A stretch of 64,000 nucleotides of DNA from Alcanivoracaceae bacterium. Lineage in GTDB: Bacteria; Pseudomonadota; Gammaproteobacteria; Xanthomonadales; Marinicellaceae. Below, in pieces: positions 1 through 64,000 of this stretch (positions are counted from its first letter, which is position 1; each line of letters starts with the position of its first letter). A program made the position numbers and the translations under genes. Where the stretch lies: positions 1 through 64,000 of the forward strand of contig JADGEI010000005.1 of the NCBI GenBank assembly GCA_016744455.1, written 5' to 3'. The notes beneath the pieces are model-generated. The model made no database searches. It was not told where the DNA came from and saw nothing but the letters and a program-made list of their open reading frames with translations.

Positions 1-290
1 TGACTAAGTTGTTTCCAAGACATAATTTTTTATAAATATTGTGAATGAATCTATTTTAACATTTTTAGATAAATATTGTGTTTCGAGCAAAGATCTCTAG
101 TATACAAAAAAACTCTCATTCCTGCAAATTACCGTATATTATTAACTCGCCGGGTTAATAGTAGGGTAACTGCCTTAGTTAGAAAAGTTTAGTATGGTAA
201 CTGTCGTGTTAAAATCCACAAGATGTGCAAAATACCTAAGATTATATTTTCTGCTGCTTATTAAATAGGAAGTAATTTGAATCATCCTAT
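1..290. other. non-coding lead-in with short repeats
   Basis: I see no convincing gene here. The stretch is AT-rich. ATAAATATTGTG occurs twice, at about 34 and 70, and a GGTAACTG-type motif occurs twice, at about 165 and 197. Positions 141-159 form a quasi-palindrome (ATTAAC...GGTTAAT). Its 15-nt segment at 148-162 recurs in reverse complement at 23112-23126, inside a gene fragment. It may be decayed mobile or repeat DNA. Confidence 0.4.
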
Positions 291-308
291 TTGTCATTTC
301 TATGACAA
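291..308 (+). promoter_or_regulatory. candidate Pho box upstream of phoR
   Basis: TTGTCAT at 291-297 is followed after 4 bp by ATGACAA at 302-308. This is the 11-bp period of a PhoB box. The second half-site fits the consensus (CTGTCAT) poorly, and the pair also reads as an inverted repeat. It lies 60-90 bp before the kinase start, which suits PhoB autoregulation. It is weaker than the boxes at 4.5, 12.9 and 43.1 kb. Confidence 0.45.
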
Positions 309-367
309 TAATGGTTAAATATTGCTTTATTAAGCTAAATGTTTAGATTCAAGGGTATTTCTAATAA

Positions 368-1675
368 GTGTTAATATATGATATGCTGATGCAAAAAAAC
401 CCTTGGACAATTGAACTGTTATTTGGAGTAGTGTTTTTACTACTTTCTATGCTTACAGCATGGTTGACGTCTTATTGGGCATTGAGTTTTTTGATATGGG
501 CTTTAGTATATATTATTTGGAAATGGATTGAGCTTTATCATTTTTACGTGTGGTATGCATCAGGATCAGACTTGAAAAAAGTGCCACTTAGCTCTGGTAT
601 TTGGGAAGTTTTATCAAATAAAGTGATTAAATACAAAAAACTTAACAAAAAAACCTTAAAGAACAATGCATTCTTAATCCACCAATTTAACACAACAGCA
701 CAAGCTCTACCATATGCGACTTTGTTGCTGAATAGTAACTTTGAAATTAAGTGGTCAAACCAAGAATCTCAGAAACTATTTGGAATTGTAGAAAAAGACC
801 TGAACAGCAAAGTTGAAAACATAATACGTTCACCTAATTTTATAAAAATTTTAGGTAAAACTGATGAGGTTAATGATGTTAAAATAGATAATCCAACAGA
901 TTCCAGTAAAAAAATTCAAATAAGGTTGATAAAGCTTTCAAATAAACGCTATTTGTTGGTTGCCAGAGATATTAGTGAACAAGAATCGTTGCGAAAATCA
1001 CGTAAAGCTTTTGTCGCAAATGCTTCCCATGAACTACGCACACCTCTAACGGTAATTTCTGGGTATTTAGAAATGCTAAATAGTGCGAATGATTTGGATG
1101 AAATATGGAAACAACCCATTCATCAAGCACAAAACCAAGCCGTTAGAATGGAAAAAATAATTGATGATATGCTTAGACTTTCAAGCATGGAACATGGGCG
1201 GTATTTAGAACGTGACAACAGTAAAGCTGATGTACCTAAACTCCTAAATAGCGTGTTTAATCAAGTAAAAACAAGCACTTATGCTGAGAAACATGCACTT
1301 AAGGCTAATATAAATTCAGAATTAACTATTGACGTTGATACTGAAGAAATCACTAGCCTAGCGTTGAACCTGTTAAATAATGCCATCATCCATACACCTG
1401 CTGGCTCAACAGTTTCGCTTGAATGGTTTGCAGAAGGAACACAAGCACTTCTGAATGTCTGTGATAATGGTCAAGGTATAGAAGAGAAACATATAACGCA
1501 TTTAACTGAGCGATTTTACCGAGTTGATAATTCTAAAGACAAAAATACCAATTCCACAGGATTAGGTTTGGCTATAGTTAAGCAAATTTGTGACAACCAC
1601 AATGCTACACTTACTATCACAAGTGAAATCAATAAGGGTAGTTGTTTTAAAGTATATTTCCCAATTTTTAGTTAG
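368..1675 (+). CDS. phoR: phosphate regulon sensor histidine kinase PhoR
   Basis: This is a membrane sensor kinase, probably the partner of the PhoB encoded at 18.3 kb. Two hydrophobic segments lie in the first 60 residues with almost no periplasmic loop, as in PhoR. A PAS-like region follows (about 105-205). The HisKA H-box is NASHELRTPL, with the phosphoacceptor His at about residue 221. The HATPase domain has an N-box (NLLNNAIIHTP), DNGQGI, and GLGLAIVKQI. PhoR senses phosphate through PstSCAB/PhoU and phosphorylates PhoB. The frame opens with GTG at 368, but ATGs at 383 and 389 are equally plausible starts. Unusually, phoR is about 17 kb from phoB and separated from it by the TonB block. 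A possible Pho box lies upstream. Confidence 0.85.
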   Translation: MLIYDMLMQKNPWTIELLFGVVFLLLSMLTAWLTSYWALSFLIWALVYIIWKWIELYHFYVWYASGSDLKKVPLSSGIWEVLSNKVIKYKKLNKKTLKNNAFLIHQFNTTAQALPYATLLLNSNFEIKWSNQESQKLFGIVEKDLNSKVENIIRSPNFIKILGKTDEVNDVKIDNPTDSSKKIQIRLIKLSNKRYLLVARDISEQESLRKSRKAFVANASHELRTPLTVISGYLEMLNSANDLDEIWKQPIHQAQNQAVRMEKIIDDMLRLSSMEHGRYLERDNSKADVPKLLNSVFNQVKTSTYAEKHALKANINSELTIDVDTEEITSLALNLLNNAIIHTPAGSTVSLEWFAEGTQALLNVCDNGQGIEEKHITHLTERFYRVDNSKDKNTNSTGLGLAIVKQICDNHNATLTITSEINKGSCFKVYFPIFS

Positions 1676-1742
1676 TATACTACTTTCATTGGCATTGATT
1701 TTTAAAAATGTACCATCAACGATGACTTAAAAAACGGTGTGA

Positions 1743-1799
1743 CAGACCGATAGCCGTCAGATCTTTTAGTTAAGTAAGATCGGTAAACAGCAAGGTCTG
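1743..1799 (+). ncRNA. possible remnant of an IS110 bridge-RNA region
   Basis: This sits just upstream of a decayed IS110-type transposase. An outer stem, CAGACC (1743-1748) with GGTCTG (1794-1799), encloses an inner stem, GATCTT (1760-1765) with AAGATC (1776-1781). IS110 elements encode a structured bridge RNA in the non-coding end next to the transposase, so position and folding fit. The element is dead, its ends are not defined, and no donor or target loops can be assigned. It could be an unrelated hairpin. Confidence 0.3.
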
Positions 1800-1911
1800 C
1801 ACACTGACCTTTAATAAATCAAGTAGTAGGAAGGAACACATTTGTAATTCCGAGTACAAAACAGATTTAAAAAAGCATTACTACAATTCAATCAATAAAG
1901 GTAGATAAATT

Positions 1912-2540
1912 ATGACACACTTAGATGAGAATTTAAGCAAAAAATTTGTTGGAGTAGATATTGCGAAAGTTAAATATGATGTTTTTTTAGCCTCTAGTTA
2001 CAGGGTAAAACACTATGCTAAAGCATTGGGCTACTTTGCCAAAAATGACAAGATTGATTCACTTGTAATTTGAGATTTTGCAAAAGACATGTACCCAAAA
2101 GGAAAACTCAAAGTATTAAAAATCATATCTAAGAATTTCATAAGGTTAGGACAGTGGTTAAATTTCAGGGCATAAACCATTAAGCTGCTAGTTTCAGAAA
2201 AACAAAGGCATAAGAATTGTAAAGAAAAAATGATTAAAACACAGATTAATAAATCTATAGCCTTTCACGAATAAGAACTGAAATTAATTGATAAAAAGGT
2301 TGAAGAATTGTGTCAAAAAGAAGAGTTGATGAAACTACCTGAAAAGTTCAAAGAAGTAAAGGATCTTGGTAAGATGAGCGCCAATGCTATTCTCATATAT
2401 TTAACTGATTTAGGTCATTATTCCAATAAAGCTATATCAGCCATAGTTGGTACGGCTCCATTTTGTGGTGAAAGCGAAAAATTAAAGGTAAAAGTAAAAT
2501 TATAAGTGGTCGAATTCAGCGTTGTTAATCCCAGGTGTTA
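1912..2540 (+). pseudogene. decayed IS110-family transposase
   Basis: Translation from ATG 1912 gives KKFVGVDIAKVKYDVFL, the N-terminal DEDD-type signature of IS110 transposases. AKALGYFAKNDKID follows, matching the conserved 'K.TD.iDA' block, with about 60 residues missing in between. A stop falls at about 2072 and further stops follow. The segment 2308-2505 retains the C-terminal transposase_20-like stretch (KEVKDLGKMSANAIL...ISAIVGTAPFCGES). Internal deletions and stops make it non-functional. A terminator lies at 2591. It separates phoR from the rest of the phosphate island. Confidence 0.75.
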
Positions 2541-2590
2541 ATTTAAAAAACACTTAATACACATATTCGTATTAAAATGATTTTTTTGAT

Positions 2591-2626
2591 AAAAAACCTG
2601 TGATTAAAAACAATCACAGGTTTTTT
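2591..2626. terminator. bidirectional intrinsic terminator
   Basis: A 15-bp perfect stem (2591-2605 with 2612-2626, core ACCTGTGATT) has a 6-nt loop. It is flanked by A-runs on the left and T-runs on the right, so it can stop transcription on either strand. It sits just past the 3' end of the leftward gene at 2661-4409. Confidence 0.85.
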
Positions 2627-2660
2627 TCTTCCTAAATTTATCATAAGAAGTAAGAAAGAA

Positions 2661-4409
2661 TTAATCTAAGAATTCTGTCCATCCATTAGTCCAAGCATGA
2701 GACTCTGATTTAAAAGCACCTACATAGTTTACTTTATCAAAAAAAGCACTCCAAATGTTTGGATCCATATTTTTACCAGTTGGTGTATTAGCTGTTGGGT
2801 AAATATTATTTAGTGCAGGATCTGCCACTTCATTACCAGCCTGAGACTCAAAAAAAGATTGAACTGTAAAAGCATCACCTTCTTCTTCCTCGAAGTTTTG
2901 TGCACAGCTAATAACAGTATTTTCCATGGTTAAAAAACCAGTTAAGTTGTCTGTAGACCCTGCGGCTGCAAATGTAGCTTCAGAATCAATATCTAAACAT
3001 CTCTCGAACCCAGTGACTATTACATTAGTGAAGTTTGCACCAGTTCCACGCCTTAATACCATCCCTCTAGTGGTTTTATTGTCAGAATCAGCACCGATAA
3101 AAGTAGCATTTGCAATCATAGGTTGTGAGCGTGGAACCGCATCATTATTTAACTCATAGTTATCAGCTTCAATACCACGGTCTTTGTCGTTTGCTGCATT
3201 TTGATCTTGTTTTACCAGTACGTATTGTACTTTTCCATTCCAGCCATGTGTCCAATCTAGTGAATCATCTTTAATATTAGTTAAAACAATATGCTTCATA
3301 TTTACTGTACCACCAAATGCTTCAATACCATCATCTTCATTCGCATGAACTTGAACATAATCTATAATAGTACCATCACCTACACCTTGTAAAGCAATGC
3401 CGTTTAATTCATCTTCATCATTGATTCTGAAACCGCCGAACTGAACTCGAACATATTTTATAACCCCACTAGAGTCATGTGGTTGATCACCACCAAAATT
3501 ACCTGATGCACCTTCTCCTACGTCTTCGCATTGAGAAAAAGCAACACTTTCATCGCAAATGTTCAACGGGGCTTTACCATTAATAACTAAACCACCCCAA
3601 TTACCAGCGCCAGCAGATTCATCACTTGCATTGTATGGTCCAGTAAATACGATGGGTGATTTTGCGGTGCCTTCCGCAAAGAGTTTAGAGCCACGTTGAA
3701 TTGCTAAGAAGTCATTACCTGTCACTCCAAGTACACGTGTACCTGGTTCGATGGTTAAATTACTAGTGGCCCCGCCATCTTCGCCTACAAATACAGCACC
3801 TTGTAATACCCAATTTGTATCATTTGTCAATGTTTTGTTTCCAGTTAGTGTTCCTGATAAAACACAAGTCTTGGGTTGCGTTGATGTGGCTGCAAAATCG
3901 GGACATGTGGTAAATTCGGTTTGATAGGTACAAACTGATGAGTCATGATTCTGTCCAACAATATTGTCTATTGGTTCTAAATCAAAAGATACTCCCTCGC
4001 TAGCAAGAATATCGCTATTAATGCCTGTTAAGCTAACAGAAGCTTTTTGACAACTCTTAAAGTCTACATCCATTAATCCAAAATTTTCATTGACAGCATT
4101 AGAATCACCGTCAATAGAGCCACCTGAAGTGGTTTTTAGCTCAAATGATAAAATAGATTGCCCGGAAACAACAGGAGCATCTCCTGTCACCCAAAAAGCT
4201 GTACCATTATCATCATAGATAAAACCTGTCACAAACATGAGTCCTTTTTCATCTCCTGTTTTCAAGAACTCAAAACCCCAACCACTATTTGTTCCTGGTT
4301 TAAACCAAACTCCTTCAAACATTTTGTTATCGACGCTAATCGCTTGAGAAACTCCAGCTACAACCAGGGCACCAGTTAAAACAATACTTTTAAATTTTCC
4401 TACTTTCAT
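2661..4409 (-). CDS. secreted beta-helix-like protein, Pho-linked
   Basis: The protein has 582 residues and a signal peptide (about 1-23, ending VSQA). An N-terminal domain (about 25-165) carries WFKPGTNSGWGFEF. A long repetitive region (about 175-480) is rich in short beta-strand/turn patterns such as LTIEPGTRVLG, WGGLVINGKAP, IKYVRVQFGG and IDYVQVHANEDDGIEAFGG. This looks like a right-handed parallel beta-helix. The C-terminus reads YVGAFKSESHAWTNGWTEF. It is acidic and probably periplasmic or surface-exposed. I do not recognise an enzymatic motif. It is divergent from the TonB operon, and four PhoB-type half-sites on its own strand (4467-4506) precede it. It may therefore bind or process a phosphorus compound for the receptor at 9.6-12.8 kb, but this is inference. 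Confidence 0.75.
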   Translation of the reverse strand: MKVGKFKSIVLTGALVVAGVSQAISVDNKMFEGVWFKPGTNSGWGFEFLKTGDEKGLMFVTGFIYDDNGTAFWVTGDAPVVSGQSILSFELKTTSGGSIDGDSNAVNENFGLMDVDFKSCQKASVSLTGINSDILASEGVSFDLEPIDNIVGQNHDSSVCTYQTEFTTCPDFAATSTQPKTCVLSGTLTGNKTLTNDTNWVLQGAVFVGEDGGATSNLTIEPGTRVLGVTGNDFLAIQRGSKLFAEGTAKSPIVFTGPYNASDESAGAGNWGGLVINGKAPLNICDESVAFSQCEDVGEGASGNFGGDQPHDSSGVIKYVRVQFGGFRINDEDELNGIALQGVGDGTIIDYVQVHANEDDGIEAFGGTVNMKHIVLTNIKDDSLDWTHGWNGKVQYVLVKQDQNAANDKDRGIEADNYELNNDAVPRSQPMIANATFIGADSDNKTTRGMVLRRGTGANFTNVIVTGFERCLDIDSEATFAAAGSTDNLTGFLTMENTVISCAQNFEEEEGDAFTVQSFFESQAGNEVADPALNNIYPTANTPTGKNMDPNIWSAFFDKVNYVGAFKSESHAWTNGWTEFLD

Positions 4410-4466
4410 AAATAACCTCTAAATTAATAATACTTGCATTAAAAATTTGAATAATAATGTAAGTTT

Positions 4467-4506
4467 ATGACGCTTTAATGTCAAACAAATGAAATTTACA
4501 TGACAT
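4467..4506 (-). promoter_or_regulatory. Pho box array for the beta-helix gene
   Basis: Read on the minus strand, 7-bp half-sites recur every 11 bp: ATGTCAT (4500-4506), ATTTCAT (4489-4495), TTGACAT (4478-4484) and GCGTCAT (4467-4473). This matches the tandem PhoB box pattern (CTGTCAT repeats spaced by 4 bp). The array lies 58-97 bp before the start of the leftward gene at 4409. An AT-rich TTACATTATTAT stretch follows, where a -10 element would be expected. Confidence 0.75.
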
Positions 4507-4522
4507 ATATATCAATTTTGTG

Positions 4523-4584
4523 ATGACACATTATTGTCATTTAAATGTCACAATATTGTCATTGAAACTTAATTACAATGTCAT
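4523..4584 (+). promoter_or_regulatory. Pho box array for the TonB operon
   Basis: Half-sites in one 11-bp register are ATGACAC (4523), TTGTCAT (4534), ATGTCAC (4545), TTGTCAT (4556), a degenerate unit (4567), and ATGTCAT (4578-4584). Three consecutive near-consensus units make this the strongest PhoB-type array in the window. A -10-like ATAAAAT follows at about 4593, and the first gene starts at 4628. With the minus-strand array next door, both divergent promoters look PhoB-activated. Confidence 0.85.
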
Positions 4585-4627
4585 AATTCGGGGATAAAAT
4601 GCACCCTTTTATTCAGCTTAATATCCA

Positions 4628-5374
4628 ATGAAAATAATAAGACTTTTAACAATAATGTTGATTATGACATTTAATGTCGTAATGTCTCAAGATAATGACA
4701 AGTTAGCTAGAAACTTAATAAGTCTCCGTGGCGAAGTGGAAGATTTACAATCAGAACTAAAAATCCTTAAATCTGAAAATAAAAATTCATTGATTTATTT
4801 AAATACGCGTAAAACAGAATTACAGGCAAATATTGATAGAAAAAGCCTAAAATCTAAGCAGGCTCATGTAGAACATGAAAAATTAATAGAAAAAATTAAA
4901 TTATTAGGTGCTGATTCTGAACAATTAGTACCTCATGTTATTAAATTAATATTAAGTATTAAAAAAAACTTAAATACAGGTATACCATTCAAACAGAAAG
5001 AAAGGTTGTCTGTTGTCGAGGATATCGAGCGAAAACTTAATGCAAGAAAAGTTACATCACAATATGCAATAAACAGTTTATGGGCTTTCTTAGAAGATGA
5101 ACTGCGTTTAACTAGAGAGAATGCAATTTATTCTCAAACCATTCAAATAGATGGTGAGAATAAACTAGTTGAAATTGTGAAATTGGGAACAGTTATTATG
5201 TATTTTAAAACCCGTGATGATAAGTATGGTGTAGCTAAAAATATAGATGGATTATGGGATTATCAATTCTTTGAAGAGCAAAACAAACAAAAACAAATTG
5301 CCTTGTTATTTGATTCGCTAAAAAAACAAATTAGACAAGGTTATTTCTCCTTGCCTTTATCATTAAACCAATAA
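4628..5374 (+). CDS. DUF3450 periplasmic protein of a TonB2-type system
   Basis: The protein has 248 residues and a signal peptide (about 1-20). A coiled-coil region (about 25-95, many E/L/K heptads) is followed by a globular C-terminal part with IVKLGTVIMYFKTRDDKYGV. The length and layout fit the DUF3450 family, whose genes open TonB2-type operons (DUF3450-ttpC-exbB-exbD-tonB-TPR) in Vibrio and relatives. Its exact role is not established. It probably acts with the TtpC coiled coil in the periplasm. It is the first gene after the Pho box array, and the next gene begins 10 bp after its stop. Confidence 0.8.
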   Translation: MKIIRLLTIMLIMTFNVVMSQDNDKLARNLISLRGEVEDLQSELKILKSENKNSLIYLNTRKTELQANIDRKSLKSKQAHVEHEKLIEKIKLLGADSEQLVPHVIKLILSIKKNLNTGIPFKQKERLSVVEDIERKLNARKVTSQYAINSLWAFLEDELRLTRENAIYSQTIQIDGENKLVEIVKLGTVIMYFKTRDDKYGVAKNIDGLWDYQFFEEQNKQKQIALLFDSLKKQIRQGYFSLPLSLNQ

Positions 5375-5384
5375 GGAGAAGGTG

Positions 5385-6758
5385 ATGAAAAATATTATAA
5401 TACTTGTTTTTGGAATTTTTTTCACACTCAGTTTGCTAGCACAAGTTGCGCCTGAAGAAAAAACAACAATACCTGAAATCAATCCTAATAAATCAGCTGA
5501 AGATTTAAATAAAGCATACCAAAAAGAATATGCGTTTTTAACAGCTCAAATTAAAAGTATTAAAACACGTACACAAGATTACATAAAATCCTCTACAAAA
5601 GAGAAAAAAAGTCTCAGCAAACAAATTAATAATTTGGAATCCAAGCTGTTAGACTTAGATAATCAAATCAATCAAATAGAAGATGATATTTTCACGCTAC
5701 AAAGAAACTCTGAGTCGGCTAGTGACAACAATAACTTGATTGAATCAACCATAACTCAAGCTAAGTCGACAATGTCTGAGTATGATTTCGAAGGTTTTAC
5801 TGATGAATCTAACATAGAAGATATAAATAAAATCGAAAGTTTAATTCTTTTTGCCATTAAAATTGTTGAAAAATACTCCAGCGTTAGTAAAGAAGAAGGT
5901 TCCTTTTTTCTTCAGAATGGACAGGAAGTTAAAGGAGAAATTATAAAAATTGGTAACATTGCATCATATGGTCATTCGCAACAAGGATCTGGATCTTTAG
6001 CACCAGCAGGTGAGAATAAATTTAAGGTGTGGCGTAATGAAGATTCAACAATCGTTGCTGAAATTTTTAACGGTAAAGCGCAAGAATCTTTGCCTATATT
6101 TTTATACGAATCGAGTATAAAATCAATTGTACAAAAGAAGAAAAAGACGATTAGAAGTGTTATAGAGTCTGGTGGAATAATTGCATGGATTATTGTGTTT
6201 TTGGGTTTGTTTGCTTTGATATTAATAGTATTACGTATTTGGTTTTTGAGAAAATCATCATCAAGCACAGAAAAAATTCTTAAAAAAATCGTTCATAATA
6301 TTGAGAACGATGATATGGAACATGCTATGCGGATAGCTAGCCACAAACATAGCTCAAGTGGACGTGTTATGTACGCTGTATTACGTAATATTTCAAGAGA
6401 TAGAGAGCATATTGAAGATATAGTTTCTGAGTCAATATTGCATGAATCAGGGCAGTTAAATCGTTTTGGTTCCTTAATCATGGTTGTCGCTACAGTTTCT
6501 CCACTTCTAGGCTTACTTGGAACAGTGACTGGCATGATTTCAACCTTTGATATAATTACTGAATTTGGCACAGGTGATCCAAAATTATTATCAGAAGGAA
6601 TTTCTATTGCTTTGGTGACTACTGAGGTTGGGTTGGCAGTAGCTATTCCTGCTTTAGTTTTTGGTAATGTTTTATCTGGTTGGGCCGAACGTATTAAAGA
6701 TGATATGGAAAAGGCAGCACTTCGTGTAATCAACGTGTATAAAAAATTACAAGAATAA
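5385..6758 (+). CDS. ttpC: TtpC-like MotA/TolQ/ExbB proton channel protein
   Basis: This is a long ExbB relative. After a signal peptide (about 1-20) comes a periplasmic coiled coil (about 35-120), then a central domain (about 160-250). One membrane helix lies at about 265-285. The C-terminal MotA/TolQ/ExbB domain has LGLLGTVTGMISTFDIITEFG and TEVGLAVAIPALVFGNVL. TtpC is an extra component required by the Vibrio TonB2 complex. ATG 5385 sits six bases after AAGGAG and is preferred to the GTG at 5382. The next gene follows with no gap. Confidence 0.88.
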   Translation: MKNIIILVFGIFFTLSLLAQVAPEEKTTIPEINPNKSAEDLNKAYQKEYAFLTAQIKSIKTRTQDYIKSSTKEKKSLSKQINNLESKLLDLDNQINQIEDDIFTLQRNSESASDNNNLIESTITQAKSTMSEYDFEGFTDESNIEDINKIESLILFAIKIVEKYSSVSKEEGSFFLQNGQEVKGEIIKIGNIASYGHSQQGSGSLAPAGENKFKVWRNEDSTIVAEIFNGKAQESLPIFLYESSIKSIVQKKKKTIRSVIESGGIIAWIIVFLGLFALILIVLRIWFLRKSSSSTEKILKKIVHNIENDDMEHAMRIASHKHSSSGRVMYAVLRNISRDREHIEDIVSESILHESGQLNRFGSLIMVVATVSPLLGLLGTVTGMISTFDIITEFGTGDPKLLSEGISIALVTTEVGLAVAIPALVFGNVLSGWAERIKDDMEKAALRVINVYKKLQE

Positions 6759-7388
6759 ATGATGAGTATTTGGCAGCAATCATTAGATTATCTTAGCTCA
6801 GGAGGTTTTGTGATGCCTCCTTTAGTTATTGGTACATGTGCCTTATGGTGGATGCTTGGTTATCGAATGGTCGCCTTAAAAAGAGGTTCTCAACGTTCTG
6901 TTAGGGTCTTGGTTTATCGTTTTTTAAAAGGAAAAATGCCAAGCGGTAATGGTGTTTTAGTCAGGGCACTATATAAAAGCATGGAGTTAAAAAATCACAA
7001 GTTAGACAATCTAAGGCGTTATCTTGATGATGTATTGGCTGAAGAGTACTCTGAAATAAAGAAATACAAAGTCTTTATTTCAACTATTGTAATTGTGGCT
7101 TCACTTTTAGGTTTGCTTGGCACTGTTTCTGGAATGATTGAAACATTCGAATCTTTGGGTGATATGTCCTTATTTTCTCAATCAGGAGGTATAGCTGGTG
7201 GCATCTCTCAGGCATTAATAACAACACAAATGGGCTTGGCGGTTTCGATTCCTGGCCTGATAGTCAATGGCTTTTTAGATAAAAAACAAAAGAGTTTAGA
7301 AATTGAAATGGCACAACTCAAAGATTTACTGTGTGCTCCTATTCCTGGCGAAGACGAATTAATCAAGACTCAAGATAGTCTACAATAA
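6759..7388 (+). CDS. exbB: ExbB-type proton channel subunit
   Basis: The protein has 209 residues. A first membrane helix lies near the N-terminus (PPLVIGTCALWWMLGYRM), and two more helices form the MotA/TolQ/ExbB core (VFISTIVIVASLLGLLGTVSGMIETF and ITTQMGLAVSIPGLIVNGFL). It uses the proton gradient with ExbD to energise TonB in the inner membrane. The short length matches ExbB2 of TonB2 systems. The start is ATG at 6759 or 6762, immediately after the ttpC stop, and the genes are probably translationally coupled. Confidence 0.88.
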   Translation: MMSIWQQSLDYLSSGGFVMPPLVIGTCALWWMLGYRMVALKRGSQRSVRVLVYRFLKGKMPSGNGVLVRALYKSMELKNHKLDNLRRYLDDVLAEEYSEIKKYKVFISTIVIVASLLGLLGTVSGMIETFESLGDMSLFSQSGGIAGGISQALITTQMGLAVSIPGLIVNGFLDKKQKSLEIEMAQLKDLLCAPIPGEDELIKTQDSLQ

Positions 7389-7403
7389 ATAGAGAAGAGA
7401 ATT

Positions 7404-7814
7404 ATGCGATTTAGAGAAAAAAAAGAAGTTGTAGAAGATTTGAATATTTCACCACTTATTGACATGGTTTTTATTTTATTGATTTTTTTTATGGTGTCTA
7501 CTACCTTCGTTAAAGATATGAAACTGGACTTGGATCGACCATCAGCATCATCAGCAAGTACAGCTTCAACCAAAGCAGTACGTGTCTATATTGACAATCA
7601 AGGAGAGGTATATATAGATGGTGAAAGCATTAGAATTTGGGTTTTACAATCGCGATTAAGAGATGTGCTTAAAAGCAAGACTCCAAAATCAGTCTTAGTG
7701 GTAACAGATGTGAATGTACCATCTGGTAAATTGGTTGAAGTTGTCGATCAAGCGCGTTTAGCAGGTGCAAGTGATGTTGGTGTTGCTACATCAAAAGAGG
7801 TGGGAGCAGGTTAA
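7404..7814 (+). CDS. exbD: ExbD-type TonB-energising subunit
   Basis: The protein has 136 residues. It begins with a short cytosolic stretch and the ExbD/TolR signature EDLNISPLIDMVFILLIFFM, whose membrane-embedded Asp (PLIDMVF) is the proton-carrying residue. A periplasmic domain follows (VYIDNQGEVYIDG...VVTDVNVPSGKLVEVVDQARLAG). It partners with the ExbB and TtpC proteins encoded just upstream. Its stop is directly followed by the tonB start codon. Confidence 0.9.
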   Translation: MRFREKKEVVEDLNISPLIDMVFILLIFFMVSTTFVKDMKLDLDRPSASSASTASTKAVRVYIDNQGEVYIDGESIRIWVLQSRLRDVLKSKTPKSVLVVTDVNVPSGKLVEVVDQARLAGASDVGVATSKEVGAG

Positions 7815-8471
7815 ATGATAACCGATAATAAAGCTCCTGACAGATGGTTGCGATTTTTTAGTGCATTTTTTTTAATGTTGTTAGGTACAGCATTGGTTTT
7901 GAGTACTGTTATCTTAATTAATAATAAGAGAATAAAAGATGACAAAAATACCGATAAAGTAGGTACTGAAATAAAGTTTAACCGCAAAAAGCCGAAAAAC
8001 AAGCAAGTGGTTAAGAGACAGCGCCCCAAACCTAAACCAAAGAAAGCTCGCCGAGCTCCACCTGCACCAATTTTAGGGTTGAATAGCAGTTTGACAGGAG
8101 TTGATTTAGCCCTTCCTGAGTTTTCACTAGATGGCTTAAACGAATTAGATAGTGATATATTAGGGAATGCATCTGGAGTTGTCATGACAGATGACATGGT
8201 AGATGCCTCACCTAAAGCTGTTTATCAAGCACCTGCAAACTATCCAGCTAGGGCTCGAGCAAAAGGAGAAGAAGGTTATGTTGTGTTTTCCTTGTTAATT
8301 GGTATCACTGGAGAAATTGAACAAATGAAAATTATCGATTCAAACCCTGAAGGAGTATTTGATGATGCAGCCACACAATCTATGCAAAGTTGGAAGTTTG
8401 AACCGGCTCAATACCAAGGTAAGCCAGTAAAAACTTGGGCAAAACAACGAATAAGATTCGATTTAAGCTAA
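7815..8471 (+). CDS. tonB: TonB-family energy transducer
   Basis: The protein has 218 residues, with one N-terminal membrane anchor (about 13-35). A basic, proline-containing spacer has KKPKNKQ and RPKPKPKKARRAPPAP. The C-terminal TonB domain (about 140-218) has APANYPARARAKGEEGYVVFSLLI and WKFEPAQYQGKPVKTW. It carries energy from the ExbB/ExbD complex to the TonB box of outer-membrane receptors. The short periplasmic spacer resembles TonB2 more than TonB1. It lies in the putative PhoB-controlled operon. Confidence 0.9.
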   Translation: MITDNKAPDRWLRFFSAFFLMLLGTALVLSTVILINNKRIKDDKNTDKVGTEIKFNRKKPKNKQVVKRQRPKPKPKKARRAPPAPILGLNSSLTGVDLALPEFSLDGLNELDSDILGNASGVVMTDDMVDASPKAVYQAPANYPARARAKGEEGYVVFSLLIGITGEIEQMKIIDSNPEGVFDDAATQSMQSWKFEPAQYQGKPVKTWAKQRIRFDLS

Positions 8472-9622
8472 TGAAAAAAATATTGCAAATTATACTAATA
8501 GCGTTCTTCCTGGTTAGTTCTATAGCTCATGCTAAAGCGTCAAAAAAAGACGAAATCAATTACCTTGATTTAGCCTCTCTTATGCTAAAAGATAATAATT
8601 ATGAGCGGGCTAAAATAGCCTTGTCGAAAGTTAATTTAAATGAAGAAAGCATTGATAAACAACGTTTTTATATCGTATCTGCCTTATTATTTGTTGGTAC
8701 CAAGGACAATGAAAAAACAATTTCAATGATTCAAAAAGCTAGAGAACTAGGAGAAGTTGACCCGGTTATGAATGTGTATTTAGCACAAGCTGCTTATGCT
8801 AATAATGACTACCTATTGACAATCGAAGCCTTAGCAGCTGCAGGAAAAGGCGTAGAAAAAATACCTGCAATTTACCTCATGCGCTCGCAGAGTTATTGGA
8901 ACCTATTACAATACGATAATGCTATAGCCACATTAGAACAGGCAGCTAAGATTTTCCCTGAGAATAAGAGTTTTCCACGACGTAAGGTTTTTTATTATAT
9001 TGAACTTGGTTATAACAAACAAGCTGTAATACTAGGTCAAAAATATTTGAAAAACTTTAAAGGGCAACGGGAGGACTATATCGCCATTGGAAATGCCTTA
9101 CGAATGTCGGGTGATAATGAAACTGCATTGATGTTTTTAGAAAACGCTCTGCTTAAATTTCCACAAGATGAAAACATAGCTAAATCATTAGCGGCCATTT
9201 ATATTCAAAATGATAAGTATTTTACAGCAGCAAAAATTATTCATGATGCAGCTTTGCTTAATCCTCAATTGATTAAAGAGGCTGCTGAACTCTATCGTAG
9301 AGCAGGCTCCAATTATATGGCTTTAACACTTAATGGCATGATAAGTGATCAAAAAGAGAAGCTTAAACAGCGTATGGCATTAATGTTACAGCTAGAAAAT
9401 TTTGAACAAGTCGCTGCCATGGAAGATAACCTTAAACGTGTGCATCTACAAAATGATGAAAATACGAAATATGCTATGGCATATGCTTTTTTTAAAACGG
9501 GTAATTTCAAAAAAACCAATGAATATTTAAGTCTAATCACCGAAGAAAGGAATTTTAAAAAAGCAATAGAACTAAGAAAAATCATGGCAGAATGCCAATT
9601 AGAATCGTGGCTTTGCCAATAA
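8471..9622 (+). CDS. TPR-repeat periplasmic protein of the TonB operon
   Basis: The protein has about 383 residues, with a signal peptide (about 1-22, ending AHAKA) and a solenoid of tetratricopeptide-like repeats along its length (for example YWNLLQYDNAIATLEQAAKIFP and ALRMSGDNETALMFLENALLKFP). The family closes TonB2 operons in Vibrio-type systems. A scaffolding role in the periplasm is likely but not shown here. ATG 8471 overlaps the tonB stop as TAATG. It is preferred to the upstream in-frame ATG at 8435, which would bury the start in tonB and precede the signal peptide. Confidence 0.8.
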   Translation: MKKILQIILIAFFLVSSIAHAKASKKDEINYLDLASLMLKDNNYERAKIALSKVNLNEESIDKQRFYIVSALLFVGTKDNEKTISMIQKARELGEVDPVMNVYLAQAAYANNDYLLTIEALAAAGKGVEKIPAIYLMRSQSYWNLLQYDNAIATLEQAAKIFPENKSFPRRKVFYYIELGYNKQAVILGQKYLKNFKGQREDYIAIGNALRMSGDNETALMFLENALLKFPQDENIAKSLAAIYIQNDKYFTAAKIIHDAALLNPQLIKEAAELYRRAGSNYMALTLNGMISDQKEKLKQRMALMLQLENFEQVAAMEDNLKRVHLQNDENTKYAMAYAFFKTGNFKKTNEYLSLITEERNFKKAIELRKIMAECQLESWLCQ

Positions 9623-9635
9623 AAAAGAGCATATA

Positions 9636-12600
9636 ATGAAAAAAAACATCTTTTTATTACTGTTATTATCACATGTAGCCTTAGCCAAAAATGAAGCCAA
9701 AGTTTCGATCTTTGTCTTTTTTAAAGGTGAGCCTTTGAGCCATGTTGATATTTATGAAAATCATCAGAAAATTGCTACAACTGACAGCTATGGAAATGCC
9801 GTAATAGTATTAAAGGCTGGGAAACATCCAATTCTACTAAAAAGCCAAGAAGATAAAATATATTCTCATGAGTTGCAGTTGGCTGAAAATGAAATCATAC
9901 AATTGTTAGTGGATATAAAGGTCAAAAACCAAAAACCAACTGTTGACGTAGAAACTTCAAAGTTGAAAGAGGAGGTGAACTCTGTAAATCAGGGAGAAAA
10001 CCCACAAGAAAAAAGTGTCGTGACCACAATTGATGGAAATGTTGTTTCAGTAGAAGACAATAAGGGTATAGCTGGTGCGCGTGTTTATATCAGTGGTGTC
10101 AGTGATAATTTAATTACTGATGCTGATGGAAGTTTCAGTACTAAGTTGCCATCTGGTACTTATAGTATTAGTGTGTTACATGCTCAATTTAACAGTGTTA
10201 TTAAGCCCAATATTGAAATCAGTGCTCAAGGTTTAAAACAATTTAAAATAGAACTTACACCATCAGGTACAGAATTGCCTGAATTTGTTGTGATTGTACC
10301 TTTTATTGAAGGGTCTTTAGCATCTGTTTTGGAAGAGCGTAAAAATAACAACTCGGTTGCTAATTATCTAAGTATGGAGCAAATATCAAAATCTGGAGAC
10401 TCGGATGCTGCAGGAGCACTTAAACGGGTGACAGGTTTAACTTTAGTTGATGGAAAATTTATTTTTGTGAGAGGTTTGGGCGAGCGTTATTCTAGTACTT
10501 TGCTTAACGGAGCAAACCTACCTAGTCCAGATCCAACACGTCGAGTTGTTCCTTTGGATTTGTTTCCAACTAGTGTTGTAAAAAGTATCGAAGTGCAAAA
10601 AGGCTATTCGGCTAAGTTGCCAGCAGAATTTGGTGGAGGGTCAGTCACTTTAAAAACCATTAGTATTCCAAATGAAAACTTCTTAAAAGTTGGTGTATCA
10701 TATGCTAATAATTCGCAAACCACAGGTAAAGATGGCCTCAGTTACTTCGGAGGAGGCAAGGACTGGTCAGGATATGACGATGGTACACGAGCAATACCTC
10801 CGCTTTTATTAAATGCTATTGCAAATGGCACCGAATTAAGGCCAAGCAACCCATTTATTGCTGGTGGGTTTGATCCTGAAGTGCTTGAAGCTATTGGTGA
10901 GTCATTATCTAATACTTATAATTTAGATAATGAAACTGTTGATCCTGGTTTAGGGTTGAATTTGGCCGGAGGTGCGCGTCATACTTTGGACTCTGGTACG
11001 GTGCTAGGGTTCTCTTCAGCCATTGAGTACGGTTCAGATTATCAAACACGTTCAGAATTACGTCGGGACTACATTGTTTCTTCAGGTTCAAACTTAGCTT
11101 TGGATAGTGAAGAAGTATCAAATACCACCAACAGAAATATAAATTTGAGTGGTTTTTTAACCACGGGTATAGAGTTTGCTGAAAACAATAAAATTTCTGT
11201 TAATTATATGTTATTACGAAATACACAAAACTTTAATGAAATTGCTGAAGGATTTAATGAAGATTTGGGTAACTCTAGAAGAATTTTTGAATTACGATGG
11301 ACAGAACGAGAACTTGCTTCATTTCAAACTTATGGAGAACATGTTTTTAATGATATTGGAGGTTTGCAACTTAACTGGCAATACACAGATTCAACTGCTA
11401 ATTTTGATGAGCCTGATAATAGAATTTACCGGTATGATCAACGAGAAGAGGGTGACTTTATTTTTTCTACACGCAATGATAGTAACTCAAGGGTGTGGCG
11501 AGAACTCGAAGATGTAAGTAATGATATTCATTATGATTTGTCTTTTCCACTGAGCCCATCCAACAACCACAACATACTTTTTACTGGTGGCCAAAGTTGG
11601 GTGAAAAAAGATAGAAACTCAGACATAAGACGGTTTGTTTTTGAAGATGTCGGATCATTAGTAAATCAAGTCAATCGAAATGACGGATTAGAAAACATTC
11701 TTTCGCCTGAATTTATTGATGCCAATGGTTATCAACTCATTGAAGTGACGCGTGCAACGGATAACTATTTTGCAAATTTAGACATAAAGTCTAGTTATTT
11801 TGGGATTGATTATGCTTACAAAGAGCTTTTTAAAATGTCAGTAGGTGTACGAAAAGAAGATTTTTCACAATCAGTAACAACTTTTAGTCTTTTTGATGCC
11901 AATGCCTCACCAATTGTGGTCTCGCTAGAAGATTCTAGCTATTATCCTGCCTTTTCATCTACATTATTTTTAAACGGAAACAACCAATTTAGATTTAATT
12001 ATTCTCAGACTTCAACAAGGCCAGATTTTAAGGAACTTTCTCCAGCTCAGTTTAAAGATCCAGTACTTAACCGAGATATTATCGGTAATCCAGACTTGGT
12101 AACAGGGCAAATAAAGCATTACGACCTGCGTTGGGACAAGTATTTTACTCCTGGAGAATTTGTCTCTGTCAGCTTATTTTATAAACAGTTTATCAACCCA
12201 ATTGAGTTAATTATTTTGCCGGGTTCTTCGCGAATAATTAGTTTTGATAATGCAGAATTTGCAACAAATTCTGGTATAGAACTTGAGTTATACAAAGATT
12301 TTTCATTTGTGAGCCATTGGTTAAAAAGCAAATTTTGGTCAGACCTTTATGTCAATGCTAATTACGCTTATATTAATTCAGAAATAACCCTTGGTACAGA
12401 TCGTCCAGGCGGACAAACCAACAATGTACGTCCCTTACAAGGTCAATCTCCTTATGTTGCTAACTTTCAATTGGGTTATGACAATAAAGAAAAGGACATA
12501 AGTACTTCTTTGTTGTTTAATGTTTTTGGAGAAAGAATCTCTGAAGCAGGAACTAGTGGTAAACCAGATGTTTATCAACAATCGTTTAACCAATTAGATT

Positions 12601-12758
12601 TTGTCTATTCACAAAGATTATTCGATAAATTTAAATTTTCATTAAAAGTTAAAAACTTACTTGATGATGAGGTTTTATTCTTAGTAGGTGACGAAACTGC
12701 ACGCTCTTACACTAAAGGGCGAAGTGTAAGTTTAGGTGTTAGCTATAATATTTATTAA
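9636..12758 (+). CDS. TonB-dependent outer membrane receptor, Pho-linked
   Basis: The protein has 1040 residues and a signal peptide (about 1-18). Two carboxypeptidase-regulatory-like Ig folds lie in tandem at about 20-95 and 125-205. The plug domain follows (LASVLEERKNNNSVANYLSMEQI, FVRGLGERYSSTLLNGANLPSPDP, IEVQKGYSAKLPAEFGGG), then a 22-strand-type barrel ending in an aromatic-rich C-terminus (SLGVSYNIY). It is the last gene of the TonB operon, 13 bp after the TPR gene, and pstS follows. The context suggests uptake of a phosphorus-containing ligand, but the substrate cannot be read from sequence. The double N-terminal domain makes it larger than classic siderophore receptors. Confidence 0.85.
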   Translation: MKKNIFLLLLLSHVALAKNEAKVSIFVFFKGEPLSHVDIYENHQKIATTDSYGNAVIVLKAGKHPILLKSQEDKIYSHELQLAENEIIQLLVDIKVKNQKPTVDVETSKLKEEVNSVNQGENPQEKSVVTTIDGNVVSVEDNKGIAGARVYISGVSDNLITDADGSFSTKLPSGTYSISVLHAQFNSVIKPNIEISAQGLKQFKIELTPSGTELPEFVVIVPFIEGSLASVLEERKNNNSVANYLSMEQISKSGDSDAAGALKRVTGLTLVDGKFIFVRGLGERYSSTLLNGANLPSPDPTRRVVPLDLFPTSVVKSIEVQKGYSAKLPAEFGGGSVTLKTISIPNENFLKVGVSYANNSQTTGKDGLSYFGGGKDWSGYDDGTRAIPPLLLNAIANGTELRPSNPFIAGGFDPEVLEAIGESLSNTYNLDNETVDPGLGLNLAGGARHTLDSGTVLGFSSAIEYGSDYQTRSELRRDYIVSSGSNLALDSEEVSNTTNRNINLSGFLTTGIEFAENNKISVNYMLLRNTQNFNEIAEGFNEDLGNSRRIFELRWTERELASFQTYGEHVFNDIGGLQLNWQYTDSTANFDEPDNRIYRYDQREEGDFIFSTRNDSNSRVWRELEDVSNDIHYDLSFPLSPSNNHNILFTGGQSWVKKDRNSDIRRFVFEDVGSLVNQVNRNDGLENILSPEFIDANGYQLIEVTRATDNYFANLDIKSSYFGIDYAYKELFKMSVGVRKEDFSQSVTTFSLFDANASPIVVSLEDSSYYPAFSSTLFLNGNNQFRFNYSQTSTRPDFKELSPAQFKDPVLNRDIIGNPDLVTGQIKHYDLRWDKYFTPGEFVSVSLFYKQFINPIELIILPGSSRIISFDNAEFATNSGIELELYKDFSFVSHWLKSKFWSDLYVNANYAYINSEITLGTDRPGGQTNNVRPLQGQSPYVANFQLGYDNKEKDISTSLLFNVFGERISEAGTSGKPDVYQQSFNQLDFVYSQRLFDKFKFSLKVKNLLDDEVLFLVGDETARSYTKGRSVSLGVSYNIY

Positions 12759-12913
12759 TTGAATCACCAATTTAATATTGAAGTGCAACAGTCTAGTTTT
12801 TAGATTTTACTTTTCAACTTCTGTAATATTGCAAATCATTGTGACAGGAAAAAAATGGTATGATTTTAGCTTCCAATAATGTGGTATAATGATAAGTGAC
12901 AATATTGTTGCAT

Positions 12914-12931
12914 ATGTCATAAAACTGTCAC
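12914..12931 (+). promoter_or_regulatory. Pho box upstream of pstS
   Basis: ATGTCAT (12914-12920), AAAA, CTGTCAC (12925-12931) is nearly identical to the canonical two-repeat PhoB box. It ends 51 bp before the pstS start. An additional inverted TTGTCAC lies at 12896-12902. Confidence 0.88.
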
Positions 12932-12982
12932 AATGAATCGCTAAACTGCAAGAATTCTTTAATAGCAAGGTATGAAAAAGCC

Positions 12983-14020
12983 ATGAAAAATTTAAAAACT
13001 TTAATAGCAATAGCTGCACTTACGACAAGCCTAACTGCCTTATCGGCTGGCCGGGATTACATTTCAGTTGTTGGTTCATCAACGGTGTATCCTTTTGCGA
13101 CAGTGGTAGCGGAAAAATTTGGCAAATCAACAGATTTTAAAACACCAAAAATTGAATCAACAGGTACAGGCGGTGGCATGAAATTGTTTTGCAAAAGTAT
13201 CGACATTAATACTGCTGATATGACAAATGCTTCTCGTAGAATGAAAAGTAGCGAATTTAAAATGTGTCAAGAAAATGGTGTAAAGGGTATAGTTGAAGTA
13301 CTAATTGGGTATGATGGTATTGTTGTTGCCAATGATATTAAATCACATACTTTTGCATTAACACGTAAAGATTTGTTTTTGGCTCTAGCAAAAGAAGTGC
13401 CTAGTGAAAAAGATGGTGAATTAATCGTTAATCCAAATAAAACTTGGCATGATGTAAGAGCAGAACTGCCTAATGTTAAGATTGAAGTTTTAGGACCACC
13501 ACCAACATCGGGTACACGAGATGCTTTTGTTGAACTGGCAATGGAAGGTGGTTGCAAACAATTCCCTTGGATAAAAAGCACTAAGAAAAAAGATAAAACA
13601 AAATATAAATCAATTTGTCATACCATTCGTGAAGATGGTGCTTATATTGAAGCAGGCGAAAATGATAACTTAATCATCCAAAAACTACAAAAGAACCCTG
13701 ATGCTTTAGGTATATTTGGGTTCTCATTTTTAGATCAAAATTCAGATTTGGTTAAAGGGGCGGCTATTGATGGATCTGCACCAGAATTTGAGTCGATTGC
13801 TGATGGTTCTTACCCTGTTTCACGTCCTTTGTACTTTTATGTAAAAAAAGCACATGTTGGTAAAATCCCTGGAATGAGTGAGTTTTTAGAAGAGTTTACC
13901 AGTCACAAGGCTATGGGTGAAGAAGGTTATTTAATTGATAAAGGGTTGATTCCATTAGATGAAGAAAAATACCAAAAAGTATTTTCAGATGTTAAAAACT
14001 TATCTAATTTATCCCTATAA
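12983..14020 (+). CDS. pstS: periplasmic phosphate-binding protein PstS
   Basis: The protein has 345 residues and a signal peptide (about 1-22). Phosphate-binding motifs are VVGSSTVYPFATVVAEKF near the N-terminus, ESTGTGGGMKLFC, DMTNASRRM, and LGPPPTSGTRDAFVELAMEGGC. It delivers phosphate to the PstC/PstA permease. A Pho box precedes it, and pstC-pstA-pstB-phoU-phoB follow. A strong hairpin sits between pstS and pstC and may keep pstS mRNA more abundant than the rest. Confidence 0.93.
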   Translation: MKNLKTLIAIAALTTSLTALSAGRDYISVVGSSTVYPFATVVAEKFGKSTDFKTPKIESTGTGGGMKLFCKSIDINTADMTNASRRMKSSEFKMCQENGVKGIVEVLIGYDGIVVANDIKSHTFALTRKDLFLALAKEVPSEKDGELIVNPNKTWHDVRAELPNVKIEVLGPPPTSGTRDAFVELAMEGGCKQFPWIKSTKKKDKTKYKSICHTIREDGAYIEAGENDNLIIQKLQKNPDALGIFGFSFLDQNSDLVKGAAIDGSAPEFESIADGSYPVSRPLYFYVKKAHVGKIPGMSEFLEEFTSHKAMGEEGYLIDKGLIPLDEEKYQKVFSDVKNLSNLSL

Positions 14021-14026
14021 ACTATA

Positions 14027-14077
14027 GAGTTGTTCCTTTCTCTTGAGTGGATTTTGTTCAAGGGAAAGGGATAACTC
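14027..14077 (+). promoter_or_regulatory. long hairpin between pstS and pstC
   Basis: Arms 14027-14046 and 14058-14077 pair over 20 nt with three mismatch or G-U positions, and the loop is 11 nt. No T-run follows, so it is not a classical terminator. Its place between a binding-protein gene and its permease genes suits an RNA-stabilising or partial-termination element that raises pstS over pstCAB. Confidence 0.6.
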
Positions 14078-14089
14078 AGTATAAAACTC

Positions 14090-15472
14090 ATGAGTCTATC
14101 AGCAATAATTTTTATCCTGTGTTTATTAGCAGCTTTCAACTTTTTTATCAAAAAGCAAAAGATATATGCTCTACAACTTAGTCAGGGAACTAATAATAAG
14201 GTCAAGCAAACATTGCCTAAATACTTTGGCTACGTGGCTGCATTATGGTCATTAATTCCTGCTTTGCTTGTTTTGTTAGTAATTGAAATAATTGATGAAC
14301 CTTTAATAAAAAACAATTTAACTCAATACATGCAAGCAGAAAATATCGCAACAGCGGATAATTATGATTTATACCTGAATGAAATTAAAAACATCGATAT
14401 TAATCAAATAAATAGTATTGATGAAACAAAGAAGAAGATTCATACACACTATTATAACTTACAAAGTATTGCTAGAAATGCTAAAGCCGTTACAGTATTG
14501 GCGCTAGCTGTTTTGATGGCATTATTTGGTTTAAAAAAAGTAAAAAGCCAAACACCTGCGCGTATTTACTTTGAAAAATTTATAGAAATAATTCTCTTAA
14601 TAGCAGCATCAATTGCTATATTAACTACAGTTGGTATAGTTTTATCGGTATTATTTGAATCGATTAGGTTTTTTGGTGAAATACCAATCGTAGACTTTAT
14701 GTTTGGACTAGATTGGTCACCACAAACAGCTATCCGAAGTGATCAAGTCGGCTCTTCTGCTGCATTTGGAGCTGTACCATTATTTATTGGGACGATGCTT
14801 ATTTCTACTGTTGCTTTATTTATAGCCGTGCCACTTGGATTGATGAGTGCCATTTTTTTATCTGAATATGCATCAAGTAAGTTTCGATCTATTGCTAAAC
14901 CAGTATTAGAAATTTTGGCTGGTATTCCAACAGTTGTCTACGGGTTTTTTGCAGCTCTTACAGTTGCTCCATTTATTCGTAGTTTTGGAGAGTCTTTAGG
15001 TTTGTCTGTCGCTTCAGAGAGTGCTCTTGCCGCTGGTTTGGTAATGGGAATAATGATAATTCCATTTGTTTCATCTTTAGCAGATGATGTTATATCAGCA
15101 GTTCCAAACGCTATGCGTGAAGGCTCACTGGGGTTGGGTGCGACAAAGTCAGAAACAATTGTTAAAGTCTTAATACCAGCTGCGCTTCCAGGCATTGTTG
15201 GGGGTGTTTTACTTGCTGCTTCAAGAGCTATTGGTGAGACAATGATTGTCGTTATGGCAGCTGGGTTGGCAGCTAATTTAACCGTCAACCCACTCAATGC
15301 AGTTACTACAGTAACCGTTCAAATTGTTACCTTATTAACAGGTGATCAGGAGTTCAATAGTGCTAAAACGCTGGCAGCTTTTGCTTTAGGATTAATGTTG
15401 TTTATCACCACCTTAGTTTTGAATGTTATTGCATTGCACGTTGTACGTAAATACCGAGAGCAATATGAGTAA
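14090..15472 (+). CDS. pstC: phosphate ABC transporter permease PstC
   Basis: The protein has 460 residues, longer than the roughly 320 of E. coli PstC. It has an N-terminal extension with two or three extra membrane helices and a soluble segment (to about residue 150). The usual permease core follows. The ABC-permease 'EAA' loop reads MREGSLGLGATKSETIVKVLIPAALPG. The extended form is common in marine gammaproteobacteria. It forms the inner-membrane channel with PstA. Its end overlaps the pstA start by 8 bp. Confidence 0.9.
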   Translation: MSLSAIIFILCLLAAFNFFIKKQKIYALQLSQGTNNKVKQTLPKYFGYVAALWSLIPALLVLLVIEIIDEPLIKNNLTQYMQAENIATADNYDLYLNEIKNIDINQINSIDETKKKIHTHYYNLQSIARNAKAVTVLALAVLMALFGLKKVKSQTPARIYFEKFIEIILLIAASIAILTTVGIVLSVLFESIRFFGEIPIVDFMFGLDWSPQTAIRSDQVGSSAAFGAVPLFIGTMLISTVALFIAVPLGLMSAIFLSEYASSKFRSIAKPVLEILAGIPTVVYGFFAALTVAPFIRSFGESLGLSVASESALAAGLVMGIMIIPFVSSLADDVISAVPNAMREGSLGLGATKSETIVKVLIPAALPGIVGGVLLAASRAIGETMIVVMAAGLAANLTVNPLNAVTTVTVQIVTLLTGDQEFNSAKTLAAFALGLMLFITTLVLNVIALHVVRKYREQYE

Positions 15473-16748
15473 AAATAATAACACCTCAAAAATAGAAAAA
15501 AGCTTAAAGAGACGTTACTTAAAAGAAAACATCTTCAAAGCCTCTGGTTATGCTTCTATTGGCATTGCATTCATGTTTTTAGTAGTTTTGTTGGCTGATA
15601 TAGGCATTAAAGCTATGCCCGCATTTATTCAAACTCAAATTGAATTAAAACTAGATTTAAGCTATGAATCATTGCAGCTAAACCCAGAAAGTTCAGTTGC
15701 AGAGATTAAAAAAGTTGATTTTCGCCAAGTCATTCGTAAAGCTTTAAGGAAACAGTTCCCTGATGTTAAAAAAAGGAAAGAGAAAAAACAATTATATTCA
15801 CTAATTAGTAGTGGAGCTGAATATCAACTTCGAGATATGGTATTAGAAAATAAAGAATTAATTGGTAACGAGCATAGCTTTAATCTATATGCAGATGATG
15901 ATGTTGATGCTCTTATTAAAGGCACAATAAATCGAAAATTAGCGCAATCGGAAAGGCGTGTAAAAGATTTTAAAATTTCTTTGATTGAAGTTTTAGAAAA
16001 GAATAATCAAGTGAGTAAAAAATTTAATTGGACATTTTTTAGTAGTGGTGATTCGCGCGAGCCAGAATTAGCAGGTATTAAAGGAGCAATTATGGGCTCA
16101 ATCTACACTATATTGGTGACCTTGATGTTGTCATTTCCAGTGGCAGTCGCAGCAGCTATTTACTTAGAAGAATTTGCACCAAAAAATCGTATGATTGATT
16201 TCATCGAGATAAATATTAATAATTTGGCAGCAGTGCCTTCCATTGTTTTTGGTTTACTAGGCTTAGCGGTTTTTATTAACTTCTTTTCTTTGCCAAGGTC
16301 TGCACCTATAGTTGGCGGAATTGTCTTATCATTGATGACATTACCAACAATTATTATTGCTTCTCGTTCAGCAATTAAAGCTGTTCCACCTTCATTGCGT
16401 GAAGCCGCTCTTGGATTGGGAGCTTCAAAAATGCAAACGGTATTTCATCATGTATTTCCCGCAGCATTACCAGGCATATTAACCGGCACCATAATTGGTA
16501 TGGCACAAGCCTTAGGAGAAACTGCTCCGCTATTGATGATTGGAATGGTAGCATTCATAGTTGATATTCCGCAAACTATTGTAGATCCAGCCACAGTTTT
16601 ACCTATACAAGTATTTTTATGGGCAGATTCTCCAGAAAGAGGATTTTTAGAAAAAACTTCAGCAGCTATCTTAGTGCTAATAGGTTTTTTGATAATAATG
16701 AACGCATTAGCCATCTATTTGCGTAAGAAATTTGAGAAGAAATGGTAA
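15465..16748 (+). CDS. pstA: phosphate ABC transporter permease PstA
   Basis: The protein has about 427 residues. It has one N-terminal helix, then a hydrophilic periplasmic insertion (about 40-190, rich in K/E), then five permease helices. The EAA loop reads [27 protein letters not shown]. It is longer than E. coli PstA (about 300), matching the extended PstC here. ATG 15465 overlaps the pstC stop by 8 bp and is preferred to an upstream in-frame start at 15423 inside pstC. Confidence 0.9.
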
Positions 16749-16749
16749 T

Positions 16750-17604
16750 ATGAATACACAAGCTTTACAAAACAATTTGATGAAAGATAAGTCTAATGAG
16801 GCTATACTAGCTGAGCACAGCAAAACCATTGGCCAACCATTTTGTGATAACCCAAAAATAAGCACACGTGACGTTAATGTTTATTATGCTGAAAATCATG
16901 CAATTCAAGATGTTTCATTGGATATGGGTCAGAATGAAGTTATTGCATTAATTGGACCTTCTGGTTGCGGTAAATCAACTTATTTACGCTGCCTCAACCG
17001 TATGAATGACACTATCGATAGTTGTAGAGTTAGTGGAAAATTTATCATTGACGACATAGATATATATGCTAAATCACAGGATCCTGTGTTATTACGTGCT
17101 CGGGTTGGTATGGTTTTTCAAAAACCTAACCCTTTTCCAAAATCTATCTATGATAATGTTGCATATGGGCCAAAAATTCATGGTTTAACAAGCAACAAAG
17201 CAGAATTAGATGATTTGGTTGAAGAATCATTAAGTAAAGCTGGATTATTTAATGAAGTCAAGGATCGATTAGGTGATTCCGGAACAGGTTTGTCAGGTGG
17301 CCAACAACAACGTTTATGTATTGCACGTACTATAGCAGTTCAACCAGAGGTTATTCTAATGGATGAACCGGCTTCTGCTTTAGACCCTATTGCGACGGCT
17401 AAGGTTGAAGAATTAATTAACGAATTGAGGAAAAATTACACCATTGTAATCGTTACTCATTCAATGCAACAAGCTGCACGCGTATCACAAAGAACAGCTT
17501 ATTTTCATTTGGGCAAGTTAATAGAAGTTGGTGAAACAAAACAGATTTTCACCAACCCACTACATGAATTAACTGAACGGTATATAACCGGTAGATTTGG
17601 ATAA
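16750..17604 (+). CDS. pstB: phosphate ABC transporter ATPase PstB
   Basis: The protein has about 284 residues. Walker A is GPSGCGKST, the Q-loop region is [12 protein letters not shown], the ABC signature is LSGGQQQR, Walker B is [13 protein letters not shown], and the switch His is in VTHSMQQA. It powers phosphate import through PstC/PstA and takes part in PhoU/PhoR signalling. ATG 16750 is one base after the pstA stop. A start at 16732 would lie inside pstA. Confidence 0.95.
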
Positions 17605-17608
17605 TACT

Positions 17609-18319
17609 ATGGAAAATTTAGATTTTAATCAACACACATCAAAAAAATACAATCAAGAACTCGAAAAAATCAGAAGCTCATTGCTTGTAATGGGAGGGAT
17701 GGTTGAAAAGCAAGTAAAAAAAGCAGTCGAAGCCTTGGTAGAAGGTAAAAGCAAGATGGCAAAAAAAGTCATAAAAAAGGATTTAGGTGTTAATGCTATG
17801 GAGGTCCAAATTGATGAAGAGTGCACGCAAATTATTGCTAAAAGACAACCTGCTGCCAGTGATTTACGTTTGGTCTACTCTATAATTAAGAGCATAACAG
17901 ATTTTGAAAGAATTGGTGACGAAGCCGAAAAAATTGCAAAGTGTGCTAGTTTCCTTATTGATGAAAATTATTTAGGTAATTATTCTCACGAATTTATGAA
18001 ACTTTACCAGCTAGTAGCAATAAATTTAAATCAAACGTTAAATGCTTTAGCTCGATTGGATGCTGAGGAGGCTTTGACTATTGCAAAGAAAGATGAAATA
18101 GTTGATTTAGCCTTTGAACGTCTTAATAATGATATTATAAGAAATATGACAACTGAACCGACAAAACTCAACTTATTATTACGTTTAAGTTGGAGTGCAA
18201 AAGCATTGGAGAAGATAGGTGACCATACAACTAATATCTGTGAATATATTATATACCTAGTGAAAGGTAAAGATGTACGTCATTTGGATATTAATACCAT
18301 TAAAGAAGAGTATTTTTAA
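17609..18319 (+). CDS. phoU: phosphate signalling regulator PhoU
   Basis: The protein has about 236 residues and is all-helical, with two PhoU repeats. The conserved metal-site segments are KSITDFERIGDEAEKIA and WSAKALEKIGDHTTNICEYIIY. It is the negative regulator that links Pst transport to PhoR kinase inhibition. The start is ATG 17609, four bases past the pstB stop. The phoB start follows one base after its stop, giving an uncommon pst-phoU-phoB linkage. Confidence 0.93.
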   Translation: MENLDFNQHTSKKYNQELEKIRSSLLVMGGMVEKQVKKAVEALVEGKSKMAKKVIKKDLGVNAMEVQIDEECTQIIAKRQPAASDLRLVYSIIKSITDFERIGDEAEKIAKCASFLIDENYLGNYSHEFMKLYQLVAINLNQTLNALARLDAEEALTIAKKDEIVDLAFERLNNDIIRNMTTEPTKLNLLLRLSWSAKALEKIGDHTTNICEYIIYLVKGKDVRHLDINTIKEEYF

Positions 18320-18320
18320 T

Positions 18321-19007
18321 ATGAAAAACACCATACTTATTGTTGAAGACGAAACTGCCATTCGAGAAATGTTGTCTTTCTCACTCATGCAAGCAGGCTA
18401 CATATCCTTGCAAGCAAAAGATGCTATGGCAGCACTGGCAATAATAGATGATATTGCGCCAGATTTAATTATTATTGATTGGGGGTTGCCACAAATAAAT
18501 GGTTTAGAATTAGTCAATCGTATTCGTGATAACGAAGTTGTTGAAGATATTCCAATTATCATGCTCACAGCACGAGCGGAAGAAAGTGATAAAATCAAAG
18601 GTTTAGAAGCTGGTGTTGATGATTACATGACAAAACCTGTATCTATTAAAGAGTTACAAGCGCGCATAAAGGCTCAACTAAGGCGTGCCAGAGGGTTTAA
18701 AAAATCAGAAGTGATTAGCTTTGGTGGTATAAGTATGGATATGAGTGCACATAGAATCACCGTTGAAGGTAAAGAAATGGAATTGAGTATCACTGAATAT
18801 AACCTTATCCGCTTGTTTATTAAAAACCCTGAAAGGTTGTTTTCACGCGAGCAAATACTTAATCACGTATGGGGTCGTAACTCTATTGTTGAACTACGAA
18901 CAGTTGATGTCCATATATTGAGGTTGCGAAAAGCGCTTAAAGCCTTTAATAAAGACCATTGCTTAAAAACGGTTAGAGGTGCGGGTTATAAATTTATAGA
19001 AAATTAA
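18321..19007 (+). CDS. phoB: phosphate regulon response regulator PhoB
   Basis: The protein has about 228 residues. The receiver domain has the acidic pair VEDE at 8-11, phosphoacceptor Asp at about 53 (IIIDWGLP), Thr in MLTARAEE, and Lys in DYMTKPVS. The C-terminal winged-helix DNA-binding domain reads LSITEYNLIRLFIKNPERLFSREQIL and VDVHILRLRKALK. It activates promoters with Pho boxes, such as those at 4.5, 12.9 and 43.1 kb. It sits at the end of the pst operon, apart from phoR. Confidence 0.92.
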   Translation: MKNTILIVEDETAIREMLSFSLMQAGYISLQAKDAMAALAIIDDIAPDLIIIDWGLPQINGLELVNRIRDNEVVEDIPIIMLTARAEESDKIKGLEAGVDDYMTKPVSIKELQARIKAQLRRARGFKKSEVISFGGISMDMSAHRITVEGKEMELSITEYNLIRLFIKNPERLFSREQILNHVWGRNSIVELRTVDVHILRLRKALKAFNKDHCLKTVRGAGYKFIEN

Positions 19008-19050
19008 ATTAACTCAGTTATAATAGCATTTTCCTCGCCTAGTGAAAGAC

Positions 19051-19623
19051 ATGAAATCTATAGCCGTTTATTGTTCATCCAGTGACATCATCCATCAAGA
19101 TTATTTTAAAATTGCTCAACAATTAGGTAAATTGATGGCAGAAAACAAATCACAATTAGTTTACGGTGGTGGAGTCGTTGGCTTGATGGGAGAAGTGGCT
19201 CGTAGTGTCAAAGATAACGGAGGTAAAACCCTTGGAGTTGTCCCCAAAGCACTCAATATTAAAAATGTTGTGCACGATATTGATGACGAACTAATTATCA
19301 CAGATGGCATGCGCGAACGCAAAGCCATTATGGATGAGCGAGCTGATGCCTTCGTTGGCCTTCCTGGCGGTTTTGGCACATTTGAAGAAATGTTTGAAGT
19401 TCTCACCTTGAAACAACTTGGTTATCACAATAAGCCCATCGTATTTTTAAATGTGAGGGGTTACTACGATAAATTATTGGAAATGTTTGAACACATCTAC
19501 GCTGAAAAATTTGCCAAAGAACAATACCGTGTCCTTTATCATGTTTGTGAAACTGCCGAAGAAACAATTGGTTACTTAGAAAACTATCAACCACCAAACC
19601 TCCCTGACAAGTGGTTTATTTAA
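19051..19623 (+). CDS. LOG-family nucleotide phosphoribohydrolase
   Basis: The protein has about 190 residues. It carries the LOG/lysine-decarboxylase-like motif PGGFGTFEEMFEV, an N-terminal Rossmann start (IAVYCSSSD) and VYGGGVVGLMGEVA. Such enzymes release ribose 5-phosphate from nucleoside monophosphates (cytokinin-type substrates in plants), and bacterial roles vary. A GTG three codons upstream, at 19042, is an alternative start. It lies 43 bp after phoB and may be co-transcribed. A terminator follows. Confidence 0.85.
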   Translation: MKSIAVYCSSSDIIHQDYFKIAQQLGKLMAENKSQLVYGGGVVGLMGEVARSVKDNGGKTLGVVPKALNIKNVVHDIDDELIITDGMRERKAIMDERADAFVGLPGGFGTFEEMFEVLTLKQLGYHNKPIVFLNVRGYYDKLLEMFEHIYAEKFAKEQYRVLYHVCETAEETIGYLENYQPPNLPDKWFI

Positions 19624-19645
19624 AACCTAAATTTGTAAACTAAAA

Positions 19646-19677
19646 AAACCCGTTTGAACACATGTTCTAACGGGTTT
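19646..19677. terminator. bidirectional terminator between convergent genes
   Basis: Stem AAACCCGTT (19646-19654) pairs with AACGGGTTT (19669-19677). An A-run lies to the left and a T-run to the right. It serves the rightward LOG gene and the leftward peptide transporter gene. Confidence 0.85.
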
Positions 19678-19699
19678 TTTAATAAAGAATTACTGTTCT

Positions 19700-21238
19700 T
19701 TACTTAATGCCATGCATTAATTTTTTCAAAGGGAAGGAAATAATTAGCATGACCAAGGCAGCCCCCATTCCTAATTTAAACATAAACCAAAACAATTCAG
19801 TATATTTAACTAAGAAATCAGCAGCACTCATGGTCTTTGCAGTGGCTGAATCTACTGCTGCAATATTAGCAATTTTGGCAGCTAATAATTCAGATAAACC
19901 TGTGGCCAAGAACCAAGTTCCCATAGAGAATCCGACTATGTTTTTCGGTGATAGTTTAGTTACTGCTGATAACCCAACTGGAGATAAGCACAGTTCGCCA
20001 GTAGTATGTAAGAAATACATTAACACTAACCAAATTACTGCTACTTGCCCAGCTGCATTTGCCATACTAGAACCCATAATCATAGCACCAAAACCCAGTG
20101 CCACAAAAAACAAAGCTAGTGTGAATTTTAATGGAATATTTGGGTTTAAGTTGAATTTATCAAGTCTTACCCACAACCAAGCAAAGAATGGTGCAAAGAT
20201 GATTATAAACAATGCATTTAAAGATTGAAATTGAGATGCTAATATTGTTGTGCCAAATATGTTTCTATCTACCACACGATCTGCAAATAAAGTCATTGAA
20301 GTACTCGCTTGTTCAAATAGTGACCAGAAGACAATGGTTGAAGTAATTAAGACCATTAAAACAATCAATCTATCTCTTGCTACTTTCTCAACTTTTGTAA
20401 AAGCATAGAGTAGTATACCAGCAATTGCTACGACCAATAATATGTTAGCTGTGTAATGTACAACATGTTCTCTTTGAACCATAAACCACACTAATGCTAA
20501 TGATGCGATACTTATTAGATATATTAGCCACTCTTTTGATATAGGTCCAAGCACTTTTTTAGCTAAGTCAGCAGGGTTATGTGGTTCTGCATGGCCCATC
20601 AAGTGCCTTTGTCCTTTAGCAAAAGAAATCAAGCCTGCCAGCATACCAATGCCAGCTAATCCGAAACCGTAAGACCAGCCATAAGTTTCACCTAGCCAAC
20701 CACAAATAATTGTCGCAGTAAAAGCGCCTAGATTAATACCCATATAAAAAATGGTAAAACCTGAATCACGTCGAGTATCACCGTCTTCATAGAGTTTTCC
20801 AACAATGGTAGAAATGTTTGGTTTTAAAAACCCAACTCCAATAATAATAAATGATAAGGCTAAATAAAATATAGCTAATGCTCCATTGTCCCGAGTAATG
20901 GCGTCACCTACCATGGTTGCTTTTTCGCCTTCAAAAGCCATAAGAAAATGACCGATCACCAACATAATTCCGCCAAACATAACGGATTTGCGCATACCTA
21001 AATATCTATCTGAGACCATCCCACCAATAAAAGGTAAGGAATAGGCAAGACCAGCATAAGCCCCCATCACCAAATTGGCATTTGAATCAGCAAATAAATG
21101 GTATTTGACGAGATACAAAACCAATAAAGCTTTCATCCCATAAAAAGAAAATCTTTCCCACATTTCTGTGAAAAAGCATACGTAAAGTCCTTTAGGATGT
21201 CCCCAAAGTTCTTCTTGTTTCATAACAGTATCTGTCAT
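19700..21238 (-). CDS. POT-family peptide:H+ symporter
   Basis: The protein has 512 residues with about 12-14 membrane helices. The proton-coupled oligopeptide transporter signature is FFTEMWERFSFYGMKALLVLYL, in the ExxERFxYYG style. FYMGINLGAF and GELCLSPVGLSAVTKLSP are the other POT motifs. It imports di- and tripeptides with protons. A paralogue lies immediately upstream on the same strand, with a 77-bp gap. Confidence 0.9.
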   Translation of the reverse strand: MTDTVMKQEELWGHPKGLYVCFFTEMWERFSFYGMKALLVLYLVKYHLFADSNANLVMGAYAGLAYSLPFIGGMVSDRYLGMRKSVMFGGIMLVIGHFLMAFEGEKATMVGDAITRDNGALAIFYLALSFIIIGVGFLKPNISTIVGKLYEDGDTRRDSGFTIFYMGINLGAFTATIICGWLGETYGWSYGFGLAGIGMLAGLISFAKGQRHLMGHAEPHNPADLAKKVLGPISKEWLIYLISIASLALVWFMVQREHVVHYTANILLVVAIAGILLYAFTKVEKVARDRLIVLMVLITSTIVFWSLFEQASTSMTLFADRVVDRNIFGTTILASQFQSLNALFIIIFAPFFAWLWVRLDKFNLNPNIPLKFTLALFFVALGFGAMIMGSSMANAAGQVAVIWLVLMYFLHTTGELCLSPVGLSAVTKLSPKNIVGFSMGTWFLATGLSELLAAKIANIAAVDSATAKTMSAADFLVKYTELFWFMFKLGMGAALVMLIISFPLKKLMHGIK

Positions 21239-21315
21239 ATGTAAAAGTCCCCTTAAAAATAGTAAAATGTATCACACAATAATTCCCAACTTGCAGGATA
21301 AGAGTGTGTAGTTAA

Positions 21316-22875
21316 TTAATGTATGCCATGCATACGTTTTTTCAAAAATGGATTGAGTAATGCCATGATTATTCCTGCACCTACTGTAATTGCAGTAAAC
21401 AACAAGAAGAAAGTTGACAAGCTATATTCTTCGGCTATTTTATCAATAAAACTACCTGAATAACCAGCCAGTAAATTTGCAACAAGGTTTGCTAAGAACC
21501 AAATTCCAAACATCATGCTCATTAACTTTGCTGGAGCAAGTTTACTTACATAAGATAGTCCAACGGGAGAAATACATAGTTCGCCCATTGTGTGGAACCA
21601 GTAAGCAATGATTAACCACCACATTGAAACAGCCGCAGTTTGTGCACCAGATTGAATTCCACTAGCACCGTATGCTAAGAAAGCAAACCCTATACCTACA
21701 AGAACCAGACCAATTGCAAACTTAAGCGGTCCTGATGGGTTAAATTTAGTTGCCCACATTTTTGAGAATAATGGTGCAAAAGCTATTATGAAAAAAGAAT
21801 TTAATATACCAAACCAAGATGCTGGTACTTCAACTTCGTTACCACCTGTGAAATCACGAATTAACATCCATAAAGTTATTGCCCAAATTAATGCAAAACC
21901 TGCGCCTAATACAATATTTGATAAGGCATATCTATTAAATGTTTGTCTAAACAGTAGTATCAATACCCAAGTAATAATAACCAAAGGCCCAATAGTTAAA
22001 ACCAAATTTGATATAATAAATAGTGTTGCTGTGGTCCCAGTTAATAATCGCTGAGTGTAGTCTTTAGCAAAAATGGTCATTGAACCACCGGCTTGCTCAA
22101 AAGCAAACCAGAAAAATATTGTGAAAAAAGCAAGTACACTAATAACTAAAATTCTATCACGAATTACAACAGGGTTTTTTTCTTCATTAGAATCTGTCGA
22201 TTCATCTACCATTACATCTTTTGGTTTGACTCCGATATTACCAAAGATAGACTGGGCAAAATAAAATTGTGTCATACCAACAAACATGAATATCCCAGCT
22301 AAGCCAAAACCCCAGTTCCAACCAACTTTCTCGCCGATATAACCACATAGCATAATACCAAGGAAGGCCCCAGAATTTACGCCCATATAAAAAATAGTAT
22401 AGGCAGAATCTTTCTTATCGCTGCCTTTGTCATAAAGTCCACCTACAATAGTAGAAATGTTAGGTTTAAAGAAGCCATTACCTGTAATCATTAAGCCCAA
22501 TCCAAGATAGAAAAAGAACTGGGTCTCCATTGCCATGGATGCGTGACCAAGTGTCATGATAAATGCACCTAACACCACAGAAAAACGTGCACCTAGAAAT
22601 TTATCGGCTAACCAACCACCAATAATTGGTGTTCCATAAACAAGTCCCGTATAAATGCCGTATAGTTTCAAAGCATCTTCGCGAGACCAACCCCAACCAC
22701 CTTCAGTCATTTCTGTTACCAAAAATAATACCAATAATGCGCGCATTCCATAAAAACTAAAACGTTCCCACATTTCTGTAAAAAACAGGATAAATAATCC
22801 TGCTGGATGGTCTAAAACTGTGCCATGTGCGCCTGCGCCCAGTTTGTTATTTAACTCTTGTGTTGTCGTGCTCAT
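21316..22875 (-). CDS. POT-family peptide:H+ symporter, second copy
   Basis: The protein has 519 residues and the same POT signatures as its neighbour: FFTEMWERFSFYGMRALLVLFL, FYMGVNSGAF and GELCISPVGLSYVSKLAP. The C-termini of both end in K..MHGI. The sequences have diverged well beyond a recent duplication, so their peptide preferences may differ. It is the upstream gene of the pair and probably leads a two-gene transcript. Confidence 0.9.
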   Translation of the reverse strand: MSTTTQELNNKLGAGAHGTVLDHPAGLFILFFTEMWERFSFYGMRALLVLFLVTEMTEGGWGWSREDALKLYGIYTGLVYGTPIIGGWLADKFLGARFSVVLGAFIMTLGHASMAMETQFFFYLGLGLMITGNGFFKPNISTIVGGLYDKGSDKKDSAYTIFYMGVNSGAFLGIMLCGYIGEKVGWNWGFGLAGIFMFVGMTQFYFAQSIFGNIGVKPKDVMVDESTDSNEEKNPVVIRDRILVISVLAFFTIFFWFAFEQAGGSMTIFAKDYTQRLLTGTTATLFIISNLVLTIGPLVIITWVLILLFRQTFNRYALSNIVLGAGFALIWAITLWMLIRDFTGGNEVEVPASWFGILNSFFIIAFAPLFSKMWATKFNPSGPLKFAIGLVLVGIGFAFLAYGASGIQSGAQTAAVSMWWLIIAYWFHTMGELCISPVGLSYVSKLAPAKLMSMMFGIWFLANLVANLLAGYSGSFIDKIAEEYSLSTFFLLFTAITVGAGIIMALLNPFLKKRMHGIH

Positions 22876-22948
22876 GTAGTATTACTGCTCCTTAAAACTT
22901 AATTGATTTTTTCAAAGCGTATTATCATATCACAACTTTGGTTAGTGG

Positions 22949-22965
22949 GAGCTAAAATTTAGCTC
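22949..22965. repeat. 17-nt perfect palindrome
   Basis: GAGCTAAA, A, TTTAGCTC at 22949-22965 can form an 8-bp stem. It lies in the scrambled spacer after the peptide transporters, near another palindrome at 23401. It is probably a repetitive extragenic palindrome type, with no regulatory role evident. Confidence 0.6.
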
Positions 22966-22987
22966 GAAGTGGGCAGTCTGTGTAGCG

Positions 22988-23056
22988 TTAAATACTAATC
23001 TTGCCAGTGCCTTTTTTCATTAAGGCTTCAGTGGTTTGTATCGTTGTTTTAGCGAG
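22988..23056 (-). pseudogene. C-terminal fragment of a second fic gene
   Basis: Minus-strand translation gives LAKTTIQTTEALMKKGTGKISI followed by a stop. This aligns residue for residue with the end of the intact Fic protein at 23471 (LNKANRQTIEAFIEKGVWKIGA, then stop). Only about 22 codons remain. The sequence has diverged, so it is a relic of an older fic-like gene rather than a fresh copy. Confidence 0.65.
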
Positions 23057-23087
23057 TGAAAAAAACTACCGCCTTGCAATGTTTTCT

Positions 23088-23190
23088 ACAAAAGCAGCGA
23101 TAGAACATTTTACTATTAACCCGGCGGTATAATAAGACCTTGGGTCAAGAACTGGAAAGTGCTTATGTTAATGTGGTTACCATTACGCCA
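23088..23190 (+). pseudogene. duplicated fragment of the SDR gene with a small insertion
   Basis: Positions 23088-23111 are identical to 24994-25017 of the SDR gene. Positions 23134-23190 match 25021-25077 with two differences in 57 bases. Between them, GCC of the intact gene is replaced by 22 bases that include the palindromic ACTATTAACCCGGCG (23112-23126). The near-identity implies a recent copy or gene-conversion event. Confidence 0.85.
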
Positions 23191-23202
23191 TATAGGTATA
23201 TT

Positions 23203-23289
23203 ATGGGAGCTATAGGTGTTGTCACCTGTATTGGTTTGTTCTTTTATGCACGATGGATTTACTCACTGCATAAGCAACAAGCTGCTTAA
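23203..23289 (+). pseudogene. orphan C-terminal transmembrane segment
   Basis: This continues in frame from the SDR fragment. ATG 23203 opens a 28-residue peptide of a hydrophobic helix (MGAIGVVTCIGLFFYARWIY) and a short polar tail (SLHKQQAA) before a stop. It looks like the end of a membrane protein gene joined to the SDR fragment by rearrangement. I do not recognise the parent. It could also be a small membrane protein, but no ribosome binding site supports that. Confidence 0.4.
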
Positions 23290-23400
23290 AGCGTGTGCAT
23301 CAGCAGTTGACTAGCAAAACTCATTTAATCTGGTTTCCTGCTATGGAAACAAGTGTTTGAAGATTTGCCAATGAAATAAGCAAAAGAATATTTTTGTAGT

Positions 23401-23418
23401 GACGCGATTTATCGCGTC
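23401..23418. repeat. REP-like palindrome
   Basis: GACGCGAT, TT, ATCGCGTC is a perfect 8-bp inverted repeat with flanking complementarity (TGTA...TACA). It resembles widespread extragenic palindromes that carry a GACGCGAT core. It is non-coding, just downstream of the leftward fic gene end. Confidence 0.7.
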
Positions 23419-23470
23419 GTTTACAACATCATATCCAAATATAAGGTTGTACCTAATTGAGTCATCCTCC

Positions 23471-24346
23471 TTAAGCCCCAATTTTCCAAACACCCTTTTC
23501 TATAAACGCCTCGATTGTTTGCCGATTGGCCTTGTTAAGAAGGTTTGAGTGTGAATATTTGGATGTTTTGGCATATTCGGAGAGCTTGATTATTTTTTTA
23601 TCTTCCATGTAAGCCAAGCGTTTGTGATAGCTGTTGAGTAAAGCACGATTGACAATTTGTTCCATTATTTTGGTTTTGCCATTTTTATCAAATTCCTGAA
23701 AAGCTAGATAATACAAAGAACGGTCAATATATTTTATATTTATTGGTACATATCCTTCACGAATAAGCAGATAATTGTTCAGCACTCGACCAATACGTCC
23801 ATTGCCATCGACAAAGGGATGAATATGTTCAAACCGCAAATGAAATTTAGCGATTCGTTTCACCATCGTTAAATCATCTCTCACATGGTATTCAACTAGC
23901 ATTTCTTTTATTAAAGCTAAAATGTCTTTAGGGTTTGGAGCAATATGGTTGGCCACTCGGACCCACTCTTTGTCATTGCGAAACCTGCCAGCTACATTAT
24001 CTCTGATATTGCTGAGTAAGTTTTTGTGTAAAAGTAAAATAAGGTCGATTGAAATGCGCTTTTCTGAAGCTTTGTTATTGATGTATTCAACCACTCTTGC
24101 GAGATTTTTTGCTTCAAATAATTCTCGCTCATTGATGAATCTGTCTAAATCTATTTGCAATAATATTTTTTCAGTATCTTCTAAGCTTAGCGTACTATTC
24201 TCGATGGCGTTAGAATTATAAACTTGTTCAGCAACTTCGGTTTCAGAAATAAGCTGCAATAATGCCTCTTTGCCTTCGGCTAAAAGTAAAAATCTTTGCT
24301 TAAGTTGAAGAATTTGCTTTATGTTGTCATTGTCATTTTTATCCAT
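23471..24346 (-). CDS. Fic-domain protein (probable AMPylase)
   Basis: The protein has 291 residues. The Fic motif HPFVDGNGRIGR is intact, with its catalytic His. N-terminal SNAIEN fits the class II inhibitory motif (S/T)xxxE(G/N), so the enzyme should be self-inhibited. A C-terminal winged-helix-like segment (KIIKLSEYAKTSKYSHSNLLNKANRQTIEAF) resembles the DNA-binding tail of Fic/DOC proteins. It transfers AMP or another nucleotide to a protein target that cannot be deduced here. No antitoxin gene is adjacent. A divergent C-terminal relic lies 0.4 kb away. Confidence 0.9.
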   Translation of the reverse strand: MDKNDNDNIKQILQLKQRFLLLAEGKEALLQLISETEVAEQVYNSNAIENSTLSLEDTEKILLQIDLDRFINERELFEAKNLARVVEYINNKASEKRISIDLILLLHKNLLSNIRDNVAGRFRNDKEWVRVANHIAPNPKDILALIKEMLVEYHVRDDLTMVKRIAKFHLRFEHIHPFVDGNGRIGRVLNNYLLIREGYVPINIKYIDRSLYYLAFQEFDKNGKTKIMEQIVNRALLNSYHKRLAYMEDKKIIKLSEYAKTSKYSHSNLLNKANRQTIEAFIEKGVWKIGA

Positions 24347-24513
24347 GAGTTAACAATAGTGTTTATTCACCAATAAATCAAAATAATCGTGAATTAAAGG
24401 TAAAAAAACACTAATTTAACGAAATATATCATTAAATAGTGAATAGATTGATTGTGGTTAAGTTGGAATATAAAACATTTGTAATTTCACAAACAAAACA
24501 TTAAAATCTCGCC

Positions 24514-25194
24514 ATGAATAAACTTAAAGATAAAACAATTTTCCTAACAGGTGCCTGTGGAGGGTTAGGCTCAGCTCTTGCTTTAGAGCTCTGCAAACAA
24601 CAATGTAACGTTATTATTTCAGATAAAAACCCACGCTCTTTAAACCTTATGTGTGATAAAATAATTGAACAAGGTGGCAAAGAACCGATAGTGTTTCCTA
24701 TGGATTTACTTGGTGCAACACCAAATGATTTTATCAAGTTGGCAAAAAACATTGAAGAAAATATCGGTAAACTTGATGGCTTAATTCATACCGCAGCAGA
24801 ATTTAGTGGTTTGGTTGAATTTGTTAATTATCAACCCACAAATTGGCTTAAAGAAGTACAAATCAATTTGAATTCTCCAGTTTTTTTGACTCAAGCTTTG
24901 ATACCAATGATTAAGAAAACCAAAGGTTCAATAATCTTTACGGTAGAAAACATGCAGACAGTTAGTAAAGCCTATTGGGGTGCTTATGGGACAACAAAAG
25001 CAGCGATAGAACATTTTGCCAAGACTTTGGGTCAAGAACTGGAAAGTGCTCATGTTAATGTGGTTACCATTACGCCACCTCCGATGAAAACACAGTTGCG
25101 GTCAAAAGCATGGCCTGCTGAATCTGGTGTAGACTTAGTCCAACCTGAATTAGTTGTCGCTCAATACTTGGATATAATGACTAATGACAGGTAG
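24514..25194 (+). CDS. YciK-like short-chain dehydrogenase
   Basis: The protein has 226 residues. The cofactor motif is TGACGGLGSALALEL, and DLLGATPNDF and LDGLIHTAAEF resemble E. coli YciK. The catalytic Tyr and Lys are in YGTTKAAIEHFAKTL. An Asn-Leu-Asn in the QINLNSPVFLTQAL segment corresponds to the SDR helix-4 Asn. The usual catalytic Ser of 'SS' at the end of strand 5 appears replaced (IIFTVENMQ), so activity may be altered. A piece of this gene is duplicated at 23.1 kb. sppA follows 31 bp downstream. Confidence 0.8.
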   Translation: MNKLKDKTIFLTGACGGLGSALALELCKQQCNVIISDKNPRSLNLMCDKIIEQGGKEPIVFPMDLLGATPNDFIKLAKNIEENIGKLDGLIHTAAEFSGLVEFVNYQPTNWLKEVQINLNSPVFLTQALIPMIKKTKGSIIFTVENMQTVSKAYWGAYGTTKAAIEHFAKTLGQELESAHVNVVTITPPPMKTQLRSKAWPAESGVDLVQPELVVAQYLDIMTNDR

Positions 25195-25225
25195 TAATTT
25201 ACCTTTTTGGACTTATAATTAAAGC

Positions 25226-27088
25226 ATGAATACACAAACTCAAAAATCCTTTTTAAGGAAATTAATCGAATTTATTCCAAATACTTTGGTTAAGTTAGCA
25301 AACTTTACTAGACATTTGATATTACTTCTTATCCTTTATGTTGTTCTTTCCCTCTTTGTATTTACAGACGATATCGAATTAAAACCTCATTCTGCATTAT
25401 TAATTGCTCCTAATGGTTTTGTTGTAAATCAATTTAGCGGCACACCCTCTGAAAAATTTATTAGTCAACTTCAAGGTTCCGATGTTCCAGAAACTCAAAT
25501 GCGTGATTTACTTATGGCCATTGATGGGGCAGCTAGTGACGAACGTATCGATGTACTGGTATTGAGCCCTGATTTAATGTGGGGAATCGGGTTGGCGGAT
25601 TTACAAGAATTGGATGATGCGGTGAACCGTTTTAGGGAAACATCCAAAAAACCTGTTATTGCAATTGCTGAAAACATGAGCCAAAACCAATATTATTTTG
25701 CTAATTTAGCCGATGAAATAATACTCGACCCACAAGCTTTTATGTTTTTTCAGGGTTATGGTAGTTACCGTAACTATTTTAAGGATGGATTGGATAAATT
25801 AGGAGTTGATGTACATTTGTTTAGAGTTGGTGAATACAAATCAGCGGCAGAACCTTACATCAGAAACGACATGTCGCTAGAGGCTAAAGAGTCTGCACTG
25901 CATTACATGAATGATCTGTGGAATACCTACAGGCAAGGTATTGTTGAGAAACGTAATATAACTAGTGAAGATTTTAATGCAATAATTAATGATCAAGCCA
26001 GCTTATTAAAAGATTCTCAAGGCGACATGGCGAGTATGTATAAAAAAGCCGGATTAATAGATCAAATAAAAAACCAGCATTTTAAAAATAAATACATTGC
26101 AGGTTTAAGTGCATTAGGTGAGCATCAGCAAGGTTATCGCCGCATAAATATGTATGATTATTTATCAGTTTTACAGCAAGAACAAAATAAAGAAAAAACC
26201 AATAAAATAGCAGTGGTAGTTGCAGAAGGTACTATATTAAATGGTGAGCAAGAAGCTGGCTCAATAGGTGGTGTAAGCACCAGTTCTCTATTACGTGAAG
26301 CACGATTGGATAAGTCTGTAAAAGCCGTTGTATTAAGAGTCAACTCTGGTGGTGGAGCTGTTTTCGCATCCGAGCAGATTAGACGAGAAATTGATGCCAT
26401 TAAAGTTGCTGGTAAACCGGTTGTCGTATCCATGGGTAATGTTGCAGCTTCAGGTGGCTATTGGATATCAATGACAGCTGATAAAATTTATGCATCAGAA
26501 GCAACAATAACAGGATCAATCGGTATATTTGGCATGTTTATGACTTATCCTAAAACATTAGAAAAAATTGGTGTTCATACCGATGGAGTTGGAACATCAG
26601 ATTGGGCTGGTGCTTTTCGAACGGACAAGGAACTAAACCCTGACTTAGCAAAATTAATACAAGCCAATATTGATCACGGTTACCAACAATTTATCACAGC
26701 AGTAGCCATGGCTCGAGGATTAGAGGTTGAAATGGTAGACACCATTGCCCGTGGTCGAGTTTGGACAGCAAAACAAGCCAAAGAATTAGGCTTGATTGAT
26801 GAAATAGGTGGGTTAAATGATGCATTTGTCGATGCTGCTAACAGAGCAAATATTACCAATAATTACGAAACCATTTGGATTGAACCACAATTAACTGCAA
26901 CACAACAGTTTCTTATGTCAACCATGGCTCAAGTGAGTGATTTTATCTATATTGACTTTATCGGAAAAGAACAAAAAATGTTACAGCAAATTTTATCTCC
27001 TTTGGCAAAGTCTCTAGAGCTCATCACACACGCTAAAAAAGGAGAGGTTACTCAGTACGCTCATTGCATGTGTGACACACTATTGTAA
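25226..27088 (+). CDS. sppA: signal peptide peptidase SppA, 67-kDa type
   Basis: The protein has 620 residues with one N-terminal membrane anchor (about 27-47) and two tandem peptidase S49 domains. The catalytic Lys is expected in FRVGEYKSAAEPY of the N-terminal domain, and the nucleophile Ser in VAASGGYW of the C-terminal domain, as in E. coli SppA. It degrades cleaved signal peptides in the membrane. A hairpin terminator follows the stop. Confidence 0.93.
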   Translation: MNTQTQKSFLRKLIEFIPNTLVKLANFTRHLILLLILYVVLSLFVFTDDIELKPHSALLIAPNGFVVNQFSGTPSEKFISQLQGSDVPETQMRDLLMAIDGAASDERIDVLVLSPDLMWGIGLADLQELDDAVNRFRETSKKPVIAIAENMSQNQYYFANLADEIILDPQAFMFFQGYGSYRNYFKDGLDKLGVDVHLFRVGEYKSAAEPYIRNDMSLEAKESALHYMNDLWNTYRQGIVEKRNITSEDFNAIINDQASLLKDSQGDMASMYKKAGLIDQIKNQHFKNKYIAGLSALGEHQQGYRRINMYDYLSVLQQEQNKEKTNKIAVVVAEGTILNGEQEAGSIGGVSTSSLLREARLDKSVKAVVLRVNSGGGAVFASEQIRREIDAIKVAGKPVVVSMGNVAASGGYWISMTADKIYASEATITGSIGIFGMFMTYPKTLEKIGVHTDGVGTSDWAGAFRTDKELNPDLAKLIQANIDHGYQQFITAVAMARGLEVEMVDTIARGRVWTAKQAKELGLIDEIGGLNDAFVDAANRANITNNYETIWIEPQLTATQQFLMSTMAQVSDFIYIDFIGKEQKMLQQILSPLAKSLELITHAKKGEVTQYAHCMCDTLL

Positions 27089-27098
27089 TTTAAAGCCC

Positions 27099-27129
27099 CC
27101 ATTCCCGCGAAAGCGGGTATGGTTTTTTT
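27099..27129 (+). terminator. terminator after sppA
   Basis: CCATTCCCGC (27099-27108) pairs with GCGGGTATGG (27113-27122) around a GAAA tetraloop, and T7 follows. The core resembles the common 'ATTCCCGCGAAAGCGGGAAT' extragenic repeat, so a repeat may have been recruited as a terminator. CTAGGCACG is repeated nearby (about 27129 and 27206). Confidence 0.8.
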
Positions 27130-27229
27130 CTAGGCACGTGATTTATTACTAAATCATTACAATCAATTAGAATAGCTTCCTTAAAAAATACAATAATAAA
27201 ATATTCTAGGCACGATTACTTTTGAACTA

Positions 27230-27258
27230 TTGTAATTTAGCAGTGTCTAATATATAAT
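27230..27258 (+). promoter_or_regulatory. sigma-70 promoter for rpoH
   Basis: TTGTAA (27230-27235), 17 bp, TATAAT (27253-27258). The -10 is perfect and the spacing optimal. It gives an untranslated leader of about 75 nt that contains the hairpin described next. Confidence 0.7.
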
Positions 27259-27306
27259 TCAAAAACTTATCGCTTCATAGTAAGGATAAGGTCTATATAA
27301 AATTAA

Positions 27307-27335
27307 TTATTGGCCGCAAAGTCGGCAATAAGGAG
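27307..27335 (+). promoter_or_regulatory. hairpin touching the rpoH ribosome binding site
   Basis: TTATTGGCCG (27307-27316) pairs with CGGCAATAA (27323-27331) with one bulged G and a 6-nt loop. The Shine-Dalgarno AGGAG begins at the last paired base (27331) and the ATG is at 27342. The stem could shield ribosome entry at low temperature and melt on heating, a simple RNA thermometer. Since most of the AGGAG is outside the stem, it may only modulate translation. Confidence 0.5.
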
Positions 27336-27341
27336 AAAAAA

Positions 27342-28208
27342 ATGACTAAGAAAGTTTCAAAAAGTAAAAAATTAGCAGCTATTCCAACCTTATCAGGGTC
27401 CTTGGAAAGTTATATCTCAGCAGTAAATCAAATTTCAATCTTAACAAGAGAAGAAGAAAGAGAACTTGGCCTACAAGTTTTTGACCATAATGATTTAGAA
27501 GCTGCCCATCGTTTAGTGACATCACATTTAAGGTTTGTTGTTTATGTCGCACGTTCATACGCAGGTTATGGATTACCTGTTGGTGATTTGATTCAGGAGG
27601 GGAACATCGGGTTAATGAAAGCGGTTAAACGTTATGACCCAGCGCATAAAGTGCGTTTGGTTTCATTTGCAGTGCATTGGATTCGTGCTGAAATCCATGA
27701 ATATATCTTAAAGAACTGGCGGATACTTAAAGTTGCAACCACCAAGGCTCACCGTAAATTGTTTTTCAACTTACGTAAAAACAAAAAACGTTTGGGGTGG
27801 TTACGTGGCCCTGAAATTGCCAAAATTGCCAAAGACTTAGATGTTAAACCAGAGGTTGTGGTAGAAATGGAGTCACGATTGCATGGGCAAGATGTTTGTT
27901 TTGACTTGCCTTTGGATGAGAAAGATGAAGATAATACTTATTCTCCACAAGCATGGTTGACAAATACATCACCAAGCCCTGAACAAACTCTTGAAAAAGA
28001 AACAGAAAGTGCAACTAATCACAATTTGTTGTTTAAAGGCTTGGATAAATTAGATCCACGCAGTTTAGATATTATTGAAAGTCGTTGGTTAACTGACAAA
28101 AAAGCCACTCTGCATCAACTCGCAGATAAATATGGAATTTCTGCAGAACGAGTTAGACAACTTGAAGCAGTTGCCATGAAAAAACTCAAAAGCCAAATGG
28201 TTGTTTGA
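27342..28208 (+). CDS. rpoH: RNA polymerase heat-shock sigma factor RpoH
   Basis: The protein has 288 residues. Region 2 has HLRFVVYVARSYAGYGLPVGDLIQEGNIGLMKAV and VSFAVHWIRAEIHEYI. The RpoH-specific box KAHRKLFFNLRKNKKRLGWL follows. Region 4.2 is ATLHQLADKYGISAERVRQLEAVAMKKLK. It directs transcription of heat-shock chaperones and proteases. The ATG has an AGGAG seven bases upstream. The usual ftsX-rpoH linkage is absent, because the upstream gene here is sppA. Confidence 0.95.
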   Translation: MTKKVSKSKKLAAIPTLSGSLESYISAVNQISILTREEERELGLQVFDHNDLEAAHRLVTSHLRFVVYVARSYAGYGLPVGDLIQEGNIGLMKAVKRYDPAHKVRLVSFAVHWIRAEIHEYILKNWRILKVATTKAHRKLFFNLRKNKKRLGWLRGPEIAKIAKDLDVKPEVVVEMESRLHGQDVCFDLPLDEKDEDNTYSPQAWLTNTSPSPEQTLEKETESATNHNLLFKGLDKLDPRSLDIIESRWLTDKKATLHQLADKYGISAERVRQLEAVAMKKLKSQMVV

Positions 28209-28228
28209 ATCGAGATAACACACTCTAC

Positions 28229-28260
28229 AAAGGCAGGTATTTATTATCTGCCTTTTTTTT
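28229..28260 (+). terminator. terminator after rpoH
   Basis: AAAGGCAG (28229-28236) pairs with CTGCCTTT (28248-28255), extendable by three pairs including one G-U, and T8 completes it. Confidence 0.85.
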
Positions 28261-28321
28261 GTAACAAATATCTTAATCAGCCGTTTTAGAGATAAATAAA
28301 CAACATTAAAAGGTAAATTTC

Positions 28322-29026
28322 ATGAACAAATTTTTAATTTTCATTCTCGCATCAACTTTTTCATTAACGGCATGTGGCGGTTTTCTTGGCTCGAAAACTA
28401 TTGCAGATAACACCGAAGCACCTAGTAAAGATTACGACACTGTAAATGGCAGTATTAAGGTTGGCCACCATTCCAATGTAGGAGATCTTTCAACCGTAAA
28501 TGGTTCGATTAAAGTCTCCTCAGAAAGTACAGTAGCGGAAGCAAGTACTGTGAATGGTAGCATTACCTTTGCAGAAAACGTCAGTGCTAAATCAGCTGAA
28601 ACAGTTAATGGTTCTATAAAGATAGGAAAAAACTGTAAAATATCAGAAGATGTAGAAACCGTAAATGGTTCCGTTACAGCTAATTCTGGCTGCACTATTG
28701 CGGGTAATTTTGAAACTGTCAATGGAAAACTAAAGGCTATCAATACAAGAATTGAAGGAAATGTTGAAATGGTAAATGGTAACATTTATTTATTAGAAGG
28801 CACTGTAGTAGATGACGATATTGTTATTCATAAACCAAAAAGTTTCTTTAAAAGCTCTAGTAAAAAGAAACCTAAAGTTGTTATTGGTAAAAATACCGTC
28901 ATAAAAGGAGACTTAGAGTTTGAGAGACCAGTTATGTTGTATATACATGAGACTGCAGATGTAGATGTAGACGGTGTGGAAAATGCAGAAGTGATAGAGT
29001 ACAGCGGTGATGATTTACCGTTTTAA
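28322..29026 (+). CDS. lipoprotein with seven VNG solenoid repeats
   Basis: The protein has 234 residues, with a lipoprotein signal peptide and lipobox LTAC (Cys 18). Seven repeats centred on TVNGSI-like cores start at residues 41, 59, 77, 95, 114, 133 and 151, giving a period of 18-19. They resemble one-turn coils of a beta-solenoid or bactofilin-like fold. A basic KSSSKKKPK loop (about 173-182) and a final, non-repetitive beta part (VVIGKNTVIKGDLEFERPVMLYIHE) follow. It probably sits on the outer membrane facing the periplasm. I do not recognise a function. Its 3' end overlaps the convergent glycosyltransferase gene by 12 bp. Confidence 0.75.
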   Translation: MNKFLIFILASTFSLTACGGFLGSKTIADNTEAPSKDYDTVNGSIKVGHHSNVGDLSTVNGSIKVSSESTVAEASTVNGSITFAENVSAKSAETVNGSIKIGKNCKISEDVETVNGSVTANSGCTIAGNFETVNGKLKAINTRIEGNVEMVNGNIYLLEGTVVDDDIVIHKPKSFFKSSSKKKPKVVIGKNTVIKGDLEFERPVMLYIHETADVDVDGVENAEVIEYSGDDLPF

Positions 29027-30025
29027 CAACCTATTCCATTGAGATAGAATATAATCATTACTAAACTTTTGATTATATTCTACTTTTGGTGGTTGTTCTT
29101 GCCACTGCTTAATAGTCTTGCTAATTTGCCGATAATCATTGGCGTTAACGAGTTCATTGTTTTTATGTAATACTTCTTTCGCTGCACCTATATCATGAGC
29201 CAAAACAGGTGTTCCTAACGCGTTAGCCTCAGCATAGATCAGACCAAAGGTTTCAGCAAAACTGTCTTGTGGGTAGAATACACATAAGCTTGACTTAACA
29301 TTTTTCATCATTTCTTTATGAGCTAATTTTCCAAGGATCACAATGTTCTTACTGTTCTTAACTTCACTATCAGGCTTATAACCCGGGTTGGCAATATACA
29401 ATTTTAGTTCTGAATTGCTAGTAACTAAATGTTGAAAACATTTAATAACTTGATCTAAACCTTTATTGGGAGATGAAAAGAATAGTAATTTGTTTAACTC
29501 TTTTTTGACACCACTTACTTCCGGTAATTTAACAGGATTATAGCAGTACTGTACTTTTGTTTCTTTGGTAAATAAGGACAATACAGGAGCTATGGTTTTA
29601 GTGTTCAATAAAGCGTGTGTATCCAATGCATGGGTTTTTGAATTGCAAATAATAGTTGTGTTAGTGCGAGCCAAACCAAAACGTTTAAAAACGTACTCAC
29701 TATTTTTGTAGGTATGAATCCATAAAAATAATTTTGCATTAGGAAAGTGTTTGTGCAAATTTTTAAGTAATGGGTATTTTCGTAGTACAACAATGTAATC
29801 AGGAGAAAGTTTGTTGATGTTTTTTTTGGGGATAAAGCTCAAGTTTTCACTTTCTTTATGATTTTCATTGCGGTATTTCTGAGCAACAAAGACACTATAA
29901 AATCGTGATAATATGTGTGCAGTATTAATTATACTTGATTCAGTTCCTCCAATTGCTTGCTCAGTCAAAGAGGAAAGCTGATAGGCATGTGGATAGGTGT
30001 TATCGATGAATAGGATCGTTTTCAT
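29015..30025 (-). CDS. family 4-like glycosyltransferase
   Basis: The protein has about 336 residues with a GT-B fold. The C-terminal nucleotide-sugar domain has the E-x7-E motif ETFGLIYAE followed by ANALGTPVLAHDIGAAKEVL. Gly-rich GGTESSI lies near the N-terminus, as in retaining GT4 enzymes. It probably acts on a cell-surface glycan, but no other glycan genes are adjacent. Start MKTILFID at 30025 is preferred to an upstream Met at 30043, because the Rossmann strand begins there. Confidence 0.82.
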   Translation of the reverse strand: MKTILFIDNTYPHAYQLSSLTEQAIGGTESSIINTAHILSRFYSVFVAQKYRNENHKESENLSFIPKKNINKLSPDYIVVLRKYPLLKNLHKHFPNAKLFLWIHTYKNSEYVFKRFGLARTNTTIICNSKTHALDTHALLNTKTIAPVLSLFTKETKVQYCYNPVKLPEVSGVKKELNKLLFFSSPNKGLDQVIKCFQHLVTSNSELKLYIANPGYKPDSEVKNSKNIVILGKLAHKEMMKNVKSSLCVFYPQDSFAETFGLIYAEANALGTPVLAHDIGAAKEVLHKNNELVNANDYRQISKTIKQWQEQPPKVEYNQKFSNDYILSQWNRLLKR

Positions 30026-30058
30026 ATGTGATACAATAGCCAATTTTTGAGATTTCGA

Positions 30059-30841
30059 ATGCCAGAAAACATAAGTTTAGAGTTAGTAGCAACAAATGAG
30101 TTGAATGATAACACTGTTGCCTTTGAATTTAAAATACTTAATAATCAACAGCTTGATTTAATGGCTGGCCAGTTTATACGATTAATGTTTCAACAAGACG
30201 GAGAAGAAGTCTTTCGTAGTTACTCAGTGGCTAATGTTTTAAAGGAAAATCAAGACTCCATTTGCACTATTGAGTTGGCAGTATCTTGGGTTAAAGGTGG
30301 GCTAGCTACAGTAGGACTATCAAACATGAAGATTGGTGAGGTTATAGATGCCAGTGCACCCTATGGACGGTTTTGTTTAACAGATGTTAAGTGGAAGAGG
30401 TATTTTTTAGTCGCCACAGGTACAGGAGTTACACCTTATAGAGCAATGAAAGGCGAATTGTTTAAACGTATTGATGAAGGTGCAGAGGTTTTTGTGGTAA
30501 TGGGTGCTCGTGATGAGCCTGGACTTTTGTATGCAAATGAGTTTAGAGAAAATGCTAAAATCAATGGCTACAATTACGTCACTTGTTTAAGTAGAGTGAA
30601 ACACAAAAACCCAGGAAGTCTAGATTTTGATGGGCATGTTCATGCTTACCTAAAACAAGTTGAGTTTAATCCAGATAATGATATTGCCTACTTATGTGGT
30701 AATCCAGCTATGGTAGATGAAGCTTATGGATTGTTAAAAGAAAAAAACCTACCTGTGCGACAAATTCGTAGAGAAAAATATGTCTCACCACCAAAGCGTA
30801 AAAAGAAAGCCGCTTTTGGTATTAAGGGCACCACTCTTTAG
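30059..30841 (+). CDS. ferredoxin/flavodoxin-NADP reductase-like flavoprotein
   Basis: The protein has about 260 residues. The FAD-binding motif is FRSYSVAN (the RxYS type), a flavin phosphate-binding stretch lies near KGGLATVGL, the NADP-binding GTG motif is VATGTGVTPYRAMK, and AYLCGNPAMVDEAYGLL lies near the C-terminus. It moves electrons between NADPH and ferredoxin or flavodoxin. A basic KRKKKAAFG tail is unusual. ATG 30059 is chosen over the in-frame TTG 30047. It is divergent from the glycosyltransferase gene with a 33-bp gap. Confidence 0.85.
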   Translation: MPENISLELVATNELNDNTVAFEFKILNNQQLDLMAGQFIRLMFQQDGEEVFRSYSVANVLKENQDSICTIELAVSWVKGGLATVGLSNMKIGEVIDASAPYGRFCLTDVKWKRYFLVATGTGVTPYRAMKGELFKRIDEGAEVFVVMGARDEPGLLYANEFRENAKINGYNYVTCLSRVKHKNPGSLDFDGHVHAYLKQVEFNPDNDIAYLCGNPAMVDEAYGLLKEKNLPVRQIRREKYVSPPKRKKKAAFGIKGTTL

Positions 30842-30893
30842 AGCTACCCTTAAGTAAAGTCAACCAATTGAGATGTCATGCGTTTATTAATAC

Positions 30894-31742
30894 ATGAAGA
30901 TAAAACTCTTATTTGTAGTTGTTTTTTATACGCTAGTTGCCAACAGCCAATACAACAGTACATTAAACTTTTCTTACGATAAAATAGACAGTGAGTTTTC
31001 ACATTTATTAAGTTTGGACATTTATAGTCCAATTGTCGGAGAGGATTTTCCTGTGGTGGTATTTGTACATGGCGGAGGTTGGGCCATTGGTGATAAAGCG
31101 AGTTCTTCACATGATAACAAACGTGATTTTTTTGTTGAGCATGGGTATATTTTTGTATCCATTAATTACCGTTTAGCACCTGAAGTTGGTTTTCCAGTCT
31201 ATCCTGATGATGTGGCTAAGGCAACTGCTTTTGTTTTAAATTGGGTTGGTAAATTTAAAGGCGACACAAAAAATGTTTTCTTGATGGGACATTCCTCAGG
31301 AGCGCATTTAGCCGCACTAATAGCAACAGATGATAGTTACCTTAACCAATATAATTACAGCCCTCAAAACATAAAAGGTGTTATATTATTAGACAGTGGT
31401 GCTTATGATATTCCAGCTACAATGCAATATAACCTTGAGAATAACAATCAATCAGGCCTTGCAATTTACCAAACTGCTTTTGGTGAAGAAATAAATACAT
31501 GGGATGAAGCTTCACCAATCAACTACATTAGTGAAACAACACCGCCACAAATTATCTTTTACGTAGCGACTAGGGAAATAACTAAGCTAATAGGAACACG
31601 CTATTTTAATGTGCTAAAGCAGTATAATAATTCACAAATTTATCCTGTTGAAAATACATCACATGAAGAAATCAACAAAAATTTTGGATTGATAAATGAT
31701 GGGGTTTCACAAGTTTCGCTAGAGTTTATCCAAAACTTATGA
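30894..31742 (+). CDS. secreted alpha/beta hydrolase (esterase-like)
   Basis: The protein has 282 residues with a signal peptide (about 1-18). The HGGGW oxyanion motif is in VVVFVHGGGWAIGDKAS, and the nucleophile Ser is in MGHSSGAHLAAL. NYRLAPEVGFPVYPDD is typical of the BD-FAE/HSL-like esterases. A candidate catalytic His is in NTSHEEI. The substrate is unknown. The spacing to the neighbours is short, but it may have its own promoter. Confidence 0.82.
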   Translation: MKIKLLFVVVFYTLVANSQYNSTLNFSYDKIDSEFSHLLSLDIYSPIVGEDFPVVVFVHGGGWAIGDKASSSHDNKRDFFVEHGYIFVSINYRLAPEVGFPVYPDDVAKATAFVLNWVGKFKGDTKNVFLMGHSSGAHLAALIATDDSYLNQYNYSPQNIKGVILLDSGAYDIPATMQYNLENNNQSGLAIYQTAFGEEINTWDEASPINYISETTPPQIIFYVATREITKLIGTRYFNVLKQYNNSQIYPVENTSHEEINKNFGLINDGVSQVSLEFIQNL

Positions 31743-31813
31743 CTATTGGCACTTTTTTGAAAATCTCCTTTAAGCATAATATCTGATGTAATAAAACTAA
31801 ACATCGGAGTTAT

Positions 31814-33244
31814 ATGAAAATCTACAATAAACCTGTACTCGCTTGCCTTGCATTTTTGAGTTTTCAGGGCTCAGCAATTGAATTTACTGAATGTCGAATA
31901 GGTGCTGAAAAAAGCCCAAATAAAATAAAGGCAGAATGTGGGTCACTACAAGTAGCAGAAAATCGAGAAACTCCTTCACGAATGATAGATTTAAACATTG
32001 CTATAATTCGGACAAAGTCAACAAAGAAACAAAGTGATCCAGTGATAATGCTAGCAGGCGGGCCAGGACAATCTGCAGTAGAATCTTATCCCAATGCATC
32101 CTACGCATTTCGGAAAATTTTAAAAGACCGTGATGTGGTGTTAGTTGATCAACGGGGAACCGGTGGTTCAAATAGCATTAAATGTGATTTTGATGAAGAA
32201 ACTCAGTTGGCATTGATGGAGGATCATTCTTTAATTCCCCAAGAACTTGAAAAATGTGCAAAGGCACTAGATGCTGATCCACGTTATTATACAACGACTG
32301 AATCCATCAAAGATTTAGAAGAGGTTCGTAAAGCTTTGTTAATAGAAAAATGGAATTTGATAGGGATATCCTATGGTACACGTAAGGCCTTAACCTATAT
32401 GAAAATGTTCCCAGATGCGATTCGTTCTGTGATATTAGATGGTGTGATGCCTCAACAAGAAGCTATGCCACAAAGCCATGAAGAGAATTTAATTAATGCC
32501 TTAAGGTTACAATTTGAGCAATGTAAAAAACAACCAGCGTGTCATGACGCCTTTGGTGATGTTGAACAACAAATGTGGAAATTAATGGCTGATATTGAAG
32601 AAAACCAACCTAAAATTAGGTTGCAAAATTTTTCTACAGGTGAATACCAAGAGGTGACATTAAACAAACAAATCCTCGCCATTGCAATACGTATGTTTTC
32701 CTATACTGCAAATACAATGAAAATTTTACCGCTGATGATTGCTAAAGCTAATAACGGTCAACTTGAAACCATTACATCACAATCAAATATGATTGCTAGC
32801 ATGTTGTCTGAGAACATGAGTAATGTAGAATTATCGATACTATGTGCGGAAGATTTACCGTTTTATGGTGACTACACGGTAAATGAAGGTAATTTTTTCG
32901 GCGATATAATCGGAGACATGAAAGCATCATGTTCGGCTTGGCCTCATGCGACAGTAGATGATAGTTTTAAGGATCCAGTGGTATCCGATTTGCCTGTTTT
33001 ATTATTATCTGGAGAGCTTGACCCTGTTACGCCACCACACTTTGCGGAACTTGCTATGAAAACCTTGTCAAATTCACAACATTTAATCGCCAAAGGACAA
33101 GGTCATAATGTATTTCCAGTAGGCTGTATGCCAACAATTATTTCAGATTTTTTTAAACAGCCAGAATCTGAATTAGATATTGAGTGCATGAAAAATTTCA
33201 ACTATACACCTTTCTTTATTAACATGATGGGACCAAAACAATGA
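31814..33244 (+). CDS. secreted proline-type (S33/TAP-like) peptidase
   Basis: The protein has 476 residues with a signal peptide (about 1-21). The alpha/beta hydrolase core has MLAGGPGQSA, VVLVDQRGTGGS and nucleophile GISYGTRKAL. The C-terminal TAP-like part has LLLSGELDPVTPPHFAEL and GQGHNVFPVGCMP, supplying Asp and His. It probably cleaves N-terminal residues from peptides in the periplasm. Its stop overlaps the next ATG (ATGA), so it may be coupled to the ABC exporter genes. Confidence 0.85.
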   Translation: MKIYNKPVLACLAFLSFQGSAIEFTECRIGAEKSPNKIKAECGSLQVAENRETPSRMIDLNIAIIRTKSTKKQSDPVIMLAGGPGQSAVESYPNASYAFRKILKDRDVVLVDQRGTGGSNSIKCDFDEETQLALMEDHSLIPQELEKCAKALDADPRYYTTTESIKDLEEVRKALLIEKWNLIGISYGTRKALTYMKMFPDAIRSVILDGVMPQQEAMPQSHEENLINALRLQFEQCKKQPACHDAFGDVEQQMWKLMADIEENQPKIRLQNFSTGEYQEVTLNKQILAIAIRMFSYTANTMKILPLMIAKANNGQLETITSQSNMIASMLSENMSNVELSILCAEDLPFYGDYTVNEGNFFGDIIGDMKASCSAWPHATVDDSFKDPVVSDLPVLLLSGELDPVTPPHFAELAMKTLSNSQHLIAKGQGHNVFPVGCMPTIISDFFKQPESELDIECMKNFNYTPFFINMMGPKQ

Positions 33245-33972
33245 TAGAAGTGAAAGCAATAAGTAAAAATTTTGGTGATGTCCAAGCCGTAAAAGAAGTC
33301 ACATTTACGGCTCCTGACAACCAAGTTACCGCTTTATTAGGTGCAAATGGTGCAGGAAAAACCACATCCCTGCGAATGATTTACGCCTTGATTACACCAC
33401 AATCAGGTGAAATCAGCATTGATGGCATTAATCCAAAGAAAGACCCAGAAGATGCAAGGAAATTATTAGGAATATTACCAGATACCAGGGGTTTATATAC
33501 AAGATTAACGGCTCGCGAGAATATTGAATATTTTGGAAAACTACATGGAATGAACGATGAAAACATAAAGTCTCGTACTGAATCATTAGTGAAAGATTTA
33601 CGTATGGAAGATTTTATCGATCGTAAAACTGATGGTTTTTCACAAGGTCAACGTGTCAAGGTGGCAATTGCCCGTGCTTTAGTACATGACCCTCAAAACA
33701 TTATATTAGATGAGCCAACCAATGGGTTAGATGTTATGAGTACTCGAGGTGTTCGGGCTTTTTTACAAAAAGAAAAGCAACGAGGGAAATGTATATTATT
33801 TTCATCTCATGTCATGCAGGAGGTGGCAGCGGTAAGCGATGAAATATTAATTGTTAATGATGGTGTGATTTGTGCATCAGGATCTGAGGAATCTCTATTA
33901 GAACAAACACAGATGAGAAACCTTGAAGATGCCTTTGTGCATATCGTAACTAAAGGAGAAGGTCATGAATAA
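33241..33972 (+). CDS. natA: ABC transporter ATPase, NatA-like
   Basis: The protein has 243 residues. Walker A is GANGAGKTT, the ABC signature is FSQGQRVKVAIARAL (the FSQGQ form common in NatA-type exporters), Walker B is NIILDEPTNGLD, and the switch His is in LFSSHVMQEV. With the following NatB-like permease it forms an exporter, and Na+ efflux is the known function of the Bacillus pair. The gene overlaps its neighbours on both sides (4 and 8 bp). Confidence 0.82.
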   Translation: MIEVKAISKNFGDVQAVKEVTFTAPDNQVTALLGANGAGKTTSLRMIYALITPQSGEISIDGINPKKDPEDARKLLGILPDTRGLYTRLTARENIEYFGKLHGMNDENIKSRTESLVKDLRMEDFIDRKTDGFSQGQRVKVAIARALVHDPQNIILDEPTNGLDVMSTRGVRAFLQKEKQRGKCILFSSHVMQEVAAVSDEILIVNDGVICASGSEESLLEQTQMRNLEDAFVHIVTKGEGHE

Positions 33973-35146
33973 TCAAATAATGACAGTCATGAAGAAAGAG
34001 ATTAAGGATAATGTCCGTGACAGAAAAACATTGATGTCATCCATTTTTATGGGGGCAATATTTATGCCAATTATGTTTGTTGTTCTGATAAATTTTGTGG
34101 TAAACATGCAAAAAGACAAGGCGGAATCACAACTAGAAATGGCTATTTCTGGTGTTGAAAATGCTCAAAGCTTTATTAGTTTTTTAAAAACAAAAGATGT
34201 AAAAATAAAAGAGTTTAATGGTGATGCAACACAAGCAATTAAAGACAAAGATGAAGAAGCTGTCATTATAATTCCTAAAGGATTTTCAGAAAATTTTTCT
34301 AGCGGAATACCTGCAAAAATTGAGGTGTATTATGACGCTACGGCAAAGGGATCTACGAACGTAACCCAACAAAGGATTAAGGCATTAATCAATGAATATT
34401 CTACTTCAATTGGTATGACTAGATTACAACTACGAGGCATCAGTCCGTTGTTATTAAAAGCCATTGTGGTTGAAAAGCATGATGTTTCTACTACTCAATC
34501 TAAAGGTGCGATGATGCTTGGATTTTTACCCTATGCTCTTATTCTTGGGCTCTTTATGGGTAGCATGTATTTAGCTATAGATACCATGGCAGGCGAAAAA
34601 GAGCGTAACTCACTTGAAGCACTTTTGTTGAACCCAGTCAAACGTTCACATTTACTCATAGGCAAATTATTTGCAACTATCTCCTTTGGCCTGATGACAA
34701 TGGTCCTAACAATTGTTACCTTTAAGTTAGTCATGCCATTTATGCCATTAGAAAAAATGGGCATGAGTGTTGATCTTGGCTTTAAAAATGTTTCAATTCT
34801 TATTTTGGTCCTTGCACCACTCGCTATTATGGCAGCATCTTTGCAGACAATAATAGCAACATTTAGTAAGTCTTTTAAAGAAGCACAAACCTATGTTAAT
34901 TTATTAATGTTCGTACCAATGATTCCAAGTATGGCTTTAATGTTTGTGCCAGTAAAGGAAAAATTATGGATGATGGCTACGCCAATCTTAAGTCAAAACC
35001 TGATAATAAATCAAATTATGCGTGGAGAAGAAGTAGCAGCTATCTCAATAATTTTGGCTATTATTAGTGCGTTAATAGTTGGTTTGTTGCTTGCACTTGT
35101 GGCGATAAAATTGTATAACAGAGAAAGTTTATTATTCTCGGATTAA
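33965..35146 (+). CDS. natB: ABC-2 permease, NatB-like
   Basis: The protein has 393 residues. A first membrane helix (about 22-45) precedes a large extracytoplasmic domain, and five more helices follow from about residue 178 on. The segment DTMAGEKERNSLEALLLNPVKRSHLLIGK is the coupling motif of ABC-2 exporters with NatB-type permeases. It overlaps natA by 8 bp and probably forms a dimeric exporter with it. The substrate is not certain. Confidence 0.82.
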   Translation: MNNQIMTVMKKEIKDNVRDRKTLMSSIFMGAIFMPIMFVVLINFVVNMQKDKAESQLEMAISGVENAQSFISFLKTKDVKIKEFNGDATQAIKDKDEEAVIIIPKGFSENFSSGIPAKIEVYYDATAKGSTNVTQQRIKALINEYSTSIGMTRLQLRGISPLLLKAIVVEKHDVSTTQSKGAMMLGFLPYALILGLFMGSMYLAIDTMAGEKERNSLEALLLNPVKRSHLLIGKLFATISFGLMTMVLTIVTFKLVMPFMPLEKMGMSVDLGFKNVSILILVLAPLAIMAASLQTIIATFSKSFKEAQTYVNLLMFVPMIPSMALMFVPVKEKLWMMATPILSQNLIINQIMRGEEVAAISIILAIISALIVGLLLALVAIKLYNRESLLFSD

Positions 35147-35147
35147 A

Positions 35148-35669
35148 ATGTTAAAAACCTTGATTGTATCACTGTTGCTATTATTTGTTAATGAAGTCGT
35201 AATGGCAAAAATATACAAATACATCGATGAGGATGGAAATACCCATTATAGCGAGCAACAACCTTTTGCAGATAATAAAGTGGCAGAACAAAAAGATGTC
35301 ACTGTTATTGAATCAAACACGATAAAAGCTAATGCAAACTGGAAGAGAGAAAGGCATAAGGAAAAATTTACGGCTTTTAATTTTGATGACTTTGTAATCA
35401 GTGACCCAATTGCTGGAGAAAATATAAAGTCTAAGGGTGGTAATTTAATCGTGAGTGTCAACCTTAAAGGTGAGTTGCCTGCTCTTTATCGCATTAAATT
35501 TTTCTTAGATGATATGCCTCATGGCCGAGTTAAGTCTAATACACAATTGATTGCCGATGTGGAAAACGGTAATCACACCCTCTATGCTCAAGTCATTGAG
35601 TCACGATCCCGTAAAGTCATTAAAACAACCCCAACAATAAATTTTCATTTTAATAAGGCTGTTGATTGA
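35148..35669 (+). CDS. DUF4124 domain protein
   Basis: The protein has 173 residues with a signal peptide (about 1-20). The DUF4124 hallmark IYKYIDEDGNTHYSEQQPF follows directly. The C-terminal half is a small beta-rich domain (LIVSVNLKGELPALYRIKFFLDD, IADVENGNHTLYAQVIE), resembling an Ig-like fold. Function is unknown. It begins one base after the natB stop, so it is likely co-transcribed. Confidence 0.8.
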   Translation: MLKTLIVSLLLLFVNEVVMAKIYKYIDEDGNTHYSEQQPFADNKVAEQKDVTVIESNTIKANANWKRERHKEKFTAFNFDDFVISDPIAGENIKSKGGNLIVSVNLKGELPALYRIKFFLDDMPHGRVKSNTQLIADVENGNHTLYAQVIESRSRKVIKTTPTINFHFNKAVD

Positions 35670-35830
35670 TTTGTTCTTAACTATTTAATGCCTATGTTTT
35701 CTAAACCTTAATTTACATAGGTTCTCATAATACATAGGCGTTCAGCAATTTTCATCTTACGATTTTCAATTTTCAAGTAAATAGAGTACAATTAAAAGCT
35801 ACAAATAGAAATCGTCTGGGAAAAAACTAC

Positions 35831-37354
35831 ATGAGAGAAAAAATAATCGCTGCAGTATTATTGATTTTACTGCCAATATATAGCTTTGCTGAAAATATCG
35901 ATGAAACCATTAATAATGCTGTTAGACCAATATCTGATGCAGTATTTGCAGTAATATTCTATCCAATTCCTATCCCGTTCACCGAAGGCGTTCCCTTTAT
36001 TCTCCTTTGGTTGATAGTTGCAGCTACATTCTTTACTGTTTATTTTAAATTTATCAATTTACGTTCTTTTAAATTAGGCTATAATTTATTAAGAGGTAGA
36101 TATGATGAGCCAAATGCCCCAGGTGAGGTAACCCATTTTCAGGCACTTTCAACTGCCGTATCAGGAACAGTTGGATTGGGTAATATTGCCGGTGTTGCGA
36201 CAGCCGTTTCACTTGGTGGTGCAGGGGCTACTTTTTGGATGATAATAGCTGGGTTTATTGGTATGTCTAGCAAGTTTGTCGAATGTACTTTAGGCGTTAA
36301 ATACAGAGATATTGAAGCTGATGGTACTGCGCATGGTGGCCCTATGCGATATTTGTCAAAAGGCTTCGCTGAACGTGGCATGGGTGGTTTTGGTAAAGTT
36401 TTAGCGGTGTTTTTTGCGATTATGTGTATAGGTGCTTCTTGGGGAGGCGGTAATATGTATCAAGTCAACCAATCCCTAGAACAAGTTGTAACCATGACCG
36501 GTGGTGAAGCAAGTTTCTTTGCCGATAGAGGATGGTTATTTGGTATCATAGTTGCTGTATTTGTCGCTATTTCGATTCTTGGTGGTATAAAGAGCATTGT
36601 AAAAGTTACCTCAAGATTAGTGCCGTTTATGGGGCTTATTTATATGGTTTCTTGTTTATTTATTATACTCATAAATTATAGCAATATAGGCGCAGCTTTT
36701 GGGCAAATTTTTGCAGGTGCTTTTTCACCTGAAGCAGGTCTTGGTGGTTTGGTTGGTGTCTTGATTGTTGGTTTTCAACGTGCAGGTTTCTCCAACGAAG
36801 CAGGTATTGGTTCCGCCTCAATTGCTCACTCTGCGGTAAAAACCAATCACCCAGTAACTGAAGGTCTAGTGGCTTTGTATGAACCATTCATTGATACGGT
36901 AGTCGTTTGTACAATGACTGCCTTAGTCATAATTATTAGTGGTGTTGATGGTGTAGGAGTTGGCGCGACAGGTGAAGGTCTAAAAGGTATTGCTTTAACT
37001 TCTTCAGCCTTTGAATCTGGTATTTCATGGTTCCCTTATGTGTTAACATTTGCTGCTGTTTTGTTTGCTTTTTCTTCTATGATATCATGGTCATACTATG
37101 GCATGCGTGCTTGGACTTATTTATTTGGGCATGGAACAAAACAAGAAATGTCTTATAAAATTCTATTTTTAGTCTTTATTGTTGTTGGTTCATCTGTAAA
37201 ACTGGGTGCAGTATTAGACTTTTCAGATGCCATGTTGTTTGCTATGGCGCTACCTAATGTTATTGGACTATACTTTTTGGCACCAGTTGTTAAACGCGAA
37301 TTAAATAACTTTATGGCAAAAATAAAATCTGGTGAGGTTAAACCAACAAAATAG
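35831..37354 (+). CDS. AGCS-family sodium:alanine symporter
   Basis: The protein has 507 residues. After a signal-like first helix come about 10-11 membrane helices. AGCS signatures are [48 protein letters not shown] and [10 protein letters not shown]. It imports alanine or glycine with Na+. It stands alone, and the spacer downstream is a long repeat-rich region. Confidence 0.92.
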
Positions 37355-37401
37355 CCTCTTAATCTTTTACGTAAACTATTGGGTTTTTATTGTTCTAACA
37401 C

Positions 37402-37444
37402 ACTAGTTAAAACCATGCACTTTTAGTGCAAGGCTTTAACTAGT
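37402..37444. repeat. 43-nt imperfect palindrome
   Basis: The arms are ACTAGTTAAAACC (37402-37414) and GGCTTTAACTAGT (37432-37444), with one mismatch. An inner stem TGCAC/GTGCA closes the hairpin. It is the first of five hairpins within 310 bp and is not followed by a T-run. Confidence 0.75.
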
Positions 37445-37485
37445 ACACATGTGAGCTAACAAAATATTTTGAATTGAACTCTGTC

Positions 37486-37555
37486 ATTCCCTTGAAAAAG
37501 GGAATCCAGTTACTCGATAATGAAGAAGATAACATGTTACGGTATAATACCGTAA
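37486..37555. repeat. two adjacent palindromes
   Basis: ATTCCCTT (37486-37493) pairs with AAGGGAAT (37498-37505), a variant of the common extragenic ATTCCC...GGGAAT repeat. TTACGGTAT, A, ATACCGTAA (37537-37555) is a perfect 19-nt palindrome. Confidence 0.7.
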
Positions 37556-37566
37556 ATTCAGTCTAA

Positions 37567-37711
37567 GCCTATTTGTTCTTGGCAAGGCATTAGCATGAAG
37601 TCCTAGTCATTCTAAAGCAAGTGCTATTAACGCAGTCCAAGGGCGAATAGGCATATACCATTCATAATAAAATCAATGAGGTGAACTCATAGCTTAGTTT
37701 ATGATTTCACC
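37567..37711. repeat. 86-nt structured repeat plus second hairpin
   Basis: GCCTATTTGTTCTTGG (37567-37582) pairs with CCAAGGGCGAATAGGC (37637-37652) in 13 of 16 positions plus G-U pairs. Inner segments GCATTAGCA and TGCTATTAACGC can extend the stem. GGTGAACTCATA (37680-37691) pairs with TATGATTTCACC (37700-37711). No coding frame supports this region. It may be a non-autonomous repeat family. Confidence 0.6.
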
Positions 37712-37899
37712 CTGTTGGGACTTAAATGAGGCTCATCTCAGCACGGTTATTGCTTTGAGATAGAATGACTTACACTACAATATTATGCCATAGATACTCT
37801 GTTAATTATCAAGCCTAAATTTAAAACAAAGGAAAAAAACTAATGAGTTTCTTTCTCTACATCGGGTTCTAAGCTAAATTAAATAGTTCTATTTGGGTT

Positions 37900-38170
37900 T
37901 ATTAGTTTATTGACAATCTGTAGAACTTGGTTGCATCAAACTCGCTGTTGCCTTTAATCATTGAACCAATGGGCATTAATCGTTTTCATATAATGGCACA
38001 AATATCCTGTATTTTTTTCAACCCGTTATCATCTATCACGTGTTTGCCGAATAACAAAGTCCATATTTCAAGCAAAATGAGCTAAGACATAAGCATCTTG
38101 TGCATCAGTTTTTACGTGTTGATTTGGCTTTTGCATAGTCGTTGAGTCACACAAAAAGCTAGGGTTTATA
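37900..38170 (-). pseudogene. second IS110-family transposase relic
   Basis: Minus-strand translation near 38055-38160 gives STTMQKPNQHVKTDAQDAYVLAHFA, the IS110 block 'KTD.iDA..LA.fa', followed at once by a stop. Downstream, in other frames, LKKIQDICAII and RLMPIGSMIKG remain. It is heavily decayed and differs from the copy at 1.9 kb. It lies beside the palindrome cluster, and IS110-type elements often insert at such repeats. Confidence 0.6.
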
Positions 38171-38357
38171 GAAATTAATCAATTCGATACCAATCATGGA
38201 ATTAGAAAAACAAGGTTGATAAAGTAAGAAAATCATTTATTTGTATGAAGTGTTTATTTTAAAGAATTTAAATTTCAATAATTTTATTTGACATGCGATA
38301 GTAATACTATTATAGTTGCGTGCAGTGATATTGTTGGCAGAATTAGTATTAGGATTT

Positions 38358-39035
38358 ATGAAAAATTTACAATTACAAATTGATATAAGCCCTGAGCTGT
38401 ATTCAAAAAATCCAGATTCATCAGAACTTGGAAGAAAAATTATAAATAAAAGTATTGAAATGATAAATGATGTAGGGTTTGAAGCCTTTACATTTAAAAA
38501 GCTTGGTGCAGAGATAAGTTCACCTGAAAGCTCAGTATACCGATATTTTAATAACAAGCACATGTTGTTACTTTACCTTACTAGTTGGTATTGGACATGG
38601 GTTGATTATCAAATTGTATTTGCGACTACTAATGTTTCTTCGGCGAAGGAGAGGTTAAAACGTACCATTGTACTTTTAACTAAACCCGTAGTTGAAGATG
38701 ATTCAATAACCTTTGTTAATGAAATTTTATTATCCGAAATTATATTTTCGGAATCAATAAAAGCTTACCACACAATTGATGTTGATAAAGAAAACAAGAA
38801 AGGCTGTTTTAAAGCCTATAAGAGTGTTGTTAAAAGAGTAGGTGATATGGTCTTAGAAATAGATCCTCATTTCATCTATCCGCATATGCTGATATCAACT
38901 GTAATTGAAGGTGCCCATCATCAAAAATATTTTGCCGAACATTTACCTGCATTAACTGATTTACAAAACGACAATAATTCAATAACACATTTTTATACAG
39001 ATTTAGTATTTAACTTTTTAGAGAAAAAAACATGA
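38358..39035 (+). CDS. TetR-family regulator of a SulP-carbonic anhydrase operon
   Basis: The protein has about 225 residues. An N-terminal helix-turn-helix (about 30-70) has INDVGFEAFTFKKLGAEISSPESSVYRYFNNKHMLL, the TetR pattern. The C-terminal ligand/dimer domain is not recognisable. ATG 38358 follows AGGA and is preferred to an upstream in-frame start at 38316. Its stop overlaps the sulP ATG (ATGA). It is first in the operon, so it may regulate its own transcript. Confidence 0.82.
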   Translation: MKNLQLQIDISPELYSKNPDSSELGRKIINKSIEMINDVGFEAFTFKKLGAEISSPESSVYRYFNNKHMLLLYLTSWYWTWVDYQIVFATTNVSSAKERLKRTIVLLTKPVVEDDSITFVNEILLSEIIFSESIKAYHTIDVDKENKKGCFKAYKSVVKRVGDMVLEIDPHFIYPHMLISTVIEGAHHQKYFAEHLPALTDLQNDNNSITHFYTDLVFNFLEKKT

Positions 39036-40885
39036 AAAATTACTTTGATTTTAGCCACTTAAAAGGCGATTTATTTGGTGGCATAACGGCGGGAATTGTT
39101 GCTTTGCCTTTGGCATTAGCATTTGGCGTAAGTTCAGGGCTTGGCCCAAGCGCAGGATTGTATGGTGCCATATTTGTTGGTTTTTTTGCTGCATTATTCG
39201 GCGGGACCAATACACAAATATCCGGACCAACGGCTCCAATGACCGCAATTAGTATGGTTGTAATTGCAGGAATTTTGGCAGGGTTTGAAGGCGATGTAAC
39301 TAAGGCCTTACCTGTTATGTTAACCGTATTTCTATTGGCAGGGTTAATGCAAATAGGACTTGGTTTTTTAGGGCTGGGTAGATACATAAAATATATTCCA
39401 TACCCAGTTGTATCTGGATTTATGACGGCAATAGGCGTGATTATTTTGGTAACACAAATTCTTCCATCTGTAGGATACTATCCAAAAGAAGACATAGCAT
39501 TTGTTGATCAATTTAAACCCTTTGCGGAAGAATCATTGCTTGAAGGCATATTAAAAGATGAAGCAGGTGAAGGAATTATGGTACTTGAAACCTTTAAGGA
39601 AACAATTGCACGAGCTGGAGAAATAACGTCAGAGCAAATATTGATGGAGTCACAATCTTTAGCTAACAGTGCATCATCCGGTGTTATTGGTTCATTTAAA
39701 GTGTTACCAAAAGCATTATCCAATATAAATTGGATAGAGCTTTCTTTGGCTTTGGCTACAATTATTATTGTCTTTGGGTTTAAACGTATAACAAATAAAG
39801 TACCAAGTGAGCTAGTTGCCTTGTTAGTTGTTTCTGGAATCGCCTATGGTTTTAGTTTAGATTATCGCTCAATTGAACAGATACCAAGTGGATTACCTGT
39901 TGCACATATGGATATATTTACTGAGTTTAGTCTCAGTAGCATTACGCCTTATATTTTCACAGCACTTACCCTTGCATTACTAGGTGCTATCGATTCATTA
40001 CTAACGGCAGTTGTAGCTGATAACATGACAAAAACAAAACATAAACCAAATAAAGAGCTAGTTGGACAAGGTATTGGTAATTCAATTGGTGCTATTTTTG
40101 GCGGTTTACCAGGAGCTGGAGCGACCATCAGAACAGTGGTTAATATTAATGCTGGTGGTAAAACGCGTATTTCAGGAATGATTGCAGGTGTCTTATTGTT
40201 AGTGATATTGTTAGCATTAGGTCCAGTTGCCTCACAAATTCCTGCTGCCGTTTTGGCTGGATTGCTAGTAACTGTTGGTATCGGCGTAATGGACTATAAA
40301 GGCCTTAAGGCAATACCATATATGCCACGACCTGAAGTGTTGATAATGATAGTGGTATTAGTCTTGTCTTCTGTTTGGAACCTAGTTTATGCTGTTGGCA
40401 TTGGTCTTGTTATTGCATCACTTATGTTTATGCAAAAGATTGGTGATTTAACCGCTGAAAAATCTGATGTTAAGTCATTAAGTAAAGAAAAAGCATGGGA
40501 TGATGAAAGTGAGTTTCCAGAAGATCTAAAAGAAAGTGTCTTTATTAAACACATAAAGGGGCCTTTGTTTTTTGGTTCAACTAGCGACTTTCAGGCTTTG
40601 TCTGAACAAATTCCTGAGTCAGCATGTACAGTTATCATACGTATGGACAAAATGCCGTATATGGATCAATCTGGATTATATGCGATGGAAGATGTTCTTA
40701 TTGATTTAGTTAATAAAGGAATGAATATATTAATTGTACATATTGATGAACAACCAAAATACATGCTTGAACGGATAGATATTATTCCTGACTTAGTATC
40801 GCCAGATAAGATATTTGATGATTTTGATGTATGCTTGGATTGGATAAAATCACATAAATTAGAACTTTGCGAGAAAAAGAAATGA
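39032..40885 (+). CDS. SulP-family anion (probable bicarbonate) transporter
   Basis: The protein has 617 residues with about 12-14 membrane helices. The early SulP signature GGITAGIVALPLALAFGVSSGLGP is clear, with GGTNTQISGPTAPMTA and GLPGAGATIRTVVNINAGG later. A C-terminal STAS domain (about 500-600) has IRMDKMPYMDQSGLYAMEDVL. An unusual hydrophilic insert of about 75 residues (about 155-230) interrupts the helices. The carbonic anhydrase gene downstream overlaps its stop, which points to bicarbonate or CO2 handling. Confidence 0.88.
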   Translation: MKNYFDFSHLKGDLFGGITAGIVALPLALAFGVSSGLGPSAGLYGAIFVGFFAALFGGTNTQISGPTAPMTAISMVVIAGILAGFEGDVTKALPVMLTVFLLAGLMQIGLGFLGLGRYIKYIPYPVVSGFMTAIGVIILVTQILPSVGYYPKEDIAFVDQFKPFAEESLLEGILKDEAGEGIMVLETFKETIARAGEITSEQILMESQSLANSASSGVIGSFKVLPKALSNINWIELSLALATIIIVFGFKRITNKVPSELVALLVVSGIAYGFSLDYRSIEQIPSGLPVAHMDIFTEFSLSSITPYIFTALTLALLGAIDSLLTAVVADNMTKTKHKPNKELVGQGIGNSIGAIFGGLPGAGATIRTVVNINAGGKTRISGMIAGVLLLVILLALGPVASQIPAAVLAGLLVTVGIGVMDYKGLKAIPYMPRPEVLIMIVVLVLSSVWNLVYAVGIGLVIASLMFMQKIGDLTAEKSDVKSLSKEKAWDDESEFPEDLKESVFIKHIKGPLFFGSTSDFQALSEQIPESACTVIIRMDKMPYMDQSGLYAMEDVLIDLVNKGMNILIVHIDEQPKYMLERIDIIPDLVSPDKIFDDFDVCLDWIKSHKLELCEKKK

Positions 40886-41493
40886 AAACACAAACTAAAG
40901 AAATACAAAAAAACTTAACGCCAAAAAATGCTCATGATATCTTAGTCGAAGGCAATAAACGGTTTGTACAAAATTTAAAAGCACAACGAAACTTGCAAGA
41001 ACAAGTATTTGAAACCAGCCAAGGTCAATTTCCTTTTGCCGTTGTTTTAAGTTGTATAGATTCACGAGTTCCTGCAGAGTTAGTGTTTGATCAAGGAATC
41101 GGTGATATATTTAGTGTCCGTATTGCTGGCAATATTGTTAATGATGATATTCTAGGGTCTATGGAGTACGCCTGTAAAGTAGCAGGGTCTAAGATTGTAG
41201 TGGTTATGGGGCACAGTAAATGTGGTGCAGTGACTGCTGCTTGCAATCATGTTGAACTTGGTAACATTACAACATTGCTCAATAAGATAAAACCGGTAGT
41301 TGATAAAGTTAACGTCAGACCGGAAGATATGACTGATGAAATTATTGAAGATGTGGCTCATTTAAATGTTGAACATTCAATAGAAATAATTAAAAACAAA
41401 AGTGCTATTTTAGCTGAAATGGAGCAAAATGGTGAAATTGAAATTGTTGGTGCTATGTACGATGTGACAACAGGAATGGTAGATTTTCTCTAA
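40882..41493 (+). CDS. beta-class carbonic anhydrase
   Basis: The protein has about 203 residues. Zinc ligands and dyad are in CIDSRVPAE (Cys, Asp-Arg pair) and GHSKCGAV (His, Cys). It interconverts CO2 and bicarbonate in the cytosol. ATG 40882 overlaps the sulP stop (ATGA) and is preferred to the TTG at 40867. The sulP-carbonic anhydrase pairing occurs in many marine bacteria. Confidence 0.93.
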   Translation: MKTQTKEIQKNLTPKNAHDILVEGNKRFVQNLKAQRNLQEQVFETSQGQFPFAVVLSCIDSRVPAELVFDQGIGDIFSVRIAGNIVNDDILGSMEYACKVAGSKIVVVMGHSKCGAVTAACNHVELGNITTLLNKIKPVVDKVNVRPEDMTDEIIEDVAHLNVEHSIEIIKNKSAILAEMEQNGEIEIVGAMYDVTTGMVDFL

Positions 41494-41520
41494 TATAATT
41501 CTTTGTCTAACTGAAATAAA

Positions 41521-41560
41521 AAAGGTTGGTATTGCTAAAAGCATTAACCAACCTTTTTTT
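41521..41560. terminator. terminator between convergent genes
   Basis: AAAGGTTGGT (41521-41530) pairs with ACCAACCTTT (41547-41556), with A-rich sequence on the left and a T-run on the right. It can act for the carbonic anhydrase gene and for the leftward porin gene. Confidence 0.85.
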
Positions 41561-41586
41561 ATGTGTGGATTATTAAAATTTTTCTA

Positions 41587-43050
41587 TTAAAAAGAAACAT
41601 CCCATTGAAATCTAACGCGATTATCTGATACGCGCATACCTAATAAGCCATCATCAAGTTGAAGGTGAGAATAATCTAAAGTCAGTTTATTATTATGGTC
41701 ATTAATAAAATAGTTAATGGCACTTGAATACTCTTTACGCGTATTGGTTAAATTAATATCTGTTTTATTTGGTTCATCAACAAAGGCATAGCGAAATGCA
41801 AATTCCATTTTTTTAGGTACCACTGGGAACAAATCGTTAAAGAAATAGCCGGCTTGTGCATAACCACCAGTCAATTCACTTCTTGTATTGTTGACATTGT
41901 CTTTAACTTTCTTTTTATGGAATTCTTGTTGCCACGCAAATCCGCGCCATTTAAAAGCAGTTTCTTGAACAAATTGATCTATTTCAAATTGCCCTCTCAC
42001 GGCATCTGATACTGAATCAAATCCATCTAGGTTCCCACAACCGCTTGAAGACCATCGTGTACACCTCCCTTTTGTTGATGAACTGGCAAAGGCTAATGTT
42101 CCAGCAGCATCTTCTGTATAACCCGTATCAGATTGACGCCATTTTAATTCGCGGCCTAAGAAATTCCACTGCAAGCGAGCCATATATAACATTTTACTGT
42201 CATCATTTTTGACACCGCGACCTTCGCCATTAAAGAGACCTAGGTAGTAGTTTAGATCAGTATGACTTTCGGGAAATAAACGGCCAAATGCCATAACACC
42301 AACTTGACGGTCAACTGTGAAAATTCGATTAGCGATTGACCTCTCAACAAATGTTTGTCGACCAGATGAGTCAACACGTTCACGGTTATAATTTATTTTC
42401 CATTGCCCTGCACGGAATGAGAGCCAATCGTATTTGTCTAAAGTGATACGCCAATCAATTAACCTAGAACTGGCTTTAGTAGAACTGTCTGATGTACTGC
42501 GAGTAGGCTGTAAATCAACCTCAAAATAGTATTTTAACCAGGGTTTATAGCCGTGCCCACCAATTTTCATTCGAGCTCGTCTTAATTCAAAACTGCTTTC
42601 ATCTCCAGCTGAGAAATGACTCACTTGACGCGGATCTGAACGGTACGGATCAGTTAAGCGCATTTGTGCTCGCCATTGGAGGTTTGTTGACCAGTTGCCA
42701 TCACTACTTTTTACTGATAGGCCTTTTTTAGTAAATCCAAGAGTAACTGAATTATCTTTTTTAGTTGCCTTGGCCAACTTTTCAGTTTCACCTTTTTTCT
42801 CATTGGTTAATAGAATTGGAGGTGTTTTAACATCAACTTTAGGTTTAAGAGTTGTCAGTTCATTTTTGCTAATGATGCCTTTGTCAAATAATAGTTGCTC
42901 AATCGTTAAACCTGAGTCTAATTTTTTTAAATCTTCAAGTGAAATAACGCCCTTTTTCAAGAGAAGGTTTCTTAATTTAAATGAGTCTTCAGCATGAACT
43001 GGTGATATTAAAAGAATTACTAGGGATAAAAAAAGTATTATATTTTTCAT
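41587..43050 (-). CDS. OprO/OprP-type phosphate-selective porin
   Basis: The protein has 487 residues with a signal peptide (about 1-20, ending VHA). Two short N-terminal repeats read LLKKGVISLEDLKKL and LFDKGIISKNELTTL. The OprO/P barrel follows (FELRRARMKIGGHGYKPWLKYYFEVDL, LSFRAGQWKINYNRERVDSSG, QWDVSF at the C-terminus). The family forms anion channels for phosphate or polyphosphate in Pseudomonas. A PhoB box at 43097-43114 lies upstream on the same strand, so it probably joins the Pho regulon, though it is about 28 kb from pstS. Confidence 0.88.
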   Translation of the reverse strand: MKNIILFLSLVILLISPVHAEDSFKLRNLLLKKGVISLEDLKKLDSGLTIEQLLFDKGIISKNELTTLKPKVDVKTPPILLTNEKKGETEKLAKATKKDNSVTLGFTKKGLSVKSSDGNWSTNLQWRAQMRLTDPYRSDPRQVSHFSAGDESSFELRRARMKIGGHGYKPWLKYYFEVDLQPTRSTSDSSTKASSRLIDWRITLDKYDWLSFRAGQWKINYNRERVDSSGRQTFVERSIANRIFTVDRQVGVMAFGRLFPESHTDLNYYLGLFNGEGRGVKNDDSKMLYMARLQWNFLGRELKWRQSDTGYTEDAAGTLAFASSSTKGRCTRWSSSGCGNLDGFDSVSDAVRGQFEIDQFVQETAFKWRGFAWQQEFHKKKVKDNVNNTRSELTGGYAQAGYFFNDLFPVVPKKMEFAFRYAFVDEPNKTDINLTNTRKEYSSAINYFINDHNNKLTLDYSHLQLDDGLLGMRVSDNRVRFQWDVSF

Positions 43051-43096
43051 AAGTGTAATAGTTATTAATTTAAAAATGCATTTTACTAGGTGGATT

Positions 43097-43114
43097 ATGA
43101 CAAAATAATGACAA
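43097..43114 (-). promoter_or_regulatory. Pho box upstream of the porin gene
   Basis: Read on the minus strand, TTGTCAT (43108-43114), TATT, TTGTCAT (43097-43103). The two half-sites are identical and each differs from CTGTCAT at one base. The box ends 46 bp before the start codon. Confidence 0.85.
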
Positions 43115-43173
43115 TTATGAAAATTATAATAATTTATTGTAATTTTTCAGGTAAGAATAGAATTTAAAAGATG

Positions 43174-45327
43174 TTATTTTAAATGTTTGATAAAATATTG
43201 GCTAATGGTTTTCCACACATGTTTTTGTGGTTTTTCACCACTGATTCCGTGTTTGGCACCAGGGTAGATCATGCTGTCAAATAGTATGCCTTCATCTTGT
43301 AAGGTTTTAAAGAGTCTAGTTGAATTTGTGAATAAGACATTGTCATCCGCCATACCATGAATGACCAATAATGGTTTTTTTATATTCTTTACATCATCAA
43401 ACACGGCAGTCTTTTGGTAACCTAATTTATTAAGTTGTGGTGTTGACATATAACGTTCGGTATAGAAGGTATCATAGAGTTTATAATCAGTTACTGGTGC
43501 AACGGCGACACCTAGGGCAAAAACATTGGTTTTAGTCATGGCTTTTAGTGCCATAAAACCCCCATAAGACCAGCCAAATATACCAATTTTGTTTGTATCA
43601 ATAAAGGTACGGGTTTTTAGGTATTCTACTCCTACCAACTGGTCCTGTATTTCGACTTTACCCATGTGTTTGTAAAGAGCTGACTCAAACGTTAAGCCGC
43701 GACGAGCACTACCTCGATTATCTAATGCAAAGACTACAAAACCTTGTTGTGCCATGTATTGATCGATAAAATGCCCCCAACTATTGGTTACAACTTGGGC
43801 GTGTGGGCCACCGTATGTATAGTGAAATACGGGATATTTTTTCTTGGGATTAAAATTTAATGGTTTAGTAAGGCGGTAATGCAATAAATGACCATCATCG
43901 CTGCTTAACTTACCAAACTCTGTCTTTTGATGTTTATCTATATATGGGTAATAAGGGTGGTTTTTATCGATGGTATTGTCATTTAATACAGTTAATATTT
44001 TACCTGTAATATCGTGTAAGCTGGTATGCGTAGGTTGGTCTCTGTTTGACCAATTATCTATATAAAATTGTGCAGTATTGTCAACTGTAATTTCATGCCA
44101 TCCAACTTTACTCGTTAGTTGATGCACTTCATTGTTAGATAGGTTCAGTGAGTACAGGTGTTTTTCTGTAGCTGATTTTTTACTGGCGGTAAAGTAAAGT
44201 AATTTTTCATCTTCATTAATAGTCTCTATGGAGTCAACAATCCAATTACCTTGTGTTAATTGGGTTACACGTTTTCCTTTATTAGTATAATGATAAAGGT
44301 GTTTAAAACCATCACGTTCAGATGCCCATATAAAAGAACCGTCTTTTAAGAAAAATAAGTCATTATGGAGATTAAGCCATGTTTTGCTTTTTTCTTTCAA
44401 CACCGTATGGCTATTGGACTTTAGGTCGGTAAAGTTTAAATCCATTTGTTGTTGGTTACGACTCATTACTTGATATGAAAGTTGTTGACTATTGGGCAAC
44501 CATTGGACACGCGTTAAATAGATGTCGTTATTTTCACCTAAGTCGATGGGTTGAGCTGTCATGTTTTTGATGTTAAGAATTACAAGTTTAACGATGACAT
44601 TAGGCTCACCAGTATAAGGGTAACGTTGCTTAACTATTTCGATGTTTTCTGCGTTGATTTCATACCTTTGGGTTATTGCAACAGGCGATTCATCTACTTG
44701 AATGTAGGCTATTTTTTCATCATCATCGGACCACCAATAACCGGTGTCTCTATCCATTTCTTCTTGAGCAACAAACTCAGCCATGCCATTTTTGATGGTT
44801 TTTTCACCGTCGAAAGTTAGTTGTTTCACCTGGTTTTGTTCTAGCTCCACGAGGTAGATATTCTGATTGCGAATAAATGAAACATAGTTTCCATTTGGGG
44901 AAAACCGTGCATCAGTATCATAGTCATCTGAATCGGTTATTTGCAATACTTTTAATGTTTCGAGGTTATAGACAAATAAATCGCCATTTAATGGGAATAA
45001 AATTTGTTTACCATCTTTCGCCCATGAATATTCGATAATACCTGATAAGCTTGCGGTTCTTTGGCGTTCACGTCGTGCTTTCTCTTCAGCAGATAACTTT
45101 TCACCAGTTGGGATAAGAATTTGAGAGTCAACAAGTAAATGTTTGTGCGCTGACTCGATATTGTATTCCCATAAATCAAATTGGTCTTTGTTGCCTACCT
45201 TGCTTTGTAGAAAAGTTACAGATTTACCAGTGGGTGAAAATTTAACAGAGCGCATAACAGTTCCTTCGAGACTAGGGGAAGAAAAAATACGATCTATAGT
45301 GAGCAGTTTTTTATTAAGTTTTGACAT
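43174..45327 (-). CDS. dipeptidyl peptidase IV-like S9 protease
   Basis: The protein has 717 residues. The N-terminal beta-propeller (about 25-460) includes the DPP4 double-Glu helix FVAQEEMDRDTGYWWS. The C-terminal hydrolase has nucleophile Ser in GIFGWSYGGFMALK, Asp in HGMADDNVLF, and His in YPGAKHGISG. It removes Xaa-Pro dipeptides. No signal peptide is visible, so a cytosolic location is likely, unlike many secreted relatives. An internal start was looked for but none adds a signal peptide. Confidence 0.9.
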   Translation of the reverse strand: MSKLNKKLLTIDRIFSSPSLEGTVMRSVKFSPTGKSVTFLQSKVGNKDQFDLWEYNIESAHKHLLVDSQILIPTGEKLSAEEKARRERQRTASLSGIIEYSWAKDGKQILFPLNGDLFVYNLETLKVLQITDSDDYDTDARFSPNGNYVSFIRNQNIYLVELEQNQVKQLTFDGEKTIKNGMAEFVAQEEMDRDTGYWWSDDDEKIAYIQVDESPVAITQRYEINAENIEIVKQRYPYTGEPNVIVKLVILNIKNMTAQPIDLGENNDIYLTRVQWLPNSQQLSYQVMSRNQQQMDLNFTDLKSNSHTVLKEKSKTWLNLHNDLFFLKDGSFIWASERDGFKHLYHYTNKGKRVTQLTQGNWIVDSIETINEDEKLLYFTASKKSATEKHLYSLNLSNNEVHQLTSKVGWHEITVDNTAQFYIDNWSNRDQPTHTSLHDITGKILTVLNDNTIDKNHPYYPYIDKHQKTEFGKLSSDDGHLLHYRLTKPLNFNPKKKYPVFHYTYGGPHAQVVTNSWGHFIDQYMAQQGFVVFALDNRGSARRGLTFESALYKHMGKVEIQDQLVGVEYLKTRTFIDTNKIGIFGWSYGGFMALKAMTKTNVFALGVAVAPVTDYKLYDTFYTERYMSTPQLNKLGYQKTAVFDDVKNIKKPLLVIHGMADDNVLFTNSTRLFKTLQDEGILFDSMIYPGAKHGISGEKPQKHVWKTISQYFIKHLK

Positions 45328-45608
45328 AGTGATATAATGTTATGAGCATAGTTTCAGTGAGAAATATATCACAGAGCACTTGTCTGATTAAGCGACTAAA
45401 GAAAAATGTGAGAAATTTTATCTAAAAGCTGGTCAATTTATTCATACTAAAGCTAAATGGTACTTATCGTCGTGCTAGTATTTGGAATTCCCTTCAATAT
45501 TTTTCAACCTTGTTAGATTTATACAACAATACCTAAAAAACAAAAAAGCCCAATAAAGGGCTTTTTAAGAGCTTTGAAAATCTACTCTTGATCAAGTATT
45601 GCCAGGTT
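45328..45608. other. gene-poor spacer with one terminator
   Basis: No gene is visible. A short stretch at about 45425-45500 reads weakly like coding (for example GQFIHTKAKWYLSSC then stop), but I cannot assign it. The terminator at 45543-45566 is described separately. Confidence 0.4.
45543..45566 (-). terminator. terminator after the DUF4252 gene
   Basis: AAAAAGCCC (45543-45551) pairs with GGGCTTTTT (45558-45566) around a 6-nt loop, and a T-run follows when read leftward. It lies downstream of the leftward DUF4252 gene. Confidence 0.85.
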
Positions 45609-46127
45609 CTAAATGTCTAAGACATCTTCAATATCCACATCAAACTCTTCAGAAATCTGTGCAAGTTGTTTTAAATCAACTTCACCATCTAAACTAATAA
45701 TAACCAATTCATCATCTTCCATTACAATAATCATGGCATCTTGCAGAAATTGATCATTAACTTTAGCGAGTATATTAACCGTTTCACTGCCTTCTTTAAC
45801 CGTAACTAATTTCTCATAGCCAAGTGACGATAATTTGCTAACTTGGTTCACTATTTTTTTTGTGACTTTATTTACATTAACATTTTCATTTAACTCATAA
45901 ACAGCAACTCGCACTTTATTGAGTCCAGCCATAAGTGCGTTCGCTTCTTTTGCATCGTCATCATCAGAAAAGGCTAATATGGTTTTAATAATACCAATGC
46001 CTAAGTTGATATTCACTTTTGGATCAGAACCTACGATATCATTAACTTCATCAATAAATGACTTAGCTAAAGCAATATTAACAGCTAATGTGGATAAAAT
46101 AAGTAGTGTTATAAATAGTTTTTTCAT
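45609..46127 (-). CDS. DUF4252 secreted protein
   Basis: The protein has about 172 residues with a signal peptide (about 1-21, ending ALAK). A small alpha/beta domain typical of DUF4252 has VRVAVYELNENVNVNKVTKKIV and DAMIIVMEDDELVIISLDGEVDLKQLAQISEE. It is acidic at its end. Function is unknown. ATG 46127 is chosen because AGGAAAC sits directly upstream. Confidence 0.8.
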   Translation of the reverse strand: MKKLFITLLILSTLAVNIALAKSFIDEVNDIVGSDPKVNINLGIGIIKTILAFSDDDDAKEANALMAGLNKVRVAVYELNENVNVNKVTKKIVNQVSKLSSLGYEKLVTVKEGSETVNILAKVNDQFLQDAMIIVMEDDELVIISLDGEVDLKQLAQISEEFDVDIEDVLDI

Positions 46128-46218
46128 GTGTTTCCTCATTTGTTAGAATTACTTAAATAACGAAGCACTTTAATAAATGTTACTTTTTTGTTATTATCTT
46201 TTGTGCGAGGACAAAATA

Positions 46219-47007
46219 ATGACTGAAAAAAAAGAAGAATACATAAAACCTATGGTTGCACCATGTAGGATAATTACTATGGATGCACCTTTTCGTTGGC
46301 TTAAAAAAGGTTGGCAAGATTTTTTAAAAGTTAAAAAATTAAGTTTAACTTTTGGAATTGTAATGATGCTTATTAGTATGTTAATTACATATGTGGCCTA
46401 TAGTGCTGGGTCAATTGTTTTATCTATTGCCTTAATTGCGGGATTCTTTTTTATGGGTCCAGCTATTGCCATTGGCCTGTATTCTATGAGCAGGCAACTG
46501 GAAAATGGTGTCACACCTGAGTTTTTACGTTGTTTAAAAGAAGGAAAAAAAAACCTGAGTGATGAATTGGTCCTCTCCTTTATTTTTTTGATTATTTTTT
46601 TAATTTGGGCACGTTCTGCAAGTATGGTTCATATCTTTTTCCCTTCTCTTTCTGGTATGCAGGTTATGGACTGGGTTAAGTTTTTAAGCATTGGGTCGGC
46701 AGTAGGTGCCATATTTGCGACAATTGTTTTTACTGTGGGTACTTTTTCAATCCCTATGTTAATGGATAGAAAAGTAGATGCTATAACGGCAATATTAACT
46801 TCAATTCGAGCAGTGTTGAGTAATAAACTTGTTATGATGTTTTGGGGTTTTTTAATCGTTCTATTAATACTAATTGGTATCGCAACTTTTTTTATAGGCT
46901 TTGCTGTCTTACTGCCTATAGTAGGTCATGCCAGTTGGCATGCCTACCGAGAGGTGGTGGATGCTGATCTTTGGGAATTGGGACCTGGTTTAGGTCAAAG
47001 TGAATAG
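46219..47007 (+). CDS. DUF2189 membrane protein
   Basis: The protein has about 262 residues with six membrane helices. The N-terminal motif APFRWLKKGWQDFLK and the C-terminal GHASWHAYREVVD are hallmarks of DUF2189. The family is found in the inner membrane, sometimes near cytochrome c oxidase genes, but no such genes are present here. ATG 46219 follows a GAGG. Confidence 0.82.
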   Translation: MTEKKEEYIKPMVAPCRIITMDAPFRWLKKGWQDFLKVKKLSLTFGIVMMLISMLITYVAYSAGSIVLSIALIAGFFFMGPAIAIGLYSMSRQLENGVTPEFLRCLKEGKKNLSDELVLSFIFLIIFLIWARSASMVHIFFPSLSGMQVMDWVKFLSIGSAVGAIFATIVFTVGTFSIPMLMDRKVDAITAILTSIRAVLSNKLVMMFWGFLIVLLILIGIATFFIGFAVLLPIVGHASWHAYREVVDADLWELGPGLGQSE

Positions 47008-47044
47008 GAATAATTAGATTTTATTACTGGAAGCTAAAACATCT

Positions 47045-47512
47045 TCAGGCCTCTAAAGAGACAATATATTCAAAAACTTTTTGTGCATGATCTTTGACCC
47101 TAAGATTGCGCCATTCTTTGATTAATTTTCCTTCTGGGTTAATAACAAATGTCGATCTAACAATTCCCATATAAGTTTTGCCGAAATTTTTCTTTTCTTG
47201 ATAAACACCAAAATAGTTACAAACTTCAATTTCTGTGTCAGCAATTAAATCAAATGTAAAGTTGTATTTGGTTTTAAAGTTTTCTTGGCGTTTTAGGCTA
47301 TCTATAGATACGCCTAAGATTTTTGTGTTCGCATCGTCGAATTGAGGGTGTAAATCAGTAAAGTCACAACTTTCAGTGGTGCAACCTGGTGTGCTTGCTT
47401 TTGGGTAGAAATAAATGACTAGGTAGTGTCCTTGATAGTCTGATAACTTCGCGTGCTTATTTCCAGTTAGTAAAATATCAAAATCTTGTATTTTTTCATC
47501 AATCTTAACCAT
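47045..47512 (-). CDS. bcp: thioredoxin-dependent peroxiredoxin Bcp
   Basis: The protein has 155 residues. The peroxidatic Cys is in YPKASTPGCTTESCDF, with the second Cys five residues on, as in E. coli Bcp. RSTFVINPEGKL follows. It reduces peroxides with thioredoxin. It is divergent from dapA with a 46-bp gap. E. coli also has bcp near dapA. Confidence 0.93.
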   Translation of the reverse strand: MVKIDEKIQDFDILLTGNKHAKLSDYQGHYLVIYFYPKASTPGCTTESCDFTDLHPQFDDANTKILGVSIDSLKRQENFKTKYNFTFDLIADTEIEVCNYFGVYQEKKNFGKTYMGIVRSTFVINPEGKLIKEWRNLRVKDHAQKVFEYIVSLEA

Positions 47513-47558
47513 TTATTAAACCTTTTTATTATAAAATAGCACTATTATATTATTTCTA

Positions 47559-48473
47559 ATGACAATGTCCAACTTAACTGTAAAAGATTTATATGGATCA
47601 ATGACGGCATTGGTGACACCGATGCATAAAAATGGTGATATAGACATAGAAACTTGGGAAAAGCTGGTATTTTGCCAAATAGCAGCAGGATCTAAAGCCA
47701 TAGTGGTTGCAGGTACAACCGGAGAGTCAGCTGTGCTAGATGATGAAGATTTCTCTGCTTTAGTAAGTACCGCAGCGAGATTGTGTGAGGGAAAACAAAC
47801 AAAAGTCATTGCACAAACAGGAAGTATTTCAGTTGAGGATGTGATGAAAAAAAATGGCGTGGCTTCTCAGCTTGGAGCAGATGCGGTATTAATTGTTACC
47901 CCTTATTATCTTCGGACCACTCAAGAAGGTCTTTTTCAGCACTTTAATCTCATTGCCGACAATTCTGAGTTACCCATTATATTATATAATGTTCCGAGTA
48001 GGACTCAAAATGACATGTTAGTATTGACGACTAAAAAATTAGCCCGGCATGAAAAAATTATCGCCATTAAAGAAGCCTCTTCTGAAGGGAAGAGAATTAA
48101 AAATTTGGTAAAAAATTGCCCAAGTGATTTTGCTATTCTTTCAGGGAATGATGATACTTTTGTAGATTCCATGATACAAGGGGCGAGTGGCGTAATAAGT
48201 GTCGCAAGTAATGTTAGACCCAAAACTATTCAGCAAATATGTGACTTTATTGCTCTTGGTGATACTATTTCTGCCAAAAGTTTAAATACTAGTCTTGAAA
48301 AGCTCTATAAAATGTTATCATATCAACCCAATCCTATTCCGGTGAAATATTTATTGCATGAAGCAGGGTTGATTGAAACAGGCATAAGGCTCCCTTTAGT
48401 ATGGTATGAAGGTTCTATTGCTGGAAGTAAAACTGAAATTAAAAAAATTAAAGAAGAATATTCAAATTTATGA
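47559..48473 (+). CDS. dapA: 4-hydroxy-tetrahydrodipicolinate synthase DapA
   Basis: The protein has 304 residues in a TIM barrel. Motifs include GSMTALVTPM, VAGTTGESAVL, YYLRTTQEGLFQHF, the conserved VPSRTQNDM and Schiff-base Lys in IAIKEASSE. It condenses pyruvate with aspartate semialdehyde for lysine and peptidoglycan. The start may be 47559 or a second ATG at 47565. The bamC ATG overlaps its stop, as in other gammaproteobacteria. Confidence 0.92.
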   Translation: MTMSNLTVKDLYGSMTALVTPMHKNGDIDIETWEKLVFCQIAAGSKAIVVAGTTGESAVLDDEDFSALVSTAARLCEGKQTKVIAQTGSISVEDVMKKNGVASQLGADAVLIVTPYYLRTTQEGLFQHFNLIADNSELPIILYNVPSRTQNDMLVLTTKKLARHEKIIAIKEASSEGKRIKNLVKNCPSDFAILSGNDDTFVDSMIQGASGVISVASNVRPKTIQQICDFIALGDTISAKSLNTSLEKLYKMLSYQPNPIPVKYLLHEAGLIETGIRLPLVWYEGSIAGSKTEIKKIKEEYSNL

Positions 48474-49087
48474 AAAAATTATTATTATTAGCCCTCGTTG
48501 CACTCTTTCTCAATGGTTGTAGATATATCAATACCACAGATCCATACGTAAAAGCAGAAGAATCTCCAATGCTTAAAATTCCAGAAGGTATTGATACTCC
48601 AAATTCCACCTCAAGACTAGAAGTGCCAGAAGCTGAAAATAAAAAAAATATTACAGAAAAGTCAAACCCTGCACCACCTGATATGCCTATTCGTATCAAA
48701 CAAACAGATGATGGTTCTAGTAAAATTTCTAGTGAAAAAGGTTTTCCTGTACTAACAGTAACTACTGATAAACAAAGCATGTGGGAAACGCTTAACTCCA
48801 TTAACCTCGAAAGTTGGAAAATTACCAAGAGTGATGAAAATTCTTGCACTGTAACTTTGCATTATGTTGACCAAGCCGCAATAGATCGAGAAAATGACGG
48901 GTTTTTCAAAAAAATGTTTAGGCGCGACAAGTTTTATACCGATTATTCTGGTGACTACAAGGTAGTATGTGAACAAATTGGAGCGGTGATAAAGGCTAAA
49001 TTCTCTAAGTTAGATGGTTCACCGGCTAAATCATATTTAGCTGATAACGTCATGAGCAACTTATACGACTCTTTTACAAGTGAATAA
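48470..49087 (+). CDS. bamC: BamC-like outer membrane lipoprotein
   Basis: The protein has 205 residues, a lipoprotein with lipobox LNGC (Cys 17). An unstructured stretch with PMLKIPEGID resembles the BamC N-terminal region that binds BamD. A single helix-grip-like domain follows (VLTVTTDKQSMWETLNSINL...). E. coli BamC (344 aa) has two such domains, so this is a short form. The dapA-bamC order supports the call. Confidence 0.78.
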   Translation: MKKLLLLALVALFLNGCRYINTTDPYVKAEESPMLKIPEGIDTPNSTSRLEVPEAENKKNITEKSNPAPPDMPIRIKQTDDGSSKISSEKGFPVLTVTTDKQSMWETLNSINLESWKITKSDENSCTVTLHYVDQAAIDRENDGFFKKMFRRDKFYTDYSGDYKVVCEQIGAVIKAKFSKLDGSPAKSYLADNVMSNLYDSFTSE

Positions 49088-50310
49088 TGTATTATCGCTA
49101 TAAGAGCGTATTCAAAAAACATTACCCGGCAAAAAAATTAGCGCCATTATTGGCATTAATTGTCGCATTATCGCCTTTTGCAATTGACACTTATTTGCCT
49201 GCTATTCCTACCATGGCAAAGTATTTTGCTGTTGATATTCATTTACTCGAATTATCTATACCTATCTATTTAACAGGGTTTGCCATCGGAGCATTGGTGG
49301 GTGGACCTGTATCGGACAACTTTGGTCGAAGGTGGATTGGAGTGGCTGGATTGAGTTTGTTTTTGCTCTCAAGTCTTGCCATTATTTTTGTCACATCAGT
49401 GGAGCAACTCTGGTTGCTTAGGTATGTCCAAGCATTTGGAGGAGGATTTGGTTTGGTTATAAGTTCGGCTATTGTCAGGGATTTATACGAAGGAAAAGAT
49501 GCGGCTAAAATTTTCACATTAATTGGTTTTATTATGATGATTGCACCTTTAATTGCGCCAACTATAGGCTCTTTTTTGTTATTAGCATTTAATTGGCAGG
49601 CCATATTTGTTTTATTGGCGGTCTATGCTTTTGCGCAAATAATTGTAATTCTAACCCTCTTACCTGAAACAAAACGACTTAGAATAGTGGCTGGCTATCC
49701 AAGATTAACAATTTCGCAAGTGTTTGTTAATTATATAAAGATAATGAGTCATCGATTTGCTTTGCCTTATTTACTTAGCAGTAGTTTTGTTGCTGCTGCA
49801 ATGTTTGCCTTTCTAACTGAAGTTTCATTTTTGTATATTGACTATTTTCAAGTACATGAAAGTACGTTTGCATGGCTATTTGGATTAAATATTGTCAGTA
49901 TGATGGTATGTAACCGTATTAACCATTATTTAATTGATTATTGGCAACCACAGAAAATTTTACAACTCGGATTGCTCATGCAGTTGACAGCAGCTAGTTT
50001 GTTACTATTAACAGGTTTTTTGCAATTAGATAATCTATGGATAGTTGTAACTTTACTCATGGTTGTCATTGGTTCATTTGGTTTGATAGCACCTAACAAC
50101 ATGTATTGCTATATGCATTATTTTCCAGAAACAAGTGGAACCGCCAATGCTGTTATTAGTGCTTCTCAGTTTTTGTTTGGTGCGATTGTCGGGATCATTG
50201 TATCTTATTTACATAACGCTACACCAATACCCATGTTTAGTATGGTTTTTGTTTGTTGCTTATTGGGCTTCATTAGTTTTAAGGGCGCATCAATTAATAA
50301 GTCGTTATAA
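49087..50310 (+). CDS. Bcr/CflA-type MFS drug exporter
   Basis: The protein has 407 residues with 12 helices. Motifs DTYLPAIPTMAKYF and GPVSDNFGRRWIG (MFS motif A) are characteristic of Bcr/CflA. It probably exports a small drug or metabolite by proton antiport. Its ATG overlaps the bamC stop (TAATG), so it is probably part of the dapA-bamC transcript. Confidence 0.88.
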   Translation: MYYRYKSVFKKHYPAKKLAPLLALIVALSPFAIDTYLPAIPTMAKYFAVDIHLLELSIPIYLTGFAIGALVGGPVSDNFGRRWIGVAGLSLFLLSSLAIIFVTSVEQLWLLRYVQAFGGGFGLVISSAIVRDLYEGKDAAKIFTLIGFIMMIAPLIAPTIGSFLLLAFNWQAIFVLLAVYAFAQIIVILTLLPETKRLRIVAGYPRLTISQVFVNYIKIMSHRFALPYLLSSSFVAAAMFAFLTEVSFLYIDYFQVHESTFAWLFGLNIVSMMVCNRINHYLIDYWQPQKILQLGLLMQLTAASLLLLTGFLQLDNLWIVVTLLMVVIGSFGLIAPNNMYCYMHYFPETSGTANAVISASQFLFGAIVGIIVSYLHNATPIPMFSMVFVCCLLGFISFKGASINKSL

Positions 50311-50435
50311 AATACATGAATAGTTATAAATCATTGATTAATTAAAGTGCCCCTAAATTTAGGAAAGATTGAAACTTATTACTCTTGCTAAACTCTATTT
50401 GGTTATAATACCCATTGATAAATTCAGGAATAGTT

Positions 50436-51716
50436 ATGAAAAAAATCGTTTATTTGTTTTTACTACTTAGTTTTAACCATAATGTATGGCCAGAAGTTGT
50501 TGTTACTATTACCAAGAGTAGTGACAGTGCTATTCCAATTGCAATCTTGCCTTTTGCCAATAATATTGAATACACCAAAATTGCTAAAGTTGTTTCTGAT
50601 GATTTGATGCTATCAGGGCAATTTAAAGCATTGGAGCAAGAACAATTAATTGAAAAACCAAAAAATGCTGCAGAGATAAACTATTCAACTTGGAGATTGC
50701 TAGCTGCTGACTATCTAACCATCGGTTCATTAAATGAAACAGGGATAGGTCGGTATGAAATATCAATTAAATTGTTTTCTGTCAATGATCAAAAACAAAT
50801 AATGTCTTTAACACTACCAATTCTTGAAGGTGAATTACGGTCTGGAGGTCATTATTTAGCTGATAAAATTTATGAAAAGATTACAGGAATCAAGGGTGTT
50901 TTCTCAACCAAAATAGCCTATGTAACTGCGACACAAATTTCTGGAGGCATTGAATATCAACTATTGGTAGCTGATGCTGACGGCAAAAACGCCCAAGCAT
51001 TAGTCACTTCGAAACAACCTTTATTGTCGCCTAGCTGGTCGCCACGTGGTGACAAGCTAGCTTATGTCTCATTTGAAAAAGGAAATTCCGCTATCTATAT
51101 ACAAAATTTGTCTACTGGCCAAAGAGAATTGATGAGTGGTTTTAAAGGCATTAATAGTGCACCAGCTTTTTCACCTGATGGAACAAAAATAGCACTAACT
51201 TTATCAAAATCCGGTAATCCAGAAATTTATACCATGGATGTTTTTAGCAAACACTTAACTCAAATTTCAAAAAGCTGGTCAATAGATACAGAACCAAGTT
51301 GGACCCCAGATGGTAAAAGCTTGGTATTTACCTCGGATCGTGGCGGCAAACCAAATCTCTATCAAATTGATGTGGATAGCCTAAAAGTGAAGCGCCTAAC
51401 TTTTGATGGCGATTACAATGCTGGTGCTGGTTTTTCATCAGATGGTGAATATATTTGCTACGTTCAAGGCAACAAAAATAATTATAAGATTAATCTTAGA
51501 CATAACAAATCTGAAACCAGTCAACCCATTAGTAATGGCCCTTTAGATGAAAGTCCAACTTTTGCACCAAATAACAATATGGTATTGTATGCAACTAAAA
51601 ACATGAAGGGAGAAGGGATTCTAATATCAACTAGCCTTGATGGGTCAACAAAAAATCAACTCGTTGTATCTAATGGGCATATAAAAGACCCCGCATGGTC
51701 GCCAGTTATTAATTGA
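50436..51716 (+). CDS. tolB: Tol-Pal system protein TolB
   Basis: The protein has about 426 residues with a signal peptide (about 1-19). The N-terminal domain has IPIAILPFANN. A six-bladed propeller has repeated LSPSWSPRGDKLAYVS and SAPAFSPDGTKIALT motifs. It links Pal to the Tol machinery at division. tolQRA and pal are not in this neighbourhood, so the usual operon is broken up. ATG 50436 follows CAGGA and precedes the signal peptide. A -10-like TATAAT is at 50404. Confidence 0.88.
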   Translation: MKKIVYLFLLLSFNHNVWPEVVVTITKSSDSAIPIAILPFANNIEYTKIAKVVSDDLMLSGQFKALEQEQLIEKPKNAAEINYSTWRLLAADYLTIGSLNETGIGRYEISIKLFSVNDQKQIMSLTLPILEGELRSGGHYLADKIYEKITGIKGVFSTKIAYVTATQISGGIEYQLLVADADGKNAQALVTSKQPLLSPSWSPRGDKLAYVSFEKGNSAIYIQNLSTGQRELMSGFKGINSAPAFSPDGTKIALTLSKSGNPEIYTMDVFSKHLTQISKSWSIDTEPSWTPDGKSLVFTSDRGGKPNLYQIDVDSLKVKRLTFDGDYNAGAGFSSDGEYICYVQGNKNNYKINLRHNKSETSQPISNGPLDESPTFAPNNNMVLYATKNMKGEGILISTSLDGSTKNQLVVSNGHIKDPAWSPVIN

Positions 51717-52432
51717 TTAAGCAATCGACTGAAACATTTCGTTGCAATGACCAAGCACTGGTTTATCAATTAGTTCGCTCGAAAAAACGTTACCGTTCAA
51801 TGGCTTTAAAGCTGCGCCGTGATGGAAAACTACAAGTCAATGTGCCTTTTAATACCAGAGCGAGCATAATCGAAGAGTTTATTACTGCCAAATACTCCTG
51901 GATTGTTGCTAAACAGCAACAGAAACCAGAACAAATACAGCCAACTCACTATCGCTATTGTGAGGGTGAGAAGCACTTATATCTAGCTAAGGAATACACG
52001 TTAAAACTTATTATTGCTAAGCAATCAAAAGTAGAGCTGAAAAATGATGAGCTCTTGGTTTTCTATCGAGAAAATACTTCGATAAAAAACCTCATTAATA
52101 AATGGTACAGACTACAAGCCATTGACTATTTGCAGCACAGAACACAACTATTTGCTGAGAGCTATCAGTTTCCTAGAATCAATAAAATAAAGATAAGGAG
52201 TATGAAAGCTCGTTGGGGAAGTTGTAGCACTAAATCTGTTATAACGTACAATTTACATTTGATTAAAGCATCACCAGAAAATATAGATTATGTTATTATC
52301 CATGAGCTATGTCACCTCATACATCCCAACCATGGACCTGGTTTTTATCAGTTACAACAAAAATTAAACCCAAATTGGAAGCAACAAAAGCAACTACTCA
52401 ACGCTCGAGGTTATCGATTGTTGCCCTATTAG
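51713..52432 (+). CDS. YgjP-like metal-dependent hydrolase
   Basis: The protein has 239 residues. The zinc-binding motif is VIIHELCHLIHPNHGPGFY, with RWGSC before it, as in the YgjP/M48-like family. Enzymatic activity is presumed but not defined. The start is TTG at 51713, overlapping the tolB stop in a TTGA. The next in-frame Met would lose conserved sequence. Confidence 0.85.
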   Translation: MIKQSTETFRCNDQALVYQLVRSKKRYRSMALKLRRDGKLQVNVPFNTRASIIEEFITAKYSWIVAKQQQKPEQIQPTHYRYCEGEKHLYLAKEYTLKLIIAKQSKVELKNDELLVFYRENTSIKNLINKWYRLQAIDYLQHRTQLFAESYQFPRINKIKIRSMKARWGSCSTKSVITYNLHLIKASPENIDYVIIHELCHLIHPNHGPGFYQLQQKLNPNWKQQKQLLNARGYRLLPY

Positions 52433-52466
52433 CCCCACACAAGAATAAATGTGATAGAATAATTTC

Positions 52467-54992
52467 ATGAGTCAAGTAAAAGAACAAATAATAAAAGCCC
52501 TTCAACAAATTAGCAGTGCTGAAAACGACTTAAATTTAAAAGGCGTGCTAATTGCAAAATTCAGGCATGATTTCCCAGAAAATATCGATTGGTTGGATAT
52601 GTTCGCCGAGCAGAAAAGCGTTGAAAAGGATGGTTATAAAATTCAAACACCTGTTATAGATGGTTATCAATTAATAAAAGAGATAGGTACAGGGGCGAGC
52701 GGCAGAGTGTATTCTGCAATTGAGATAAAAAATAATAAACCTGTGGCGATAAAGATTCCTATGTGTTTTTTGACGGATGACCAACTGAATAGATTTCAGC
52801 ATGAAAGTCGATTGTTATCACGCTTAAGTCATGAAAACATTGCTCAGATTTATCACTCTGGAATTTTACAAAGTGACCACCTTCCATTTATAGTAATGGA
52901 GCTAGTAGAAGGTGTTACAATCCATCACTATTGCAAAAATAATCAACTCAGTTTTAAACAAATAATTACACTTTTTAAACAGGTATTGGATGCGGTACAA
53001 TATGCCCATTACCGAGGCATTGTTCATCGAGATATCAAGCCTGAAAACATACTTGTTAATGCTAGTGGAATGGTTAAGTTGTTAGACTTTGGCATTGCTT
53101 TAGCCACTGAAAATAGCACCCAACAACTCACTCAATTGACTAAAACAGGAGAAATCGTTGGTACATTAGCTTATATGAGCCCAGAACAGGTTAGTGGTCA
53201 AGATACTTTAGATACTCGAGCAGATGTTTATTCACTAGGTGTGGTTTTATATCAACTTTTATCTGACTCTTTACCTCACCAACTTGATGCAAGCCAGATT
53301 TTTTCAGCCATTAGTCAAATCATTGAGGATTTACCAAGAAAACTTACAACACAAAATCACATGGTGGATGCAAATTTAGCCACGATAGTGCACCATGCTA
53401 TTGAAAAGAGTCCAGAACGCCGCTATCAATCTCCGAGAGATTTCAAAAATGACTTGGATAATTGGATTGTGGGTGATGTCATTAGTGTCAAGCAAAACAC
53501 GCTTTGGCAAACCTTAAAATATATATCAAGTAAGCATAAAGCACTTGTAACTGGAACACTTTTAGCTGTCATCGGGTTAATAACAGGCTTAATATTTGCT
53601 GTATCATTTGCATTTAAAGAACAGCAAGCGCGTGAGCTTGCAGAAGTTAATCGTATAAAGGCTAATATTAGTGCACGTACTAGCCAACATACAACAAATT
53701 TCATCAACAAACTATTGGTTTCCGCTGATCCTAATTCTGTTTATGGTGACAAATTAACCATGTTACAAGCAATTGAAAATGCTGAACAAACGATAAAAGA
53801 AGAATTACAAGGTGAACAAAGAGTTGAACTTAATGTAAGGATTATACTAGCTCATATATATGTGAGCATAGGACAAAATGAAAAATCTCTACAACAAATC
53901 AAACGTGCTCGAGAACTCCTTAAAAACTTTAAAAACATCGAAGAGTACACCACTTTAAAATATGATCTTTACTTGTCACAAATAAATATTCATAAAGATA
54001 GAGATGAGATAGAGAAACAAATAAAATTGATACATGAAATAATGCCTTCATTAAAAAAGCACCCAAGAGAGAATTTTCAAATGCTCAATTCTTTATCTTA
54101 TGCTTATTACTCTCAAGGAAAAATAGAAGATGCTGAAAAACTTATTTCTGAATCGTTAAAAAATGCAAATCAAGCCATAAAAACTGAAGATATATTAACA
54201 ATGAAATCAACACTTGCTATGGTATTGTTGACAAAGGGAGAGTTTAAAAGGGCAAAGGTGTTAAATGAAAATATTTTAAAAGAGAAGAGAAAAATATACG
54301 GAGAAGACCATAGGGCTGTTCTGACAACTTTAAATTCTTTGGCCAACATAAATAAAGAATTGGGTGATTTAGGGGCTGCGGAAAAAACCTACTTGAAGAT
54401 TTTAGCTATAGAAGAAAAAAGAGAATATGGAAATTCAAGTATACCATTAACAACCAAGCTTAGTTATTTACACATTATCATTAAGAATGAAAAGTATGAT
54501 GAGGCTTATAATTACTCTAAAGATTTATTGCAGGAAATGTTAATTAAAATTGGAGAAGATCATAAGTTAACATTGGAAGTTAGAAATAATAGCGCATTTA
54601 TTTTGGAACAATTAGGTAAGCTTGAAGAAGCCAAGGAACAATACCAAGCGGTAATGAAAAATGTGAATAAAAGAAAAACAAAAGACGTGCCTTCACTCGC
54701 CATAGAAAATAACTATGCAATGCTCATGGAAAATTTAGGTGATCTTAAAAATTCCCAATTAATGTATAAAAAACTACTAAATGATGCTAGACAAACTGTC
54801 GGTGAAAACCATGTTTATTACGCTATTTTTTCAGGCAATTATGGGGCATTATTGCTAAAAATGAAAAAATACAAAATGGCGAAACCATTTTTAGAAAAAA
54901 GTCATGATAAGATACTAGAAGTTTTTGGTGAAAACCATGAACGAACAACAAAAGCGAAGAAAAGATTGGAAGAATTGACAAAATATGAATAA
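52467..54992 (+). CDS. Ser/Thr protein kinase with periplasmic TPR domain
   Basis: The protein has 841 residues. An N-terminal cytosolic segment precedes a Hanks-type kinase (about 67-335) with GTGASGRVY, VAIKIP, catalytic HRDIKPENI and DFGIAL, all intact. One membrane helix (about 358-382) separates it from a C-terminal periplasmic TPR region of about 9-10 repeats (KFNTL/TLNSLANINKELGDLGAAEK type). It probably senses an envelope signal and phosphorylates cytosolic targets. It stands before zipA without overlap. No phosphatase gene is adjacent. Confidence 0.88.
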   Translation: MSQVKEQIIKALQQISSAENDLNLKGVLIAKFRHDFPENIDWLDMFAEQKSVEKDGYKIQTPVIDGYQLIKEIGTGASGRVYSAIEIKNNKPVAIKIPMCFLTDDQLNRFQHESRLLSRLSHENIAQIYHSGILQSDHLPFIVMELVEGVTIHHYCKNNQLSFKQIITLFKQVLDAVQYAHYRGIVHRDIKPENILVNASGMVKLLDFGIALATENSTQQLTQLTKTGEIVGTLAYMSPEQVSGQDTLDTRADVYSLGVVLYQLLSDSLPHQLDASQIFSAISQIIEDLPRKLTTQNHMVDANLATIVHHAIEKSPERRYQSPRDFKNDLDNWIVGDVISVKQNTLWQTLKYISSKHKALVTGTLLAVIGLITGLIFAVSFAFKEQQARELAEVNRIKANISARTSQHTTNFINKLLVSADPNSVYGDKLTMLQAIENAEQTIKEELQGEQRVELNVRIILAHIYVSIGQNEKSLQQIKRARELLKNFKNIEEYTTLKYDLYLSQINIHKDRDEIEKQIKLIHEIMPSLKKHPRENFQMLNSLSYAYYSQGKIEDAEKLISESLKNANQAIKTEDILTMKSTLAMVLLTKGEFKRAKVLNENILKEKRKIYGEDHRAVLTTLNSLANINKELGDLGAAEKTYLKILAIEEKREYGNSSIPLTTKLSYLHIIIKNEKYDEAYNYSKDLLQEMLIKIGEDHKLTLEVRNNSAFILEQLGKLEEAKEQYQAVMKNVNKRKTKDVPSLAIENNYAMLMENLGDLKNSQLMYKKLLNDARQTVGENHVYYAIFSGNYGALLLKMKKYKMAKPFLEKSHDKILEVFGENHERTTKAKKRLEELTKYE

Positions 54993-55022
54993 AATACGGG
55001 CATCTACTAAAGTAATGGAAAC

Positions 55023-57658
<2,636 letters not shown>

Positions 57659-57716
57659 CTCATAGTAATAAGTAGCCTCAATAAAAATTTATTTTGTTAT
57701 TAATTAAAATAATCAG

Positions 57717-57744
57717 TTGACATAAAATCAAACACTATTACTAT
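57717..57744 (+). promoter_or_regulatory. sigma-70 promoter of the his operon
   Basis: TTGACA (57717-57722) is perfect, and TACTAT (57739-57744) lies 16 bp downstream. The expected transcription start is at about 57751, practically at the hisL start codon. Confidence 0.75.
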
Positions 57745-57751
57745 ATGAATC

Positions 57752-57817
57752 ATGAATATCAATTTAATAGCTTTACACCATCATCACCATCATTTCATAA
57801 TGGACGGTGCTTGTTGA
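57752..57817 (+). CDS. hisL: his operon leader peptide
   Basis: A 21-residue frame contains six consecutive His codons (CAC CAT CAT CAC CAT CAT, 57776-57793) followed by a terminator-like hairpin and hisG. This is the architecture of his attenuation: low charged tRNA-His stalls ribosomes in the His run and allows readthrough. No Shine-Dalgarno sequence precedes the ATG, and the promoter places the transcript start next to it, so the peptide may be translated from a leaderless mRNA. The peptide is unlike E. coli HisL outside the His run. Confidence 0.88.
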   Translation: MNINLIALHHHHHHFIMDGAC

Positions 57818-57850
57818 TATGCGTTAAATAGATACTAAATACAAAACTCA

Positions 57851-57887
57851 AAAGCCCCGTTAGATTAACATCAACGGGGCTTTTTTT
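57851..57887 (+). terminator. his attenuator terminator
   Basis: AAAGCCCCGTT (57851-57861) pairs with AACGGGGCTTT (57873-57883), followed by a T-run to 57887. It lies between hisL and hisG. ACGG at about 57799 could pair with CCGT in the left arm, and GTTGAT (57813-57818) with ATCAAC (57870-57875) in the right arm, either of which would compete with the terminator. Confidence 0.88.
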
Positions 57888-57913
57888 ATGCTTTTAAAAT
57901 ACTGAGAAACATT

Positions 57914-58762
57914 ATGAAAATAAAAATGGCAATACCAAAAGGCAAATTGCAAATTGAGATAATCAAACTGCTTGATGAAGTGGGTTTAACATTTCAAAGT
58001 GCCGATAGAAATTATCGACCAAAATGTTCCAATCCAATTTTTGACGTTAAATTACTTAAATCACAAAATATTCCAAAACTAGTGGAACTAGAGCAACACG
58101 ATATTGGTTTTGCGGGTATGGATTGGATTAATGAACAGAATGCCGATGTAACTGTGCTTAAATCATTAGGCTTTAACCCTGTTGAAATTGTAGCTTGTAT
58201 TCCTGATGATTGGGATTACGGAGATCTAAAAAAGCGTAAGATTATTGTTGCAACAGAATATAAGGCGCTAAGTAAAAAATTCTTAGACGAAAATGGTTTT
58301 GATTATAAGTTAATTCGTTCTTATGGTGCAACTGAGGTATTTCCCCCTGAGGATGCTGATATGATAATTGACAATACTAGTACAGGTACGACTATTATTG
58401 CCAATCACCTGAAAATAGTGGATGTCGTTGCAACGAGCAATACACAATTTTTTGCCAATAAAGCGTGCCTAAATGACCCTGATAAAAAAGCCGTAATTGA
58501 TGACGTGTTATTGTTGATAAATGGTGTCATGCAAGGGCGTAAACGTGTATTACTAGAAATGAATTGCCGAGAGTCAGATTTAGACTCAATTATTAGTTTG
58601 TTACCATCTATGCGCTCACCAACCGTAAGCCAACTGTATAAATCAACCGATTTTTCAGTTAAGTCAGCTGTAAAGAAAAAAGAAGTTAAGTCGTTGGTGC
58701 CAAAACTGATAAAACTAGGAGCTACCGATATTTTAGAAATCCCAATTAGAAAATGCTTATGA
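57914..58762 (+). CDS. hisG: ATP phosphoribosyltransferase, long form HisG
   Basis: The protein has 282 residues, which is the self-sufficient long HisG with a C-terminal ACT-like regulatory domain (feedback by histidine), not the short form that needs HisZ. MAIPKGKLQIEIIKLL, IGFAGMDWI and the PRPP loop ADMIIDNTSTGTT are visible. It starts histidine synthesis. Its stop overlaps the hisC start (ATGA). Confidence 0.92.
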   Translation: MKIKMAIPKGKLQIEIIKLLDEVGLTFQSADRNYRPKCSNPIFDVKLLKSQNIPKLVELEQHDIGFAGMDWINEQNADVTVLKSLGFNPVEIVACIPDDWDYGDLKKRKIIVATEYKALSKKFLDENGFDYKLIRSYGATEVFPPEDADMIIDNTSTGTTIIANHLKIVDVVATSNTQFFANKACLNDPDKKAVIDDVLLLINGVMQGRKRVLLEMNCRESDLDSIISLLPSMRSPTVSQLYKSTDFSVKSAVKKKEVKSLVPKLIKLGATDILEIPIRKCL

Positions 58763-60342
58763 AACTTGATTTTAATGAACGTGCTGACGCCAAACCATCT
58801 TGGCTAAACAATTTTGTGGCGGATACAGATAAATTGTGGAAATACCCAAATCGACAAGAAGTTGAAGCCTTGATAGCTGAGAAGCTCAATACCAATACTG
58901 ATAATGTTTTTTTAAGTAATGGCGGTGATGAGTCAATAGATTTACTGTTTAAAATGTGCAAACTAAAACATCAGTCCATACTATTACCGATGCCTGCATT
59001 TAGTCAATACACGCATCAACTGTCCATTTGGGATATTGAAAACATTGTTGTGCCAAGTTTGGATGATTATTCCATTGATCTTGAAGCTATTGCTAACAAT
59101 TTAAAGCCAAATCAATGGCTGATAATAACTAGGCCAAACAACCCGACTGGAGAATGTTTATCAGAGGATAACCTTATCAACCTAATAGAAATTGCACAAG
59201 TAACTGGCACTGATGTGTTATTAGATGAAGCATATATCGAGTTTTATCAAGATAATAGCAAACTAAATTATGCTTTAAAATACGATAATGTCATTTCATT
59301 GCGCACATTTTCAAAAGCCTATGGGTTAGCAGGGGCACGTTTAGGTTACTTAGTTGGCAATAAAAATTTAATCCAACAATTTAAAAAATATGCACCACCT
59401 TTTAATGTAAACCAAATTAGTTTACAGCTTGCCAAACTTGGTTTACAAAATACAAACGAAGTAGAACGGTATTGCAGAATAATTGCCGTCAATCGACAAA
59501 TAGTTTTTAATTTTCTTAAATCATGCGAAATTGATGTTTTTAATGGCAAAGGCAATTTCTTATTATTTAATCTGAATTCAAAGAAAAAGATTATGCTGAG
59601 CTTGTTTATGAGCAAAGCCAGCATTCAAATTAAATCAACAATAAACGATTTGCCCGATAGTGTTCGTATTACTATTCCTGCAAATATAACCACGTTATTA
59701 AGCGCTTTAAAAACAGTGTTTAAGCCGGAGATAATAGGCTTTGATATGGATGGAGTTTTGATTGATACCAGTGAATCATACGATTTATGCATAAGTGAAA
59801 CTGTATTATATTTCACTAAAAACAAGTTAAAAGTTGGAAAAATCTCTGAACTTCGTGAAAAAGGCGGTTTTAACAATGATTGGGATTTAACCAATGGTCT
59901 GATAAAACAACAAGGAATTGAGGTTGAGTTTGATGAAATTAAAAACAAATTCCAACAGTTTTATCAAGACTTTAAAGTCAATGAAATTAATTTCTTAACC
60001 AACAAAGAATTGTTTAGTTCAAGCTATACAACAGCAATAATAACTGGCAGGCCAAGCAATGAAGCTCGCGACGGTATAAAACAATTAGGCATCAAACCAA
60101 ATTACATCATTTCAGCCGATGACGTCAAACAACAAAAGCCTTCACCTGAGGGTATTAATTGGTTAAAAAATAATACCAATAAAACCGATATGTGGTTTAT
60201 CGGCGATACAGTCGATGATATGCAAGCAGGGCAAGCAAGCAATTGTGTTTGCATAGGCATCGGTAAAAACAGCGAAAACCTTTACAAATCTGGTGCAGAT
60301 ATTGTCTTAGAAAACATCAATCAATTAGAAGAACTATTATGA
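58759..60342 (+). CDS. hisC: HisC aminotransferase fused to a HAD phosphatase
   Basis: The protein has about 527 residues. The first about 340 are histidinol-phosphate aminotransferase (RPNNPTGECLS, PLP Lys in SLRTFSKAYGLAGARLGY). The remainder is a HAD hydrolase with all motifs: DMDGVLIDTS (nucleophile Asp), IITGRPS, KPSPEG (Lys) and FIGDTVDDM. As hisB downstream lacks its phosphatase half, the HAD domain very likely supplies histidinol-phosphate phosphatase. The frame is continuous, so this is a true fusion. ATG 58759 overlaps the hisG stop, and a second ATG at 58753 is less likely. Confidence 0.88.
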   Translation: MKLDFNERADAKPSWLNNFVADTDKLWKYPNRQEVEALIAEKLNTNTDNVFLSNGGDESIDLLFKMCKLKHQSILLPMPAFSQYTHQLSIWDIENIVVPSLDDYSIDLEAIANNLKPNQWLIITRPNNPTGECLSEDNLINLIEIAQVTGTDVLLDEAYIEFYQDNSKLNYALKYDNVISLRTFSKAYGLAGARLGYLVGNKNLIQQFKKYAPPFNVNQISLQLAKLGLQNTNEVERYCRIIAVNRQIVFNFLKSCEIDVFNGKGNFLLFNLNSKKKIMLSLFMSKASIQIKSTINDLPDSVRITIPANITTLLSALKTVFKPEIIGFDMDGVLIDTSESYDLCISETVLYFTKNKLKVGKISELREKGGFNNDWDLTNGLIKQQGIEVEFDEIKNKFQQFYQDFKVNEINFLTNKELFSSSYTTAIITGRPSNEARDGIKQLGIKPNYIISADDVKQQKPSPEGINWLKNNTNKTDMWFIGDTVDDMQAGQASNCVCIGIGKNSENLYKSGADIVLENINQLEELL

Positions 60343-60908
60343 ATAAAATTGAACGAAACACCAAAGAAACCAAAATAACAGTCGAACTGGATATCTATCC
60401 AGAAAGGTCACATGTAAACAATAATACAGGTCTGCCTTTCTTTGATCATATGCTGGATCAATTGGCAACTCATGCAGACTGGAGCTTGAGTATTGAGGTT
60501 GATGGTGATTTGGAAGTTGATGACCACCACTGTATTGAAGATGTTGCAATTTGTTTAGGGCAGGTTTTTCACAAAGAATGGCAACGAACTCCCAACAAAC
60601 GCTATGGGCAACGCATGTTGCCAATGGATGAGTGTCTAACTCTTTGTGCGGTTGACTTATGCGGACGCGCTCATAGTGTTTATAATTTACAATTCTCACA
60701 ACCTATGCTTGGAGGGATAAATACCGAAATGTGGGAACATTTTTTCTATACATTTAGCATAAACGCAGAAATTTGCCTGCATATTACTAACCAATACTTC
60801 AGAAATAATCACCACTTAATAGAGAGTGCTTTTAAAGCGTTAGCCTATGCATTTAAAGAGGCATTGGAGCCAAAACAGAACATTACAAGCACCAAAGGCG
60901 TGTTATGA
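60339..60908 (+). CDS. hisB: imidazoleglycerol-phosphate dehydratase HisB
   Basis: The protein has 189 residues, only the dehydratase. Metal-binding motifs are FFDHMLDQLATHADW, DDHHCIEDVAICLG and DLCGRAH. E. coli HisB has an extra N-terminal phosphatase, absent here and apparently replaced by the HAD part of the preceding gene. The ATG overlaps the previous stop (ATGA), as does its own stop with hisH. Confidence 0.94.
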   Translation: MNKIERNTKETKITVELDIYPERSHVNNNTGLPFFDHMLDQLATHADWSLSIEVDGDLEVDDHHCIEDVAICLGQVFHKEWQRTPNKRYGQRMLPMDECLTLCAVDLCGRAHSVYNLQFSQPMLGGINTEMWEHFFYTFSINAEICLHITNQYFRNNHHLIESAFKALAYAFKEALEPKQNITSTKGVL

Positions 60909-61471
60909 AAATAGGCATAATAGATCTAAATTCAGGCAATTTGCTCAGTGTAATTAGTTCCATTGAAAACCTTGGTCATGAAGCTATTGTTTTAAAAAAA
61001 CCACAAAGCAATTTTGATGCTTTAGTAATGCCAGGACAAGGGCGATTTGCATTTGTGGCATCACAATTAGATCAAAATAATTGGCGAGAGTTTATTATAA
61101 GTTGGGTTACTTCGGGGAAAAAATTTATTGGTATTTGTGTAGGTATGCAGTTGTTATTTGATGGCAGTGTAGAAGATACAGGAGCAAAAGGTTTAGGAAT
61201 TTTGGCAGGTACAGTACAAAAACTTAAGCACGATAAAACACCAATGGTTGGTTGGGCAAAGTTATCCAGCACAGATAAAAAATTAAATGATCAATTTGTC
61301 TATTTTGTTAACTCATACGCAATAATCGAAAGTAATTATTGTAGCGCAACAGTCAATTATGGCACTAGTTTTTGCGCCGCAATTCAAAAAGACAACATAG
61401 TCGCTTTTCAGTTTCACCCTGAAAAATCAGGCGAATTTGGTCAGGAGTTATTACAACAATGTCTAAATTAG
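60905..61471 (+). CDS. hisH: imidazole glycerol phosphate synthase glutaminase HisH
   Basis: The protein has 188 residues in a class I glutamine amidotransferase fold. Nucleophile Cys is in GICVGMQLLF, and His and Glu in QFHPEKSG. It delivers ammonia to HisF. It overlaps hisB by 4 bp and hisF by 13 bp. Confidence 0.94.
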   Translation: MKIGIIDLNSGNLLSVISSIENLGHEAIVLKKPQSNFDALVMPGQGRFAFVASQLDQNNWREFIISWVTSGKKFIGICVGMQLLFDGSVEDTGAKGLGILAGTVQKLKHDKTPMVGWAKLSSTDKKLNDQFVYFVNSYAIIESNYCSATVNYGTSFCAAIQKDNIVAFQFHPEKSGEFGQELLQQCLN

Positions 61472-62235
61472 TTCAACACACGTCCTTGGTTCCGCGCCTT
61501 ATAGTTTGTTTAGATGTGGCGTATGGATGTGTAGTAAAAGGCACAAATTTTAAGCAACTAAAAGACATGGGCGACCCAATTGAGCTTGGTTTAAAATACC
61601 AAAGCCAAGGAGCAGATGAGCTGGTTTTCTTAGATATAAAAGCCAGTGTTGACGGACAAAATTCGGCACTAGCAATGATAAATAAAGTGGCTAAAAACTT
61701 ATCAATACCATTTACCGTTGGCGGAGGTATTAAGAATTTAGAAGATGTCGATAAATTCTTCAATGCCGGAGCTGACAAAGTCACCATAAATTCTGCAGCT
61801 TTACAAAACCCAAACCTAATTAACCAAACTGCAAATAAATACGGTTCTCAAAGTCTAATCGTGGCAGTTGATGTAAATTTAGAGGCAAACAACTCACTAA
61901 TCCTATACACGCACGGAGGCTCCAAAAAAGTAAGCAAAAATTACGACACATGGATGCAAGAAATTATCGATCGCGGGGCAGGAGAGGTGATGATAAACGC
62001 CATGCATAAAGATGGAACGGGCAGTGGCTTTGATTTGGATCTATTGTCTAGGCAATATTATTCAATACCTATTATTGCATCAGGTGGCGCCAATGAACCC
62101 AAAGATTTTTTAAATGCAATCAATGCAGGTGCTGATGCAGTTTTGGCAGCAGGGATTTTTCACCGCAATGAATATACCGTAGATGAAGTTAAACACTATT
62201 TAATACAAAATAAAATTGAAATGAGGACATTATGA
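61459..62235 (+). CDS. hisF: imidazole glycerol phosphate synthase cyclase HisF
   Basis: The protein has 258 residues in a TIM barrel. Catalytic Asp residues are in IVCLDVAYGCVVKG and VAVDVNLEAN. Phosphate-binding loops are GGGIKNLEDV and ASGGANEPKDF. It forms imidazole glycerol phosphate and AICAR with HisH. hisF precedes hisA here, the reverse of the E. coli order. Confidence 0.94.
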   Translation: MSKLVQHTSLVPRLIVCLDVAYGCVVKGTNFKQLKDMGDPIELGLKYQSQGADELVFLDIKASVDGQNSALAMINKVAKNLSIPFTVGGGIKNLEDVDKFFNAGADKVTINSAALQNPNLINQTANKYGSQSLIVAVDVNLEANNSLILYTHGGSKKVSKNYDTWMQEIIDRGAGEVMINAMHKDGTGSGFDLDLLSRQYYSIPIIASGGANEPKDFLNAINAGADAVLAAGIFHRNEYTVDEVKHYLIQNKIEMRTL

Positions 62236-63476
62236 TAATTCCATCAATTGATTTGCTCGATGGTAAAGCCGTACAACTACAACAAGGGAAAGCAGATAAA
62301 AAAATAGTCGAAAAAGAAGATGTGTTTGCCTTGCTAGAACAATTTTCACTCTATGGTGAGGTAGCGATAATTGACCTTAATGCTGCAATGGGCACAGGCA
62401 GCAATCAAGTGCTAATTGAACAAATGTTAGCCAAAAAACCATGTAGAGTTGGTGGCGGTATTCGTGATTTAAAAACAGCCAAATCTTATCTTGCAGCTGG
62501 AGCAAGCAAAATAATACTCGGAACATCAGCCACTAAAGGCTTTGTAAGAAAATTACCTAAAAATGCATTAATCTTTGCAATTGATGCTAAAGATGACAAC
62601 TTAACCACTCATGGCTGGCAAAAAACTCAAGGTGAAAAAATTATCGATATCATTCCAAAATGGGCACAAAACTGTGGAGAATTCCTCTACACCCAAGTCA
62701 AAAAAGAAGGCATGATGAACGGTATTGATAAACAAAGAATTAAACAAGTCCTAAATACATCGCCAATCCCGGTTACTGTAGCTGGCGGAATTACCAGTTA
62801 TGCAGACCTGCAATGGATAAATGCCAAAGGAGCAAACTCCCAAGTTGGTATGGCAATCTACTCAGGCAAGTTGCAATTAGATCAAGGGTTTATGAGTTTG
62901 GTAGATTTCAACAAAATGGAATTGATACCAACTATAGTGCAAGATTTCAAAACCAAAAAAGTACTAATGATGGCATATAGTTCAAAAGATTCGTTACAAT
63001 CCGCATTAACAACTCGCAAGGGTACTTATTATTCGCGTTCCCGCCAAGAAATTTGGTGCAAAGGGCTAACTAGCGGCAATACGCAAAAGCTAATTCATGT
63101 TGATGTTGATTGCGATGGCGATACAATTTTATTTCAAGTTGAACAAGTTGATAGTGCCTGTCATTTTGAACGCTATAGTTGTTTTGCCAGCCAAACTAAA
63201 AGCTATTCGCTAGAATACCTGGATGAAGTTTTTGAACAAAGACTTGCCGAACAAATAGATCAACCTTCATTCACCCAAAAACTGTTTAATGATAAAGATT
63301 TTCAAATAGAAAAACTAACCGAAGAGTGTCAAGAACTAATAGAGGCAACCGATCACAACCATGTTCGCTGGGAAGCAGCAGATTTATTATTTTTCACCCT
63401 AGTAATGGCAAAATCAAAAGGTGTAAGTATTAACGAAATTATTAATGATCTAAGGAGTAGGAATGATGAAAGATGA
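62232..63476 (+). CDS. hisA: HisA-HisI-HisE triple fusion
   Basis: The protein has 414 residues. HisA isomerase (about 1-228) has IPSIDLLDGKAVQLQQG, GGGIRDLKTAK and FAIDAKDDN. HisI cyclohydrolase (about 232-325) has SRQEIWCKGLTSGNTQKL and DVDCDGDTI, with CHFERYSCF in place of the common CHTGRRSCF. HisE pyrophosphatase (about 335-414) has LTEECQELIEA and EAADLLFF. It performs steps 2, 3 and 4 of the pathway in one chain. The frame is uninterrupted. HisI-HisE fusion is common, but HisA added to it is unusual. Confidence 0.9.
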   Translation: MIIPSIDLLDGKAVQLQQGKADKKIVEKEDVFALLEQFSLYGEVAIIDLNAAMGTGSNQVLIEQMLAKKPCRVGGGIRDLKTAKSYLAAGASKIILGTSATKGFVRKLPKNALIFAIDAKDDNLTTHGWQKTQGEKIIDIIPKWAQNCGEFLYTQVKKEGMMNGIDKQRIKQVLNTSPIPVTVAGGITSYADLQWINAKGANSQVGMAIYSGKLQLDQGFMSLVDFNKMELIPTIVQDFKTKKVLMMAYSSKDSLQSALTTRKGTYYSRSRQEIWCKGLTSGNTQKLIHVDVDCDGDTILFQVEQVDSACHFERYSCFASQTKSYSLEYLDEVFEQRLAEQIDQPSFTQKLFNDKDFQIEKLTEECQELIEATDHNHVRWEAADLLFFTLVMAKSKGVSINEIINDLRSRNDER

Positions 63477-64000
63477 AATTATCCAAGCTAAAGATTACAA
63501 AAGAGCTAAATTAAAAAACCAAGATACAATTGAAAAAACTGTAACACAAATACTGCAAGATATTAAATTAAATAGCGACAAAGCAATTAACAAATGGAGT
63601 AAAAAAATAGATGGACAAATAGGGCAAATTATAAAATTAAAACCATTTGCGCACTACAATCTAAAACCAGAACTCACACAAGCAATAAAAACTGCACACA
63701 AGCGTATAAAAGACTTTTGTGAATTCCAGATAAAAGACCTGAAAGATGACTCATTTAATGATGGATTCGGAGAATTTGGCTATAAATATGTACCAATTGA
63801 CCGAATTGGCGCCTATATACCGGGTGGTCGTTTTCCACTTATTTCAACAGCACTAATGACACTCGTTCCTGCTCAAGTAGCAGCTTGCCCAGTCCGAATT
63901 GCTTGCTCACCATCAACTCACCCAGCATTATTAGCAGCTGCTTCACTAGCTGGTGCAACACACTTTTTGCAACTTGGCGGTGCTCAAGCAATCGGTGCTT
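63463..64000 (+). CDS. hisD: histidinol dehydrogenase HisD, partial
   Basis: The window ends inside this gene after about 179 codons. RIGAYIPGGRFPLISTALM, PAQVAACPVRIACSPSTHPA and LQLGGAQAIGA are HisD hallmarks. It catalyses the last two oxidations to histidine using NAD. ATG 63463 or 63466 follows an AGGAG and overlaps the hisA fusion gene by about 14 bp. hisD is last in the visible order, unlike E. coli where it is second. Confidence 0.93.
   Translation, partial: MMKDEIIQAKDYKRAKLKNQDTIEKTVTQILQDIKLNSDKAINKWSKKIDGQIGQIIKLKPFAHYNLKPELTQAIKTAHKRIKDFCEFQIKDLKDDSFNDGFGEFGYKYVPIDRIGAYIPGGRFPLISTALMTLVPAQVAACPVRIACSPSTHPALLAAASLAGATHFLQLGGAQAIGA

Follow-up and report, generated by a model that had tools for sequence, protein, structure and literature searches.

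The region between phoR and the pstSCAB-phoU-phoB genes in the window analysed here (the whole stretch of 64,000 nucleotides, taken from an Alcanivoracaceae genome) contains a cassette that probably encodes, under the control of PhoB, an outer-membrane importer with its own motor for a phosphorus compound that is too bulky or too scarce to be served by the phosphate porin. The cassette comprises a six-gene TonB2-type motor, a TonB-dependent receptor (TBDR), and a divergently transcribed gene for a secreted ElpS-like protein. This reading was built from the genes and their operon, the Pho boxes and their conservation, the exclusive linkage of motor and receptor, and the relation to the ElpS family, all of which were established at the level of sequence.

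The host genome (3.62 Mb in 47 contigs, 99.96% complete), from a marine bacterium of the Marinicella type, has MAGs of Lysobacterales and Marinicella as its closest named relatives. phoR (368–1675, plus strand), which encodes the phosphate-regulon sensor kinase, was identified by its PhoR N-terminal domain (PF11808) together with HisKA and HATPase_c domains. The operon is located on the same strand and consists of a ttpB-like gene (DUF3450; 4628–5374; PF11932, 76 bits), a ttpC-like gene for a long MotA_ExbB proton-channel protein (5382–6758; assigned by Pfam), exbB (6759–7388; PF01618), exbD (7404–7814; PF02472), tonB (7815–8471; PF03544 and TIGR01352), a ttpD-like gene for a TPR protein (8471–9622; TPR families), and the gene for the 1040-aa receptor (9636–12758; PF13620/PF13715 and PF07715). 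The six energiser genes are arranged in the TonB2 order (TtpB-TtpC-ExbB-ExbD-TonB-TtpD), each with the expected domains, and the gaps from the DUF3450 gene to the receptor gene are 7, 0, 15, 0, −4, and 13 bp, with region 4628–12758 forming a single operon. All of these genes had been listed in the first-pass annotation and were recovered at the same coordinates with matching families; the only gene model that changed was that of the TPR protein, whose start was moved from TTG 8435 to the most likely position, ATG 8471, which overlaps the tonB stop codon.

The elpS-like gene (2664–4409, minus strand; an ORF call with a 582-aa secreted product) diverges from the energiser-receptor operon, and both lie between phoR and pstSCAB-phoU-phoB. 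This placement had also been proposed and agrees with the PF11808 domain of PhoR and with the Pfam assignments of the pst genes and phoU. pstS (12983–14020, plus strand; PF12849, PBP_like_2, with TIGR02136 below the cut-off) starts 224 bp past the end of the receptor gene and has its own Pho box, and represents a separate transcription unit; it is followed by pstC, pstA, pstB, phoU, and phoB (14090–19007, plus strand), of which the pst genes and phoU belong to the PstC/PstA-type permease, ABC, and PhoU families. A Porin_O_P gene of the phosphate-selective-porin family was found at 41587–43050 on the minus strand (PF07396, 63 bits), and its product is probably a co-regulated outer-membrane channel.

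The intergenic region 4410–4627 carries Pho-type sites facing both the cassette and the elpS-like gene. On the plus strand, tandem PhoB-type half-sites (4524–4584) form an 11-bp lattice, with TGTCA at 4535, 4546, 4557, and 4579 and a near-match at 4524, and a Pho-box-like site with one mismatch (4489–4505, minus strand) faces the elpS-like gene. The tandem PhoB-type boxes previously noted at 4.46–4.59 kb are thus real, with half-sites in an 11-bp register and a reverse-strand site in addition. When the whole 3.62-Mb genome was scanned for a strict tandem Pho box (TGTCAY-N5-TGTCAY), only four sites were found, compared with one for the reversed pattern used as a control. All four fall within the 64-kb window and upstream of phosphate-type genes: two overlapping sites at the cassette promoter, one before pstS (TGTCATAAAACTGTCAC; 12915–12931, plus strand), and one ~50 nt before the Porin_O_P gene (43097–43113, minus strand).

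A de novo motif search was performed on 21 cassette promoters, all of which were taken from families other than that of the window as a precaution against circularity, and the motif recovered was the Pho box. A scan of the 64-kb window with the resulting matrix placed the sites of the cassette, pstS, and the porin gene within the top 7 hits, with the best-scoring hit (9374) lying within a coding region. The plus strands of 20 pooled promoters scored 209, versus 159.5 ± 3.2 in dinucleotide shuffles (~15 SD), and in most cassette loci, the best Pho site is a forward one located at approximately −85 to −125. Wiring to phosphate is strongly supported for the cassette, and its tandem, 11-bp-spaced PhoB boxes mark it as a predicted member of the Pho regulon.

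The first-pass annotation had suggested a search for the same gene order in other genomes, and the cassette was found to recur in many related bacteria and on a plasmid of Alteromonas macleodii. With few exceptions, the elpS-like gene of a cassette locus adjoins or diverges from the cassette. Of 274 genomes drawn evenly from the class, 20 contain an elpS-like gene; most of the class-level elpS loci examined have an adjacent receptor gene, and more than half of those also have a TonB motor. Of 22 out-of-family cassette loci, 8 have pst, phoU, phoB, Ppx/GppA, or phosphate-porin genes within the fetched flanks, and pstS is placed between elpS and the receptor gene in two class-level loci. No phosphate genes were found in the flanks of either of the two other TonB2 loci of the host genome. 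In Marinicella proper, the cassette is followed by genes for an aspartokinase-homoserine dehydrogenase and a GHMP kinase, which were rejected as unrelated. The earlier proposal that the wiring of the locus points to phosphorus is supported by the rarity of the box, the out-of-family motif, the pooled promoters, and the phosphate-gene neighbours.

No Pfam or NCBIfam match was obtained for the 582-aa protein, but homologues of its beta-helix core were found in Sphingomonas (36% identity, E = 3e-36), Indioceanicola (40%), and Xanthomonas-like genomes (33–34%), where the genes are arranged in the order elpS-TBDR-gspCDEF. In Caulobacter crescentus, an elpS (cc0170)-TBDR (cc0171)-gsp layout has been described, and ElpS is produced under phosphate starvation (PMC2996285). 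Because the homologues sit in this published layout, the 582-aa protein was regarded as ElpS-like, and its assignment to the ElpS family is made by homology and by the synteny of the intermediate relatives. The likeness to CC0170/CC0171, which was drawn via the Sphingomonas and Indioceanicola homologues and the published gene order, consists of a secreted ElpS-family protein beside a TBDR and a link to phosphate starvation. The two systems differ in that a type II secretion system (T2SS) operon comes after the pair in Caulobacter, with no TonB motor described, whereas the pair in the window has its own TonB2-type motor. The proteins also differ: ElpS of Caulobacter is a lipoprotein (LAGC), but that of the window carries at its N-terminus (MKVGKFKSIVLTGALVVAGVSQA) a signal peptide resembling those cleaved by signal peptidase I, lacks a lipobox Cys, and contains a lipocalin-like domain in addition. 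A Cys is present in the relatives from Alteromonas, Xanthomonas-like, and Sphingomonas loci.

The receptor comprises two N-terminal Ig-like domains, a plug, and a barrel; the second Ig-like domain corresponds to CarboxypepD_reg by sequence, and the first was seen in the predicted structure. The AlphaFold model (pLDDT 84) gave Foldseek matches to TonB-dependent transporters (TBDTs; best E = 4.7e-26), and on the basis of the PF07715 plug and the predicted beta-barrel, the protein is assigned as a TonB-dependent transporter. Its closest PDB folds are siderophore and heme receptors, although the PDB is dominated by such receptors. Sequence searches of the PDB with the receptor and the 582-aa protein found nothing. 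Relatives of the receptor were present in 95 of the 299 sampled genomes of the order.

An alternative to import is that the receptor and motor supply the energy for displaying or releasing the ElpS-like protein and that this protein would be the true effector, e.g. by stimulating extracellular phosphatase activity, with no nutrient being taken up. This is unlikely, as receptors of the TonB-dependent type generally work as importers, and the plug and barrel of the predicted structure are of the usual kind. In Sphingomonas, Indioceanicola, and Xanthomonas-like genomes, the elpS and TBDR genes are coupled to a type II secretion operon and not to a TonB motor, which is consistent with such a role, as is the increase in secreted phosphatase activity upon ElpS overproduction in Caulobacter; however, the release of ElpS in that organism is T2SS-dependent, and its production is left intact by the deletion of cc0171 (PMC2996285).

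The importer reading receives further support from the motor. Window-type TtpC, which was searched for in 299 genomes of the order, was found in 69, with one copy in each. All 62 copies that share a contig with the receptor gene are located 2.8–3.6 kb upstream of it on the same strand; in the other 7 genomes, TtpC and the receptor are on separate contigs or no receptor match was obtained at the threshold. Because of this invariant arrangement of the 62 same-contig copies, the motor is very probably dedicated to the elpS-linked receptor. The ExbD of the window motor is only 26–31% identical to its paralogues in the genome, and in a tree of TtpC, ExbB, and ExbD, of which only the split itself was used since some deep nodes are poorly supported, the split between the window type and a group that contains the canonical TonB2 of the same genome lies on a long branch. 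The window motor is thus not of the same lineage as canonical TonB2 (the genome's own copies and those of Alteromonadales), and the long branch together with the low ExbD identity indicates a TonB2-like but divergent sister type, which is predicted to work like TonB2.

The TonB2 systems that have been described (TtpB-TtpC-ExbB-ExbD-TonB-TtpD) function in the uptake of siderophores and are linked to Fur (PMC6957404). This, like the siderophore- and heme-receptor folds mentioned above, would fit a classical iron-type TonB2 system that has come under PhoB and serves the phosphate-starvation-induced uptake of iron, iron- or metal-phosphate, or siderophore complexes. This explanation is quite unlikely, as no Fur box was found at the cassette promoter (the best match was 11/19, and 298 of 300 shuffles were equal or better), in line with the contrast to Fur-linked TonB2 systems drawn in the first-pass annotation. 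It is also at odds with the separation of the motor from the other TonB2 systems of the genome and its exclusive occurrence with the elpS-linked receptor, with neighbours that are phosphate genes rather than siderophore genes, and with the presence of a CarboxypepD_reg-type N-terminal domain in Flavobacterium low-Pi TBDTs as well (PMC8115612). Fur or iron control is a feature of the described TonB2 members only and does not define the protein complex. In its six-gene order and protein types, the window motor matches TonB2/TonB3 of Vibrio (PMC6957404); the Vibrio TonB2 is set apart, by description, in being Fur/iron-linked and in having no ElpS-like gene or dedicated operon receptor described.

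The AlphaFold model of the 582-aa protein (pLDDT 89.9) consists of an N-terminal lipocalin-like barrel followed by a right-handed beta-helix, and the earlier description of the divergent protein as beta-helix-like was thus appropriate. The barrel, for which nitrophorins were the best PDB matches in Foldseek, is also seen in numerous further proteins encoded by the genome, whereas the helix core is single-copy. Since Foldseek returned no PDB match to the beta-helix at E < 1e-3 and thus no close solved relative, no enzyme class is claimed. A spacing of exactly 22 residues, or approximately one helix turn, separates the invariant acids D359-D360-E363 from D381-D382-D385, so that the two groups should stack, suggesting a metal-binding or catalytic groove in the model. 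It is very unlikely that the receptor takes up polysaccharides or glycans with a glycan-active beta-helix partner and with phosphate control reflecting phosphorylated glycans or nutrient balance, given that no PDB match of the helix falls below the E-value limit, that no CAZyme was found among the scanned recurring neighbours, and that the conserved neighbours include pst, ppx, phoU, and porin genes, even though there are weak helix matches to a GH87 glucanase, AlgG, and a polygalacturonase, the acidic pairs one turn apart may recall GH28-type active sites, and plant-glycan binding or hydrolysis has been proposed for the FI/FII lipoproteins of Flavobacterium (PMC8115612).

The import of a phosphorus compound, the preferred reading, would proceed as follows. 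At low phosphate, PhoR-PhoB would bind the tandem boxes and turn on the two divergent units. The ElpS-like protein would be exported via Sec, probably followed by the type II secretion system of the cell, and would capture or process a phosphorus-bearing substrate at the surface. The 1040-aa receptor and its own motor, TtpB-TtpC-ExbB-ExbD-TonB-TtpD, would drive the substrate into the periplasm, where a phosphatase would release phosphate for uptake by PstSCAB, whose expression would depend on a box of this type as well. In the host genome, one PF00245 gene for a phosphatase of the PhoA type was identified, two GspD secretins scored above the cut-off, and PhoX was not found. Because there is no phosphatase or phosphodiesterase gene within the cassette, the substrate cannot be read from gene content, and this absence counts against the preferred reading. 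Further points against it are the location of the cassette away from pst in Marinicella proper, where the cassette box is also mostly degenerate (10/12), the weak or missing Pho boxes in some sister families (L090 and the energiser-less TBDR-elpS pairs L068 and L080–L084), and the reported constitutive expression of CC0171 in Caulobacter, where loss of this receptor left ElpS production unaffected (PMC2996285).

Several TonB receptors have been reported in a study of the Caulobacter PhoB regulon (PMC11208175). In Flavobacterium johnsoniae, PUSIII and PUSIV encode low-Pi-induced TBDTs and FI/FII lipoproteins, and FII, an ElpS homologue, and its TBDT (PUSIV), both in the phoBR cluster, are induced by Pi depletion only (PMC8115612). 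PUSIV resembles the window cassette in having a CarbopepD_reg_2 TBDT beside an ElpS-homologous pectin-lyase-like lipoprotein, together with phoBR; the Flavobacterium clusters belong to Bacteroidota and have no dedicated TonB/ExbBD motor described, whereas the window cassette has one. The Alteromonas/Pseudoalteromonas plasmid loci L094, L096, L097, and L101 combine an elpS-like gene and a TBDR with a six-gene TonB2 set, and the A. macleodii plasmid form (phoB-phoR-pstS-2OG oxygenase-elpS-TBDR-TtpB-TtpC-ExbB-ExbD-TonB-TPR) additionally has phoB-phoR-pstS, like the window. The motors of the plasmid loci belong to canonical TonB2 and so represent an independent recruitment, whereas that of the window is of the divergent lineage. 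For the most part, the plasmid-encoded ElpS-like proteins are larger and have a lipobox-like Cys, in contrast to the 582-aa window protein. A more tentative and rather doubtful extension is that the ElpS-like protein and the receptor might form a two-part, SusC/SusD-like importer for phosphorus compounds in Proteobacteria and Bacteroidota, with the beta-helix replacing SusD as the surface partner, which would have been equipped with modules for power or for secretion on at least three occasions (the divergent TonB2-like motor, a canonical TonB2 motor, and a T2SS operon).

The ElpS/TBDR pair, the TonB2 motor type, and PhoB-type regulation are already known, and the system is therefore less under-described than first supposed, as the receptor/beta-helix pair has published relatives (PMC2996285, PMC8115612). 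What appears to be new is the fixed combination, under PhoB boxes, of the pair with a motor lineage of its own: no description of a PhoB-controlled, exclusive TonB2-type motor joined to an ElpS/TBDR pair was found in the full-text literature searched, which covered few subscription papers. To our knowledge, the uptake of organic or bound phosphorus above porin size in Gram-negative bacteria is poorly known outside Bacteroidota. Because a single conserved unit brings together the regulatory code, dedicated motor, receptor, and secreted partner, one receptor deletion would allow a direct test of what the ElpS family does, and the exclusive pairing of motor and receptor suggests that TonB2-type motors serve more than iron.

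A larger Pho regulon was not inferred from relaxed sites, as the one-mismatch matches in the genome were mostly intragenic where inspected. Only three clean intergenic promoter matches were found, and these precede a 1042-aa gene without known identity and genes for a GPAT-type acyltransferase and a hybrid kinase.

The 582-aa secreted protein encoded by the elpS-like gene shares its N-terminal lipocalin-like domain with approximately 15 other proteins of the same genome (contigs C21, C8, C39, C40, C11, and C24), some of which contain it in two copies. This domain represents a domain family without annotation.

A perfect Pho box (tandem PhoB-type site) was identified approximately 50 nt upstream of the Porin_O_P gene on the minus strand of the window (gene and box together spanning 41587–43113), the product of which is likely a Pho-regulon porin. 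The porin gene lies next to genes resembling those for SulP-type transporters and carbonic anhydrases. Further sites were found elsewhere in the genome. On contig C31 (approximately 42125–42163, minus strand; positions 4126–4164 of locus L104), three overlapping, near-perfect Pho-box copies precede by approximately 80 nt a gene for a 1042-aa protein that has no Pfam match and is followed by a DUF285 protein; this locus is possibly an additional Pho target. The start of a PhoU_div (DUF47) gene located outside the window, on contig C41 (approximately 81.3–82.1 kb; L105:2270–3076), bears the Pho-box-like sequence TGTAACACAATTGTCAT.

The interval between phoR and the elpS-like gene contains a decayed coding remnant with multiple stops (window 1912–2505, plus strand). 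Its start appears to resemble an IS110-type transposase, and no Pfam model matched pieces of the remnant.

In other genomes, mutually related ORFs were found repeatedly near the elpS-like gene and its paired TonB-dependent receptor gene (L074, L075, L076, and the Alteromonas plasmid locus L096, where the ORF encodes a 2OG-Fe(II) oxygenase), and are common to Xanthomonas-like genomes and this plasmid. In other gammaproteobacterial genomes (L138 and L142), pstS separates the elpS-like and receptor genes, and a tandem pair of elpS-like domains also occurs.

Follow-up and report, generated by a model that had tools for sequence, protein, structure and literature searches.

Back-to-back ladders of PhoB half-sites predicted to drive a divergent gene pair beside the phosphate genes of an Alcanivoracaceae bacterium

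What regulates two transcription units that diverge from one short spacer between the phosphate genes of this bacterium, and why should that spacer hold so many copies of a PhoB half-site? The window analyzed here is a 64,000-nucleotide stretch of a 3.62 Mb genome (47 contigs). Within it, a spacer of 218 bp (4410-4627; 76% A+T) parts a gene read leftward (2661-4409, minus strand) from an operon read rightward, and carries two arrays of TGTCAT-like hexamers that point away from each other. From its sequence, we consider it highly likely that the spacer is a two-sided PhoB operator with both divergent promoters activated by PhoB; binding, activation, co-induction and an effect on occupancy are what we infer from this arrangement.

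The right ladder, read directly, has six positions pointing right at exact 11-bp steps, one of them degenerate. Half-sites were scored with a matrix built from 59 E. coli PhoB ChIP-seq sites (Table 1 of PMC10294691); the median E. coli half-site scores 6.6, and the background is nearly the same. The promoter-proximal position 1 (TGTCAT, 4579-4584, plus strand; score 8.7) replaces the -35 element, and the predicted -10 hexamer, TAAAAT (4595-4600, plus strand), follows exactly 10 bp past it, a geometry shared by relatives. Position 2 (CTTAAT, 4568-4573, plus strand) is the degenerate one: at 1.6 it scores less than the 10th percentile for half-sites of E. coli (2.26). Beyond it on the plus strand are position 3 (TGTCAT, 4557-4562; 8.7), position 4 (TGTCAC, 4546-4551; 9.4) and position 5 (TGTCAT, 4535-4540; 8.7). 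The exact TGTCAY triple at 11-bp steps in this ladder is the sole instance in the 3.62-Mb genome. The outermost position 6 (TGACAC, 4524-4529, plus strand) scores 6.4, and 8.7 when read on the minus strand, where it is a perfect TGTCAT (4523-4528); its orientation is thus ambiguous in this genome. Sister genomes have AGTCAC or AGTCAT at this site, pointing right. We considered the site as a member of the left ladder and rejected that assignment, because it is 1 bp off the left register and points right in the sister genomes.

The left ladder has four half-sites pointing left, with every step 11 bp when read directly. From the outside inward, all on the minus strand, these are TGTCAT (4500-4505; 8.7 with the same matrix), TTTCAT (4489-4494; 5.2), TGACAT (4478-4483; 5.7), which is TGTCAT in three sister genomes, and the promoter-proximal CGTCAT (4467-4472; 7.1). 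The last of these replaces the -35 element and is followed exactly 10 bp further on by the predicted -10 hexamer TATTAT (4451-4456, minus strand). The original prediction of four left and six right half-sites at a strict 11 bp is thereby confirmed, with its coordinates right to within a base. Among 33 genomes of the family (own included), 19 have a strong match to the DUF3450 protein that heads the right operon (E < 1e-50) and 16 retain the whole spacer; G005, G027 and G032 were left out of the spacer set owing to contig breaks. All 16 keep the four-position left ladder and a TANNAT hexamer, some of the positions being weak variants. In this count the ladder was anchored on the two outer half-sites, and TANNAT was then read 10 bp after the fourth position. 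One spacer (L095, genome G003) has, by eye, about 113 extra bases between the left -10 and the left gene, with both ladders intact. Also by eye, the extra bases look inverted-repeat-like, as if a small mobile repeat had inserted.

In a spacer that is 76% A+T, such a pattern might have arisen by chance, an explanation to which we give practically no weight. At a period of 11 the right ladder sums to 30.4 and the left to 18.0, and sums stay at or below 8.7 when the period is set to 7-10 or 12-16. The original prediction had named a weight-matrix comparison with shuffled sequence as its check, and scores no better than those of random AT-rich spacers as its refutation. That refutation fails: over 4,000 dinucleotide shuffles, maxima averaged 5.4 and peaked at 13.0, so that none reached either ladder sum. 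Elsewhere in the window, over 1,174 tiles, the top sum was 13.7 (the pstS promoter) and the next 13.0 (near 43 kb). When TGTCAY was simply counted, 20,000 dinucleotide-preserving shuffles never gave the right-hand score for three to six sites, nor did any of them match both ladders jointly. Each side therefore has at least two TGTCAY-like direct repeats at 11 bp and fits an experimental PhoB matrix better than chance, and the conservation in 16 genomes likewise argues against a chance origin.

Searches of whole genomes with IUPAC patterns were less informative. With two mismatches allowed, a loose pair plus -10 pattern was powerless to discriminate (217 matches versus 228 in the reversed control); at zero mismatch it found pstS alone, and neither search yields a list of the Pho regulon. 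Exact TGTMAY triples at 11 bp gave 10 matches versus 2 in the reversed control (9/33 family genomes). In three genomes (G003:C91, L156; G004:C17, L154; G009:C91, L153) an identical perfect TGTMAY triple occurs between the receptor gene and the next gene, and it points against both flanking genes, as a reversed PhoB site. By eye, the other triples are beside pit-like genes and point against them, or are near unplaced genes. Since triples often point against their neighbours, a triple by itself is no marker of a Pho promoter. Also seen was a GC-richer TGTCAT/TGTCAG ladder with 11-bp steps (G000:C31:42125-42163, minus strand; L010, L012); downstream of it is an ORF of 481 aa whose start resembles an export signal.

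Phosphate genes flank the spacer on both sides. The first gene of the right operon (4628-5374, plus strand) encodes a DUF3450 protein (PF11932, E 2.7e-21), and the remainder (5382-12758, plus strand) encodes, by Pfam, MotA/TolQ/ExbB, ExbB, ExbD, TonB, a TPR protein and a TonB-dependent receptor. A TIGR01782 match in this part falls below its cut-off. To the right of the operon are pstS, pstC, pstA, pstB, phoU and phoB (12983-19007), of which pstC, pstA and pstB were identified by eye from translations. The pstS gene is preceded by an ordinary PhoB box of two half-sites, TGTCAT-TGTCAC (12915-12931, plus strand), 10 bp before TAAACT. To the left is phoR (368-1675, plus strand), for which PF11808 is above its cut-off and TIGR02966 scores 332.1 bits against a cut-off of 334.2. 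The phoR and phoB genes (368-1675 and 18318-19007) are thus about 16.6 kb apart, with no phoBR operon and with the TonB operon and pstSCAB-phoU between them. Short ORFs occur at 1912-2505, between phoR and the left gene, and one resembles what is left of an IS110-type transposase, with a weak Pfam match (E 0.065). Elsewhere in the window, the stretch 41587-43114 holds a gene for a phosphate-selective porin O/P on the minus strand (PF07396, E 3.9e-17), with a PhoB-like pair upstream of it at 43097-43114 and a -10-like TAAAAT 11 bp away, not 10.

The left gene encodes a protein of 582 aa with, by eye, a signal-peptide-like start, and no match to it was found in Pfam, NCBIfam or PDB sequences. 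Structure prediction gave a weak model (mean pLDDT 62) in which an N-terminal beta barrel and a body resembling a beta helix can be seen at low confidence. Its fold matches are poor: one reached E <= 0.001, and TM-scores over the query were no higher than 0.24 among the 50 matches listed. Every one of the 16 family genomes whose spacer is intact has this gene divergent from the DUF3450 gene, as does G050. In other families of the order, its relative is often on the same strand about 8-9 kb past the DUF3450 gene (e.g., G058, G040, G045, G049), where the operon would end. The left ladder thus serves a gene that may be co-transcribed with the operon in relatives. Given this linkage, the left protein may help in phosphorus capture. 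Both the left gene and the DUF3450 gene are linked to phosphate genes and have PhoB sites conserved across species, as would be expected of members of the Pho regulon.

Which regulator binds the ladders? Direct repeats at 10-11 bp are common in the OmpR/PhoB family, and the genome encodes several full-length regulators of this type, so another member might be the binder in place of PhoB. We regard this as very unlikely, because the half-sites fit the E. coli PhoB matrix and phoB, phoR and the pst genes adjoin. The presumed binder (18318-19007, plus strand; 48% identity to E. coli PhoB) scores 294.3-294.9 bits against TIGR02154, narrowly under the curated cut-off of 296.2; it is nevertheless the best match in the genome, and the next (201 bits) is 93 bits weaker. 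In the alignment it retains equivalents of T194, V197, R201, R203, T217 and R219, with Leu in place of R200. According to PMC3264566, T194, V197, R201 and R219 contact bases and R203 and T217 contact the backbone. We call this regulator PhoB because of its TIGR02154 rank, synteny and contact residues. The arrays are, very probably, PhoB operators driving both genes. The original prediction, that PhoB binds here and controls both transcripts, is well supported by the matrix, the 10-bp spacing to the -10, conservation, the phosphate neighbours and the kept contact residues.

The distance from the ladders to the -10 hexamers was compared across 17 spacers, those of the 16 family genomes plus G050. 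Two half-sites in register and then, 10 bp on, TANNNT were found in 15/17 on the right, 15/17 on the left and 13/17 on both sides. At gaps of 5-9 and 11-15 bp each count was 0-2 of 17, and shuffled spacers gave a mean of 0.01/17 per side. The strict pair rule misses the right promoters of our genome and of G025 and the left promoters of G022 and G050; in our genome it does so because position 2 is degenerate. A right half-site, 10 bp and TANNNT are present in 17/17, although these strings were hand-picked by eye and are no independent test. A second set, drawn with slightly laxer cut-offs, comprised 13 DUF3450 loci, including the right promoter of G027 and leaving out L054 (G005), again because of a contig break. 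The pair and 10-bp gap were present in 10 of these 13, with two to four in-register half-sites, and in 9 of the 12 beyond the first 17 (L053, which is G050, is shared). The 12 new loci are G027, a distant MAG (L111) and ten from other families of the order; three of the 13 had no match, including L111, for which 85 bases were read. Occurrence of the pair and gap in other families suggests that the PhoB promoter of the DUF3450 operon probably predates the family.

Under phosphate starvation, PhoR would phosphorylate PhoB, and PhoB~P dimers would bind in head-to-tail order along each ladder, using its 11-bp half-sites. At the inner end of either ladder a half-site is predicted to stand in for the -35 element, with the -10 exactly 10 bp further on, a position in which the last PhoB could hold sigma70. 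The left gene and the DUF3450-ExbB-TonB-receptor operon would then be switched on together. As for the additional half-sites further out, their most likely effect is a higher local concentration of PhoB and a higher occupancy. It is plausible that loading is cooperative and induction sharp, as originally predicted. It has also to be considered that one ladder, or its overlap with the upstream DNA of the other promoter, represses, such that the arrays tune or cap expression at high PhoB~P. There is precedent in the E. coli phoB promoter, where a weak PhoB site near the -10 is reported to repress at high PhoB (PMC6194859), and several half-sites here can be read on the opposite strand too (e.g., at 4523 and 4572 on the minus strand). 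This seems improbable to us, as neither -10 is overlapped by a half-site of at least 5 bits and both ladders are in an activating position.

The two ladders differ in how far their length varies among relatives. On the right, most Marinicella-like genomes have two positions, as does G001; our genome, G003, G004 and G009 have six, and G007 has seven. G025 has four, three of them good. An extra (third or fifth) site in G028, G020, G016 and G025 was not counted, being inside the 10-bp gap beside the -10. In a tree of the left protein (17 rows, midpoint root, with G050 on a very long branch), the five genomes with at least six right positions form one clade (97/93), with the two-site G001 as sister. 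The simplest reading is that extra right positions were gained once in the clade with six or seven sites and, partly and separately, in G025. In G007, two adjacent 11-mers are identical, as if one 11-bp unit had been exactly doubled; in such A-rich DNA the fit to unit doubling is suggestive only.

These changes bear on the function of the outer sites. Possibly only the promoter-proximal pair of each ladder works, and the outer sites are non-functional by-products of 11-bp slippage in AT-rich DNA. Most relatives have two half-sites at the right promoter, a unit is exactly doubled in G007, and the degenerate position varies, being position 2 in our genome and position 5 in G003, G004 and G009. 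Against this are the retention of four left positions, however weak some may be, in all 16 genomes, and the TGTCAY-like core of the outer right sites, which is kept in five species of one clade even where letters differ. On balance we think it rather unlikely that the outer sites are without function.

Spacing between the ladders is also patterned. The gap (4506-4523) sets the facing outer half-sites 24 bp apart, start to start, and the same outer spacing is seen by eye in G003, G004, G009 and G007, in agreement with the measured distances. From the outer end of the left ladder to the proximal right half-site, the distances in 16 genomes are 50, 61, 62 (three genomes), 63 (three), 71, 72, 73 (four), 84 and 94 bases. 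Modulo 11, all 16 fall at 5-8. With a period of 11, the 16 values give a resultant length of 0.90 and the nine distinct values one of 0.89, which none of 20,000 draws of random distinct distances (50-94) reached, in a test made post hoc on related genomes with only four or five independent large changes. A period of 10.5-10.75 bp fits nearly as well as 11 bp. Doubling of 11-bp units explains part of the pattern. Genomes with two right half-sites are also at 50, 61-63 and 71-72, however, and for these unit slippage offers no ready explanation. Changes in the distance between the ladders seem confined to steps of about 11 bases. We tentatively raise the possibility, itself unlikely, that the two ladders form one phase-locked composite operator holding PhoB clusters in a fixed rotational relation, with spacer length altered only in full turns (about 11 bp each) and the right ladder extended one unit at a time. 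The reason might be that PhoB clusters on the two sides touch, or have polymerase contacts in common, across the gap.

Through the predicted two-sided operator, phosphate starvation in marine relatives of Marinicella is linked to a TonB-type uptake operon that is uncharacterised and to a protein without a known family. The relatives also offer PhoB promoters that range naturally from two to seven in-register half-sites, a series suited to measuring what ladder length, and the phase between divergent promoters, do.

Several known systems resemble parts of this arrangement. According to a 2015 review (PMC4415409), the PHO box is two 11-nt repeats, multiple PHO boxes occur at ugp and Streptomyces has complex operators; operators with four repeat units are reported in PMC7866108. 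For KdpE, a related regulator, PMC3264566 describes independent binding of half-sites by the isolated DNA-binding domain. The original prediction held that the arrays are longer than the usual two-repeat box, and this is so relative to the pstS promoter of the same genome (12915-12947), which follows the same plan of TGTCAT-TGTCAC, 10 bp and TAAACT but has two half-sites only. Long ladders in themselves have precedents: E. coli pstS has four in-register 11-bp positions and a 10-bp gap to TATTTT, and ugpB has seven, five of them good. The same 10-bp gap, to TATAGT, is found at E. coli phoA. Among E. coli promoters, seven of which were compared, the ladder sum is related only weakly, and not significantly, to the ChIP score (Spearman 0.49, p = 0.27), and phnC is a counter-example. 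Streptomyces PhoP operators, like those here, are described as having more than two 11-nt direct repeat units, some poorly conserved (PMC7866108, PMC4415409), but the regulator is a different one, PhoP, with the consensus GTTCACC (PMC4415409). A search of largely open-access literature listed no title on such a divergent ladder pair, and no listed paper names both DUF3450 and PhoB; one names both Marinicella and PhoB, and one on pho boxes in divergent or spaced arrangements concerns ytfK. The right ladder sums to 30.4, compared with 20.3 and 21.0 for E. coli pstS and ugpB. Those two promoters are one-sided, with no facing ladder in the 250 bp scored, whereas two ladders are placed back to back here. 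The kind of operator is already known; what goes further is how long the right ladder is, how it grew in one clade, and the spacing modulo 11.
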